Shown piece by piece: positions 1 to 64,000 of a stretch of DNA of 64,000 bases. Source of the stretch: Terramyces sp. JEL0728 (lineage: Eukaryota > Chytridiomycota > Chytridiomycetes > Rhizophydiales > Terramycetaceae). Below the pieces are notes generated by a model. The model ran no database searches, was not told the origin of the DNA, and saw only the letters and a list, made by a program, of their open reading frames with translations. The stretch covers positions 1 through 64,000 of the forward strand of contig JADIIU010000038.1 of the NCBI GenBank assembly GCA_027603945.1, given 5' to 3'. The translations under genes and the position numbers were made by a program. Positions within the stretch are counted from its first letter, which is position 1; each line of letters starts with the position of its first letter.

Positions 1-68
1 GACTCTATCTTGTGTCCAGTCGTGGCTTACAGAACAGATGCTAAACGCGCTATTATTTTCTCTCAAAA

Positions 69-1472
<1,404 letters not shown>

Positions 1473-1508
1473 GTCGTTTTGAAATAAACAATCTTTTAAA
1501 TGGATTTA

Positions 1509-2408
1509 TTAATCAAGATTTGTAGTTAGGTACTCTGCAAACCCTGTGGATACCTGGTCCATATTCATCGATGTATGAGTTTTGTTTATATTCATGAATT
1601 GTCTCTTTAGTCGACGCAATTCTGCAAGCGAAATATTCCTAGACGGCAAGTGAACCGGGACAGAAGACCGTGGAACTTTGATGTCACCACTTCTTCCATT
1701 CTTTTGAGCGTCAATCACCACATCCAAGACATTTGAAGTCGTTTTATCAAGCTCGTGAAGATAATTAGTTTCCAATAATGGCTTGACAACAGTAGAGAGA
1801 TTAGGAGCTGGTGCTTTTTTCAAAATTGCTGCTTCAACGATTCCATTTGAAGTCGCATTTCCTTCCATTGCTAAAGATTCATCCTTTGGAATAACAATAA
1901 ACAAAGGTGCGTCCCACCTGTTCCTCCCATCAGGTTCTTCAAATCTAGAGCACAGATTTTCCAACATTCCTGCGTCATATTTATCCAGGTTGCTATTTCG
2001 TTCGACTGCAGAATTTGCATCAAACCCACAAAACACCTGCGATTAAGATAAAAATACAGTGCAGGTAGGAGTCCCCAATGCCCTTGCGACACAATATAAC
2101 TGATATCTGAATCCTTTGATGTAATTCAAGCCGTCACAGATTACAATATCCTCTCTGCTCAAGTGACGCTCCACTGCAGAAAGCAAAGCACCTCTGGCCT
2201 TCTTTTCACTATTTGCATCTTGATTAACCTACCAGTTACCAATATACGCAGCTTTCTTGTCAATTGAGAGTGATTCATCATTTACTGTAATAATTTTCCG
2301 TATAGAAGTCTGATTTTTACTGATATAATCCTCCAGGTACTTGGCAATCTCGTTTGCTCTGGTAGTCTTTCCTGATAATGGCAATCCGCTTATCGTTATT
2401 AATGGCAT
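1509..2408 (-). CDS. KTI12: Elongator-associated protein Kti12
   Basis: P-loop protein that supports the Elongator complex in wobble-uridine tRNA modification. The N-terminus carries the P-loop GLPLSGKTTRANE; further in are DESLSI, KKARGALLSAVERHLSRED, NYIKGFRYQLYC and the family signature RFEEPDGRNRWDAPLF. Three introns of 20-21 nt must be removed, and the second and third leave an exon of only 11 nt between them, needed to keep frame into VVERNSNL. The ATG at 2408 lies directly before the P-loop, as in the family. It is head-to-head with the RNF34-like gene, 129 bp between starts. The region after the 11-nt exon is shorter than in yeast Kti12. Confidence 0.88.
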
Positions 2409-2537
2409 CGTTAGAAAAAAACAAAAAAAATGAGGATAAATTCAGAGTTGCTAAAATCTACTGAACTTTAGGTGAGTTTCTTTCAAAATTTTCCGAAAGG
2501 TTCAAATTAATTGCTTTGTGATTTTTCCAACTTCCCA

Positions 2538-4079
2538 ATGAATCCACCGTCAGCAAAAAATAAAGAAGAGACTAAATCCTGCATACGCTGTAATGACGAA
2601 TTCTGGATATTCAGTAAAAAGTGCAGTTGCTGTTATTGCGGGTATATGTTTTGTAAAGCATGCATGGATCCTGAAAAGCAACCACTTCCAGAATATAGCA
2701 TCAATTTACCAGTATCGCTCTGTGGATACTGCAGCAGGATATTAAAAAGTAATTATTACTGATCCAGTCGGAAAAATGAACGAAGAGGAAATGAAATCGC
2801 TTTCGATTAAAGAAATACGAGGATATCTGAATGTGTATGGAATCTCATCGACCAATCTGATAGAGAAAAGTGAATTTGTGAGACTAATTTCAAATTATAG
2901 AGTGTCACAAGCAAACGTGGATAATTATGGAAGAAATGTCCTGCCGTTAATCAAAGCGAGCAATCAACGATCTTCAAATTCTGGAGATTCAAAGCCGTTT
3001 AATTTCATGAAAGAAGTCTTTGAGCCTTTTTCAAATAGTGACAAGGCGCCAAATTCCGCTTCATCCCATCCAGATTTAAATCCGCTAAACTTTATTAAAA
3101 AGGTATTTGATGGACCAAAAGACACGTCGCCAAACACGGAAAATAGAAGAGCAAGCAATCCGTTTGATGAATTCGTTGACGGGATTTCAAATATATTCAA
3201 GCCAAATGAAAATGAGAGCCATTCGCAATCACGATCAAGTGACGCTAATCAAATCCCGCAGCAGTCACAACAGAATCAGCAATACCACCCACAATCACAG
3301 CCAAAAAACGAGCGGCACCAACCACAGTCGGATGGCCAATACCAAAATACCAATATGCAACCGCCAAATAATCAAGATACACCAACGGGCAACGAAAAGA
3401 TGGGTTCGCAAGATAGATTCTCATCGTCTCGGCATAATTCATTCTCAAATAATCTCAACTCTGGGAGACAATCATTCCATCGACCAGATATCGAAATTGC
3501 AACTGCGGTAAACGATTTGCCCCTTCATGAGCATTCATTTTCGACACCAAACAGACCATCTTTATCCTCTCAGAATATAGATGTTCCAAAACCGCGATCA
3601 AGATCTACTGATAATGCTCCAGCATTTGAATTCTCACCTAGACAATCAGCCCCATACTCGTCATCATACTCGCCCTCGACTGGCATTCCTACAAGACTAA
3701 CCGAAACGCCAACTATTAGGTCGATTATAGCAAATAAGATTGATATCCAATCTCTAAGCACAAAAGCTCTCCGCCAAATGCTTTTATTGGAAAGAGTATC
3801 ACTTAAATTTGCGCTAGAAAGGAAAGATCTGTTGGAACGAGCGCAGCTATTAATTGATAACGTGAGGAAAGAACAAGGTAATTTGCCTGAAGATCAAATT
3901 TGCAAGGTAAGCCAGATTAACAATAGATTTGCTGTGATTTGGCAATTAATTGTGTACTACTGGAGTGCGGCCACCTGATTGCCTGTATGGAGTGTGCAAC
4001 AGAGTTGCAGAAAACTACGGGCGAGTGCCCCATTTGCAGGGCAAGAATTGTTCGCATTGTCCATACTTTTAAAGCATAA
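2538..4079 (+). CDS. RNF34/RFFL-like E3 ubiquitin ligase (FYVE-like, SAP-like, RING)
   Basis: Probable ubiquitin ligase. The first ~75 residues hold a FYVE-like zinc module (CIRC...CSCCYCGYMFCKAC...CGYC). A 19-nt intron joins it to an SAP-like helical segment (SIKEIRGYLNVYGISSTNLI). A long Gln/Asn/Ser/Pro-rich linker follows, then a second SAP-like helix pair (LSTKALRQMLLLERVSL), and after a 20-nt intron a C-terminal C3HC4 RING (ICCDL...LECGHLIACMECA...CPICRARI). This domain order matches metazoan RNF34/rififylin, where the FYVE-like part binds membranes and the RING recruits E2. Start at 2538 is the first ATG before the zinc module. The linker reads open with no obvious homology. Confidence 0.82.
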
Positions 4080-4272
4080 TAAAATGTACTCTATCAACTG
4101 TACGTGCAATTGCAGGTTCGATGCCACGTACCAGCTGCACAGTCCTTTCCACAGAATTGGTGCTTTATTGCAAATTTGTGGCTTCCCTTTGCAGGAATTC
4201 TCAATCACCTGACAATAAGTCACCTGCCAGTTATAAAGAGACGAAAACTTTTGCGAACACATAACCGCAATA
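4080..4272. other. Intergenic, RNF34-like gene to first small gene
   Basis: Frames here are open in places, but I found no intron pair joining them convincingly to the small gene at 4273. It is most likely the 3' flank of the RNF34-like gene plus the promoter and 5' UTR of the next gene. An unrecognised 5' exon cannot be excluded. Confidence 0.4.
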
Positions 4273-4548
4273 ATGTGTGCTACAGAAATATCTCTTAACG
4301 AGACAAGAGCTGACCCCGAATTAATCTCCAAAGTTACCATTGACACCAATGTCCGAGACATGCAGAAATTGGACTTGCAAAAGAAAGATTCTGGGATAGT
4401 CTTGGCTGATATAAAAAGAGTCGCATTCAGTGATACAGTTGTACAGCATCCGTATCAAGAGTGGGAGGAGAGGCTGCAGTTCTTTAAGCAGCAGAAATTG
4501 GAACGCTCAGTATACTACCGACTCAAGAATATATTTACCAGGAAATAA
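4273..4548 (+). CDS. Small protein with RVxF-like motif, family member 1
   Basis: Unrecognised 91-residue protein. The C-terminal half contains KRVAF, an RVxF-type sequence of the kind that docks on protein phosphatase 1, then YQEWEERLQFF and a basic tail RLKNIFTRK. The spacing from the F-containing motif to an acidic/aromatic/acidic triplet (EWE) recalls the three other small genes at 5374, 6174 and 6938 on the same strand. It is the most divergent of the four, so membership is tentative. No intron is needed. It ends 40 bp before the converging uL30m gene. Function unknown; PP1 regulation is inference only. Confidence 0.55.
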   Translation: MCATEISLNETRADPELISKVTIDTNVRDMQKLDLQKKDSGIVLADIKRVAFSDTVVQHPYQEWEERLQFFKQQKLERSVYYRLKNIFTRK

Positions 4549-4588
4549 TTTGTTTATAATAAAGAATGTATTTACCAAGAATATTTTG

Positions 4589-5167
4589 CTAATTTATTAA
4601 ACTAGAGGTTTTTTTGTAACCAGAAGGCAGTGTAATTTTTGCTGGAATTTCATTAACCAATCTTACATGTACCAACTCTTTGATTTTCAATATCTGCCCA
4701 GCTGATTTAGGTGAGACCAGTCTCCACACTACTTGATGTCTCTTTTGAAATCCCAATGCCGATACTATTTTTCTGGTAGCTTCTGGTAGCCCAATCACCC
4801 CCCTTCTCAATGTAACTTCATAGTATCTGTAAGGATAATGGTATCCCTCTGACAATGGTTCGCATTTCAACTCTTTGTTTTTAAAATTTGCAAATGATTC
4901 TCCTTTAGCAAATGTAGTTGGCAATGGACGCACTTGAACGTCTGTTAAATGTCTCTTTGGCCCTTTAGGCTGGCTTAGCCTCACATGTGCTGGAGGATAA
5001 CTTCTTGGTGGAAATTGAGGATATGTTTTCTTTTCTGCAATTGGTGCTTCAAGAGCCTCTTTTGTAGGTTGTTTGGGTTTGATATCTCTGATTGTCTTTT
5101 TTGGATTGAATGGCATCCTAGGGAAATTCAACAGCGAACTTGTGTGGAAATGTCGAATTCTAAACAT
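4589..5167 (-). CDS. Mitochondrial large ribosomal subunit protein uL30m
   Basis: Structural protein of the mitochondrial large ribosomal subunit (bacterial L30 family; yeast MRPL33, animal MRPL30). The N-terminus MFRIRHFHTSSLL is basic and hydroxylated with no acidic residue, as expected for a mitochondrial presequence. After a Pro/Lys-rich extension comes the L30 fold: VTLRRGVIGLPEATRKIV, LGFQKRHQVVWR, SAGQILKIKELVHV. No intron is needed. I chose the ATG at 5167 because it starts the presequence; the frame stays open upstream, but that part reads unlike protein. AATAAA lies just before and overlaps the stop region. Confidence 0.85.
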   Translation of the reverse strand: MFRIRHFHTSSLLNFPRMPFNPKKTIRDIKPKQPTKEALEAPIAEKKTYPQFPPRSYPPAHVRLSQPKGPKRHLTDVQVRPLPTTFAKGESFANFKNKELKCEPLSEGYHYPYRYYEVTLRRGVIGLPEATRKIVSALGFQKRHQVVWRLVSPKSAGQILKIKELVHVRLVNEIPAKITLPSGYKKTSSLIN

Positions 5168-5373
5168 TTTTGACGATTTGAGATTGAAAAAAAATTTGAG
5201 TTTTAAAACAGATTTGATGATGAATAAATGATACCCAAGTCTGTTACGGAGGCCGGATTTGCAGTTTAATCTAATTTTTCCACACATTCTTCCAGCGGAT
5301 ATATCTGTCCGATGAACCCATTCTTTTTATCACAATGAAAAACTGCTATCGTCGAGTTTACTTTTGAAATTCA

Positions 5374-5691
5374 ATGAAGAGAGCTCAAAGCTTTAAAGAG
5401 GAAAGGATACCAGTTCAATCCTTTAGCAGCAGAAAACCTGTCGAATCTTGCCCATTTGAATCCACAGACTATTTTAACAGCAATTTGGGGACGCTTCCTT
5501 GTCTATCAGAAAAAAAAGTATCTGTAGTATTCAAAGAGCTCCGAGAAGTATTTACCGCCGATGATTATGATCATAAAATGGACCAGGTGAAAAAAGAAAG
5601 GGAGAGATCAAAATCGATCCCAACCAGATTCCGAAGAATGTCTTCAGACCTGATAGAGAATGTTCTCGACTACTTTGCTGAAATGAAATAA
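5374..5691 (+). CDS. Small protein with RVxF-like motif, family member 2
   Basis: Unrecognised 105-residue protein, intronless. It contains KKVSVVF, then 10-12 residues on TADDYDHKMDQVKKERER, and an Arg/Ser-rich stretch (RSKSIPTRFRRMSSD) offering possible AGC-kinase sites. The F-motif followed at fixed distance by an acid-aromatic-acid triplet (DYD) matches the neighbours at 6174 and 6938 (DWD). Start is the first ATG of the frame, 206 bp from the divergent uL30m start. The stop codon runs straight into AATAAA. A PP1-binding role is inference from the motif; short proteins make homology by eye uncertain. Confidence 0.6.
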   Translation: MKRAQSFKEERIPVQSFSSRKPVESCPFESTDYFNSNLGTLPCLSEKKVSVVFKELREVFTADDYDHKMDQVKKERERSKSIPTRFRRMSSDLIENVLDYFAEMK

Positions 5692-6173
5692 AAAATTGCA
5701 TTCTAACGGTTTTGGTAGTTGTAAGAATTGAAGCGTACAGTTTCCCGGGGTAATTAGATTGGTTTCGTCCGACTGAAAGTCGTTCGATACTGGTATTCAT
5801 ATCCGAATGCAATTTTGGACCCAATTATTCATTAAAAAAATACCGCGAAATTTCTCTTCTATTGGCTTGCAAAACTTCTTTAGGAAGCAGATGGGATATT
5901 TACCAACGTTGGTTCTTGAATAGATTATATTTCAAAGCGTCGCTAGTCGGTAAGCTCATTTACTGCCAGCATTCACCAGTGAGTCATAATTGCTTCAAAG
6001 GCACAAACCGCAGAAAGCACTTTTATTAATGATAAATAACAGGTACATGTTTCAAATTGGTCCCAGATTATTTGTGATATTAAATAATCCTAGCATAATC
6101 CTTTGTGGCTAGTTTTATTGTTCTAATGCACGAAAATGTATCCCCTGTTCACTTACAAATTGTGGGTTAACAA
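5692..6173. other. Intergenic, between small family genes
   Basis: No conserved frame, RNA gene or clear repeat seen in these 482 bp. AT-rich; expected to hold the 3' end of the gene at 5374 and the promoter of the gene at 6174. Confidence 0.5.
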
Positions 6174-6479
6174 ATGAACCAGCTGATGTCGGAAGTATCA
6201 GTTACGAATCTCTCCATTACTTCTATTGACAAATCAAATAACACCCTCTTTAGAAAGGAAAAGAAAAAGACACACAAGCGTCGCAAATCTGTTGGGTTTG
6301 TTGACGCTCAACAAGAATATCTGAAGGCAGACTGGGATACGAAACTAGAACTGTATCGCACTGAAAAGCGGAAGAGCCAAGAACACTTGCCGTGTAGTTG
6401 CTTCAAACACCGCATATACCACTTATTTGGCGTGCAAAAAGTACTGAAAAGCGAATGTGAATTCAGCAATAAAGATTGA
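6174..6479 (+). CDS. Small protein with RRKSVxF motif, family member 3
   Basis: Unrecognised 101-residue protein, intronless. The core HKRRKSVGFVDAQQEYLKAD leads into WDTKLELYRTEKRKS and then a Cys-containing basic segment (CSCFKHRIYHLF). It is clearly paralogous to the gene at 6938: both have RRKSV(G/V)FVD, DWDTKLELYRTEKRKS and a C.CFKHR motif. KSVGF fits the RVxF PP1-docking pattern, and RRKS just before it is a basophilic kinase consensus, so phosphorylation could gate docking (inference). Upstream ATGs in frame are absent. The stop TGA overlaps AATAAA. Confidence 0.72.
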   Translation: MNQLMSEVSVTNLSITSIDKSNNTLFRKEKKKTHKRRKSVGFVDAQQEYLKADWDTKLELYRTEKRKSQEHLPCSCFKHRIYHLFGVQKVLKSECEFSNKD

Positions 6480-6937
6480 ATAAAGTGAACAAGCTTGTGA
6501 TTTTAAACAGATTAATTTCCCATCTATTGCAAGATTAATTTGAATCGCTGGTAGCATTAGCGCAGGGCCAGTTACAATCAAGCAGCTTTTTCAAAATGTC
6601 CTTTATTTTATTTGTAGCATTGCAGACTGTGAAAATGTATTCTGAGCGGCTAACATTTTTTAACCGCGGATACAAACGGAAAAAAATCCCTCCACTAATA
6701 CTGAGCACCAAAATTCAAAGGAAAATGACCACACAATTTGCATGGCACTTCAAGCTTATGCGATAAACATCAAAGCAGTATGTATTACCTAGAAAAAATT
6801 GACGGCGATACCAATAGTGAATTCTCCAAATTCTCTATCCGCCTTGAAAATTATTTTGCTTTTCTTTCATTGTTCTATTATAGGGGAGAAGGACCCCTCT
6901 CGCAGATAAATCTAGCAAATAATCAGTCAGATGGTAA
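6480..6937. other. Intergenic, between small family genes
   Basis: 458 bp with no convincing coding frame. A 70-codon open frame at 6738-6950 shows no conservation with the paralogues and overlaps the next gene's start, so I treat it as chance. Confidence 0.5.
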
Positions 6938-7243
6938 ATGTCGCAAATAGCACTGCTATCCCCATCACTAGCAACGATTAATACCAATGATTTAAATACC
7001 TCAGAGAGCACTCTATGCCGTGCAAATAAAAAGAACAAATCTATAGGACGACGTAAATCTGTGGTGTTTGTTGACAGAAACCAGGAATTCTCCAAGAATG
7101 ATTGGGACACAAAACTGGAATTATATCGTACTGAAAAAAGAAAGAGTCTGGATTTCACTCCTTGCGACTGTTTTAAGCACAGATTGTTTAAGGTGATTTC
7201 TGGAAGGGATATACCAAAGGCGGATTGCCAAATTAATAAATGA
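6938..7243 (+). CDS. Small protein with RRKSVxF motif, family member 4
   Basis: Unrecognised 101-residue protein, intronless, same length as the paralogue at 6174. Core: GRRKSVVFVDRNQEFSKND, WDTKLELYRTEKRKS, then CDCFKHRLFKVI. The N-terminal 40 residues differ between the paralogues while the core is strongly kept, which points to selection on the RRKSVxF-DWD-YRTEKRKS block. The ATG at 6938 begins the frame; a stop lies a few codons upstream in the neighbouring frame. The gene probably arose by local duplication with its neighbour. Role unknown. Confidence 0.72.
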   Translation: MSQIALLSPSLATINTNDLNTSESTLCRANKKNKSIGRRKSVVFVDRNQEFSKNDWDTKLELYRTEKRKSLDFTPCDCFKHRLFKVISGRDIPKADCQINK

Positions 7244-7949
7244 CCTTGGTTTTATTGGGTTGGCCTATTTGCGTCTGCAGCCAGCAATTTTCAGCAGCAC
7301 CATGAGAAAGTCGCATTGTAACTGTTTCGCTTGAAATAATCTCCAGCGTATTTGGGGAATGTCAAATAGTGATATTGCAGCAATGGAGAAAATTTGTTAG
7401 TTCTAAAGCTGTATTTCGCTGTGTCGATTGCATCTCTTGAGCTTGCGATCATTAATTTATGACTCTTGTGAGGGATTGCAGAACTTTTGTTTGCTGTTAA
7501 CCATAATGTTATTTCGTCCTAGTCTTTATATGGTCAAAATCTAACCAATCAAATCATTATATTGTCCTGTTGTGAATGGTAATTTAAGCTGCGGTATTCG
7601 ATCACCAAGTCAGGCGGGAAATCATATTACTTCAGAAATCTGATTATTTCAATATTGCACTACTCGGAATATATTTAAGCGTAATATAATCTTTTCATAC
7701 ATTGATTGAACTCTATTGAGCCAATCTGCCTCATATTATTCTCCGTTTGTATTCCATATATATTCAGGAATTATTCGCCCCTGATTGATTCATAGGATTC
7801 GTCAAATCAATGCGCTTCATGATAGCCAATCGATTTGCATAGAAGGTCATTGCATCGTAACGGCTTACATCACCCGTCTTTTTGAATTTTTGAAGCATCA
7901 CTCAAAATTTTCAAAAACTTTCGCTTTTTCATACAAAATTAAATTAATA
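7244..7949. other. Intergenic, upstream of RRM-PUF gene
   Basis: 706 bp, one of the longest gaps in the window. AT-rich, no conserved frame, no tRNA-like fold or transposon ends noticed. Probably a long promoter/5' UTR of the RRM-PUF gene, which would suit a regulated RNA-binding protein, but I see nothing that shows this directly. Confidence 0.45.
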
Positions 7950-10890
7950 ATGGATCAAGCAAGGTAGGATAATCGTTAATCAGTAGCCCAAACAAGAATG
8001 CCAAGAAGAAAACCGATTCCAGAGAGTATGCTTTGGAATACGGCTCCTATTATGATTTTGGCGAAAGCAATACCAAACCGCATACAAGAAATTATAGAAC
8101 AGAATCATTTAGTTTCAGCAGTACAACAGGAATTGAAGACGTTTTTGCTCCCCAGTCGGAGAATTATGACGGACGGGCAGGTCGCATTAGAGCTAGCTCT
8201 TTGTCGATTCCTCACCATAGCATCTCTACTGCATTCGGACCATCTGTATTTGCATCCGACTGGGTTCCAAAGTCTAATTCCGAATTGATTCCTCCAATGC
8301 TGGAAGCTCTAAATCTTAAACCTGTTAACGATCCAGCCCCTTTGGAAGAACAAGAAGAGCTAAGCGATGCGATTAGAATGTTTTCATTTTTGGATTTAGA
8401 CGACCCAATGAACAGCCCTCCATCAAGGAAACTCAGTGGTGGAACGCCAACGAAAATCCGATCAGTCACTGAACCCTTCACTGGACCAAATACCATTATT
8501 TCTGATCAACTATTTAAAGATCTTGAAGAAGAGGCCACTCCAAATGCAACTCCTGAAAATCCTTGGTGGGATGAAATGGTAAACATTATTAATCATAGGC
8601 TCAACTTCACTCAATGCCAGCAAATACCACTGGTAGCTCTCAATCGATCGCACCAAATAGTCCCATTAACGAGTCGCTTGTCGACCGCAGTGGTTCTGAA
8701 TCGCCTACCCATGAGTTTATGGCACCTTCCCGGTCCTTGTGGATTGGCAACATAGATTCATCTTTTGGTTCTGAAGAACTTCAACAAATATTCTCTAAAT
8801 TTGGTACTATTGAGTCCATTCGTATGCTTCCTGAAAAAGAATGTGCATTTGTAAATTATTTCAAGCTTGACGATGCGTTAGCTGCCAGAGAACAAATGCA
8901 AGGCGGTAGAATTGGCAATTGTATAGTAAGAATTGGGTTTGGAAAAACAGAAGCTATTCATGATATTCAAGGGATGCAGCCAACCAAATCACTTTGGGTT
9001 GGCAACATACTGCCAAGCACAAAGCCAGCGGATTTAGAAGCTATCTTTGCCAAACATGGTAAAGTAGAATCTGCCAGGGTTTTGGTGATTGATCATTAAT
9101 GTAGACTCATAAAAACTGTGGGTTTGTAAATTTCTACAGCCTGGAAGAAGCAATGAATGCAAAGAATGAATTGAACGGACAAGATATTGGAGGCTCTGTT
9201 GTAAAAATTGGCTACGCCAAAGTACCGTCCAAAGTCGAACCACCAATGACTGCTGCTCAAGCCCTGGCTAACCCTGCTGTATTGACCACTTTGACTACCC
9301 AGGCTATCGAAAGAGTGTTTTTCCAATCGAATCAATCTCCTTGGGGTAATACAAACAATTCTGCAAATACTAATCCGTTGTCTGGCGCTCCAACCCCAAG
9401 AACTGAATCGTCTGGAAATATCTCTGTCGACGATACGGCTGACACTACCTTTGCTGGAGGTAAGTCGAATCTGAAACAAGACGGATATTCTCCCTCAATC
9501 ATGTCACTTTCAGACTCTAATCCGTACCGAAAAGTCGACCAAAACCGACTTCGCGACATCAGAAAGAAACTTGAATCCCACATTGCCACTAGAGAGTTGG
9601 AAATGATCTACTATGAAGTAATCGACGAAGCCATTGAACTTTGCTCCGGTAAATATTTGCTAACAAGATTATATCGGTAATGTCGTGATTCAAAAACTGA
9701 TGGAAAAATGCTCTGACCCTCAAAGATTACGGTTGATTGAAAATATCAGCCCTCGAATGGCAAGTCTAGGAATTCACAAAAACGGAACATGGGCTATTCA
9801 AAAAATAATCGATTGTGCCAAAACCACTGCACAGATTGACGCAATCGTAGCTGCACTTAGGGCATATACACCGGTATTATTGTTGGATCAATTTGGAAAT
9901 TATGTCATTCAATGCTGTTTGAGACTCGGAACTCAAAAGAATCAATTCATTTTTGATGCAATGCAAGCAAAGTGCTGGGAATTGGGTCAAGGCCGGTTCG
10001 GTGCTAGGGCAATGAAAGCTTGTCTGGAAAGCCAATACACTTCAAAAAGACAACAAAAGCAAGTTTCATTGGCAATTGTCCAAAATTGCATCCAATTGTC
10101 TATGAATTCCAACGGATCAATATTGTTGACATGGCTTTTGGACATGTCGCAATTGCCAGGCCGGTACCGTGTCGTTGCCCCGCTAATGCAACAAAATATC
10201 ATATTACTCTGTAGTCATAAATTGTCTTTATCCACTATATTTAAACTTGGTAAGTGGTGATTAATCGTAGTAAATCAGAGAGTAGAAATGGACGCTCGTG
10301 ATATTATAATTAAAGCAATATTCTATAACGAAAATAATTTACACCAAATCTTAATGGACCAGAACAATGGGGTTTCCCTTATTCAAAAAATTTTGGCATC
10401 AGGATGTGTCTCTAGTGATGAACGGGCAGTTCTTGGATCTATCACCAAAAAAGTGTTGGGATCAATTCGTCAAGCTCAAGATAACCATGTAGGCTACAAG
10501 CGATTGTTGGATGAAATCAATACCCTTCCAAGCAATCCGCCGCCTGTAGAAGCATTAAACGATGACGATGAAATTGTATCGCCTCTCACAAACCACCCTG
10601 GATTTTTCCCAAAAAGTGTCTCTCCAAAAAGATTGCAAACTTTAACTGATGAAGCAGTTAAATTCCCAGCAAAGAATTTTGATGCAGCTCAATTTGCCGC
10701 AAGTCCAAATGCACTTCCAACCCCAAACCATTCTCCAACTCAGTATTATAATCAATCTTATTATGCACCTACGTATGGCTATACTCAACCGTATTACCCA
10801 CCAAACTCCAATTTTAATTCTGGAGCAACCACATTTAATACGTTTCAGCAATCAGCTGCGGGATCTGCTGAATCTCATTATCCAATTTAA
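7950..10890 (+). CDS. RRM plus Pumilio-repeat RNA-binding protein, JSN1/PUF2-like
   Basis: Post-transcriptional regulator. The N-terminal ~230 residues are low-complexity. Two RRMs follow (SLWIGNIDSSFGSEELQQIF...AFVNYF; then SLWVGNILPSTKPADLEAIF...CGFVNFYSLEEA), then Pumilio repeats (DYIGNVVIQKLMEKC, HKNGTWAIQKII, DQFGNYVIQCCL, GRFGARAMKACLE, NNGVSLIQKIL) and a Tyr/Pro/Asn-rich tail. RRM with PUF in one protein is the yeast Jsn1/Puf2 arrangement. Five introns of 19-21 nt interrupt it; the first comes after only five codons, so the ATG at 7950 is chosen because splicing there opens the whole frame. Jsn1-type proteins are known to bind mRNAs of membrane proteins and to act at mitochondria. Confidence 0.88.
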
Positions 10891-11053
10891 TTTTGAATTT
10901 TTAATAACGTTGCAACTCTGTAGCAACCAGAAATAATATATTGTTTAGTAAAATTGGCTTTTAACGGATATCTTAGTATGTTGGCGGATATGCGCAGTCA
11001 AGTGAAGCTCGAATCCGACGGAATCGTAATGCGGGACAAACTATTCTACTTTT

Positions 11054-11348
11054 TTATTTCACAAGCTGATCAACTTTGTTTTGTATCCCAACAATCTTCT
11101 TTTGCATTAATACGACTCTCTTTCGCAAATTAGCGCATCGTTGAATCCCTTGGTCCAACTTTGGTTGCTCCAACATTGGTGTAATTACTTGGCATTCTTC
11201 ATTAGAAAAAATTACCAGCTGTGATTCTCTCCAATTGCGATTTCAGCGATCTTTGGCTTTCAATTGTGTCGCCCAAGCACACTTCTATTTCCGATAAACT
11301 TGGTATTAGTATATCCTTGATCACCGATGATATTGGCGCAGTCTCCAT
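11054..11348 (-). CDS. Snapin-like coiled-coil protein (BLOC-1 subunit)
   Basis: About 90-residue helical protein. After one 19-nt intron the C-terminus reads LRKRVVLMQKKIVGIQNKVDQL, matching the ARRRVVLVNNILQNAQERLRRL region of animal Snapin; the N-terminal part ESQRSLKSQLERITAE aligns with the Snapin ESQVELREQIDNLATEL heptads. Snapin is a subunit of BLOC-1, which sorts cargo in endosomes. Start chosen at the ATG at 11348 (METAPISS); the frame is open a little further upstream without an ATG. Short coiled-coil proteins are easily confused, so assignment is moderate. Confidence 0.6.
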
Positions 11349-11406
11349 TTCAAAGATTTGCTTCTTGAATCTGGGAAGGAATTTGCGCAAAATAAATACG
11401 GATTTA

Positions 11407-11895
11407 TTAATTCAAATCGATCTCTTCAAAATTGATGTATTGGTTTGCTTCTTCACAATCTAGCACTTTGATATAGACAGGCAGGTCAAGGTTTTCACAG
11501 TCATCGTGGTTTGAAATATCAGCATATAATGACCGTGGTCCCAAATCTAGTATGACTTCATCTTGCCGTTTGAAGCCTTCTGTCACCATATCTGATTGGA
11601 TAAACACGAATAGTTCTGTCTCGCTTTCGGTAAATTTGTAAAACTGCATTGAGGTATCAAATAATTCCAGATACTCCGGAAGCACCTTTAACAGTGACTT
11701 GTGCGGCTGTATATACGTTTCCATTTCACAGGGGTCGTTGATATTCTTGACTGGAATTTGAACTAGTGCGTGGCCAGTCTCAAATACCGCAATTATATTC
11801 TTCATTTGAACTTGATAAGTAACTTTGGTTGTTTGGTCTACCAGTGTAATTGCGTTCTTGAAGCTTTGTAGCGATGAGGACCTTTCATATAGCAT
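11407..11895 (-). CDS. Unrecognised protein, ~162 residues, divergent with RXT3
   Basis: I do not recognise this protein. It starts MLYERSSSLQSFKNAI, has alternating hydrophobic stretches suggestive of beta strands (VTYQVQMKNIIAVF, ALVQIPVKNI, ELFVFIQSDM), and ends in an acidic segment rich in Asn/Asp/Glu. No membrane segment or zinc motif. No intron is needed. The start at 11895 is 38 bp from the ATG of the divergent RXT3 gene; the frame is open further but runs into that gene. It may be a beta-rich DNA- or chromatin-associated factor, but that is a guess. Confidence 0.55.
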   Translation of the reverse strand: MLYERSSSLQSFKNAITLVDQTTKVTYQVQMKNIIAVFETGHALVQIPVKNINDPCEMETYIQPHKSLLKVLPEYLELFDTSMQFYKFTESETELFVFIQSDMVTEGFKRQDEVILDLGPRSLYADISNHDDCENLDLPVYIKVLDCEEANQYINFEEIDLN

Positions 11896-11933
11896 TTGTT
11901 TATAATTTTTTCGCGAATCACAGAAATCAACAA

Positions 11934-13773
11934 ATGGACGCATCAGAGAGTGAAAGCAAGAAGAGGCCATTGCCAGTAAAGGACGAACTACGAGAGCCTG
12001 ATTCGAAAAAAGTTCGTGTCGATCATGTCGAAAGCAGCCCCAAATTTCCACCTATAAAGCTGTCTCCAATGTTGGGGAAAAATAAACCGCAAGTAACTCG
12101 AACACTCAAAGTTATACCACCAAAAGATCCAGGGGTGGCAAAGGAGAAAGGGCTGGAATCATACACCTTAAAAGTACCACAATCAGACCACGAAGAAACA
12201 AAGGATACCACAGTTCAAGAACCCCCTGAAATAGTTGAACAAGTAGAGACAAAGGAGGGAATCCCAGCAGAGAACCCAATATCCCCAGAGATTAAAGTTG
12301 AAGGGGCGAAAGAAAATTCAGATGAATCAGCCAAACAGAAAGCGGATAAAGACAAACCTAAAGAGAGTACCGCCAAGTCTAAAGAAATTACAAATAAACC
12401 CAACCAGGCCGATGGATCGAAAGAAAATGAGGTAAACGCGGAACCAAAGAAAGGTGAAGCAAAGAAAAGTGAAGCAAAGAAACCTTCAGCTATCGAACTG
12501 AAATTGTCGAAAATGGAATTGGGCCATGATATAAAAGAAATTATCGCATTGCTGGACGGTGTAAAGAACAAACTAGGAAGAGATAGCATTATTATAAACG
12601 ACAAACGGCTGTGTACAAAGGATCACGCAAATTCGTCAACATTCCTAGGGCATGTAAATTATACTGGGGCGAAAAGTAGAACGGCGCATTCAAACAGAGC
12701 GGTTGACCTTGATTTATTCTTGATCCCACCGTTCACAAAAGCACATCACTTTGCAGCTCTTGAAGTGAGAATACCAGCAGAGTTTTTGAGCTATAGAGGA
12801 AATATTGCTGTTAGAAAGTCGGCAATATGGGGAACTGATATTTATACTGATGATTCAGATGTAGTCGCTAGTAAAATGCGTTAACATAGTGATAATTCAT
12901 TCTGGACACTATCGTCCTGTGGATGCTCCTGATCCATCGCCCCTAAGTGTAGAAGGACAGAACGCATTGAATCAAACTGATCAAGAAACTCGCCAAACTT
13001 CTTCTGTTGTGGTTGAAAGTCCTATAATAACCAGAGTTATCCCGATCATTGCGCAAGCAGATCCGTCATGTTCATCATCAACTATACTCGTTCCAGACCA
13101 TGACTTGCTAGTTACGCTGCGAGTACTTCCAAAGCTCTTAAATTATACTGGATCAACGAGATTTGGTCTTGATTCAAAGTAATCCTTATTTTAATTTAGC
13201 GGGTGGGGATCCACTCATGACGGCCAAAGTGTACATGTGGAAAAGGTGGAAAAGGTGCCAAGAGGAACTGTTGCAAAGTTGGGCCGAAAGGCTAGCGCAA
13301 AGAAATTTGGAGAAGCCATTACGAATGCAGCCAAATCCCATTGTAAGACTATTGTGTTTTCAAATGACGGATCTGCAAGGTACTTTTTCCGCTGACATAG
13401 TATAAAGTATACTCCAGAGGCTGTAAATGCTTGGCCGCCGCATTTACGCAATATTCTTGAGCATCCAGAACACACACCATCATCGCTTAATGTATTTACA
13501 CAACCAGAACTGGAAAAAATGAAAGATTTGGATTATTGGAAGCTGCTAATCACCAAATATAACTGCAAATTGCAGGATGATCAAAACCAGTCGTATACAT
13601 TGATTAACTGTAGATTTACTCTGTCCAAATCTAATGAAAAATATAAGATATTGGATGCCAATGGCAATCCAGTCTATTCCGACTTGACCGAAGACAGCCT
13701 AACATGGAATGAATCTGGTTTGGTTATTAACAAAGAGCCTATCATAGTAAAGAGACTTAATTGGATCAAATAA
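11934..13773 (+). CDS. RXT3: Rxt3-like subunit of Rpd3L histone deacetylase complex
   Basis: Chromatin repressor subunit. The N-terminal ~200 residues are charged and Lys/Glu-rich (including repeats of KKGEAKKSEAKK type). The conserved Rxt3 domain follows: RAVDLDLFLIPPF, LEVRIPAEFLSYRGN, SAIWGTDIYTDDSDVVAS then after an intron MIIHSGHYRP, LLVTLRVLPKLLNYTGSTRFG, and later WGSTHDGQSVHVEKVE. Three introns (19-21 nt) are removed to keep these blocks in frame. The domain is the one Rxt3 shares with fission yeast relatives. The start at 11934 begins MDASESESKKRP. It shares a 38-bp head-to-head spacer with the unknown gene at 11407-11895. Confidence 0.82.
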
Positions 13774-13795
13774 ACTTTTATTCATATCAACTAGG

Positions 13796-14769
13796 CTAGT
13801 GCTCGCTACTTTGCGATGGCTGATTTCCTTTTTGTGTAGTAACAGACTTGGTAGAGGAAGAATTATATGCCAAGCCAGTAGGAAGATTCTCTGCCATCAT
13901 TCCTTTTTTCCAAGCTGCCAGATATGAATCCTTATAAAAGAAACTAAGTTAACAAATACATACAATCCAATAGTAGGTGCGATTAGGGATCCAATTGAGC
14001 TGACACATGAAAAAATTGCACCCATAAACAATAATATAATCTTTCCAGCCGGGGTATTGCTAAATCCAACAACGACCAATGCAAGCGACCCGAAGAGTAG
14101 AACTGTACTAATGATGTTGATTATTAGATTTTCTTTGAATTCGTTGAAACTAGCTCTGATACGGGCTACCATGAACGTCAGTACCCACAGATGGACTACT
14201 TGCAGCAGGACCGCAAAGTACAATGCATACAAATACCATGCCTCGTTTGAGTATATTACGCAGCCAGGTATTCCGTTAGTGGAACCAGGCATTACTTCAG
14301 GGGAAGGTGTCACATAGGTAGAAGGGAAAATCTCTGCCAAAATGACAAGTATAGGAGTAGGGAGATAGAAGGCTACTATTGGAAACCAAAACCAAAAGCC
14401 CGTTGCTCCTTTAGTCTGTTGTATCAAGAAATACAACCGCCGCATTCTATACCCCAGCACAGTGGCCGTCAGGCAACAGCCAAATACCGTTTGAAACCAG
14501 AGAAACCACAAATGACAAATTGCAAATACCCCAGTCTGATCTACAATTTGATATATTTGAATCAGAGATAGCAAGTAACATAGCCCACCAACGTATGCTA
14601 CGCAAAGCACGTCCAGCTGCTTGCTTTTGAAAGGGTGCCATTTCCGATTGTATAACGCGGTGGCCAGTACCAAAAAAGCCATGAACATTACCAGTACTGC
14701 TAGGGCTAGTGCAGCCTTTTTCCAATCGTTGTTTGCAAAAGCGGCATTTTCGATATTGGTAATGTTCAT
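13796..14769 (-). CDS. Seven-transmembrane receptor-like protein
   Basis: Integral membrane protein of ~315 residues. Hydrophobic segments lie at about 20-40, 55-75, 82-105, 125-145, 178-203, 215-237 and 243-272. A cytoplasmic-like loop VARIRASFNEFKENLIIN before TM6 resembles fungal GPCRs of the RGS/GprK class, although no RGS domain follows. Removing a probable 23-nt intron near 13925-13947 replaces a short tail by DSYLAAWKKGMMAEN and a Ser/Gln-rich end stopping at 13796. That tail looks more natural, since DSYLAAW recalls the post-TM7 helix. Likely a G-protein-coupled sensor; ligand unknown. Confidence 0.6.
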
Positions 14770-15174
14770 AATTACTCTAGAGTAAAATAAAGTAATAACA
14801 GTTTTTCATTGTTGCGGTCTGGTGATGACGCTCAATTATTGTCGGGTATTGTCGCTCGCCATTGTTTCCAGCAGTCTGTTTTTGTCCAGTCGAATATTCA
14901 AGAGATAGATAAACGGCGAATATCTAATCCTGTTCAAGATAGATTTGGGGCTAAACCATAAATTTTGGAAATAAACAAAAAGAAAATTTTGGAAATAAAC
15001 AATGAATATTACAATTTCACAATATTATTAGAAAACTACGGGCAATTATGAATATCAATCTATTTCGAGATGCAGATCCTGATCCATTCGATTTTATACC
15101 GTAATTACAATAAAAATCAAGAATAGCGCTTTATTAGGTATGAGGTTTCAAAGCCAAAGCTGTTTCTACGATAT
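14770..15174. other. Intergenic with short direct repeat
   Basis: 405 bp between the 7TM gene start and the flavoprotein gene end. A stretch near 14965-15003 carries the unit TTTTGGAAATAAACAA twice, separated by a few A-rich bases; the unit includes AATAAA. No coding frame supported. Confidence 0.5.
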
Positions 15175-16458
15175 TCAGCGAAAAGTTTTCCGTGGATCCC
15201 ACAGAAATGAGCTGGTCAACTGCAGTAGCGATTTGATAAAACTGACATTTTTACTTTCAATATCCACTGGTTTCCCTTCTGCAATTCGTTTCATCTGGTG
15301 CCTATACCAAAATGTTTCCCCAGATCCAGAAGGTAGGAAATTCATTATGAAATCCCCAACAGTCCCATATGTAATATGCCCGGCGGTATCGGGGAGACTC
15401 GACTCCTTTCCCTCCAGCAAATCCAAAGGAAGATTCGGGTTGATTAATAACGGCCTTGCTAGTCCTACAAGATCAACTGCACCAGTTTCCACAGCACCAG
15501 ACATACCTTTAAAAGTACGAAATCCACCAGTCACTAGTATTGGAATGTCCGCTATGATTCTTCTTGCCTTTGTTGCAAAGTCAATAAAATATGCCTCTCT
15601 TTGCCGTGTGCTTTCCCTAACTTTCTTGTCATAAAATGCATCTTTCTCGTAGCTTCCTCCTGATATTTCAATGAAATCTAATCCTAGACTTGGATCTGCA
15701 AGCGCTTCAATTACTTTCAATGCATCTTTCTCGGCGAATCCGCCTTTTACTGACATATCACTGGAATTCAATTTTACACCAACGATAAAACTTTGAGAAA
15801 CCTTTGACCGTACTGCCCGGATTACTTGCAAGAGTAGTTTCATCCTATTTTCAACAGATCCGCCGTATTCGTCGTGTCTTTTGTTGATATCTGGAGATAA
15901 GAACGATGATAGTAAAAACCCATAAGCTGAATGTATTTCAACTCCGTCGAATCCAGCCTGTTCTGCCAAACACGCACTGGTTGCAAACTTTTCAATCACA
16001 TCTTGAATATCTTTAATGGTCATCTCCTTTGGTTTGCAAAAGAATATTCCAACAAATCCACTTATCCGAACTGAGGAAGGTGCAAGCGGGCTGGTAGTCA
16101 CTGCAATTGGCGATTGCCTTCCAGCATGATTCAATTGTGCAATCGCTAACGGTTTATCCCCAAATTGATTAATTGCAGCTGCGAATCGTTTGTAACTATC
16201 TGGATCCTTTTCATAGCGCTTGCGAGTTAAAATCACATTGCCGTTATTTTCAATGCAAGTATCATCTACGAGAATATTTCCAGTGATTATCACTCCCACA
16301 CCACCTGCAGCCCATGCATTGTATAAAGTAGTGTGCAGCTTATTTGGTACGTTACTACCAGGATCTGCGTAGCATTCGGATGTCGCAGCTTTAACAATCC
16401 GGTTCCTAGTTGTTCTACCACACTTGAACTGCAGTTTGTTGTTCAATATATTTTCCAT
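15175..16458 (-). CDS. Old-yellow-enzyme family NADH:flavin oxidoreductase
   Basis: FMN-dependent TIM-barrel oxidoreductase, 427 residues, uninterrupted. Motifs: N-terminal TTRNRIVKAATSE, substrate loop QLNHAGRQS, HSAYGFLLSSFLSPDINKR followed by DEYGGSVENR (FMN/substrate signature), GVKLNSSD, and phosphate-binding ILVTGGFRT and VGLARPLL. The C-terminus (ETFWYRHQMKRIAEGKPVD) is typical of the longer fungal/bacterial NADH-oxidase-like branch. Physiological substrate unknown; such enzymes reduce activated alkenes. The start at 16458 sits only 25 bp from the divergent gene at 16484. Lack of introns in a long gene could mean later acquisition, but other intronless genes lie nearby. Confidence 0.88.
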   Translation of the reverse strand: MENILNNKLQFKCGRTTRNRIVKAATSECYADPGSNVPNKLHTTLYNAWAAGGVGVIITGNILVDDTCIENNGNVILTRKRYEKDPDSYKRFAAAINQFGDKPLAIAQLNHAGRQSPIAVTTSPLAPSSVRISGFVGIFFCKPKEMTIKDIQDVIEKFATSACLAEQAGFDGVEIHSAYGFLLSSFLSPDINKRHDEYGGSVENRMKLLLQVIRAVRSKVSQSFIVGVKLNSSDMSVKGGFAEKDALKVIEALADPSLGLDFIEISGGSYEKDAFYDKKVRESTRQREAYFIDFATKARRIIADIPILVTGGFRTFKGMSGAVETGAVDLVGLARPLLINPNLPLDLLEGKESSLPDTAGHITYGTVGDFIMNFLPSGSGETFWYRHQMKRIAEGKPVDIESKNVSFIKSLLQLTSSFLWDPRKTFR

Positions 16459-16483
16459 TGCCAGAAAAACAAACTTTTTAAAA

Positions 16484-18271
16484 ATGGCCGCAGAAATCTT
16501 AAAATGTGTGCAATGCGAAAATGTAATTTTCCGACTAATTTAGACTTTCAAGGAAGACGAAAATGTTCAAGGAGCTTGCTCGTTTCATAAGACTTGCTAT
16601 TCAAGCTATGGAAGTTATCCTTGCTGTGGAAAGGAAGCTCCTTGCATCTTGAACAAGCATAGGACTGAACACCACATGGATTACGTTTATGGGACATTTA
16701 TCGCGAGGGCAAACGACATCACTCAATACTCCAATACAGCAGAAGAATGGGAAACTCTTGAACAAACTTTCGAGGATAATACCCAGAAAGTCTATGTCGG
16801 AGAGCTTTTAAGATGGACAACAAACTCCATTTTGATCACCGAGCCTTTGATTGTCTTGCAGGTTGGGATTTTGCGAATAACCGGACCAAATTACTTTAAC
16901 ACTTTTTCATGCTCTGATTTAGCCAGGTTGGCTAAAGGAAGAGATTCAGGTGAAGCTATTCGAATCGCTCACTCTGGAGACGCTGTTTGCTATAGCTCTG
17001 CCGAATGGATTGTTGGCAAAGAAGGTAAAATCAATCAAATCAAGATCGCAATTCAAGTTGACCCTGTCGAAGGAACTTTTTCACGCTTGATAGAGTTCAA
17101 TCCAGATACACTCACACTAGTGACTAAACAAACTTTGTCTGATGGACTAGTTGTCTATAAATCTAAGCAATCTTACAGTATGCCGCAACCAAATAAAGTG
17201 GGGTCCGACATCTACGTCCCGCAATACAAAACAAAGAGTGATTTCAGATCCCAAGGTGATTTTTCCAACCAATTGCTGCTATCTGTTTTGGAATGTAAAG
17301 CTAATCCAAAGTATGCTCACACCGATTGCGATTTGTTTGAAGGCGAAGTTTCTGCATTCAATCAATGCGAAATCGAAACACCTGTTGTAATTGGATTAAT
17401 CAAAGCGGAATACAGAGTTATCGGCGAAGATTACCAGCCATGCGATATTGAAACGGATGTAAAGTGCCCTTTTGCAGTTGAAAACTTCAAATCTCAAAGG
17501 CTCAAATTTACCATCAAAGTCCCAAGAAGTGAAGCGGACAGTAAGCTAGAAATTAAGTGGTGGGACCGAGCGCTTATTGCAAGGGATAGACCGGTCCGTT
17601 TGAAGATTACATTCCAAAACCCCAAAGGGAACAGCAGTTCGATTATTCACGAATATGTTCTCAAGCATTTCAAATATGAAACAAAGAAGGAGGATGATTT
17701 GGCTTTCATTTTCCTTGATAATCCATATACTCTAACCAGGGTTTATGTTCGAGCTAAAGTTGAATCTGATTCATCTATCAGTTTGGAAAACACTGGACTA
17801 TCCTTCACCAAATTGGACCTGAACAAAATTGTTCTCCGGGGCATAAAGGAATCCACAAGCGAAATCAATTTGGATTGCAACACCACAAAAGATGATACCT
17901 CAATATCTGTTTGGGCATTGATTGATTTAAACTGCAACAAAGTCTATGCATTCAAAGTCCAATTGGTAAGCAAAATGGGAGCAAGTTTAGATTATGTGCC
18001 AGTCCCCGAATATTCCAATTCTGGGGAATCCAAGGATATCACTTATGCGACTGAAACATACACTTTTCCTAATCTTATTGCTCCGGTTTTCCAACACTAT
18101 CCTCAAAAAGACGAGTTGGACAAAGTTGCTCCCGAATCCCAAGCTTCAGACCCAAAACCAAAGACAGAAAAGGAAGTTAATATGAATGCCTTGAATGAAC
18201 GCATTGACCGCTTGACTAGCGCAGTTGAAAAGATTGCAACTTTAATGGAAAAATTTCTAAACTCCAAGTGA
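16484..18271 (+). CDS. Unrecognised protein with N-terminal CHORD-like zinc motif
   Basis: About 585 residues. One 21-nt intron after 13 codons links MAAEILKCVQCEN to a Cys/His cluster (ACSFHKTCYSSYGSYPCCGKEAPC...H) spaced like a zinc-binding CHORD or treble-clef finger. The remainder has no family I recognise: it is rich in predicted beta strands (YVGELLRWTTNSILITEPLI; VDPVEGTFSRLIEF) and ends in a heptad helix MNALNERIDRLTSAVEKIAT. The C-terminal helix suggests oligomerisation. The ATG at 16484 is chosen because the first exon supplies the first Cys pair. A scaffold role like CHORD-Hsp90 cofactors would be speculation. Confidence 0.6.
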
Positions 18272-18313
18272 TTTTCAACTGCAATAAACTTGAAATAACA
18301 TATGAATTTAATG

Positions 18314-19270
18314 CTAAAGCTTTAATTTGGAGGAAATGGCTACTCCAGCTTTGGACATGTTCTGTCTTCCCAGTTCTTTGGAGATCCAATGGCCAGTTTT
18401 TACTATCGTTTCCAAATCTACTCCAGTTTGCATTCCCAGCCCATTCAATAGATAAACCACGTCTTCAGTAGCAACATTGCCAGAAGCACCAGCAGCATAA
18501 GGACATCCACCTAAACCAGCAACAGAAGAATCGATAATCCTGATCCCTTTCCTTAACGACACGATGATATTTCCAATAGCTTGGCCATAAGTATCATGGC
18601 AATGGACAGCCAAAGCATCTATCGGAACATGTTTGGCCACGTGGTCAATCATTTTTTCGAATTTATCTGGAGTGCCAACTCCAATTGTATCTCCAAGCGA
18701 GATTTCATAGCATCCCATGTCGTAAAGAGCTTTCGCAACATGGGCTACCTTTTCTGGTTCAATGAATCCTTCATATGGACACCCAACGACTGTAGAAACA
18801 TATCCACGCACTTTAATATCGTTGGCTTTAGCAACTTTGATGACTTCACCGAACCGCTCGATACTTTCTTGAATGGTGCAATTGATGTTGCGTTTGGTAA
18901 AAGATTCTGAAGCAGCTCCGAATACTGCAATTTCCTTTACTCCTACTTTCATTGCCGCTTCTAACCCTTTAACATTTGGACACAAAACTGGAAATGAGAC
19001 TTTTGAGGTTTTTGGCAGATTCTTGTATACTTCAGATGCATCTGCCATTTGTGGTACCCATTTGGGAGATACAAATGCAGCAGCTTCAACGACTTGCAGG
19101 CCACTTGAAACTAACTTTGAAATCAGCTCCAATTTGAGGTTTGTGGTGAGTGGGGTAGGTTCATTTTGCAATCCATCTCTAGGCCCTACTTCTACAATCT
19201 TTACGAAATCCGAGGTAGAGGATATTGAGCGAGTGAATATTGCTGGTCTAGATTTCAGAATTCGCAGCAT
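18314..19270 (-). CDS. Hydroxymethylglutaryl-CoA lyase, mitochondrial
   Basis: Cleaves HMG-CoA to acetyl-CoA and acetoacetate, the last step of leucine breakdown and ketogenesis. 318 residues, no intron. N-terminal MLRILKSRPAIFTRSISS is a mitochondrial presequence. Family motifs: VEVGPRDGLQNE (metal and acid/base residues), FVSPKWVPQMAD, VAVFGAASESF-like loop, SLGDTIGVGTP, HCHDTYGQA (metal-binding His) and GLGGCPYAAGASGN with the active-site Cys. The protein ends SKLKL, not a clean peroxisomal SKL. It converges with the gene ending at 18271 across 42 bp. Confidence 0.92.
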   Translation of the reverse strand: MLRILKSRPAIFTRSISSTSDFVKIVEVGPRDGLQNEPTPLTTNLKLELISKLVSSGLQVVEAAAFVSPKWVPQMADASEVYKNLPKTSKVSFPVLCPNVKGLEAAMKVGVKEIAVFGAASESFTKRNINCTIQESIERFGEVIKVAKANDIKVRGYVSTVVGCPYEGFIEPEKVAHVAKALYDMGCYEISLGDTIGVGTPDKFEKMIDHVAKHVPIDALAVHCHDTYGQAIGNIIVSLRKGIRIIDSSVAGLGGCPYAAGASGNVATEDVVYLLNGLGMQTGVDLETIVKTGHWISKELGRQNMSKAGVAISSKLKL

Positions 19271-19499
19271 TTCGTTGGAAAGTGGAAAGTTCTTCTTCTG
19301 ACTTGCAAAATGAAAAAGTTTGTAAACCTTGCCATGGATGTCGGCTGTTGCAATCTCTCAAGCGCTATCTTTGCTATCTTTGGCTTTCATATTTTCAACC
19401 CCTTCTGATATCTGGCAATACCTTTTATTGAGAACGAATGTGAGTGTAAATTAATACAACCACACACGGTGCAAATATCAGAGAGCATGCCAACAAGTG

Positions 19500-20543
19500 C
19501 TAGTATAATTTATTCATCAATAACTGCAAGCTCTTTCGCGTTTCCTCTTCCACAAAGCCCAAGTTCAATTCCTGAAGAGTACTGACTAGCGACCCATAAT
19601 GATCTGTCTCGGAATTAATCGAATCGAATTCAGCGCATATAATTTTGATTTCGTGCGGATCAAACGATAATATTGTAACCAGATAATGCACAAATGTGGA
19701 ATTTAAATCCATCAACAAGTCCAAAATGATTGTTGAATCGAAATCAAAATGGTCTAGTAGATATAGATATTGCTTGACCGGATGTATGTCATAGTTTAAG
19801 CAGTTCTGATGCGGATAAATATCCGCCAATTTCTGTAGTACAGATATCAAGAGGGAGTCATGATCCCCAAATAGCTGCAAAATAAATTCGTTGAGATCCG
19901 TTGCGGGATATAATAGCTGCAGACCGTTCATTTGTTGTTGGAACGGAGACTGGCTGGTGCTCACTAGATAGTGAATATCAAGTGCAATCGCTACCGCCAA
20001 TTGAAAAGAATGCTTATCATTAACTGAAGATCCCATTCCACAAAATTCGGTTGTGTTTTCATCCCTGATAGATTCCCACCAGCTAGATAGATTTTCATTG
20101 TATTTGAATAATGCATCGATGACGATTTCGAGCTTCATTGGTTTCATGTCCAGCATCAACTGAACAATTTGAAAGCTCCTCCTCCTAATATTGATGTCTA
20201 GACAAGTGAATAGCGCTACTACTCGATCTAAAATTGAATATAATCGGGCTAACCAGGCTTCATTCACGTTTATTTTGATGAATTTGAGGATATCAATTAG
20301 CAAGACCAATCCTTCGTAATCAAAGGTGAATGGGAGCTTGAGCATCTCCTCCCAGTAATATTCATACAATTCGTGGGGCTGTTCCATCTTGCGCCAATTT
20401 TTAGCAGCATCATGCAAAATAATTCGATATCCTACTATTTCATAGTTCTGGAAACATTGCGCCAGATTTTCCAGGTTGATCAAGTTCAATTTCCGGGCTT
20501 GGTATGATTTAAAAATGTCTGTGGATTCTAAATCGTCTCCCAT
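19500..20543 (-). CDS. Lines-like helical repeat protein
   Basis: 347-residue, all-helical protein without introns. The C-terminal block VKQYLYLLDHFDFDSTIILD followed by LLMDLNSTFVHYLVTIL resembles the conserved C-terminal region of metazoan/plant Lines homologue (LINS1): FLHYL...DSTILLDFLISTETCFLEYLL. N-terminal helices (LVLLIDILKFIKI; RRRSFQIVQLMLDM) look like ARM/HEAT-type repeats. It is much shorter than animal LINS1. Function in animals is poorly defined. Start ATG at 20543. A different HEAT-repeat family remains possible. Confidence 0.5.
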   Translation of the reverse strand: MGDDLESTDIFKSYQARKLNLINLENLAQCFQNYEIVGYRIILHDAAKNWRKMEQPHELYEYYWEEMLKLPFTFDYEGLVLLIDILKFIKINVNEAWLARLYSILDRVVALFTCLDINIRRRSFQIVQLMLDMKPMKLEIVIDALFKYNENLSSWWESIRDENTTEFCGMGSSVNDKHSFQLAVAIALDIHYLVSTSQSPFQQQMNGLQLLYPATDLNEFILQLFGDHDSLLISVLQKLADIYPHQNCLNYDIHPVKQYLYLLDHFDFDSTIILDLLMDLNSTFVHYLVTILSFDPHEIKIICAEFDSINSETDHYGSLVSTLQELNLGFVEEETRKSLQLLMNKLY

Positions 20544-21078
20544 AGTTGACGGTCAATCGGGTAAAAATTGAATCGCATTCGACTTTGTTCAGCCAGAATG
20601 AATATTATTTTCATTAACCATTGTTCAATATTAAAAAATTCATTTGGTCGGATAACAGAAATGAAAAAAGATATTAAATAATTGATAGACCAAGATCTCT
20701 GGGTATTTCATATCCACTTGTGTAGATCTATCCTTAATTGACCGTACGGCTGTCGTCGGAAATAATGGATTTGATCGGCCTTATGTATTGATTTTGGGCG
20801 ATTTGAAATGACAATGGAAGGGGCCCCAGAGACACTCCACTATATTAAACAACTGAAGCCTTATATTAAATTTTGCTCTTACCAGGCTTATAGTACTAAA
20901 AAAATGGAATAGAATCCGGTGGAAATGAGTTGGGCTTCTCCTACGAGTATTGCTTGGATTGCTTTTTTCAAAGGCTTACTTGGGCTGGGCCGGTGATACT
21001 CTGCAGCGGGTGAAAAAACGCCCCGAGTCAAATTGTGGTGACCTCAGCATATAAAATAAAAGAGGTGCCTCATTCGTA
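20544..21078. other. Intergenic, divergent promoter region LINS-like/AUR1
   Basis: 535 bp between two divergent starts, unusually long for this window. A TATA-like run (CATATAAAATAAAAG) ends about 14 bp before the AUR1 ATG. No conserved frame or RNA seen. Confidence 0.45.
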
Positions 21079-21969
21079 ATGGGAAAAATAGAAATGTTTG
21101 AATCCACAGGCAAATCAACTCAGTTGAAACAGTTTATTATTTCCCTATATCCAATTGCGCTCTGGTTGATCCTATTTACGAATTGCAAATTTATACCGAC
21201 AGAATTCAGACCAAAGATTCAGGTATCTCTGCTGCCTACGTTGGAGTATATATTCTTCAGCACGGTTGCTGGTTTATTATGGACTTCACTGCTTTCGTTT
21301 TTCATCTCCAAGTATTACTACAAGACAGTCTATCATGCGGAATATATTACATTGGTCCCAATCCTACTATGGGCTGTAAACTTTGTAGCGCAGGTATCAA
21401 TTACGCCAGCGCTAGATGCATTGCTGTTTCTCCCTTACGGGATACTTCATTATCTGTCGCCAATTATTTTTACATTCATGGGCTTGGCATACGGAAAAAT
21501 GGATATTGTAAGGAAATATTTATATACCTTGGGCTGGATGAATGTCGCTGGGGTTGTTGCTCAGTTAATCCTTCCTTGCGCAGCTCCGTGGTATAACCTC
21601 AAATACGGAATTGCCGAAGCAAATTACTCAATACCCGGAGATCCAGCCGGACTAGTCAATGTAGACAAGTTGTTTGGCACTCAGCTATTCTCTAATGTGT
21701 TTCAGTCATCTCCCTTGGTATTCGGAGCCCTTCCTTCTTTGCACTCGGCAATGGCCGTGTTAGTGATGTTGTTCTCCTTCAAACTTTCAAAGAAAGTTGG
21801 ATACCTGTTTGTCACCTATACGATCTGGATGTGGATGGCCACAATTTATTTCAAACACCACTATATGGTTGACGTTTATTTTGGTATGCTTTTTGCGCTT
21901 GCTGCATTTGGGCTGAACAGATTCGTTGAATCAGATTATGTAGATATTTTACCACTATACGTTAAATAA
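21079..21969 (+). CDS. AUR1: Inositol phosphorylceramide synthase catalytic subunit
   Basis: Transfers phosphoinositol from phosphatidylinositol to ceramide in the Golgi, a fungal-type sphingolipid step and the target of aureobasidin A in yeast. 296 residues, intronless, at least six hydrophobic segments. Signatures: FRPKIQVSLLPTLE, CAAPWYNLKYGIAEANYS, GDPAGLVNVDKLFGTQ, then the PAP2-type catalytic blocks FGALPSLHSAMA and FKHHYMVDVYFG, which supply the His/His/Asp triad. This is one of the clearest fungal markers here. It is shorter than yeast AUR1, lacking the long Ser-rich tail. AK8 follows 34 bp downstream on the same strand. Confidence 0.92.
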   Translation: MGKIEMFESTGKSTQLKQFIISLYPIALWLILFTNCKFIPTEFRPKIQVSLLPTLEYIFFSTVAGLLWTSLLSFFISKYYYKTVYHAEYITLVPILLWAVNFVAQVSITPALDALLFLPYGILHYLSPIIFTFMGLAYGKMDIVRKYLYTLGWMNVAGVVAQLILPCAAPWYNLKYGIAEANYSIPGDPAGLVNVDKLFGTQLFSNVFQSSPLVFGALPSLHSAMAVLVMLFSFKLSKKVGYLFVTYTIWMWMATIYFKHHYMVDVYFGMLFALAAFGLNRFVESDYVDILPLYVK

Positions 21970-22003
21970 ATAATTTTTTGCATTTTACTCAACTTACGCG
22001 TTT

Positions 22004-23575
22004 ATGAAGGAGATTGTCACGCAGGAGAAACTTGAAGCGTTTGCCAACTATGCAGATAGACATGAAATATACGACTTGTTTAGAGATACTGTTTCTGCAC
22101 TAGTCATCTCTCGCCCGGCAGACCCCTTTCAGTTTATGATGGATTACTTTACAAAACCGCCTGGAAAGAGCATCGTAGTTGTTACTCCGCCCTTGTCAGG
22201 ACTGAACTCACTGGTAACCAAATATTGATATCAGATTGAAGGAATTGCAAACAGACTAAATGTCGTATATATTAATGTTGGAAAGCTTTTGGATATTGCC
22301 TATGAAAAGCAAAAGACGGCTGGAGTCCAAGCAAGACCTTTCATTGAAAGAGGGCAATTGGTGCCCGACGCAATTATCTCTTCAATTGTATTGGGCCATT
22401 TGAAAGAGCAGGAAGTAGTGGAAAGAGGGTATATCCTTGATGGCTATCCGCGCACCAAAAACCAAGCGATGGCTTTGTTACAAGCAGGCCACATCCCAGG
22501 CCATGTTGGTAAATTTACCATCTAACACAGTGGAAATTGATATTGCCGACTCTGAGATTATCCATAAACATTTTGGAATCAAATCAGATATAAACAAGCA
22601 AAGAGAATTGGCTTCAATGAAAACACCAGAAGAAGGAAATAGAAGAAAAGGTGAAGATTTGGCTACTGCATTGCAGAGATTGAAAATCTATAGGCAGTAC
22701 ATCCCTTCTGCTTTAAAATGTTTTAAACATTCCCATAGAAAATTTAGACTGGAAAATGACTCTGATGGAACTGATGTTGGGATAACAGAAAACATTTGCA
22801 GATATCTAAGTATTCGACAAGCTACTGGTGCCCCTAGAGGATTAAAGATTGTAGTCGCTGGATTGCCAGGATCAGGCAAAACGTCGGTTGCCGAGTTTAT
22901 TGCTCAGACATTTGGTGCAGTTTTAGGTGAGTCTCGCTAATATATAGTTTCTGCTAAAAAGGTAATGCTAGAAAAAGTATCTGCTGGATACGGCGAAAAG
23001 TATTTGCCATACATTAGACAACCGGATTTAGTACCACTTGAAATTATCGCGGAAGATTTGACCGCAAGACTGAAACGAAGGGATTGTCTAGAGCGAGGAT
23101 GGGTTCTCGATGGATATCCATTCCATCATAAAGAAGCTGAATACTTGCACCGACGAGGAATAGTCCCAAATAGGTAATCGTTATTAACATAAGAGTAATC
23201 TGGTTACAAGCGTCACACGATACTTGCTATAATAGACTAATTCACCGAAGATACGACCCTAATTCAGCAAGAGTGGTTAATCTCAAAAAAATCCCTGACG
23301 ACTTGAAAAATGCAGATTTCGATAAATGGATACATGCAAAACAAGATCGCAATGAATACTTGGAAACTAAATTCGAAACCTACGATGTATGGGAACGCGA
23401 ACTCGTTAAAGTATATAATGTAAAGGAAAATAGCTGTCCAACTGGGATTATGCACTATATTGAGAGTGAAGGGGTTGGTGAAGCTGACGAAAATGGAGAA
23501 AATCCTTCAATGGAAAGATTGTTTGAAAAAGTCCAAGGACACTTGCTAAGACCCATTCCTAGCCAAGTTCAATAA
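22004..23575 (+). CDS. AK8: Adenylate kinase 8, ciliary/flagellar type
   Basis: Two-domain adenylate kinase typical of flagellated eukaryotes. It opens with a Dpy30/RIIa-like segment (EIYDLFRDTVSALVISRPAD...MMDYF). Domain 1 has a degenerate P-loop (TPPLSGLNS instead of GxPxSGKT) yet keeps RGYILDGYPRTKNQA; domain 2 has an intact P-loop GLPGSGKTSVAE and RGWVLDGYPFHHKEAE, then HRRYDPNS, the LID-type motif. Four introns of 20-22 nt are removed. Ends with SQVQ at 23575. In animals AK8 sits in the axoneme and supports motility. Loss of the P-loop Lys suggests domain 1 is no longer catalytic. Confidence 0.88.
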
Positions 23576-23588
23576 ATTATTTGTTTTA

Positions 23589-24620
23589 TTACCCTGCCTT
23601 AAGTTCTGGTTTGAATTTATCAAACAGCTTGCGGCTGTAGACATTCTCTGCTTTGTACAGAAGTGGATGTTTTATGTCAAACCTTGGCTGCACGATTCCT
23701 GTCTCAACCCTAGCAGAAGAAGTGACTAAAAACTCTGGCAGAAGCATATTGGCTTTCTTGATCCTTGTATCATAATTAGCAATTTTAATGTAGGGGTATA
23801 TATCATAATGAATGGTGAAGGTTGCTGTTGGATATTCCACCAACTTTTCCTTTTCTCTAAAGAAACCACTGCTTCCGGCTTTTCCAATAGAAGTAGGTAT
23901 TCTGAAAGAACTTGCGCTGCTGTTTACAAATGCAGCTTTCCTGTCGGTTTCACCTGCAACTTGGTCAAAGCCGTATAATCTTGTTGTTGAAGATACAGGT
24001 GCAGGTTTATTGAGGTGCAAATCATGAATATATGTTACATTTGGCGGTTTAACCTGGTATTAATCTAATATACTGGCATTTGTTCTGGGGCTGGCATGGT
24101 TTTAAACGCCTTCATATCAGGGAAATATGAAAGCAGAGGCTTTGAATTATCTTTGCAGATCATTTCGTTTGACATTCCAATGGGCAGTTCACCTGGTTTG
24201 TTGTTTAAATCAAGCCTCTGTGCAAACTCCTTGTTGTCAAGGTATTCTTGCAGCCGTTGGGCAGGCGTCTGTGCCTTCTTTTTGAACACAACAATGTCAT
24301 CTATACAAATACTATTTCCATGTAGTAGCCGCGCAATTTCACTTTTTAGTCTAAACAAAGTTGATTCTTTTGGTAATTCTAGAATGCAGTCATTAAATTT
24401 GAATCCGATCTGAATCACTCTGATTATAACTTGTGAACTCTCTGCTTGTTGATTCAGGTCTTTTCTAACTTGTTGTGCAAATGAATTGAACAGGTCTTCG
24501 CTGGATATTTTACCTGTGTCAGCAATCGCCTACCTGGCCAATGTGTTGGCATGGGGACATATTTTGGGGCTTGATAGCTGCTACTGCTTACTTTCTTTCC
24601 CTTTTTCTTTGGTTTTGGCA
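23589..24620 (-). CDS. Unrecognised protein, possibly flagellar, ubiquitin-like N-terminal segment
   Basis: About 330 residues after removing two 20-nt introns. It begins MPKPKKKGKKVSSSYQAPKY, passes a stretch VIIRVIQIGFKFNDCILELP...TLFRLKSEIARLLHG that looks like a beta-grasp (ubiquitin-like) fold, and continues with Tyr/Pro-rich sequence (PVKPPNVTYIHDLHLNKPA; TTRLYGFDQVAGETDRKAAF; YPTATFTIHYDIYPYIKI) without membrane segments. The style resembles axonemal inner proteins, and it sits tail-to-tail with AK8 (14 bp), but I cannot name a family. Its promoter and first ~17 codons lie inside the 9.93-kb duplicated block, so a 5' fragment recurs at 34500-34552. Confidence 0.55.
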
Positions 24621-24690
24621 TCCTATGTGAAGATCTTTTCTATTTCTCCACCTTTGCCCGTCTCCAAACAAAGGCATTTTTGACCTCAGA

Positions 24691-25638
24691 ATGAACACCC
24701 AGCAAAATACAAATACCCCCGACACAAGTGGAGAAAAAAGTAACCAGACAACTTCTTGTGATTGGTCTTCTTGCACCGCAGGTACTATTGGCTGCTGACT
24801 CTAGTTTTTGAAAGCAAGTACGAATTGCTGCCACATATTACCAAATCGCATATGGTTGCCAATCATCTTAGACCAGTAAACATTCCAAACGAAAAAGAGA
24901 ATACCTCGGCTTTGCCTTGCAAGTGGAACAGTTGTGGAAATAGTGTTTATGGATCAATTGACGAATTAGTCCAGCATGTATCAAAAAACCATTTACACTT
25001 CACTCAAGAGGATTTGCAATTACCAAATTTATGCTTCTGGATTAACTGCGGAAACAAATTCAAGAACTTTGAGGATTTGACGGTACTATTGAGTTAACAC
25101 AGACACACCTTGCCTCCACTCATGTTGGAGAAGGAAAAGGCCAGTATGTATGCCAGTGGTATAAATGTGATAGAAATGGCAAACCGTTTGCGCACCGCCA
25201 AAAGATAATGAGGTACTTTTTCAGCTAACAAGACATCTGCAAACGCATACTGGAGATAAACCATACCAATGCACTACATGCAACCAAAAATTCTCAGAAA
25301 TGGTAGTAATGGAGCAGCACAAGCGTAGACACACTAACGAGAAACCATTTAAATGTTCAGAGGCTATGTGCGAAAAGGAGTTTGCAATTGCAGGGGCACT
25401 AGCAACTCACACAAGGACTCATACCGGAGAAAAGCCATTTCCCTGTGATTCAGAAGGCTGCGAGAAGCGTTTTGCAGATTCCAGTAATTTATCAAAGCAC
25501 AAAAGAGTGCACACAAAAGTAAAGCCATTCAAATGCCCAGTCGATCCTTGTGAAAAGACTTTTGCTAGGACTGACCAAGTTACTCGCCATGCCAAAATTC
25601 ATCGAGGTGTTGGCGGAAAACAATCTGAAGAACTGTAA
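24691..25638 (+). CDS. ZAP1-like C2H2 zinc-finger transcription factor, copy 1
   Basis: DNA-binding protein built of C2H2 fingers from end to end. The first fingers have the Zap1-type CxWxxC form (CDWSSC, CKWNSCGNSV, CFWINCGNKF, CQWYKC), then RQKIMRHLQTHTGDKPYQC, FSEMVVMEQHKRRHTNEKPF, FAIAGALATHTRTHTGEKPF, KRFADSSNLSKHKRVHTKVK and a last KTFARTDQVTRH. The order CxWxxC fingers, RQK linker, FAI and SSNLSKH closely follows yeast Zap1, the zinc-deficiency activator. Three introns of 20-23 nt. No separate activation domain is present, so it is far shorter than Zap1. It diverges from the gene at 24620 across 70 bp. Confidence 0.82.
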
Positions 25639-25657
25639 TAAATTATTTTTAATATTG

Positions 25658-26920
25658 TCATTTAACCCTGGTAAAAATGAATACCATTACTGCAGATGTT
25701 GTCAAGCAGGCGCAAAAGAAGATTAGCTGGAAATCAAACCCGTAAGCTGTGTAGACCCAAGAACCAGCAATTGGACCTAAAAGCATCCCAGTAGAAGATG
25801 CTATGTTGTATAACGAGTAAACCGTTCCAAAAGAGTTATCTCCCAACTCCTTGGCAATGTCTGCCATCTCTGGAACACCTGGAACGAGCGATATACCAGC
25901 ACCTATTCCAAACAATACCAAAGCACAGATCAATAATTCGATGGAATCTGTTAATCCAACAAGCGGACAAGCAACAGCAAAAATTACCAATCCCAAAGTG
26001 GTCACTGCCTTTCTACCGTATTTGTCAGACAGAGAACCTGATAATGTGCAAGCAATCATTTTTGGAATTGAAATTGCAGTCCATAATAACCCAACTGAAG
26101 TGGTGCTACTATCAGAGAGCTCTTACTTTAACTTGAAGGAGGTACCCAAGTACAGTGGCAATGTAGGCTCTATTCCAGTTAATACACCTTCAGCGACCAC
26201 GATTGCAAGCAGGGTTACAATCATTTGGACATTGGATATCAACTTTAGCATTCCCACAGATTTCTTGGAGTTGGCAGGCTGATCTTCCAACAGTCTGGTA
26301 TGCTCCCCCTCTTCCGATATGAACTGATAATCAAATGAAAGCGAAGGATAAGGTAAAAATATCCGAAAACAAGTGTCCAGCAAGCACACACCAGCACATA
26401 CGTGAAACGGAGCTGCGGTTCCAAATTTATCATATAGCATTCCTCCCAAAGGCGGCCCAATCAAGTTCCCCAAAGTGTTTGCTGTCATCACATTGCCCAT
26501 GATTTTCCCCAGGTTTGTTGGAAACGACTCTGCCAATATGGAGAATCCAATCATCCATCCCACACCCCCAGCAATTCCCTGCCCCATCCGTGCTAAAAAT
26601 AAAGTCCTAATATTATACGTAATTTACTCTAAAGAATTACCATAGATGATAAAGTATATCGAGAGTAACAATAACAACGACGAACTGCACATTGGAATTT
26701 TTCTATTTTGGTACTTGTCCGAATAATAAGCGACTATTGGTGTAACTACTATTCCTACAGAGTAGGTGGATAACAGCACTCCTAATATTTCCGAGGATTT
26801 TACAATTTGTGGGAATGTTGGAATAAATATTCCATAAACTAGCATATCGCAGAAAATTGCAAACCCTACAAGAAATGCGAATATTGAAGCTGACTGTCGA
26901 GCATTTTTTATAATTCCCAT
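25658..26920 (-). CDS. MFS transporter, DHA1/vesicular amine transporter-like, copy 1
   Basis: Twelve-helix major facilitator protein, ~405 residues after removing a 21-nt and an 18-nt intron (26109-26126, the shortest intron I am confident of). Motifs: LVYGIFIPTFPQIVKSS in TM1, YYSDKYQNRK and SDKYGRKAV (the MFS loop 2-3 and 8-9 signatures), LARMGQGIAGGVGW and LVLFGIGAGISLVPGVPEM, LYNIASSTGMLLGPIAGSW. It is closest in pattern to SLC18-type drug/amine:proton antiporters. Substrate cannot be told from sequence. Copy 2 differs by A-to-V changes only. Its 3' end lies 19 bp from the ZAP1-like stop. Confidence 0.88.
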
Positions 26921-26976
26921 TTTATTTTGTTGGAGAGAGTTGAAATGTCACATGATTGATTTTCAATCGCCAAAAT

Positions 26977-28895
26977 TTATTTAATCAGGTTGCGCACCGT
27001 ATCCATCAGCGGATTAACAGTGCTGTCAATTGAGTTCTTTACAGAGTCAAGAGACGTTTCGGCCAAGTTTTGTAAAACGCGCATGTCTAATGGAGAGTCT
27101 AGAGAGTCCTTGTTTTTCAGACAGGCAGATTCATGCTGTGCAGCGTGGTCGAGTTTACATTCTTCATTACAATACCATACAAATACCCGACCTTGAGCGC
27201 AGAATTCACATTTCAAATCAGTGTTGGCGCACTGCATCGAGCAATAGCTGCAAAGCACTTTGGCTGGCGCGTCTATGTTGAACGTGCGTCTACGTGACAA
27301 GTTCAGCTTTGGAGATGGGTTATCGTTTGGAGCTAACAATTTAAGCCGTTTCAAAACTTGAGGAGAGAAAATAACACTCTCCAGATGAGAATGTGTCTTA
27401 TTTTCTGTCTTGTTTAATCTGGCATTTTCCCATTCTGCAATAATTCTGGCATCCATCCCAATTTCTTTCAGGCATTCGACAGCATTGTCTTCCAGTCTCA
27501 ATTCAGTATCGACAATTGCAATCTAAAATAAGAAATATCTACCTGAGCAACAATTGCTTCTTGACAGTTGGCATCTTCCATTCCAGCCTCGGCACCGCTT
27601 TTAGCATCTTCTAGCATATCAAGAGATTCTTCCAACAAACTTTTTACAGATGGTGTACTTGGACTAGGCGGCAATACGGCAATTGGCGGGGAAGACGCAA
27701 GCTGGACACCGCCTAATGTAAGATATCAAATACCTGCCAGAGACAAAGCAAATTTATACAACATCCTACCAACCAAGAACTGGAGGTGGCTTTCCTTGAC
27801 CTGGATATCCAATTGCGACCCTTGAGCGAGGGTAAAATATTCCATCGCAGAACGAGAGTAATTTAATGATTTCAAAGGGTCCAGATCGCCTTTTTCATTG
27901 GTATTAACCAACTTTACACAGATATCCAACTGTTCCAACTCGCTCTTCTTGAAAATCATTTCCGGGCTGAATTCTGACTCTTCTGCTCCCGATAATAAAA
28001 GGATATGTTTGATTATTGACCCTTCTTTCCCGAACCGTTTTTCATGGCTGAATAACTCTAATGCACGGCTGTAGGCGTTCACCGCGGCACGATAGTCCTT
28101 TGCAATTTCTGCAGCTTTTGCCAACAGCATTAGTGATTCGTAGTGGTGTTCAAATTCAATAACTTCTCCAATCTGGGATTTTTCCAGAGTTGAATCCGAC
28201 ATCAATTCCGCAACAATCAAATCATACCTGGACACTAATTTGGTTCCATATTCTATTGCTCTATCGTAGTCCTGCATTTTGATTGCTAACTCGGTAATTT
28301 CTTGATACATCCTTCTCGAAATATTAGAATCGTTTTTAATAGTAGCCTTATCTCTATTAGCAGTTCTGCCAATCCGTTCATGGATCATCACTGCCAAAAT
28401 GAGCATATGGTATCCTAGTTTTTTATTTCCCACCTCAGCCTATGGTTAACAGTCAAATACAAATGCCATTCCAAGGGAGAATGCAGTCAAACTGATCGCC
28501 CGATATAAAACCGCACAAGAGTTGCTGAGACGTGAATGGGGAATCGACTCGGATAATTCGATTTCCATGTCATCCGCAGACAGTATTGGATGGTCGACGA
28601 TTAGCAGTCTGAATTGGCCGTTGGGATCCAACAAAGTCAGTGCTTCCATTAGGTATTTGAATTTTGAATCGAAATCTGCATCTAGGCCAAGCACTGTTTC
28701 AAAAATATGCAAATCTTGATCGCATTCTTCCAAATGCTCGAGGTTCACATCATATATTGATATTCCCATGTGTTTGGTTTCAATTTCAGGATATGCTGGA
28801 AGCCCCGATAGATTAATTACTGACTCCACTATTCTTTGATACGAAGAAATCAGTGCAGCTCTCTTGGCATTTTCCACAGCTTCACTCGCTACCAT
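26977..28895 (-). CDS. TPR-like protein with C-terminal MYND zinc finger, copy 1
   Basis: About 615 residues from four exons (three introns of 20-21 nt). N-terminal ~370 residues are helical pairs of TPR type (MYQEITELAIKMQDYDRAIE, YESLMLLAKAAEIAKDYRAA, AVNAYSRALELF). A Ser/Pro linker (SSPPIAVLPPSPSTPSVKS) leads to a MYND-type finger (CSYC..QC...CEFC...WYCNEEC...H...HESAC) and a short amphipathic tail. Start placed at the ATG at 28895 because both copies share it; an earlier ATG at 28916 is in frame only in copy 1. It is divergent from AK9 across 165 bp, so a flagellar role is conceivable. No named family recognised with confidence. Confidence 0.65.
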
Positions 28896-29060
28896 GCTAA
28901 GTCTAAGAAAAGCCATTCGCACCTGGGCTTCGACTGCTTGGTGCGTGGCTTGCAATACCCTTTTCGGATGTTTTAGGTGGAGAGATAATAGACAAGACAC
29001 CAACTCCTAACTGCTCTGTGTGAAGGCGATTGTGTCATTTTTCTTCTCTGCGCGTATATC

Positions 29061-32000
29061 ATGTCAAAAGTCAAAGACATTCTGGCAAGCATTCCTCCCA
29101 TTCAAGAAAAGAAACTGCCAGTAAGGGATTCCTATATTATAATTGGGAAGCCAAGTGCTGGAAAAACAACTTTGGCAAACAAATTAGCAGGATTTACGAG
29201 AGCCCAGTTGATAAATCTCGAAGAATCAATCGCAGAGTTTACAAAAAGAGGAGAGAATATTCCAGTTGGCGAGGTTTATTATACTAATAAAAGAACGAGG
29301 CTTTGATGCGCTCTGGGCAAGCTCTTGCGGGAGAAATACTATACGAAGATATGAAGCTAAAACTACAAAAAGATCCAGCACAATCCAAAGGATTTATTTT
29401 AGATGGTGTTCCAATGATACTAGAGAATGTTGATGGACCGGCCCAAATCCAATTCCTTGTATCCCTAATTCAAAACCAACAAAGACACAACTGTGTCATC
29501 ATTGATATGAGATTGTCCGACGAAGATTTGGTTAGAAGGAAAGCAAGTCAGTGGGTTGATCCGTTGACCAGCATCTCCTATCCTGGCCAGCAAGTCTTGT
29601 ATTCGCGCAAAAGGAGGCACGATGGTTTCATTGACGGAGATGATGATAGCATTCAAAACGAAGAATTATCTCTGATTTATGGAAAACAAGCCCAGCAAGT
29701 GAAAGATGAAGGTGAAGGCCAGGATGAGGAGGATAAAGATGAGGAAGAAAACGCTCCTCCACAAAATCAAACATATTTGAAAAACCGAAGCTCTTATCCT
29801 ATACTCTCGGAAAAAATCTTGGAAAGGTTGATTAAAAATCCTGAAAATGATCCTGAAAAGTTCAAGCTGGAGTTGGCAAAATACACTGCTTTCGAAGCAA
29901 AACTGGAATCTTTCAAAAAGAACAATTTCAACACTTTGCAAATCATTGAAGTGGATGCAACAATGCACCCAGATGTACTCTTTGACCAATTGAAGATTAG
30001 AATGGACGCAAATGGATTCTCTGTCTACAGCCCAATTGTGGATGCAGTTCCTCTTACAGGAGCCGAGGGTGGTTTCAAAGGTACTATAGATATAATCCCA
30101 GGCATTGCAGAGTCAGATATTTTTAAGTATTATTGCTCTCTCAATTTAAAGGATAATGAGCCTCAAAGAGAACTCAGCGTCTATGGCAAATACTGCCCAG
30201 TAGTCTATTACCACGATAAAAAACTTGTGGAAACTACTATGGAATATGCTGCAGTGTACAAGGTAATTAATTTTTCAATTAGGGAACCATATACTATCTT
30301 TCCTCGTTCGAAAATCAGACAAACTTTGTAAACTATCCAGACAAGTATATTTCTGTAAAGCTTGAACTGCCGCCCTTCAATGCTTGCATCATCGGATCTC
30401 CGTTATCAGGAAAAACTACTCTCTCAAAATCTTTATGCGAACTATACAATTTATTATACGTCAGTGTAGACGACTTTATCGAGAATATTGAAAATACAAA
30501 ATTGGATGAGCTTCCGCCGAAATTAAAGTTGCTGGCATCAAAAGTAATTTCTCAACTTAAGGTTGGTGGAGTAGTTACAGAGGATGTGTCGACTGAAATC
30601 ATCAAGAACGTAATTGGAGAGAATGACGATTTAAAAACAGTGCTGTTAACCTAACATTAGAAAAAAAAGAGTGGCTGGATTATTGATGGATATCCAGCAA
30701 CCGCAATTCAGCTTAATAGCTTGCTTGCTGCCGAAATTACGCCAAACTACATCTATTGCGTTAACTGTGATGCTGTTGAGGAAGAAATCGCAAAAAGAGC
30801 AGAAGAATTGATCGCAAGTAACATTCGCAAATGTGCAACAACGTGGAAAGAGGCAGCTGTACCATACATTGAAAAATTGTTTACTTTTTGCAACTCTGAA
30901 AGCATCGATGTTTTAAAATTATGCATCGAAAAGAATATAGCAAATTCAAGCTTTAAGTGGAAACCAGATGGAGCTGCTGTATTGACATCCTTGTTAGCCT
31001 CGCTAGATCCGTTTATTCCACAAGCAGGTAAAGGTTTATTAAAATTAGTTGTTTATACGTCAAAAACGGCTGCGGATGGAACTCCCGATTTGCTGGGGGT
31101 AACAAAAGATTACTGCCCAGTGTCTCTTAAAACTCGTGGAAAATTGCTCAAGGGGGATCCAAACATCTGTGCAAACTATTCCGGCCTTGCTTACTATTTT
31201 ATTAACGAGGACGCAAGAAACAAGTTTCTGGCTCTCCCATACTCGTATGTCAAATCTATTTCAATCCCCCCTCCTAGATTAATGTTCTTGGGAAATACCG
31301 GCTCTGGAAAGTCTTCAATAATAGCAAAACTAGGGAAATTTTGGGATATACCTGCTTTAGAGTTCAATGCTGCGGCTAAGGAAATCGCAAAATCAGTATC
31401 CACAGATTTTTACGAAGAATTGGAAGTTTACTTGGCTGAAAATGCAGGTCTTCCAATTGACTCTTTAAAAGTAATAATGCATTATCTATACAAGAAAGAA
31501 GTAAGCATTGTATAACTCTTAGCCTTATGCTTCAAAGGGATTTTTACTTGAAGGGTTTCCGGGAAACAAAGCAGATTTGGACACAATTACCAAACATTTA
31601 ATTTTCCCCGATGCATTTATTTTCTTAAAGTCGGAATCTGAAATAGCAGCAAAGCGCAAACTTCCGTTCAAAGTAAAGGAGTTGGAGCGACTAGAAGATG
31701 AGAGAATCGCGGAGCTAAAATTGATCCCACCAGAAGAACTTGACCCAGAATCAGAAAAGAACACGTCGTTACTGGTCCCAGAGGAGAAGATTATCGAAGA
31801 TCTGATGACCAAGTATTTTTTACTGATTCTAGGGTCGAGCAGGAGAACATCCAATTGACAGATTTTCAAAATTCTCTGGAATCAACCGGGATAGTCCCTG
31901 TGATCCCAGTGTCAACATCTAGATGCTTTCGACCGACAATGGCGACAATTGATGAAAAACTGTCACGTTATTTGAGATATGTAAATTGGAGTTTATTCTA

Positions 32001-33897
32001 GCGAAGTTCAATTTTGGAAAGTGTCAATAAGATGGATACAAAGGCTGCTGGATTGCTACTTTCACTTGGAATTAAAAAGTACAGCAAAATTGGGTATTTT
32101 TGTCCTAATATTAGCAAAATATGTCCAGTTGCACTCAAAATAACCAAAAAACCGTCGTTAAATAATTTTGGATCCATTCCAGTAGTGTACAGGGATGAAA
32201 TATATTTCCTAAAGAACAAACAAAATGAAAAGGTAGGCTTTATTTTATTCAGGAATTTACAAGAAATACCAATCAATATTTGCCATGCTCTGCCCCCGAG
32301 CCGATACTATCGCCAACTTGTTGTATTCTCGGTAATCCAAAAGCTGGCAAGACAACTTTGGCCAAGGCACTGGAAAGTGCTCTAGATTGTGTACATTTGA
32401 CTGTTTCTTCTATTCTACAAACAATTTTGGATGCGCAAGAAGTAACCAGCATACATGATAAAATCAAAGCAGGTCTAGAAAGCGGGAAAGAACTGCCAGA
32501 TCAAGTTGTGGTGGAAGCGGTTATACTGGCAACTAATAGAATAGTAGCTGCCGGCAAAGGGTAAATAGTTTTAAACAAAGATGGATTCTTGATGGATATC
32601 CAACAACTATTTCCCAGGCAATGGCATTAGAAAAGGCTGGATTCCAACCGCACATCTTTTTGAACTTGACAATTGACGAAAAAGAAATACTGAAGAGAGC
32701 GAATGACGATCACAAACGTCAGCTGAGGTAATGGTTTGCTAATTTGAAGAACTGGGACCGACCAACCACAGTTAAATGTCCCTGAAATCAATCAGCTTCG
32801 TTCAGAACACTATAAAAATCACATAATGTCTATCAAAAACTTGTACAACTTGAAGTTTTCAAACTGGACAGATATTTCAGGTGAAAAGTCTAAATGGGCA
32901 CTGAAGGAAGAAATAATAATGTCCTCAGAGAAAGCACTAGCAAGGAGACAGACATATTTGGATTTAGTTCTGAGAGGTCAAGCAGCAGCTGTGCACGGGG
33001 TTGGGCTATCGAATTCCTATCTGTCAAGTCACAGGGGTAAATTTGGTGTTTACTGTCCTTACAGTTTTACCGCAAATAACGAGTTGAAGATTGCAGAAAA
33101 CACCTATGAATTCATGGCAGAGTACAGGGGGCAATTCCATTCCATGTACAGTAAAGAAGCGCTGCATCTATTCTTAAAAGAGCCAGAACTGTACTTGGCA
33201 ACAGCGCTTCCGCAGGCACTACCAAAGAGACGAAGCAAAGAAGAACTCAAAACCTTGTTCCCAAAGCAAATTCAACTAAAAGGATATTGCCCAGTAACAT
33301 TTAAAGAAGGGCCGCCAGGGTAATCGGATTGTAATTTAGCTTCAGCAGTATAATTCCAGGAAGCCAAGACCATGTAGTTGAATACGATGATAACCTCTAC
33401 AACATGGCCAACGTCGAGCAATTGGAAAAGTTTATGAGGTAATGCTTGGCTTACGATAGAACCCCATGGGAGTATGCTGATTTGAAATTGCCAATGAAGC
33501 TGCCTCCTCCAGATGCGCCATTGCCAATTTCTGGGCTGCCAGTGGTTGGATATCTAGAGCAGACCATTGCAACTTCTCTTTCCAATGCTCTTATATCAGT
33601 TGGCAATTTCAAACCAAAATATCCGTATAAAGATGTGCATTCTTCTGCAAACGAATTCATAGCCCTGTATTTAAAATGTAAATCAGCTGTAATTTAGCGA
33701 ACAATCCAAATTCGAAAGAGTGGATAAAGGAGAGCTATGGCAAGAAACTGAATATTTTCAAAGAAAAGTGCCAGCTAATGGAAAGACTGAGCAAAAAGGT
33801 CAAGGCTATAAATGAACAAAGCCGCTATGTAAGTGAAGAGTTAGCAAAGGAAGTCGCAGAGTTCTTGAAGCTGAAACCAGTGGATTTTGAGCAATAA
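29061..33897 (+). CDS. AK9: Adenylate kinase 9, multi-domain, copy 1
   Basis: Very long nucleotide kinase, ~1,500 residues, read through twelve introns of 20-22 nt. Four P-loop domains are visible: GKPSAGKTTL, GSPLSGKTTL, GNTGSGKSSI and GNPKAGKTTL, alternating with family linkers such as KGFILDGVP, GWIIDGYPAT, KGFLLEGFPGN, WILDGYPTT and the AK9-type repeats GKYCPVVYYHDKKLV, TKDYCPVSLKTRGKLL, GKFGVYCPYSF and GYCPVTFKEGPPG. This is the AK9 (AKD1) layout of flagellated eukaryotes, where it regenerates ADP/ATP and other nucleotides. An acidic stretch (EGEGQDEEDKDEEENA) interrupts domain 1. No broken frame in either copy. Confidence 0.9.
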
Positions 33898-34178
33898 ACT
33901 CTATTTTCTGTAGTATGCATTCAGCGTAATAGACTGCGATATACTAGTGAAATTTACCTGTTAGATGTGTTGGCACGCGAATGTCCAATGTCGGACGCAA
34001 TTCCCTATTAACAAAACTTTTATTTCGGGAGTTTAAAGACAGTAGATTCACAGCACCATAGCGTTATTTGCGAAATTCATTTTCATAAACACAAATGGTA
34101 ATAAAATTTGGCATGGAGTAAACAATGAAATTTGATAAACAGCCATTGTCAAATAGCTTTTCTTCAAAGTGGATTAAA
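33898..34178. other. Intergenic, AK9 to cyclin Y (copy 1)
   Basis: 281 bp with no conserved frame. An in-frame ATG at 34125 precedes the chosen cyclin start by 18 codons and is treated as 5' UTR. The same spacer recurs at 43831-44111. Confidence 0.5.
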
Positions 34179-34499
34179 ATGGGAAATATAGTATCAGTTA
34201 ATAGCAGTAGTTTACTAGACGACGGTGTGATGAGCAAGTCAAATTCGAACGTGGATTTTGGAAAATTGAAAGACACGCACATTAAAACGGATGCAAATCA
34301 CAGCAATATACTGGATTCCAGTTTGTATGTAGAACCGTTGAGCGCAACGCAGAAATCACCCACAAATATATTGGCAGCAGAATTAGAGGCCCTCCAGCCA
34401 AAGTTAACGCCAGGTAAGGGCAAAGTTGCTCCAAAACCAGTGTCGAAAGAAAAAGAGATTCTTAACGATCAAGCAGCTCCAAAACTGGTGTGGAAAGAA
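34179..34499 (+). pseudogene. Truncated cyclin Y fragment at duplication junction
   Basis: The first 107 codons of cyclin Y, from MGNIVSVNSS to KLVWKE, identical in frame to the intact gene at 44112. The block junction at 34499/34500 then fuses it to reverse-oriented sequence from the unknown gene of 24620, adding GLIAATAYFLSLFLWFWHPM and a stop at 34560-34562. The cyclin box is entirely missing, so it cannot bind a CDK. It may still be transcribed, because its promoter is intact, and would give a myristoylated N-terminal peptide with a hydrophobic tail. Confidence 0.85.
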
Positions 34500-34552
34500 G
34501 GCTTGATAGCTGCTACTGCTTACTTTCTTTCCCTTTTTCTTTGGTTTTGGCA
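34500..34552 (-). pseudogene. 5' fragment of the unknown gene of 23589-24620
   Basis: The ATG and first ~17 codons (MPKPKKKGKKVSSSYQA) with the shared divergent promoter, cut off at the junction. The remainder of the gene is absent in copy 2, so the reading frame would run into antisense cyclin Y sequence. A non-functional by-product of the duplication. Confidence 0.85.
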
Positions 34553-34622
34553 TCCTATGTGAAGATCTTTTCTATTTCTCCACCTTTGCCCGTCTCCAAA
34601 CAAAGGCATTTTTGACCTCAGA

Positions 34623-35570
34623 ATGAACACCCAGCAAAATACAAATACCCCCGACACAAGTGGAGAGAAAAGTAGCCAGAGAACTTCTTGTGATTGGTCT
34701 TCTTGCACCGCAGGTACTATTGGCTGCTGACTCTAGTTTTTGAAAGCAAGTACGAATTGCTGCCACATATTACCAAATCGCATATGGTTGCCAATCATCT
34801 TAGACCAGTAAACATTCCAAACGAAAAAGAGAATACCTCGGCTTTGCCTTGCAAGTGGAACAGTTGTGGAAATAGTGTTTATGGATCAATTGACGAATTA
34901 GTCCAGCATGTATCAAAAAACCATTTACACTTCACTCAAGAGGATTTGCAATTACCAAATTTATGCTTCTGGATTAACTGCGGAAACAAATTCAAGAGCT
35001 TTGAGGATTTGACAGTACTACTGAGTTAACACAGACACACCTTGCCTCCACCCATGTTGGAGAAGGAAAAGGCCAGTATGTATGCCAGTGGTATAAATGT
35101 GATAGAAATGGCAAACCGTTTGCGCACCGCCAAAAGATAATGAGGTACTTTTTCAGCTAACAAGACATCTGCAAACGCATACTGGAGATAAACCATACCA
35201 ATGCACTACATGCAACCAAAAATTCTCAGAAATGGTAGTAATGGAGCAGCATAAGCGTAGACACACTAACGAGAAACCATTTAAATGTTCAGAAGCTATG
35301 TGCAAAAAGGAATTTGCAATTGCAGGGGCACTAGCAACTCACACAAGGACTCATACCGGAGAAAAGCCATTTCCCTGTGATTCAGAAGGGTGCGAGAAGC
35401 GTTTTGCAGATTCCAGTAATTTATCAAAGCACAAAAGAGTGCACACAAAAGTAAAGCCATTCAAATGCCCAGTCGATCCTTGTGAAAAGACTTTTGCTAG
35501 GACTGACCAAGTTACTCGCCATGCCAAAATTCATCGAGGTGTTGGCGGAAAACAATCTGAAGAACTGTAA
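34623..35570 (+). CDS. ZAP1-like C2H2 zinc-finger transcription factor, copy 2
   Basis: Same exon layout and finger order as the copy at 24691. Differences I can see: Asn to Ser before the third CxWxxC finger's helix (KFKSFED), and Glu to Lys in the finger beginning CSEAMC (CKKEF instead of CEKEF). Zinc ligands are untouched in both copies, so both should fold. With its partner it would double the dosage of this regulator unless the shared promoter was altered by the junction 120 bp upstream. Confidence 0.82.
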
Positions 35571-35589
35571 TAAATTATTTTTAATATTG

Positions 35590-36852
35590 TCATTTAACCC
35601 TGGTAAAAATGAATACCATTACTGCAGATGTTGTCAAGCAGGCGCAAAAGAAGATTAGCTGGAAATCAAACCCGTAAGCTGTGTAGACCCAAGAACCAGC
35701 AATTGGACCTAAAAGCATCCCAGTAGAAGATGCTATGTTGTATAACGAGTAAACCGTTCCAAAAGAGTTATCTCCCAACTCCTTGGCAATGTCTGCCATC
35801 TCTGGAACACCTGGAACGAGCGATATACCAGCACCTATTCCAAACAATACCAAAGCACAGATCAATAATTCGATGGAATCTGTTAATCCAACAAGCGGAC
35901 AAGCAACAGCAAAAATTACCAATCCCAAAGTGGTCACTGCCTTTCTACCGTATTTGTCAGACAGAGAACCTGATAATGTGCAAGCAATCATTTTTGGAAT
36001 TGAAATTGCAGTCCATAATAACCCAACTGAAGTGGTGCTACTATCAAAGAGCTCTTACTTTAACTTGAAGGAGGTACCCAAGTACAATGGCAATGTAGGC
36101 TCTATTCCAGTTAATACACCTTCAGCGACCACGATTGCAAGCAGGGTTACAATCATTTGGACATTGGATATCAACTTTAGCATTCCCACAGATTTCTTGG
36201 AGTTGGCAGGCTGATCTTCCAACAGTCTGGTATGTTCGCCCTCTTCCGATATGAACTGATAATCAAATGAAAGCGAGGGATAAGGTAAAAATATCCGAAA
36301 ACAAGTGTCCAGCAAGCACACACCAGCACATACGTGAAACGGAGCTACAGTTCCAAATTTATCATATAACATTCCTCCCAAAGGCGGTCCAATCAAGTTC
36401 CCCAAAGTGTTTGCTGTCATCACATTGCCCATGATTTTCCCCAGGTTTGTTGGAAACGACTCTGCCAATATGGAGAATCCAATCATCCATCCCACACCCC
36501 CAGCAATTCCCTGTCCCATCCGTGCTAAAAATAAAGTCCTAATATTATGCGTAATTTACTCTAAAGAATTACCATAGATGATAAAGTATATCGAGAGCAA
36601 TAATAACAACGACGAACTACACATTGGAATTTTTCTATTTTGGTACTTGTCCGAATAATAAGCGACTATTGGCGTAACTACTATTCCTACAGAGTAGGTG
36701 GATAACAGCACTCCTAATATTTCCGAGGATTTTACAATTTGTGGGAATGTTGGAATAAATATTCCATAAACTAGCATATCGCAGAAAATTGCAAATCCCA
36801 CAAGAAATGCGAATATTGAAGCTGACTGTCGAACATTTTTTATAATTCCCAT
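35590..36852 (-). CDS. MFS transporter, DHA1/vesicular amine transporter-like, copy 2
   Basis: Twin of the transporter at 25658. The 18-nt intron is at 36041-36058 with one base changed inside it, still GT...TGATAG. Protein changes are conservative: Ala to Val in the N-terminal NARQS segment and in the loop GTAAPF. All signature loops are intact, so both genes look functional. Confidence 0.88.
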
Positions 36853-36908
36853 TTTATTTTGTTGGAGAGAGTTGAAATGTCACATGATTGATTTTCAATC
36901 GCCAAAAT

Positions 36909-38827
36909 TTATTTAATCAGGTTGCGCACCGTATCCATCAACGGATTAACAGTGCTGTCAATTGAGTTCTTTACAGAGTCAAGAGACGTTTCGGCCAAGT
37001 TTTGTAAAACGCGCATGTCTAATGGAGAGTCTAGAGAGTCCTTGTTTTTCAGACAGGCAGATTCATGCTGTGCAGCGTGGTCGAGTTTACATTCTTCATT
37101 ACAATACCATACAAATACTCGACCTTGAGCGCAGAATTCACATTTCAAATCAGTGTTGGCGCACTGCATTGAGCAATAGCTGCAAAGCACTTTAGCTGGC
37201 GCGTCTATGTTGAACGTGCGTCTACGTGACAAGTTCAGCTTTGGAGATGGGTTATCATTTGGAGCTAATAATTTAAGCCGTTTCAAAACTTGAGGAGAGA
37301 AAATAACACTCTCCAGATGAGAATGTGTCTTATTTTCTGTCTTGTTTAATCTAGCATTTTCCCATTCTGCAATAATTCTGGCATCCATCCCAATTTCTTT
37401 CAGGCATTCGACAGCATTGTCTTCCAGTCTCAATTCAGTATCGACAATTGCAATCTAAAATAAGAAATATCTACCTGAGCAACAATTGCTTCTTGACAGT
37501 TGGCATCTTCCATTCCAGCCTCGGCACCGCTTTTAGCATCTTCTAGCATATCAAGAGATTCTTCCAACAAACTTTTTACAGATGGTGTACTTGGACTAGG
37601 CGGCAATACGGCAATTGGCGGGGAAGACGCAAGCTGGACACCGCCTAATGTAAGATATCAAATACCTGCCAAAGACAAAGCAAATTTATACAACATTCTA
37701 CCAACCAAGAACTGGAGGTGGCTTTCCTTGACTTGGATATCCAATTGCGACCCTTGAGCGAGGGTAAAATATTCCATCGCAGAACGAGAGTAATTTAATG
37801 ATTTCAAAGGGTCCAGATCGCCTTTTTCATTAGTAGTAACCAACTTTACACAGATATCCAACTGTTCCAACTCACTCTTCTTGAAAATCATTTCCGGGCT
37901 GAATTCTGACTCTTCTGCTCCCGATAATAAAAGGATATGCTTGATTATTGACCCTTCTTTCCCGAACCGTTTTTCATGGCTGAATAACTCTAATGCACGG
38001 CTGTAGGCGTTCACCGCGGCACGATAGTCCTTTGCAATTTCTGCAGCTTTTGCTAACAGCATTAGAGATTCGTAGTGGTGTTCAAATTCAATAACTTCTC
38101 CAATCTGGGATTTTTCCAGAGTTGAATCCGACATCAATTCCGCAACAATCAAATCATACCTGGACACTAATTTGGTTCCATATTCTATTGCTCTATCGTA
38201 GTCCTGCATTTTGATTGCTAACTCGGTGATTTCTTGATACATCCTTCTCGAAATATTAGAATCGTTTTTAATAGTAGCCTTATCTCTATTAGCAGTTCTG
38301 CCAATCCGTTCATGGATCATCACTGCCAAAATGAGCATATGATATCCTAGTTTTTTATTTCCCACCTCAGCCTATGGTTAACAGTCAAATACAAATGCCA
38401 TTCCAAGGGAGAATGCAGTCAAACTGATCACCCGATATAAAACCGCACAAGAGTTGCTGAGACGTGAATGGGGAATCGACTCGGATAATTCGATTTCCAT
38501 GTCATCCGCAGACAGTATTGGATGGTCGACGATTAGCAGTCTGAATTGGCCGTTGGGATCCAACAAAGTCAGTGCTTCCATTAGGTATTTGAATTTTGAA
38601 TCGAAATCTGCATCTAGGCCAAGCACTGTTTCAAAAATATGCAAATCTTGATCGCATTCTTCCAAATGCTCGAGGTTCACATCATATATTGATATTCCCA
38701 TGTGTTTGGTTTCAATTTCAGGATATGCTGGAAGCCCCGATAGATTAATTACTGATTCCACTATTCTTTGATACGAAGAAATCAATGCAGCTCTCTTGGC
38801 ACTTTCCACAGCTTCACTTGCTACCAT
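36909..38827 (-). CDS. TPR-like protein with C-terminal MYND zinc finger, copy 2
   Basis: Twin of the gene at 26977. Upstream of the shared ATG (38827) one extra A in an A-run shifts the frame, so the alternative ATG possible in copy 1 is unusable here; substitutions are also denser upstream than within the gene. Together these favour the shared ATG as the real start. Coding changes include Asn to Thr (KLVTTNEK) and Asn to Ser (VESAK). MYND ligands unchanged. Confidence 0.65.
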
Positions 38828-38993
38828 GCTAAGTCTAAGAAAAAGCCATTCGCACTTGGGCTTTGGCTGCTTGGTGCGTGGCTTGCAATACCCTTTTCGG
38901 ATGTTTTAGGTGGAGAGATAATAGACAAGGCACCAACTCCTAACTGCTCTATGTGAAGGCGATTGTGTCATTTTTCTTCTCTGCGCGTATATC

Positions 38994-41900
38994 ATGTCAA
39001 AAGTCAAAGACATTCTGGCAAGCATTCCTCCCATTCAAGAAAAGAAACTGCCAGTAAGGGATTCTTATATTATAATTGGGAAGCCAAGTGCTGGAAAAAC
39101 AACTTTGGCAAACAAATTAGCAGGATTTACGAGAGCCCAGTTGATAAATCTCGAAGAATCAATCGCAGAGTTTACAAAAAGAGGAGAGAATATTCCAGTT
39201 GGCGAGGTTTATTATACTAATAAAAGAACGAGGCTTTGATGCGCTCTGGGCAAGCTCTTGCGGGAGAAATACTATACGAAGATATGAAGCTAAAACTACA
39301 AAAAGATCCAGCACAATCCAAAGGATTTATTTTAGATGGTGTTCCAATGATACTAGAGAATATTGATGGACCGGCCCAAATCCAATTCCTTGTATCCCTA
39401 ATTCAAAACCAACAAAGACACAACTGTGTCATCATTGATATGAGATTGTCCGATGAAGATTTGGTTAGGAGGAAAGCAAGTCAATGGGTTGATCCGTTGA
39501 CCAGCATCTCCTATCCTGGCCAGCAAGTCTTGTATTCGCGCAAAAGGAGGCACGATGGTTTCATTGACGGAGATGATGATAGCATTCAAAACGAAGAATT
39601 ATCTCTGATTTATGGAAAACAAACCCAGCAAGTAAAAGATGAAGGTGAAGGCCAGGATGAGGAGGATAAAGATGAGGAAGAAAACGCTCCTCCACAAAAT
39701 CAAACATATTTGAAAAACCGAAGCTCTTATCCTATACTCTCGGAAAAAATCTTGGAAAGGTTGATTAAAAATCCTGAAAATGATCCTGAAAAGTTCAAGC
39801 TAGAGTTGGCAAAATACACTGCTTTCGAAGCAAAACTGGAATCTTTCAAAAAGAACAATTTCAACACTTTGCAAATCATTGAAGTGGATGCAACAATGCA
39901 CCCAGATGTACTCTTTGACCAATTGAAGATTAGAATGGACGCAAATGGATTCTCTGTCTACAGCCCAATTGTGGATGCAGTTCCTCTTACAGGAGCCGAG
40001 GGTGGTTTCAAAGGTACTATAGATATAATTCCAGGCATTGCAGAGTCAGATATTTTTAAATATTATTGCTCTCTCAATTTAAAGGATAATGAGCCTCAGA
40101 GAGAACTCAGCGTCTATGGCAAATACTGCCCAGTAGTCTATTACCACGATAAAAAACTTGTGGAAACTACTATGGAATATGCTGCAGTGTACAAAGTAAT
40201 TAATTTTTCAATTAGGGAACCATATACTATTTTTCCTCGTTCGAAAATCAGACAAACTTTGTAAACTATCCAGACAAGTATATTTCTGTAAAACTTGAAC
40301 TGCCACCCTTCAATGCTTGCATCATCGGATCTCCGTTATCAGGAAAAACCACCCTCTCAAAATCTTTATGCGAACTATACAATTTATTATACGTCAGTGT
40401 AGACGACTTTATCGAGAATATTGAAAATACAAAATTGGATGAGCTTCCGCCGAAATTAAAGTTGCTGGCATCAAAAGTAATTTCTCAACTTAAGGTTGGT
40501 GGAGTAGTTACAGAGGATGTGTCGACTGAAATCATCAAGAACGTAATTGGAGAGAATGACGATTTAAAAACAGTGCTGTTAACCTAACATTAGAAAAAAA
40601 AGAGTGGCTGGATTATTGATGGATATCCAGCAACCGCAATTCAGCTTAATAACTTGCTTGCTGCCGAAATTACGCCAAACTACATCTATTGCGTTAACTG
40701 TGATACTGTTGAGGAAGAAATTGCAAAAAGAGCAGAAGAATTGATCGCAAGTAACATTCGCAAATGTGCAACAACGTGGAAAGAGGCAGCTGTACCATAC
40801 ATTGAAAAATTATTTACTTCTTGCAACTCTGAAAGCATTGATGTTTTAAAATTATGCATCGAAAAGAATATAGCAAATTCAAGCTTTAAGTGGAAACCAG
40901 ATGGAGCTGCTGTATTGACATCCTTGTTAGCCTCGCTAGATCCGTTTATTCCACAAGCAGGTAAAGGTTTATTAAAATTAGTTGTTTATACGTCAAAAAC
41001 GGCTGTGGATGGAACTCCCGATTTGCTGGGGGTAACAAAAGATTACTGCCCAGTGTCTCTTAAAACTCGTGGAAAATTGCTCAAAGGGGATCCAAACATT
41101 TGTGCAAACTATTCCGGCCTTGCTTACTATTTTATTAACGAGGATGCAAGAAACAAGTTTCTGGCTCTCCCATACTCGTATGTCAAATCTATTTCAATCC
41201 CTCCTCCTAGATTAATGTTCCTGGGAAATACCGGCTCTGGAAAGTCTTCAATAATAGCAAAACTAGGGAAATTTTGGGATATACCTGCTTTAGAGTTCAA
41301 TGCTGCGGCTAAGGAAATCGCAAAATCAGTATCCACAGATTTTTACGAAGAATTGGAAGTTTACTTGACTGAAAATGCAGGTCTTCCAATTGACTCTTTA
41401 AAAGTAATAATGCATTATCTATACAAGAAAGAAGTAAGCATTGTATAACTCTTAGCCTTATGCTTCAAAGGGATTTTTACTTGAAGGGTTTCCAGGAAAC
41501 AAAGCAGATTTGGACACAATTACCAAACATTTAATTTTCCCCGATGCATTTGTTTTCTTAAAGTCGGAATCTGAAATAGCAGCAAAGCGCAAACTTCCGT
41601 TCAAAGTAAAGGAGTTGGAGCGACTAGAAGATGAGAGAATCGCGGAGCTAAAATTGATCCCACCAGAAGAACTTGACCCAGAATCAGAAAAGAACACGTC
41701 GTTACTGGTCCCAGAGGAGAAGATTATCGAAGATCTGATGACCAAGTATTTTTTACTGATTCTAGGGTCGAGCAGGAGAACATCCAATTGACAGATTTTC
41801 AAAATTCTCTGGAATCAACCGGGATAGTCCCTGTGATCCCAGTGTCAACATCTAGATGCTTTCGACCGACAATGGCGACAATTGATGAAAAACTGTCACG

Positions 41901-43830
41901 TTATTTGAGATATGTAAATTGGAGTTTATTCTAGCGAAGTTCAATTTTGGAAAGTGTCAATAAGATGGATACAAAGGCCGCTGGATTGCTACTTTCACTT
42001 GGAATTAAAAAGTATAGCAAAATTGGGTATTTTTGTCCTAATATTAGCAAAATATGTCCAGTTGCACTCAAAATGACCAAAAAACCGTCGTTAAATAATT
42101 TTGGATCCATTCCAGTAGTGTACAGAGATGAAATATATTTCCTAAAGAACAAACAAAATGAAAAGGTAGGCTTCATTTTATTCAGGAATTTACAAGAAAT
42201 ACCAATCAATATTTGCCATGTTCTGCCCCCGAGCCGATACTATCGCCAACTTGTTGTATTCTCGGTAATCCAAAAGCTGGCAAGACAACTTTGGCCAAGG
42301 CACTGGAAAGTGCTCTTGATTGCGTACATTTAACTGTTTCTTCTGTTCTACAAACAATTTTGGATGCGCAAGAAGTAACCAGCATACATGATAAAATCAA
42401 AGCAGGTCTAGAAAGCGGGAAAGAACTGCCAGATCAAGTTGTAGTGGAAGCGGTTATACTGGCAACTAATAGAATAGTAGCTGCCGGCAAAGGGTAAATA
42501 TTTTTAAACAAAGATGGATTCTTGATGGATATCCAACAACTATTTCTCAGGCAATGGCATTAGAAAAGGCTGGATTCCAACCGCACATCTTTTTGAACTT
42601 GACAATTGACGAAAAAGAAATACTGAAGAGAGCGAATGACGATCACAAACGTCAGCTGAGGTAATGGTTTGTTAATTTGAAGAACTGGGACTGACCAACC
42701 ACAGTTAAATGTCCCTGAAATCAATCAGCTTCGTTCAGAACACTATAAAAATCACATAATGTCTATCAAAAACTTGTACAACTTGAAGTTTTCAAACTGG
42801 ACAGATATTTCAGGTGAAAAGTCTAAATGGGCACTGAAGGAAGAAATAATAATGTCCTCAGAGAAAGCACTAGCAAGGAGACAGACATATTTGGATTTAG
42901 TTCTGAGAGGTCAAGCTGCAGCTGTGCACGGGGTTGGGCTATCGAATTCCTATCTGTCAAGTCACAGGGGTAAATTTGGTGTTTACTGTCCCTACAGTTT
43001 TACCGCAAATAACGAGTTGAAGATTGCAGAAAACACCTATGAATTCATGGCAGAGTACAGGGGGCAATTCCATTCCATGTACAGTAAAGAAGCGCTGCAT
43101 CTATTCTTAAAAGAGCCAGAATTGTACTTGGCAACAGCGCTTCCCCAGGCATTACCAAAGAGACGAAGCAAAGAAGAACTCAAAACCTTGTTCCCAAAGC
43201 AAATTCAACTAAAAGGATATTGCCCAGTAACATTTAAAGAAGGGCCGCCAGGGTAATCGAATTGTAATTTAGCTTCAGCAGTATAATTCCAGGAAGCCAA
43301 GACCATGTAGTTGAATACGATGATAACCTCTACAACATGGCCAACGTCGAGCAATTGGAAAAGTTTATGAGGTAATGCTTGGCTTATGATAGAAACCCAT
43401 GGGAGTATGCTGATTTGAAATTGCCAATGAAGCAGCCTCCTCCAGATGCGCCATTGCCAATTTCTGGGCTGCCAGTAGTTGGATATCTAGAGCAGACCAT
43501 TGCAACTTCTCTTTCCAATGCTCTTATATCAGTTGGAAATTTCAAACCAAAATATCCGTATAAAGATGTGCATTCTTCTGCAAACGAATTCATAGCCCTG
43601 TATTTAAAATGTAAATCGGCTGTAATTTAGCGAACAATCCAAATTCGAAAGAGTGGATAAAGGAGAGCTATGGCAAGAAACTGAATATTTTCAAAGAAAA
43701 GTGCCAGCTAATGGAAAGACTGAGCAAAAAGGTCAAAGCTATAAATGAACAAAGCCGCTATGTAAGTGAAGAGTTAGCAAAGGAAGTCGCAGAGTTCTTG
43801 AAGCTGAAACCAGTGAATTTTGAGCAATAA
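38994..43830 (+). CDS. AK9: Adenylate kinase 9, multi-domain, copy 2
   Basis: Twin of the gene at 29061 with identical intron positions and all four P-loops intact. Amino-acid changes are scattered and mostly mild (V/I, A/T, A/V, F/S in KLFTSC, I/M, L/Q in MKQPPPD, T/N in DRNPWEY region). Intron interiors also differ by single bases while GT, branch-like and AG positions are kept, consistent with selection on splicing in both copies. Confidence 0.9.
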
Positions 43831-44111
43831 ACTCTATTTTCTGTAGTATGCATTCAGCGTAATAGACAGCGATATACTAGTGAAATTTACCTGTTAGATG
43901 TGTTGGCACGCGAATGTCCAATGTCGGACGCAATTCCTTATCAACAAAACTTTTATTTCGGGAGTTTAAGGACAGTAGATTCACAGCACTATAGCGTTAT
44001 TTGCGAAATTCATTTTCATAAACACAAATGGTAATAAAATTTGGCATGGAGTAAACAATGAAATTTGATAAACAACCATTGTCAAATAGCTTTTCTTCAA
44101 AGTGGATTAAA

Positions 44112-45786
44112 ATGGGAAATATAGTATCAGTTAATAGCAGTAGTTTACTAGACGACGGTGTGATGAGCAAGTCAAATTCGAACGTGGATTTTGGAAAATT
44201 GAAAGACACGCACATTAAAACGGATGCAAATCACAGCAATATACTGGATTCCAGTTTGTATGTAGAACCGTTGAGCGCAACGCAGAAATCACCCACAAAT
44301 ATATTGGCAGCAGAATTAGAGGCCCTCCAGCCAAAGTTAACGCCAGGTAAGGGCAAAGTTGCTCCAAAACCAGTGTCGAAAGAAAAAGAGATTCTTAACG
44401 ATCAAGCAGCTCCAAAACTGGTGTGGAAAGAAAAAGAGATTCTTAACGATCAGAATAAACCCCAACATGGATCACATAGTCACATTCATCACAGAGAAAA
44501 CAGAGCCCTAATACAGAGCAACAGCAAATTGAATATGTCGGATGACGATGTTGCAACCTCCCAGGAATTACCAACAAAAGACCGGCCTATGAATGCGGCA
44601 ATGGCAGTGCTTAACAAGAGGAAAGGAGGCAATTTTACTTCGGACGGATCATTGTCCAGTAGACATCCAAGATCACCTGCAAGTTCGCAAAACAGTCCAA
44701 AAAGTATACATGACTTTTATAATCTGGATGACACAGCGACCGCAAAAGGGATAAAAAAATCAACAGTGGAACTTACTAACGAGCAAATACCGAGATTTCC
44801 GTCTACAACGATTTACCCTGAAGATATGAATAAATCCATACCATATGATAAAAAAGGAAATCATGAAGAACTAAAAAAAAGAGTGGATACTGTAAAAAAA
44901 TATAGGTTAAAGAAATTCAATTCCACATCCACATTATTTGTTGATTCAGTAATAATCAATGCAGATTTAACTGAATCAATCAAATGGTACCAATTTTTAA
45001 TAGTAGCGTTGCCTCTTACTTGCACTTGAAAATATATCATAATGCCAACTTGCCAAAGTCTCAATGGAAGACTGTTGATCTATTGTCAGAGAAAATCCAT
45101 CCGTTATCAGTTAGTATTCATTTATAGTAGACTCACATACAATTTTACAAAACTATACCTAGTTCAAAAGACATTTTTCGATATTTAGAGTGTATTTTTC
45201 AATCGCCGGATATTGCTGTGGAAACAATATATATCACGCTGGTAATATCAAAGTTAATCGCAAGTTGTATATTAACAGAATGCTTCACCACTCAAAGTTT
45301 ACGGTGTTGCCGATTAATTGGGCAAGAATTGCGCTTAGCGGGGCTCTCATCGCATCAAAGGTGTGGGATGACCATGCAGTGTGGAATATTGATTTTTGCC
45401 AGATATTCCCCGAAGTACCAGTAGTAGATTTGTAATTGCCACTAATGTAGGAACGAGTTGGAAGCTTTGGCTCTTGCGCAAATAAATTTCAATGTTAGCG
45501 TACGAGCGTCTGAATATGCAAAGCTATACTACAGTCTCCGAGATCTTCCCCCAATAGGCACTCGGCCCTGGGCTTTACGTCCATTAAGGCAAAATGAAGC
45601 ATACAAGATTACAGTACTTTGATTTAATACTAGTTTAAACAACAAAAGCCAGAGGAGTACGAAAATGCCGAAATCAATCAGGAGGAGGAAGATGAAATTG
45701 TCTCCAGAGGCTTTGTGATTCGGATGCCTGAAAGAACTCAAAGCGCGCAAGCGATAGACCTAAAGAACAGGCAGGCATATGTCTAA
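44112..45786 (+). CDS. Cyclin Y-like, myristoylated cyclin
   Basis: Membrane-tethered cyclin that in animals activates CDK14/16. The start at 44112 gives MGNIVSVNSS, matching the N-myristoylation MGNxxS start of animal cyclin Y; an earlier in-frame ATG at 44058 would bury it. A ~240-residue Ser/Lys-rich region follows, then the conserved STLFVDSVIINADLTESIKC, VASYLHLKIYH, FRYLECIF, INWARIALSGALIASKVWDD, HAVWNIDFCQIFPE, NELEALALAQINFNVSVRAS and EYAKLYYSLRDL. Five introns of 19-23 nt are needed in the second half. The complete cyclin box and downstream tail distinguish it from the fragment at 34179. A 16-codon repeat (KEKEILNDQ) marks the duplication breakpoint. Confidence 0.88.
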
Positions 45787-45846
45787 TCCACCATATTATA
45801 AACTCAAGCTAATATTCATGTTTATCTGCAATAAATATATGAGATC

Positions 45847-48524
45847 ATGTCCATATTTTTTCCATTCATGCTAAAAAACTGGAGGGGACGCAATTCCGAA
45901 AACACTGTAAATTTTGAAGCACAAGTTCCTGGAGAAGTTCATACAGATCTATTCCGGAATGGTATCATAGACGATCCTTATTTTCGGTTTAACGATACCA
46001 CGTTGCGGTGGATTGCGCTGGACAATTGGACTTATGAATGCGAGCTAGAGTGGTCGCAATCCAACAGCGACAAGCAGATGCTAATACTGGAAGGGATTGA
46101 CACTGTTGCAGAGTTTGTGTTGAATGGAGCAGTCGTAGGAAAGACGAATAATCAGTTCCGGATGTACATTTTAGATATCACTCACTTTATAAAGAGTGGA
46201 GTTAACAAATTGGAGGTGAGATTTACCAGCGCTATCAGGTATGCACTGGACAAATCGTTGGAATACTCTTACAAAGTACCTGATCAGTTTGCTCCTGAGC
46301 AATCTGGAGAAAGACATCGCAATTTTGTTCGCAAGAATCAATGTTCATTTTCATGGGATTGGGGGCCATGCTTTGCAACTATGGGAATATACAAGCCCGT
46401 TACATTTGTAGAATTGGATCATTCATTCTACATCTCCAGTTTCTATCATACTTTATCCAATATTGGACAATTTTACCTCGTTGAAGTCCATTTAGAGTTG
46501 GAGCATTCCAAGATCTTTTCCACCGTCTTTTCAGACGATTTATATGTAGAACTAAATATTTCTGGTGTTGCCAAAGCTAGATTCAAAATTGATTCAGCGA
46601 TTTCAAAGTGCGATTTAGTAATCGCAAAGGACAAGGTTGAGCTATGGTGGCCAAATGGCTATGGAGAGCAGAAACTGTACCAGCTTGATGCAGATCTCCA
46701 GCTAAAAGGTGTAGCTATCCAACGCCAAACAAAAACGATAGGATTTAGAGAAGTGAAATTAATTCAAGAACCATACAAAGACCAAGAGGGGACATCTTTT
46801 TACTTTTTAGTGAATGGGGTAAGGATTTTTGCCAAAGGTAGCAACTGGATTCCAGTAGACGCATTTGAAACCAGAGTTAAAAACGAAAAAACAAGGTCAC
46901 CAGTTACTGATTAAGATTTTTATTGGAAAGTTGTAGATTAGCACACATGAATATGATTAGGGTATGGGGCGGCGGTGTCTATCAATCAGACGAGTTTTAC
47001 AGCCTCTGTGACGAATTGGGTTTATTAGTCTGGCAAGAGTTCATGTTTGCGTGCGCATTATATCCCACTGACGATCAATTCCTAAAAAATGTGCAAGATG
47101 AAGTATCCTATCAAATTAAAAGAATTGCATCTCATCCGTGCATCTGTTTATGGAGCGGAAATAATGGTATGTATCGTTAATTGAGAAAATGAAGAAGCTC
47201 TAGTGACTGGATGGTTCGAAATTGCTAAAAAGAACCCGTACCTGTACGCAATTGACTATCATCGCTTGTACCATGAAACAATCATGCCGATCGTACAAAA
47301 ACTGGATCCGCACCGGCAATTTGTCTCTAGTTCTCCATCAAACGGGACTGTTACTAGCTCGCCTTTTACAGAGCGGTTTATTTCAATTACTGGTGACAAT
47401 GACTTGTACGGAGATGCGCACTATTTCAATTACGTGCATGATGGTTTGGATGCTAGCAAATATCGCAAACCAAGGTTTATGTCTGGTAATTTAAAGTTTA
47501 TTTAGAATATGGATTTATGTCCCTACCGTCATTCAACAATCTAAAAACGGTATCTGAAGAGGAAGATTGGACACCATTATCGCCTTTTATGATTCAAAGA
47601 AACCATCACTTGAATGGCCAACAAGAGATTATTAAACAAATGGAGATGCATTTCAAGCTTCCTTATGCATCAGCCGATAAAATGTCAGTAAGGGAATTTG
47701 ACAACTTTTGCTACCTTTCACAAATAGTGCAAGCATTGATAATCAAGTCGCACTCAGAATATTACCGAAGGGAGATGAGCTCCAAGGCAAATTGTATGGG
47801 AGCCTTATACTGGAACTGCAACGATATTTGGCAAGCACCTACGTGGTCAAGCATTGAATACAACGGCACTTGGAAAATCCTGCACTATTATGCACAGTCG
47901 TTTTTCAGTCCGATCTTAATTTCAAGTGAATGTTCAAACGGGATTTACAATTTTGTTTTGTTGAACGATTCTGGTGAATCTCTGGCTGGAAAATTACAAA
48001 TTTCATTGGTTGCTCTTGAAAGCGGAAATGTAATCCATTCCATGGAGTATGAATATTCAGGGTCCTTGCCCAGCGTAGATTTCAACATTCTTGCAAGCAA
48101 ACTAAAAGCTTCAAACTTTATGATTTCCTATAGGTTCGTAGACTCGCAAGGACAAACTTTATCTTCAAACACAGACTTTTTCAAACCTCTGAAGACTGTT
48201 AAACTTTCAAACCCAGAATTGGTATTAAGCGGCTTTGACATAATTGACACAGTTTATGAACTTACGATATCTGCCAAATCTCTCGCGTTGTTTGTGAATA
48301 TTGAAGTGCTGAAAACGGCAGATATGTTGTGTGTTGGAAGATTCTCCAAGAACGGTTTCCACATGATGCCAGACTCTACGGAATCAATTAAATTCTACTG
48401 CAATGGAAAAGTAGATTTGCGTTTGAGTGATTTTTATATTCGCTCTCTATACGACACAGGAACTGATATCGAACTAGCAAAAGGATTCGCGCGAGAAAAA
48501 CAGCCAAGATGCAATATAATTTGA
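45847..48524 (+). CDS. Beta-mannosidase, GH2 family
   Basis: Hydrolyses terminal beta-mannose from mannosides and N-glycan fragments. Residues 1-170 form the sugar-binding domain ([52 protein letters not shown]), then the beta-sandwich ([17 protein letters not shown]) and the TIM barrel: [45 protein letters not shown], acid/base GNNENEEAL and nucleophile [11 protein letters not shown]. Three introns of 19-20 nt; the second splits GNNE, so splicing is needed for the acid/base motif. No signal peptide at the chosen ATG (45847), so it may be cytosolic as in many fungi. The GH5 gene lies 7 bp downstream, converging. Confidence 0.92.
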
Positions 48525-48531
48525 ATTTATT

Positions 48532-50102
48532 TTACTTTATCGTAATAGCATTTGATTCCACCTGCCCCCATTCCCCGAAACCGATTACACTGATGATGAT
48601 TGGAGTTTGAAATTTATTCAGACCAAGAAAGTACAGAACACTGCCTGAAAGTTTGCTATCTACTACCTTGGTCGCTATAATCGAGTTTTGTACTTTGATT
48701 GAGTAGTCAGTTGCTCCAGCTGCACCTCTCCATTTCAACAACGCGCTCTTTTCAACAATCTCTGGTTCAAACAGCACTGGCGGGTCAGGAACTGTTAGAT
48801 TTCGCGCAACTCCGAGTTTTCTATTAATTTCCACCATACTTTTCATGATTAGCTTTTCATCTTTTGAAAATCCATCGCTTTCTTGAAACCCGGGGTAATG
48901 ATACGCACTGTATGCGCTATTTTCTTTATGGATTCCTACGATTAAACAAAAGTACTAAATCCACCTTCTACAGAATGGAATCTTAGACTCCAGATTAGCA
49001 TTCCTGAACACGCACTTTGTAAAAACGCATCTTGGAAATCTCTAATCGCTTCAAATTGCGTTAATCCAAATTCTCCAACAATAAAGGCTTTCTTGTAAGG
49101 CTTTATAGTATCAAGGTCATTGTTCAATCTAAACCTGTAAGTATCGTCTAAAGAGTCGCTTTGAATACTTGGAAAGTCTACACTTGCCAACCAGAAACTG
49201 GATATTACAACAATCAAGTAAACAGCAATCATTGAATACCTGAATTTCCTTTTTCTGGCCCGCAGATAAAACATGCTCGTCCTATTGAGTATTGTAAAGT
49301 AAATCCCAATCGCCGAATATGCTGCCGTGAAGAGAAATAGCAATTTGTGGTTAAAGCCATGATTCATCAAGTATAGATTCCTATGGCTGGTGCCTCCCAT
49401 ATAATAGTGGTTGGTGAAAATATCTATATATTCACTCTGCAGCACATCTTCGCTCCACAACCCATTACTTGCATCCATCACTAAATGGTTAGCATCCAAT
49501 TGTTTTATATACTTTGCGATATCTAGTGTCCACTCTGGGTTAGGCTCGATTTCATTCCCAGTCTCCCAACACAAAATTGCAGGGTCGTCCTTGTACAATA
49601 CACCGCTAAACGTATTCCTTCTATTCAAAATTTGGGATATCAGCTGTTTGAATCCAGTCCTTATAATACGATTGCTGAAAAACTCGCGCTTGTCCAGTCC
49701 ATACAAGTTTGCAAATGCTTTTAGTCCGCCAAACCATTCCCAGTCATCAATGAAAGGTATGATAACCTTGATATTATAAATATTTGCTAGATGCAATGCA
49801 TAATCAAAATCCTGCATTAGGTCTTTGTTCAATTGCCATTTGCAGTCTAAACTTTGAAATCCAGATATTATTTTGATATGCTTGCGTTCGGATGGATCTT
49901 GCGGTATTGAAAAAACATAGGTGCGTACTACTTGACCTCCTAATTGTGCGATAGATGATAGTTGGTCCTGTTGTTCAAAAGATGAAATTCGTTGCCATGG
50001 ATCTTCCAAAATATGTAAATTTGGCGTATTGAAAGATGCGAATCGAAATATGGTATTATTCAAGACTAACTGTCCATTTCTATGCTGCACAAAACCAGAC
50101 AT
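48532..50102 (-). CDS. GH5 endo-beta-mannanase-like enzyme with internal membrane segments
   Basis: Family GH5 TIM-barrel hydrolase, ~510 residues with one 20-nt intron. Start FVQHRNGQLVLNNTIFRFAS, LGGQVVRTYVFS, IPFIDDWEWFGG, acid/base ILCWETGNEIEPNPEW (Glu184), FTNHYYMGG, nucleophile FIVGEFGLT (Glu344), WSLRFHS, and HKENSAYSAYHYPGF as in fungal mannanases. Between the two catalytic Glu, at about 253-271 and 289-306, are two strongly hydrophobic segments (LLFLFTAAYSAIGIYFTI and MIAVYLIVVISSFWLASV) joined by a basic turn, an insertion in the loop after strand 6. A C-terminal fibronectin-III-like domain ends the protein. No N-terminal signal, so topology would depend on the insert. Next to beta-mannosidase, suggesting a mannoside-degrading pair. 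Confidence 0.82.
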
Positions 50103-50131
50103 TTTTGTTTGTCAACAAAAATCAAAATTTA

Positions 50132-51783
50132 TTAAATGGCAGATATGGAAATTTCACCGTACGCTTGTGACTGGGTAACGGCTACCAAATCTTTGGTTTT
50201 CAATACCAACAATTCAAAGAATACTTTTGCTGCAATACTCTTTGATTCCTAGATTAATATGAATTACATTTTCTGTGATTTGAGAGAATGTTGCTTCCCC
50301 TTGGAACTTGTCTCGAATGATATTGAGAGTTTTCTGCGTGTTTGACGCAAGGTTTTCAGTTTCTTCGACCGACTCTTCTTCGTCAAATTCAAAAATGGAT
50401 ACGTTTTGTGGTGCCATTACATCTAGCAATGATTCATCCTCTGGTTTGTGTCTCTTTGGTGATGGTTCTTCTGGGTGGATTACTGAAATATCCCCAAAGT
50501 TCATATCCATACCAGCATCAAAACTAATTTCCGGTTCTTGCTCGAAAACCGGATCTTCAATATGCAAGCTAGCCATTGTTTCGTTGGCTTGATAAGTGAC
50601 GGGCTGTCTCTTTGGCTCGAGGAATTTCAAATCTAGCTTTGCGAATCTGCTGTATTGCGCTACCAGCATTTCTTCCAAAGATAAATCCAACAAGTTCTCC
50701 AGCCCAAATTGATTTCTGAATGTTGAAAGAGTTGGATAATTGATAACGAGTTTGAAGAGAGGATTTGGCTTGTTGTGTACAAACTGACTAAAGTCGCCAT
50801 CTTTCATGAGTTTGAAATCTGCTTCATCCATGAAAATTGCACTATCAATTGCAATCCTTTTTCTCTTTGGAGTTTTTCTCCTTTCCATTGAAATCTCCAG
50901 TTCGAGGTCTAAATTAGAATAATCGCACTTTCTGGTTCTAATTCCAAATTTTCAGGTTCTACAACAGGCTCCATCGCAACATCTTTGTCAAGGTCAAACC
51001 CCAAGTCGATATTTACACTAAATTAATATGGGCTACTCTCTACAGATTAGTTTAGGTTACTCAAATCTACGATCAGTAAAAATTACCCCCTATCATTAGT
51101 ACATATTACAATGCTTGACCCACTTCTAAATTACCTGGCTCAGGTCTATCATTAATTGCAGTTACTCTTTTCTACATTAATAATGAATACTCTAAATCAA
51201 ATCCAAAGTCTAGCGCACCTTGATCTCCAAAATCTACGGGTATTTCTTCTCTAGGAACTTCCATTGAAATATCCGGATCTAACAATGATTTCTGAAAGCT
51301 TTGTTGCGGAACAAATTCTCTGGTTAAATCAGCATCTCTTCCAACTTCCATTGATTCCTGGGTAAATGAGAGAAATGTATTGTCCTCCACTGGTTTCAAA
51401 GTATTTAGATCGAGCACAGGATTATACATGATATCAAATTCATTAATTGTATCTGCAAGTGTAATTTGGTTATTTGAAACGACAGACTGTACAACATTTA
51501 AATCAACTACCGATGGACGAAACGCCATCTTAATTTTAACTAGTGCTTCATTACAATCTTCAAACAAGTACTTTGCTTTGCGGGAGAATATTTTGCATAC
51601 ACCTAGTAACAACTGTCCCGATAGTCGAAGTGCCATATGATCATAATCTTCAATTGCTGAAATTGAATTTGGAATATTTGTAGCGAGAAACTGTGATTTT
51701 GACAGCTTTCTCTCCCAGTGCGCTGCAAGCCATACTTTGGCCAATGGGCCCTTTTTGTTTAGTATCGTTTCTGAATAAAACAT
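50132..51783 (-). CDS. RAD21: Cohesin alpha-kleisin Rad21/Scc1
   Basis: Closes the cohesin ring between SMC1 and SMC3. N-terminal domain: MFYSETILNKKGPLAKVWLA, AHWERKLSKSQ, DHMALRLSGQLLLGVCKIFSR, KAKYLFEDCNEAL. C-terminal winged helix after a 19-nt intron: ESKSIAAKVFFELLVLKTKD, LVAVTQSQAYGEISISAI. The middle is acidic (GALDFGFDLE..., NIDLGFDLDKD). To connect the halves I need a chain of introns, including the microexon series at 51018-51190 and another 20-nt intron near 50909-50928. The start is ATG 51783. Which kleisin (mitotic Rad21 or meiotic Rec8) is settled toward Rad21 by the N-terminus. ~500 residues, a little short for the family. Confidence 0.85.
51018..51190 (-). other. Microexon array inside RAD21
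   Basis: Seven consecutive introns, each beginning GTA and ending TAG or AAG, of 19, 20, 21, 20, 20, 21 and 19 nt. They enclose exons (on the minus strand) at 51171-51166 (6 nt), 51145-51135 (11), 51113-51110 (4), 51089-51087 (3), 51066-51061 (6) and 51039-51037 (3). Spliced, they give KEPEPALGFED in frame between FDLE and VNIDLGFDLD, an acidic run like its surroundings. The microexons total 33 nt, so skipping all of them as one 173-nt intron also keeps frame; that reading would be the longest intron in the window by far. Confidence 0.6.
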
Positions 51784-52145
51784 TTTTTAGATTTAGTAAG
51801 CTTGGTTCGGACATTTTGCTTGTTCACAATACAAAGATAAATCATAATGTACCAACATTTAAATGGAAAAGTAACTTTAGAGTTAGCTTTTAAACTTAAG
51901 TTTATTAAATCCTCTAAAACAAACTTTACACCCATAATAACTATCTTTCTTGATTTAAGTTCAACTTATTTAAATGGGCTTAGTTTAGGCTGCAAAACGG
52001 TTTCTACCAATTGAATCGGTTGCAAGAATTTGAACTACAATAGAGACGGATAATATCTGACAACGGCAAACTCGGATATATTCAATAACATTCGCCAAAA
52101 CTTATTTGATTACCTCTTCAAATTCGAATAATTTTTTTTTCAAAA
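51784..52145. other. Intergenic with short palindrome
   Basis: 362 bp, very AT-rich, divergent promoter region between RAD21 and the mitochondrial protein. Contains the perfect 14-bp palindrome TAAACTTAAGTTTA at 51891-51904 and a run of T at about 52131-52140. No frame supported. Confidence 0.5.
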
Positions 52146-53039
52146 ATGATCTTGAAATTGCTCAGATATTCCACCTCAAGATTCTCCACATTCAGACTGG
52201 CAGTATCCGCAAGACTGTATTCCAATGCATTAAATTTAAAAAAATTACAGCAGCAATACGAATTAAAATCTGAAGTAGAAACAGTAAAAATCGAGTTACC
52301 AGAAAACATTTCCGAACCATTCTTTTTGAAGCATAATGAATTCAAGAACAATTTAATCCAGAAACAGCGAGAGTTTAATATTTTATTGGAAATGTCCAGT
52401 TTAGCGACTTCGTTGGAAGAACAAGTAAATTTCAAGACATCGCTTGTCTTGTGGAAAAAAGAATTTGATTTAAACGAAGCTGAATCAAAACAACTTATAG
52501 ATGTCTTGTTTGAAAAAAAAGAGTATCAGTCGCTCTTTGAATTGCTAACAGACCGCTTCAACTATGGCTTGATTCCCAACAGCGAAACCATAGTGAAACT
52601 ATTGATAAACAGCAGTGGTGAACAGTTATACAAAAACTTTTCATTGTTGTTTTACTACGACATTCCACCTTTGAAAGAACATTATGAAATATTAATCAGA
52701 AAAGGAGCAGAAGGAAGCGATAAAGAATTGGAGTGGGCATTAACAACGCTAAGCGAATTCGAATCACTGGGATGGAAACCTACAGCAGATATCGAATATT
52801 CAGTTGGTTTGATTGAATTGAAGAAAAAGAATTTCGATGCGGTTTTGCTGGTAGATGACAACTACTTGAAAACCAAAGCATTGATTGGGTTGGGGAAAAT
52901 CAAGGAAGCAATATTACAGTTTGAAAAATGTGTAGACTCTAAAGACAAAGCTACAATGGATGAGCTGAAGGGCGAATTGGTGGTATTGGCAAAGAGCAAC
53001 GTAGAAAATGAAAAACTATTGAATGAAATAAAGTACTAA
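52146..53039 (+). CDS. Unrecognised mitochondrial helical-repeat protein
   Basis: 297 residues, intronless. N-terminus MILKLLRYSTSRFSTFRLAV, SARLYSNALN is a strong mitochondrial presequence: Arg/Ser-rich, no acids. The rest is helical with PPR/TPR-like spacing (LWKKEFDLNEAESKQLIDVL; EYQSLFELLTDRFNYGLIPN; SETIVKLLINSSGE; ALIGLGKIKEAILQFEKCVD). The pattern X-Y-G-L-I-P-N after a helix pair is PPR-like. It could be a mitoribosomal or RNA-maturation factor; I cannot assign a family. Confidence 0.6.
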   Translation: MILKLLRYSTSRFSTFRLAVSARLYSNALNLKKLQQQYELKSEVETVKIELPENISEPFFLKHNEFKNNLIQKQREFNILLEMSSLATSLEEQVNFKTSLVLWKKEFDLNEAESKQLIDVLFEKKEYQSLFELLTDRFNYGLIPNSETIVKLLINSSGEQLYKNFSLLFYYDIPPLKEHYEILIRKGAEGSDKELEWALTTLSEFESLGWKPTADIEYSVGLIELKKKNFDAVLLVDDNYLKTKALIGLGKIKEAILQFEKCVDSKDKATMDELKGELVVLAKSNVENEKLLNEIKY

Positions 53040-53236
53040 GCTATTCCCATTGCTTATTTTAATCTTGCTCAAGTGGTGTGCGGCTAGTACTTTGCAGTAT
53101 CTAGGTACATTGAGCGACTCAGGAGCAATCGTCTGCAATTGTGGTCATTCAATCAAGTACACGCTGGTCAGTTCAATCAAAAGGCTAAGCATGTGGTGAA
53201 TCGAGTCCTTACACTTTTGAAACATCAACTTTTAAA

Positions 53237-53653
53237 ATGTTGGCATTATTGATTACGAAAACCTTGGCAGACGTCGTAGGGTTAGGACAACACTGTGGAG
53301 GGTTCATCTCCAATTCTAACACTTGTGCAGCACCGTACACTTGTGTACTGTCGAAAATTCCAGACGCTGGAGGGCTTTGTCAATTGGCAACTGCAACTGA
53401 TTTGCCAGGAGTTTCCAATTTACCCAGTGTTCCAACTGGTATCCCAACTGGTATTCCAACTGGTGTTCCAACGGGTATTCCTACAAATATCCCAACTGGT
53501 ATCCCAACAGGCATTCCAACACTTCCAACAAACGTTCCTCAAGTAACACAATCTGGATCAGCTCAACAAACTACAACTGCGGCTACTCCTAGCTCCAACT
53601 CTGCAGCATCTTTTGGCGTGTACTTATGGACGGTTGCAGCTCTACTCCTTTAA
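53237..53653 (+). CDS. Secreted, probably GPI-anchored repeat protein
   Basis: 138 residues. A short hydrophobic N-terminus (MLALLITKTLADV) acts as a signal peptide. A Cys module follows (LGQHCGG...NTCAAPYTCV...GGLCQ) of a size seen in small secreted fungal proteins. Then comes a Pro-Thr-Gly-Ile array, seven or more PTG(I/V) units between about residues 66 and 95, a Thr/Ser/Gln-rich stalk, and a C-terminal hydrophobic segment (FGVYLWTVAALLL) after a Ser/Ala-rich omega-like site. Likely a cell-surface protein with an O-glycosylated stalk. Repeat number may vary between strains. Confidence 0.7.
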   Translation: MLALLITKTLADVVGLGQHCGGFISNSNTCAAPYTCVLSKIPDAGGLCQLATATDLPGVSNLPSVPTGIPTGIPTGVPTGIPTNIPTGIPTGIPTLPTNVPQVTQSGSAQQTTTAATPSSNSAASFGVYLWTVAALLL

Positions 53654-53669
53654 ATAAATAAGATTTTTA

Positions 53670-54428
53670 TTAGTATTCTAAAATTGGGGCACCCACATCT
53701 TCAATTCTAGGGATGGTACACTTCAAATCAAAGGATTTTGTTAAAATGATTTTAAATAATTTCTGGACATTGATTGCGTGTGAAGTGGAGCAGAAAACCA
53801 ATGGTGCTTTCATTGCTCTTGCGTACCTTCTTGCCTATATTAGTTTCGAATACCTGTCTGGTGATTTCTTCTTGCTCCTGGACTGGGAAAGTTGCGAAAT
53901 GATCGTACTTTGTCCCAACCAAAAACGGTATCGCAGTCTAGATTAGCTGTATGTACTTTGTTGAATCCCCTTGCTTGTCTGTACCATTCCTTTATGCTGT
54001 TCAGAGTCGACTTTCTGCTCAAATCAAACATAAACAAAATCGCAATCGCATCATTACATACAAGAGGTAGCATGTTTACAAATTCGCGCTGACCTGGGTT
54101 AGCCAGTAAAACCTCCTAAATCCCAAATGCTGAACGTAATTTCTGTGTTTTTGATTGAAATAGTCTTTTCCATAAAGTTTACACCTTGTTAGCAACACCT
54201 ACCAAGTGTCTGGATATAATCTTCATCAAAGCTGCCTTCAACGTATTTCACCATCAAACTGGTTTTTCCAATTTGAGAATCGCCAACCATCCCTACTTTC
54301 AACACGACATTTCAGTTGTTAATTACAAGGTACTTTTTAACAAACGCGTTTTGTTGAGGTATATTTGGCCTTCTGTCGCTGGGTAGGCGCTGTTGCTTTC
54401 TATCATCTTTCTTTGGTATTCCGTTCAT
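53670..54428 (-). CDS. SPG1: Ras-like GTPase Spg1/Tem1
   Basis: Master GTPase of the septation/mitotic-exit network. Spliced protein: short basic N-terminus [20 protein letters not shown], then [20 protein letters not shown] (P-loop), [89 protein letters not shown], ending [16 protein letters not shown]. This is near-identical in wording to fission yeast Spg1. Introns: one of 18 nt, three of 19 nt, and one of 21 nt (54313-54333) that seems to end in TG rather than AG. The start at 54428 is 34 bp from the divergent RING gene. Presence of SPG1 suggests a fungal-type septation pathway. Confidence 0.88.
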
Positions 54429-54462
54429 TATTTTCTGCTTTTTAAATTTTAACTTTTGTGGA

Positions 54463-56036
54463 ATGGGGAAGAAAAGATCTCGCAAAAAGGGCAGCACAGA
54501 GATAGCAATTACTAGCGGTGAAACGATATCTATTCCCAAGCAAATAAAGAAACCAACTCCAACAATCATTGATGTTCCAGGCAATAATCCTGTCGTAGTC
54601 AAGTCCACCAGCAAAAAAAATATCCCAATAGCAACTAGCAAAGCCATTCAGAATATGAAAGAAGGGTCTACCATGGAAATATCTTTAAAATCAGCTAAAA
54701 AGAAAAAGAAAAAGAGTAGGAAGAGAGCTGCGGAATTGGAGGAGAAGGATACGAAAAAACAAAAGATTGATGACTCACTAACCAGCAAGGAGAATTCAGT
54801 GACAGCTACAGAATCGGAACCACAATCGTCAAACTTGAATGAGATTTCTAAAGCAGTTCCAGCACCGAAAACTAAGCAAATATCTACTCAAACGGATAGC
54901 AATTCGAACCTTGAAGCTATAGCCTCAATCAAAGAGTTGAAAGAATTCATTCAGAAAAGAAAATCTAAGTTTGCAGATATTATCATAAATTTACTTGGAG
55001 AAAATGATAACTTAACCAAGCTGTCGGAAACGTTGGACAGGGAATTGAAGGATAGTCAAGCACTGAATACAAATCTTACTGAATGTGAACAAAAGATGAT
55101 TTCTTGTCACATATGTATGGATGTGTTTTCAAATCCTCAAATATTAGAGTGTGGGTAAGAACAAACATTAATACAGCCACACTTTTTGTTATTCTTGCAT
55201 TCATGCTTGGTTGCGCAAGCAGGATGGCAGTGGTGACTGTCCAACTTGCCGAAACGTCTGCAGAACAAATCCAGTGTGTAATCGATATGCAGAGTACCAC
55301 GTTGAGCAAATGATTTCAAAGTTGAAGGAACCACGAAAGACTGAAGTTTTAGACCGCGTAAAGGAGGAAAAAGGTATTTTGTTTTGATATTAGAGGAATT
55401 TGTAAAGAAAAAAGATCCTTGGCACTCTTGGAAACGACCTGTTCAGTATATTATAGATAATGATGATGGAGTGACAAGGTTGCTGTTAATTAATGCAGAT
55501 GCGGGACGTGTGGATGGGAGATCGAAGATGGGGTTTGTGAAAACTGCAATGCGCGCTACCCCGACTTGCAAGTGGTTGATTATTTAGAGGAGGAGGATTA
55601 TCCGGATAATGATGATCATGAGGATAGTATGGATACGGAAGATGAACACTTTGTTGTTGACGATGACTATATCGAATATGAATCTGATGCTTCCCGCGGT
55701 GGCAGAAATAGAAGAAACAATGCCATTGATCAAGATGATTACGAGGATTTTGAATCAGAACCGGAGCAAATTAGGCCGATTAGGAGTAATGTTATAGATC
55801 TATCTGATGAAAGTGCTAGCGACCAAGATGTGGAAGTTACAAGGACGTCTAGGGCCAACAGAGTGCGCATACAAGAGTTTTCTGATGAAAACAAAAGTTC
55901 TGATAGTGAAGTTGAAGTAGCCAGATCTGGAGCTGCCATAGAAATCTCTGAAGACGAGGATTCAAACAGAGATAGAAATGAATACATTGAATTCTCTGCT
56001 GAAGAAGACAACTTTGAGGATTCATCATCAGACTAA
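54463..56036 (+). CDS. RING-finger E3 ligase with acidic tail, PSH1/CHFR-like
   Basis: About 500 residues, nuclear-looking. N-terminus is Lys-rich (AKKKKKKSRKRAAELEEKD) and contains a coiled-coil (LTKLSETLDRELKDSQALN). The RING follows: CHICMDVFSNPQILECGHTF, CYSCIHAWLRK, CPTCRNVC. After two further introns (20 nt each) comes RCGTCGWEIEDGVCENCNARY, a Cys pair module like that of yeast Psh1 and Chfr-type ligases, then a long Asp/Glu/Ser tail. Psh1 targets mislocalised CENP-A. Three introns of 20-22 nt. The stop overlaps the converging ankyrin gene by 9 bp. Exact orthology unresolved. Confidence 0.75.
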
Positions 56037-57566
56037 TTTATTAAAACCAAAAGGTGCCAATATCTCAGTCATGTATTCATCGACGTTCTCTGTATCTTCA
56101 AGAGTGATCGCATTTTCTATAATAAATCATAAATTACCTATCAATTTCAAGCTTGCATTTGATGGGTACAGCAAGTAAACGTCCAAAGCCTTGATATATG
56201 CTACCCAGCATTTCGAATTGCTCATCATTTTTACATCTCCGGTTTTATGAATCAAGTTTTGTTCGTACATCCAGTTATCAACCTTTGCAGTAAAATGATT
56301 CAGCACCCAATGCCCATCCTCTGCAAAATGGTCGGAGCAGGTTGACTCTTGAGATGAGAACAATTCGTTTTCCAAATCAATTTGCTGCGTTTGGAGTTGA
56401 GCGTGAAATGCTTCTGTCGTCTGGTGCAGAGGGTCTTCTAAGTCTGGTGCAGTAAATCTGACGCGTTTGTTTGCCGTCTTGTTTATTGTGCTTTCAAACA
56501 GGTCTTCCCAATCTGAAGGATCAACCCCATATTTGATAGCGAAATCCAGTGGAGTTAAGCCATCTCCCTCTGTCGCAGTTGGATCACAGCCATTTTCAAG
56601 TAAAAAGCGAATGATCCGGGTTGCACCTTTTCGGCACGCATAGTGCAATACAGTTCGCTTTTTTGTATCTTGAATATCCAAGTTGGCTCCAAATTCAGCA
56701 AGTCTTTCTACAACATTATAATGATTAAATTCTACAGCTTTAAATATAGGAGTTTGGCCAAATATATCCAGAGGATTCAACTTTGCTCCCAAATCCAATA
56801 ATTTTTGGACAATTTTAATCTTTCCGTATCCAGCCGCGCTATGGAGCAGTGTTCTATTCTTTGAAGATTCGACATTATTTATGATATCAGGAGAGTTTGC
56901 AATCAAATGTAAAGCCTCTGCAGGACTGCTGTTGATCAGATATTGCAAATGTGTAACAGGAGTCTTGCTTACTTCCAATTCCTGTGCAATCTCTTCTTCC
57001 TGTGATGTTATCATCTTCTCCTTCCTTTTGGACATTGCATCTAATATTTCATCTAAATTTAAACTCCAATTACCTCTCCATAGACCGATTTCATTCATTG
57101 CATATTTACTAATCAAACCCAAGTCAAAAGGAGATTTGCTTTCAAAATCCAATTCATTTGGATCGCAGCCCAATTGAAGCAGCAGTTTTACCATTGGCGC
57201 AGTCCCCATTTCACATGCTCTGTGCAATACTGTGCGCTGCTTGTGATCTTTCGTGTGGACATTTGCTCCGTGAGCTATTAGCATTAGTGTTATTTCATCA
57301 TTTCTAAACCGGATTGCCCTGAATATTGGTGTTTCTCCAAACTTGTCTAGTTTGTTGACATCAGCCTTCAAACTCAGCAGTAATTCGACAATTTCAGTCG
57401 CTCCATAGCCAGCAGCAATATGAAGCAATGTACGCTGATCATTTGGAGATTCTTGAAATGCAAGATCGTGATGTTTTTTGATCTCGTTCAGCACCAATTC
57501 TGGGCGGTATTTTATCAACGTCGCATATTTTGTGATTTCCTTTGTCATGACAACAATTTCAGACAA
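56028..57566 (-). CDS. Ankyrin-repeat protein with internal duplication
   Basis: About 500 residues; a 21-nt intron near the 3' end adds ENAITLEDTENVDEYMTEIL and AP-rich end. Two ankyrin blocks (about 40-155 and 235-350) resemble each other: QRTLLHIAAGYGATEIVELL / NRTLLHSAAGYGKIKIVQKL, FGETPIFRAIRFRND / FGQTPIFKAVEFNHY, KQRTVLHRACEMGTAPMVKL / KKRTVLHYACRKGATRIIRF. So a three-repeat unit was duplicated. A linker helix joins them, and the C-terminal third is unrecognised (WVLNHFTAKVDNWMYEQNLI). Probably a scaffold protein; partner unknown. It overlaps the RING gene's last codons on the opposite strand. Confidence 0.78.
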
Positions 57567-57840
57567 AGTTTGGAGAAATACTGTAAAGGTATTTGGCAGA
57601 AATTAAATATTCAGAGTATCATTTGAACTCCAATAGGCATCATTATTTGTCAAGTTTCAAATAGCTGGCGAATCAAAAGTTGCGATAATTAGGGCTGTCG
57701 GGGTTATTTCCAACGGTTAGTTCAAGTTGTTGCAAGTCCTCTCTGCATTGTAGCTGAGTTTTGATTTTACGTAATCCAGCTTACGTAATCGACCTTATAA
57801 AATTGATGAAAACGGTGATTTTGAAATTTTAACAAATTAA
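57567..57840. other. Intergenic, ankyrin gene to MTHFR
   Basis: 274 bp divergent promoter region. Contains two nearby copies of TTACGTAATC-like sequence around 57768-57792 (GATTTTACGTAATCC and GCTTACGTAATCG), which could be a CREB/AP-1-type TTACGTAA site. No frame supported. Confidence 0.45.
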
Positions 57841-59703
57841 ATGAGGATTGTGGACAAGATAAAGATCTCGGAAGCCGAAGGAAGACCATACTGGGTAACA
57901 ATTCGCTAATTCAAGTCTTTTGAATATTTCCCACCAAAAACCGAAACTGGTGTTATCAATCTATTTGACAGAATGGAACGCATGCAACTTTTGGGGCCAG
58001 AATTCGTCGATGTAACTTGGAATGCTGGAGGCACCTCTTCCGATACCACTATGGAAGTACCGGTTTATTTAATCGTAGATCTGCGCAACTGCTCAAAAAG
58101 TATATGGGTTGGAAACTTGCATGCACTTGACTTGCACAAACATGCCGCGTGAAAAGATTGATATCGCTCTAAAAGACGCAAAAGCAAACGGAATCCAAAA
58201 TATCTTGGCCTTGCGTGGTGATCCACCTAGAGGGCAAGAAAACTGGACTTCAGTCGAAACCGGTTTCTCATACGCAACCGACCTTGTAAGATATATCAAA
58301 AAAGAATACGGAGACTACTTTTGTATTGGTGTAGCTGGTTACCCTGAAGACCACCCAGATTCTACTGAAAGGGGAAAGGATTTGGCTTATTTGAAAGAAA
58401 AAATCGATGCTGGAGCCGACTATGTCGTCACTCAGCTTTTCTATGATTGTGATGTCTATATTGACTGGGTAAAGGATGTTCGTGCTTTGGGTATTACCGC
58501 ACCAATTCTCCCAGGTATGATGATTATCCAAAGTTATAACGGCTTCAAGCGCATGACTACCCTCTGCAAAACCAAAGTTCCTCAGTACATTTATGATGAT
58601 TTGGAGCCAATCAAGGACGACGACCAAGCTGTTAAAGACTATGGTGTCAGAATGATGGTTGACATGTGCAACAGATTACGCGAAGCTGGCCAACAAGGAT
58701 TCCACTTTTATACCTTAAACTTGGAAAGATCTACCCGCCTCATTCTGCAAGGTCTTGGATTTACTCCTGAAGTTGAAAATGTCAAGAAGCTGCCATGGAA
58801 CCCATCTTTGGCTCACAATCGCAAAGAAGAAAATGTTCGTCCAATCTTTTGGAGAAATCGCCCAAAGAGCTATATTGCCCGTACCCAAAACTGGGACGAA
58901 TTCCCGAACGGGAGATGGGGCAACTCTTCATCCCCTGCATTTGGGGATTTGGATGGCTACGGTACCAACTTGAAATATCCGGCTGATGAATGCCTTCGTT
59001 TGTGGGACCACCCAACTACCATTCAAGAAATTTCCAAAGTCTTTGTTGATTATATCAATGGGGATGTCTCTTGCTTGCCATGGTCCGACTCTCCACTTCA
59101 GCTGGAATCCGGCGTCTTGAAAGACCGCCTATTGACTTTGAACAAATCTGGATATTTGACCATCAACTCTCAACCAGCCGTTGACGGTGCCCTCTCTTCC
59201 GACAAGGTATTTGGATGGGGGCCAAAGAACGGGTTCGTTTACCAAAAAGCTTATTTGGAGTTTTTCATTTCACCTCGATCGTTGGACATCTTGCTCGATC
59301 ACATTTCCAAATATCCATATATCACATTCTATGCAGTTAATAGGGAGGTAGCTGTTTTTTAATTATAGGGTGACTTGAAGACCAATACTAAGGGAGAATC
59401 TCCAAATGCCGTTACTTGGGGTGTCTTTCCTGGCCAAGAAATTGTAATTTGATATTAAAATAGGTTCAACCAACAGTAGTTGACGGACAAGCATTCTTGG
59501 CGTGGAAAGACGAAGCATTTGAGTTGTGGAGACAATGGGCAACGTTGTATGACAAGGATTCTTCAAGCAGAAAGTTGTTGGGAGGCGTATATGACAACTG
59601 GTTCTTGATCAATATTGTGGACAACAACTACAAATCCAGATTCGCGATTTTCGATCTGTTGGATCAAGTCAAATCTGAATTGGATGCTTCTATCGGCCAT
59701 TAA
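57841..59703 (+). CDS. Methylenetetrahydrofolate reductase
   Basis: Reduces 5,10-methylene-THF to 5-methyl-THF for methionine synthesis. N-terminal catalytic barrel: [38 protein letters not shown] block [70 protein letters not shown]-terminal eukaryotic regulatory domain begins with [20 protein letters not shown] and ends LASIGH-type DASIGH. Four introns of 20-22 nt, the first after 18 codons. The C-terminal domain in animals and yeast is AdoMet-inhibited; its presence suggests feedback control here. The stop overlaps AATAAA. Confidence 0.93.
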
Positions 59704-59772
59704 ATAAAGAAATGTTTGCAGTATGATATGTGCGAGGCTTGGTTTTGACGGTCGTTTGACTCTCACAAAAAA

Positions 59773-60678
59773 ATGGGTAGATTGGACGGAAAAGTTGCAC
59801 TTGTTACTGGCGCTGCTAGGTAGGCTAGTATTAATCGGTAGCGGTATTGGATTTGAAACCGCTGTATTATTTGCCAAGGAAGGCGCTAAAGTCGTGCTTG
59901 CAGATCTAAATGAATCTGCAGGCCAAGCAGCGGTTTCCAAATTGACAAATTTCCTCACTCCTGAACAAGCAGCCAGCAACCCTGCAGTGTTTGTTAAAGT
60001 CGACTGTTCAAAGGAAGAACAAGTCAAGCATGCTGTTGAATTTGCGGAAAAGACATTTGGAAAGCTCAATGTTATCTTCAACAATGCGGGTATTATGCAT
60101 CCAAATGATGATAATGCCATGACTACTGATGAAGCGACATGGGATTTAACCTTCAATGTTAACGTCAAGGGCGTATGGTATGGATGTCGTCACGGCATTC
60201 CAGCTTTGAGACGAGCAGGAGGTGATCTAGAACTAAAACAGGCGGTAGCATCATCAACACTGCTTCATTCGTAGCTTTGTTGGGTGCCGCGACTCCTCAA
60301 TTGGCATATACCGCTTCCAAAGGTGCAGTATTGGCAATGACCAGAGAACTAGCAACCATTCATGCCCGCGAAAACATTAGAGTGAATGCCCTCTGTCCAG
60401 GTTAATAGCATCTAACTCTAGGACCTATCCGCACTCCGTTATTGATGAACTTTTTGAATAATGAAGAAAAGAAACAAAGAAGACTAGTTCATGTGCCAAT
60501 GGGCAGATTCGGGGAAGCAATTGAACAAGCATATGCTGCCCTTTTCCTTGCATCTGATGAATCTTCTTTCATCACTGGAACTGACTTTTCTGTTGATGGT
60601 GGATTGACTGCCGCATATGTTACTCCTGAAGGCCCAACCACTACTCACAGCGTTCACAGGAACTTTTCTGGCGTTTGA
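59773..60678 (+). CDS. Short-chain dehydrogenase/reductase
   Basis: NAD(P)-dependent Rossmann enzyme of ~265 residues. Motifs: VALVTGAASGIGFETAVLF (cofactor loop, split by a 22-nt intron), VVLADLN with Asp at the end of strand 2, suggesting NAD preference, NVIFNNAGIMHPND, GSIINTASFVALLGAA, catalytic YTASKGA and VNALCPGPIRTPL, then SVDGGLTAAYVTPEGP. Three introns of 20-22 nt. Physiological substrate unknown. Stop TGA overlaps AATAAA. NDUFV2 starts 39 bp downstream. Confidence 0.88.
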
Positions 60679-60717
60679 ATAAAGAATTTTGAATATCGAA
60701 TTTTTTCATCTCTGAAA

Positions 60718-61483
60718 ATGAATCGTCTAGCCAAACTTTTTAATACCTCCAGAAGCTTTTCAAATTCACCTAAAATCTTTTCAGACAAACTGTTTGTGGT
60801 ATTTTCCTGTTAATATCAGCATCGCGACACACCAAAGAACAACAAAGATTTGCCATTCGAATTTAATGAAGAAAACCAGACCAGAGCAAAGGAAATCATT
60901 GCAAAATATCCACCGCAATACAAAAAGAGCGCTTGCATGCCATTATTAGATTTGGGCCAACGTCAAAATGGATTTACTTCAATTTCAGTGATGAATCATG
61001 TTGCAAAATTGTTGGATATGGCTCCAATGAGAGTTTACGAAGTCGCAACCTTTTACACAATGTATAATAGGCAAGTAATGCTAACACTAGGGATCCTGTT
61101 GGAAAATATTTTGTTCAAGTTTGCACAACAACTCCATGTCAACTTTGCGGATCTAGCGATGTGTTGAAAGCAACTGAAAAAGAATTAGGAATTAAGGTCG
61201 GAGAAACCACCAAGGACGATATGTTCACTCTTGTAGAAGTAGAATGTGCTGGTGCGTGTGTAAATGCGCCAGTGGTAGCGTTCAATGATGATTATTATGT
61301 AATTACTGCTGACATTAGGAGGATTTGACCCCAGATGGAATTGTTAAAATCCTAAGGGAATTTAAATCAGGAAAGGTCCCACCTCCTGGCCCAATTTCTG
61401 GACGTAAGAATTGCGAACCTAAGGGCCAATTGACTAGTTTAGCAACTGAACCAACGGGCCCTGGCTACGGTATGAAATGGTAG
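60718..61483 (+). CDS. Complex I 24-kDa subunit, NDUFV2
   Basis: Fe-S subunit (2Fe-2S cluster N1a) of mitochondrial NADH:ubiquinone oxidoreductase. Presequence [20 protein letters not shown], then [66 protein letters not shown] and [20 protein letters not shown] with the four cluster Cys, then a C-terminal PxGPI segment and ETP-rich end. Introns: 21 nt, 20 nt starting with GC (61071-61090), 20 nt. The GC-AG intron is needed to join MYNR to [10 protein letters not shown]. Presence shows a functional or recently functional complex I. Confidence 0.92.
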
Positions 61484-61518
61484 TTCAATAAACACCAAAT
61501 TTTCATTTTTTCTTTTTC

Positions 61519-63442
61519 ATGTTGGGATTGGAAGTATTGGACTGCGCTGATTCACACGAATTAGTTTCAAAATTACTAGAAGCTGGCTACCGATTTGCCC
61601 TCTCGCCGATAATCCATGAAAATACAAATATTTTGACTGCAAAGGAAGCATTCCCCGCAAGTTTAATCGAATCAGATATAATACTGAACGACCTAGGTAC
61701 GCTATATTTAATTCTGAACAACTCCCATACATTTTCGGATACGTATCTCCTTGGGTTGATTTGGATTGTCCAGATGGCAGGATTCGGAAACGTTCAGAAT
61801 TACTTGTGCAGAAACAAATTGAATGGGCCAACCATTTGGGCCTATCTGCTCTAATGTTCTACCTACCAAAGCAACTAACGAATTTTTCAAGAGTAATTCA
61901 TTCATTTTCAAAATTATTGGGGTATACACAGGTGATTATTAAAGTGGATGTCGACAATTGGGAAGGATGGAATAAATTTCGTATGCTTGGGAGCCATTCG
62001 TCCAAAATACAAGTATCCCTCAATTTAGATGGCGAGATTAGCGAAAATGAACTGGCAAGATGGTTAGCGGAGCCAATTTACTGCCTAATGATTCCTGCCT
62101 CGCAGTTTCTAACAAACAAAAAAGGATTTCCGGTTTTATCAAAGCTGTTACAAAAGTTTTTTATCCAAGTATCAAAAAGAGCTACCAGATTTATCGTCTC
62201 GTTTCCCTCATTCAACCACAATATTGGTTTAGAGACTTATCAGCAGTATCTCAACCATTTATTGCTTAATGCACCGGAAGACAGTGTGATTGATAAATTC
62301 GCGGCAGGGTTTCATGACTACCTCCAAATGCCCTTGCAGCCATTAATGGATAACCTGGTATCTGCCACGTATGAAGTGTTTGAAAAAGATCCAGTGAAAT
62401 ATCAGCAATATGAAGAGGCAATGTATCGAGCATTGGCTGAAAGGCATGCAAATAGCAGTGAACCTGTGGTAATCATGGTTGTTGGCGCAGGAAGAGGTAT
62501 TTCGTTGTTAAAGACAGGGCCGTTGGTAGATCGTGCGCTAAAAGCTGGAGAAAGGGCAAATACCAAAGTGACACTTTATGCGATAGAGAAAAATTCCAAC
62601 GCTATCGTCACCCTAAGAGAGAGAAAGAGGAAAGTCTGGGGAGATAAGGTGCAAGTCGTGCATATCGATATGCGGTTCTGGAACACCGAACAAAAATGTG
62701 ATATTCTAGTTAGCGAGCTGCTTGGATCATTTGGAGGTTTGTTTTCGTTGATTTAGACAATGAATTATCCCCTGAATGTCTAGACGGTGCTCAACGGTTT
62801 TTGAAAAGTAAATCTCTCTTTACCTAGAATCTGGGATATCCATTCCTTCGTCGTATACGTCATTTGTTAGTCCACTATCATCAACTACTCTCTATAACAA
62901 TGCAGTCGCTCTTAGAGAACCAAAGTACATGGAAACTCCGTACGTTGTTAAATTCAGGGATACATTTGAAATTGCAAGCCCTGTAGCTTTATGGGAATTT
63001 AACCATCCATTCACTGGCCATATGCAGCCTCTTGGTCACCCAGATTTCAATTCACACAACACACGCTACTCAAGTGTAGCATTCCAAATTAAACAAGACT
63101 CTATGATGGTATGAAATGGCTAATTTAGCATGGATTCGCGGCATACTTTGAATCTGTCCTCTACAAAGATGTAGTCATAAGTATCAATCCAGATACACAC
63201 TCTCCAGATATGACTTCGTGGTTCCCAATGTATTTCCCAGTCAAAGTATGTTATTTTGACAATAGAACCCTGTTTATTTGCCAGCAGGATCGCAGATATC
63301 GTGCTCGTTTTGGAGACTGTCTACTTCTCGGAAAGTATGGTACGAGTGGAATGTGATCCCAATAATAGATGGGAAAGAGGTGGTTGGCATGGCAAGTTCA
63401 ATACACAACAAAGACGGCGAATCGTATTGGATCGGACTATAA
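61519..63442 (+). CDS. PRMT5: Protein arginine methyltransferase 5, Skb1/PRMT5
   Basis: Type II arginine methyltransferase (symmetric dimethylarginine on histones, Sm proteins). N-terminal TIM barrel: [36 protein letters not shown]. Catalytic region: [52 protein letters not shown] (AdoMet loop), [34 protein letters not shown], then the beta barrel through WYEWNVIPI to SYWIGL. Canonical introns of 20 nt occur four times downstream; near the start a 20-nt intron at 61697-61716 appears to end in [13 protein letters not shown] carries the double-E loop. No frame break otherwise. Confidence 0.9.
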
Positions 63443-63499
63443 ATTGGGTCAAAATTCGGTAAAAAACGCGACCAATAACAAAAGAAATTACATGTTTAT

Positions 63500-64000
63500 T
63501 TAATCTGTTTTAAATACCTCCAGCGCAATGATAATTGAAATGCCAAGGATAATGATTGAAATGAAAAACCAAATGACACCCCAAAATTTAGGGCCCAATG
63601 CACCACCGCAACACAACCGAGAGTACTGCGAAGCGTCAGACTCGTTAACTTTACGCATTACCAAGTCTTCAATGATATCCCATAGCGAATAAAGCGAGCT
63701 CATCACGCCTAAAAACAGAATGAAATATCGAAGATATTCAGCATTCTTAAACCACCATAGCAAGGCTCCTAAACCAATAAATCCAACCGTAATCGTTCGT
63801 GCAAGCCAATTTTTGGCCCACCACAAGGTTGCTAGCATTGCAACTCCAACCAATCCAGCCGCAACTTTACTTGCCAGGACATTGAATCCACAGCATACCA
63901 TTAAAGACCCCCAGAATAACGATCCGACATATCCAGCAGGCAATGTAATGTATGGGTTGCCTCCACGCATTTTTGTTAATCCGCCTTCATTGGGATCAAG
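63500..64000 (-). CDS. M50B-like membrane protein, partial
   Basis: C-terminal part of a membrane protein that continues past the right edge. Entering from the edge it reads LDPNEGGLTKMRGGNPYITL, PAGYVGSLFWGSLMV, then four or five hydrophobic segments, and DIIEDLVMRKVNESDASQYS, RLCCGGALGPKFWGVIW, LGISIIIALEVFKTD. EGGxTxxxGG...PAGYxGS is the family pattern of peptidase M50B-like proteins (fungal/plant 'M50B-like'). The zinc-binding HExxH would lie further upstream, outside the window, so catalytic status is unknown. It converges with PRMT5 across 57 bp. Confidence 0.75.
   Translation of the reverse strand, partial: LDPNEGGLTKMRGGNPYITLPAGYVGSLFWGSLMVCCGFNVLASKVAAGLVGVAMLATLWWAKNWLARTITVGFIGLGALLWWFKNAEYLRYFILFLGVMSSLYSLWDIIEDLVMRKVNESDASQYSRLCCGGALGPKFWGVIWFFISIIILGISIIIALEVFKTD

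Follow-up and report, generated by a model that had tools for sequence, protein, structure and literature searches.

A row of six ultrashort introns and their microexons predicted in the RAD21 gene of the chytrid Terramyces sp. JEL0728

The window analysed here, a stretch of 64,000 nucleotides from the genome of the soil chytrid Terramyces sp. JEL0728 (Chytridiomycota, Rhizophydiales, Terramycetaceae), carries on its minus strand a gene for the cohesin kleisin RAD21/SCC1 (Table 1). The product has both the N-terminal and the C-terminal Rad21/Rec8 domain in a Pfam search (Rad21_Rec8_N, PF04825, 8.9e-37; Rad21_Rec8, PF04824, 1.6e-14), which identifies it as this kleisin and bears out the gene name given in an original prediction made on this DNA. 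A homology search scored 8000 candidates, 2103 of which matched with E <= 0.001. Among the best 120 of these 2103 matches, the closest relatives were a GenBank protein of Terramyces sp. JEL0728 itself (P0001), which was the first match, and a protein of Boothiomyces sp. JEL0838 (P0002). The RAD21 stop is separated by about 29 nt from the next ATG on the same strand (window 50102-50132), and the open reading frame at 48942-50102 gave no family in the Pfam search. An Rfam search of the window at gathering scores gave no match. The window also holds a head-to-tail duplication (24568-34499 and 34500-44432), about 9.93 kb long and 98.7% identical, which includes several intron-bearing gene models.

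Table 1. The RAD21 gene and the parts of its intron array (positions in the window).
Feature	Position	Strand	Details
RAD21/SCC1 gene (cohesin kleisin)	50132..51783	-	ATG at 51783; eight introns removed, giving 497 aa; from translation, Pfam, relatives and gene model
Array intron 1	51172..51190	-	19 nt, phase 2, GTA-N7-TTAAT-N1-TAG
Microexon AAAAGA	51166..51171	-	6 nt; K and part of each adjoining E; KE kept in P0002
Array intron 2	51146..51165	-	20 nt, phase 2, motif match
36-nt exon	51110..51145	-	contains the third "intron" of the original prediction (51134-51114); P0002 ungapped here
Array intron 3	51090..51109	-	20 nt, phase 2, motif match
Microexon GGG	51087..51089	-	3 nt
Array intron 4	51067..51086	-	20 nt, phase 2, motif match
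Microexon ATTTGA	51061..51066	-	6 nt
Array intron 5	51040..51060	-	21 nt, phase 2, motif match
Microexon AGA	51037..51039	-	3 nt
Array intron 6	51018..51036	-	19 nt, phase 2, motif match
RAD21 intron 7	50909..50928	-	20 nt, GTG donor, outside the array; also removed in P0001
RAD21 intron 8	50249..50267	-	19 nt, outside the array; also removed in P0001

Six of the eight introns of the gene lie between 51190 and 51018, with gaps of 6, 36, 3, 6 and 3 nt between them. All six fit GTA-N7-YTRAY-N1..3-TAG, the genome's own intron rule, and the reading frame joined across them is open and acidic, as had been predicted. The original prediction had counted seven intron units with gaps of 6, 11, 4, 3, 6 and 3 nt, and hence six microexons. 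Six of these units carry the full motif and the gaps of 6, 3, 6 and 3 nt stand, but the seventh unit (51134-51114, GTAATTTAGAAGTGGGTCAAG) lacks YTRAY and ends in AAG. The gaps of 11 and 4 nt are replaced by one 36-nt exon, which leaves four microexons of at most 6 nt. We rejected the seventh unit as an intron: it is 21 nt long, in frame and free of stops, but has no YTRAY, and Boothiomyces keeps the corresponding residues ungapped. Frame-shifting alternative products had also been suggested. Exon skipping within the array, however, would always preserve the frame, since each of the five internal exons has a length divisible by 3 and the six introns share phase 2. The frame shifts only if a 19- or 20-nt array intron is retained, and the 21-nt intron, if retained, meets a stop. 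Outside the array, the conserved C terminus of Rad21 is obtained when intron 8 is removed. Where intron 7 lies, the Boothiomyces protein has seven extra residues in the alignment (SKLLSDL); a 21-nt intron may have been kept unspliced in the Boothiomyces model.

The array introns belong to a class that is common in this genome. We counted GTA-Nd-YTRAY-N1..2-TAG in a 264-kb sample, made up of 200 kb of contig C1 and the window. At d = 7, 8 and 9, the pattern occurred 77, 49 and 15 times (5, 4 and 3 in the reversed control). For d = 13-152 summed, 523 occurrences were observed vs 561 in the control. This is no excess, and long introns with the YTRAY motif are therefore undetected in the 264 kb. 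The spacing test uses no gene model and is independent of the gene finder, which gave 136 models with 369 introns and 263 internal exons on the same sample. The finder's introns are 18-24 nt long, a range that is partly built in because the finder permits short introns only; 327 of the 369 have a GTA donor, and their phases are distributed 156, 109 and 104. The genome has a canonical U2 snRNA gene with the usual branch-pairing stretch (GTGTAGTATCTGTTCTT). Judged by sequence, the array introns have GT-AG ends, a branch motif, a length of about 20 nt and an open frame after removal, features that suggest ultrashort U2-type introns.

Chance hardly produces such an array. While the 173-nt array contains six motif matches, 5000 dinucleotide shuffles of it gave no match in 4880 cases, one in 119 and two in a single case. 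With a somewhat wider motif, both strands of the 264-kb sample contain 244 matches (36 in the reversed control). Only four clusters with gaps of at most 60 nt occur among them, namely three pairs (gaps of 49, 21 and 47 nt) and RAD21, the only cluster with more than two matches. Likewise, 4 of the 263 internal exons given by the gene finder are 15 nt or shorter, and all four are in RAD21. These 264-kb counts include some genes twice because of the 9.9-kb tandem duplication in the window. The idea that the RAD21 array is unique holds for the 264-kb sample, but is false genome-wide, as rows were found in other genes.

To ask if the microexons reach the mRNA, we compared the possible RAD21 products with the Boothiomyces orthologue, which is a predicted protein as well. 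With full inclusion, the array region would encode KEPEPGNLEVGQALGFED, and RAD21 is predicted to hold KEPEPGNLEVGQAL, unlike the product of a single long intron. The array stretch of the six-intron product (KEPEPGNLEVGQALGFEDVNID) aligns ungapped to the orthologue (KEPEAENMEVEQQMPQIDINMD), with 11 of 22 residues identical, and none of 100000 permutations reaches the observed fit. Full inclusion scored best of seven valid models against the orthologue (2046). Next came the models that skip GGG and ATTTGA (2041) or the last three microexons (2032). Lower scores were obtained when the first 6-nt exon was skipped (2024), with the original seven-intron model (2013), when the first plus the last three were skipped (2010) and with one 173-nt intron (1981). 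Full inclusion appears to fit Boothiomyces best, although its lead is small over some of the skipping products. Against the distant relative P0007, full inclusion was again the best of the seven (636; others 613-634). Against the distant P0003 it was not the best, with 622 vs 631 for the original model and 630 and 627 for two skipping models. The residues GFED, coded around GGG, ATTTGA and AGA, match the Boothiomyces protein at 1 of 4 positions. The comparison appears to argue strongly for the first 6-nt exon and the 36-nt exon, and weakly for the trio of 3, 6 and 3 nt.

The GenBank protein P0001 (484 aa) is obtained letter for letter from the window DNA when one 158-nt intron (51175-51018) and introns 7 and 8 are removed, and it scores 1980 against the Boothiomyces orthologue. 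Where that orthologue has its KEPE segment, P0001 reads YSLLI. The annotation behind P0001 made no 3-nt exons; if Boothiomyces was annotated by like methods, as we assume, the segment is probably one exon there. In that case the row would have been either gained in Terramyces or lost in Boothiomyces.

We also modelled seven other loci with short gaps outside of poly-proline stretches (L031, L035, L039, L041, L042, L043 and L045). The microexon was kept in six of these and lost in L045. Homologues support inclusion in L031 and L043, which were picked for a site in a conserved domain, while some of the other four may be chance. L031 encodes a phosphoacetylglucosamine mutase with a 3-nt exon, ATG, near residue 289. 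With this exon, the protein aligns ungapped between DGDADR and the next DGD to the three PDB sequences compared (4bju, 5o9x and 2dka, the first two nearly identical to each other); without it, the protein is one residue short. The exon leaves the Pfam score of the nearest domain unchanged at 142.3 bits, because the ATG site lies outside every Pfam domain. L043 encodes an MFS transporter with a 6-nt exon, TTGGTG, near residue 202, and its PF07690 score is 144.0 bits with the exon and 131.5 bits without it. Comparison with the orthologue for RAD21, and with homologues for two other genes, is in this way consistent with inclusion of the microexons.

To see how widespread such rows are, we searched the 15.0-Mb genome for motif pairs with gaps of 0-30 nt. 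Two pattern searches found 113 and 81 pairs, vs 79 and 72 in the reversed controls, so the excess over all gaps is modest. It differs between gap lengths. Among the 181 pairs listed, with 171 distinct strings, 30 distinct strings have a gap of 0, while the control expectation is about 5 per gap length (151 control pairs over 31 lengths, the controls not made distinct). Gaps of 3, 6 and 12 nt account for 13, 9 and 9 of the distinct strings, and gaps of 1, 2, 4, 5, 7 and 8 nt for 3, 6, 1, 2, 2 and 2. The count of 9 at gap 12 proves nothing, since gaps of 14, 21, 22 and 27 nt give 7, 9, 8 and 11. We dropped the idea of a general excess of gaps in multiples of 3, as gap 6 is weak and the excess at gap 3 comes from rows with ACC exons and from RAD21 (7 and 2 of the 13).

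With a wider spacing, the zero gap, where TAG abuts GTA, was found at 89 junctions (53 + 36; reversed control 11 + 10 = 21). A gap of 3 nt was found 35 times (21 + 14; control 8 + 9 = 17) and a gap of 1 nt 13 times (9 + 4; control 3 + 12 = 15). The 35 three-nt gaps consist of 19 ACC exons in poly-proline rows, 2 in RAD21 and 14 others; as these 14 do not exceed the control of 17, the numbers do not support isolated 3-nt exons. The zero-gap junctions, 89 in all, group into 76 clusters. Three or more introns stand together in 11 of these, and a few are repeated sequence on other contigs.

Rows of tiny exons are also found in poly-proline genes. A diaphanous-type formin (L033, C106:22500-28000), with Drf_GBD, Drf_FH3 and part of FH2 by Pfam, has 39 predicted introns in its model, with 22 exons of 3 nt (21 ACC and one CCC) and two of 6 nt. 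These lie mostly in its poly-proline stretch, where most cut proline codons after the second base. Two further poly-proline genes (L034, C17:66000-70000; L044, C106:1-3500) alternate introns of about 20 nt with exons of 3 and 6 nt; the protein on C17 matched no family in the Pfam search. Zero-spaced rows were found at L037, L038, L040 and L046, with at most five introns in a row. They include a CDP-alcohol phosphatidyltransferase gene with five introns, whose Pfam match runs across the join, a CBS-domain gene with four and an EMC2-like gene with three. L046, presumably a proteasome alpha subunit gene as named from its sequence, has four zero-spaced introns, three of which are identical 20-mers. 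Intron units are near-identical at C48 and between neighbours in the formin, and the matched strings at C128 are identical. Alongside the identical 20-mers of L046, these units suggest that introns were copied in tandem, either together with 3 nt of exon or with none.

We consider it likely that the RAD21 stretch is made up of six individual spliceosomal introns of U2 type, each 19-21 nt long and removed singly, and that the exons of 6, 36, 3, 6 and 3 nt stay in the mRNA. If the array were instead removed in a single step, as one long intron of 158 nt (as in GenBank) or 173 nt, the microexons would never appear in the mRNA. P0001 equals the 158-nt model exactly, and the frame survives loss of the whole row, the internal exons being multiples of 3. 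It resembles the single-intron outcome that the original prediction named as its refutation, but that model is an annotation and not a cDNA. Removal in one step also loses a segment present in Boothiomyces, KEPE..NxEVxQ (1980 and 1981 vs 2046), leaves the perfect internal motifs without a reason and requires a long intron in a genome where long introns of the YTRAY motif went undetected in 264 kb, while tiny exons elsewhere (3 nt in L031, 6 nt in L043) are backed by homologues. We think the one-intron GenBank model of RAD21 is most likely wrong, and regard a single long intron as improbable. It is unlikely, too, that only introns 1 and 2 are spliced singly, while all or part of 51109-51018 (92 nt, including GGG, ATTTGA and AGA) leaves as one piece, be it in every transcript or in some. 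The scores of 2032 and 2041 are close to the 2046 of full inclusion and the residues from the last three microexons are poorly conserved, but the Boothiomyces protein has identical length through the stretch and every intron has its own complete signals.

The seven introns of the original prediction, with exons of 6, 11, 4, 3, 6 and 3 nt, seem very improbable. Their additional 21-nt unit does start with GTA and end with AG, its loss keeps the frame, and the model has the top score against the distant P0003 (631 vs 622). Against this, the unit has an AAG end and no YTRAY, and its residues GNLEVGQ align ungapped to ENMEVEQ in Boothiomyces, where the model scores 2013 vs 2046. One could also imagine a regulated switch, in which the cell varies the entry of microexons into RAD21 and thereby alters the acidic linker, as the internal exons are all symmetric (phase 2) and every combination is in frame. 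The same symmetry is equally expected from frame-neutral growth, as in the zero-spaced and ACC rows, and as nothing here points to regulation we give such a switch little credence. The unusual array and the 9.9-kb tandem duplication in the same window could raise the suspicion of a misassembly, or of a dead gene whose sequence has decayed. Either is scarcely credible in view of an intact RAD21 of 497 aa with both Pfam domains, of P0001 being readable from the same DNA and of similar rows in other genes.

In this genome, a complete intron is a rigid module of about 20 nt, made of GTA, 7-9 nt, YTRAY, 1-3 nt and TAG. If the array is indeed spliced as six introns, each module would most likely be recognised alone by intron definition, because an exon of 3 nt or zero length is unable to serve exon definition; the unit-by-unit recognition suggested in the original prediction would be a plain consequence of the 3-nt exons. 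The modules would presumably leave successively, since neighbours only 3-6 nt apart could not all be occupied simultaneously. Judged by the orthologue, the exons of 6, 36, 3, 6 and 3 nt would contribute to the acidic linker that connects the N-terminal with the C-terminal domain. This linker is poorly conserved, and split or added codons would do little harm there. We propose that rows exist because adjoining modules do no harm if the coding sequence left between them preserves the frame. Rows would grow through copied or added modules, and steps that break the frame would be lost. Such selection would account for the excess of gap 0, for that of gap 3 in ACC rows and for the shared phase 2 in RAD21.

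For RAD21 itself, tandem copying as the origin of the row is not demonstrated: the variable 7-mers of its six introns resemble one another no more than do those of six introns drawn at random from 99 others (p 0.20). This 7-mer comparison is also the observation that bears on a possible kinship to introner elements, introns of shared sequence copied into many genes. The row may derive from old tandem copying or from separate gains at neighbouring phase-2 sites. More generally, we see about an even chance that the ~20-nt intron module is self-sufficient and spreads locally by head-to-tail multiplication (with gaps of 0, 3 or 6 nt and up to 39 introns in one gene model), and that the spliceosome can remove its units with no exon between them. 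If this is true, RAD21 is one of the rare rows in non-repetitive coding sequence, and tandem row growth is an active way of gaining introns that can be followed in sequence.

Rows with almost no exon suggest a splicing machinery that needs almost none. From what is established about splicing, exons as short as 3 nt or, as it appears, 0 nt would leave no space for exon definition, exon junction complexes or simultaneous spliceosomes. Because the tiny exons leave no such room, a natural system would be available in which to test the order of splicing and its geometry, and the RAD21 array would be a hard case for models of splice-site recognition. Tandem rows, some of them still identical, would also show directly how local copying adds introns, which has long been debated. 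Our results suggest that public protein models of such fungi are wrong at these rows, RAD21 most likely being one of them.

In the open-access literature searched, we recognised no account of rows of ~20-nt introns with 0-6-nt exons, and found nothing on point about short introns in chytrids. Several known systems resemble these rows in part. Ultrashort spliceosomal introns, with lengths near 20 nt, are known in Paramecium, nucleomorphs and Stentor. The introns described here are like them in their length of about 20 nt and their U2-type signals, and unlike them in standing in rows with exons of 0-6 nt. Ultrashort introns are also treated for Paramecium bursaria (PMC12862383). Microexons and single-nucleotide exons have been described in Arabidopsis (PMC4674806) and in Fusarium CYP621A (PMC12940212). 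As in Terramyces, where this is predicted, exons of a few nucleotides are spliced into the mRNA; in those accounts they appear to be isolated exons, whereas here a stretch of 173 nt contains four of 3-6 nt, and one formin model has 22 of 3 nt. The micro-exon genes of Schistosoma (PMC10526429) have exons of 3-81 bp in series, introns of up to 5 kbp and secreted products. Short serial exons are shared with the RAD21 row, but the introns here are 19-21 nt rather than long and the gene is a cohesin gene.

Two splicing schemes also invite comparison. In [D1,2] stwintrons (PMC12403724, PMC8469720), the donor of one intron is interrupted by another intron nested inside it. Tightly packed fungal introns, and the stepwise removal predicted here, are common to both, but the introns of the array are complete, separate and un-nested, with gaps of 6, 36, 3, 6 and 3 nt. 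In recursive splicing, ratchet points or zero-length exons subdivide large introns (PMC2773006). The zero-spaced rows found here (89 junctions, control 21) likewise have an acceptor abutting a donor (TAG/GTA), although with units of about 20 nt, so that the form is alike and the setting different; RAD21 has gaps of 3-36 nt and no zero-length junction. Intron gain by tandem duplication (PMC4974935) involves a copy that straddles an intron-exon boundary. New introns through local DNA copying would be common to that route and to the rows, but here whole introns with a 0- or 3-nt exon seem to have been copied head to tail (C30, C48, C128 and the formin). The RAD21 row would work like ordinary ultrashort introns plus microexons and is, by the features tested, neither a stwintron nor a Schistosoma-type micro-exon gene.
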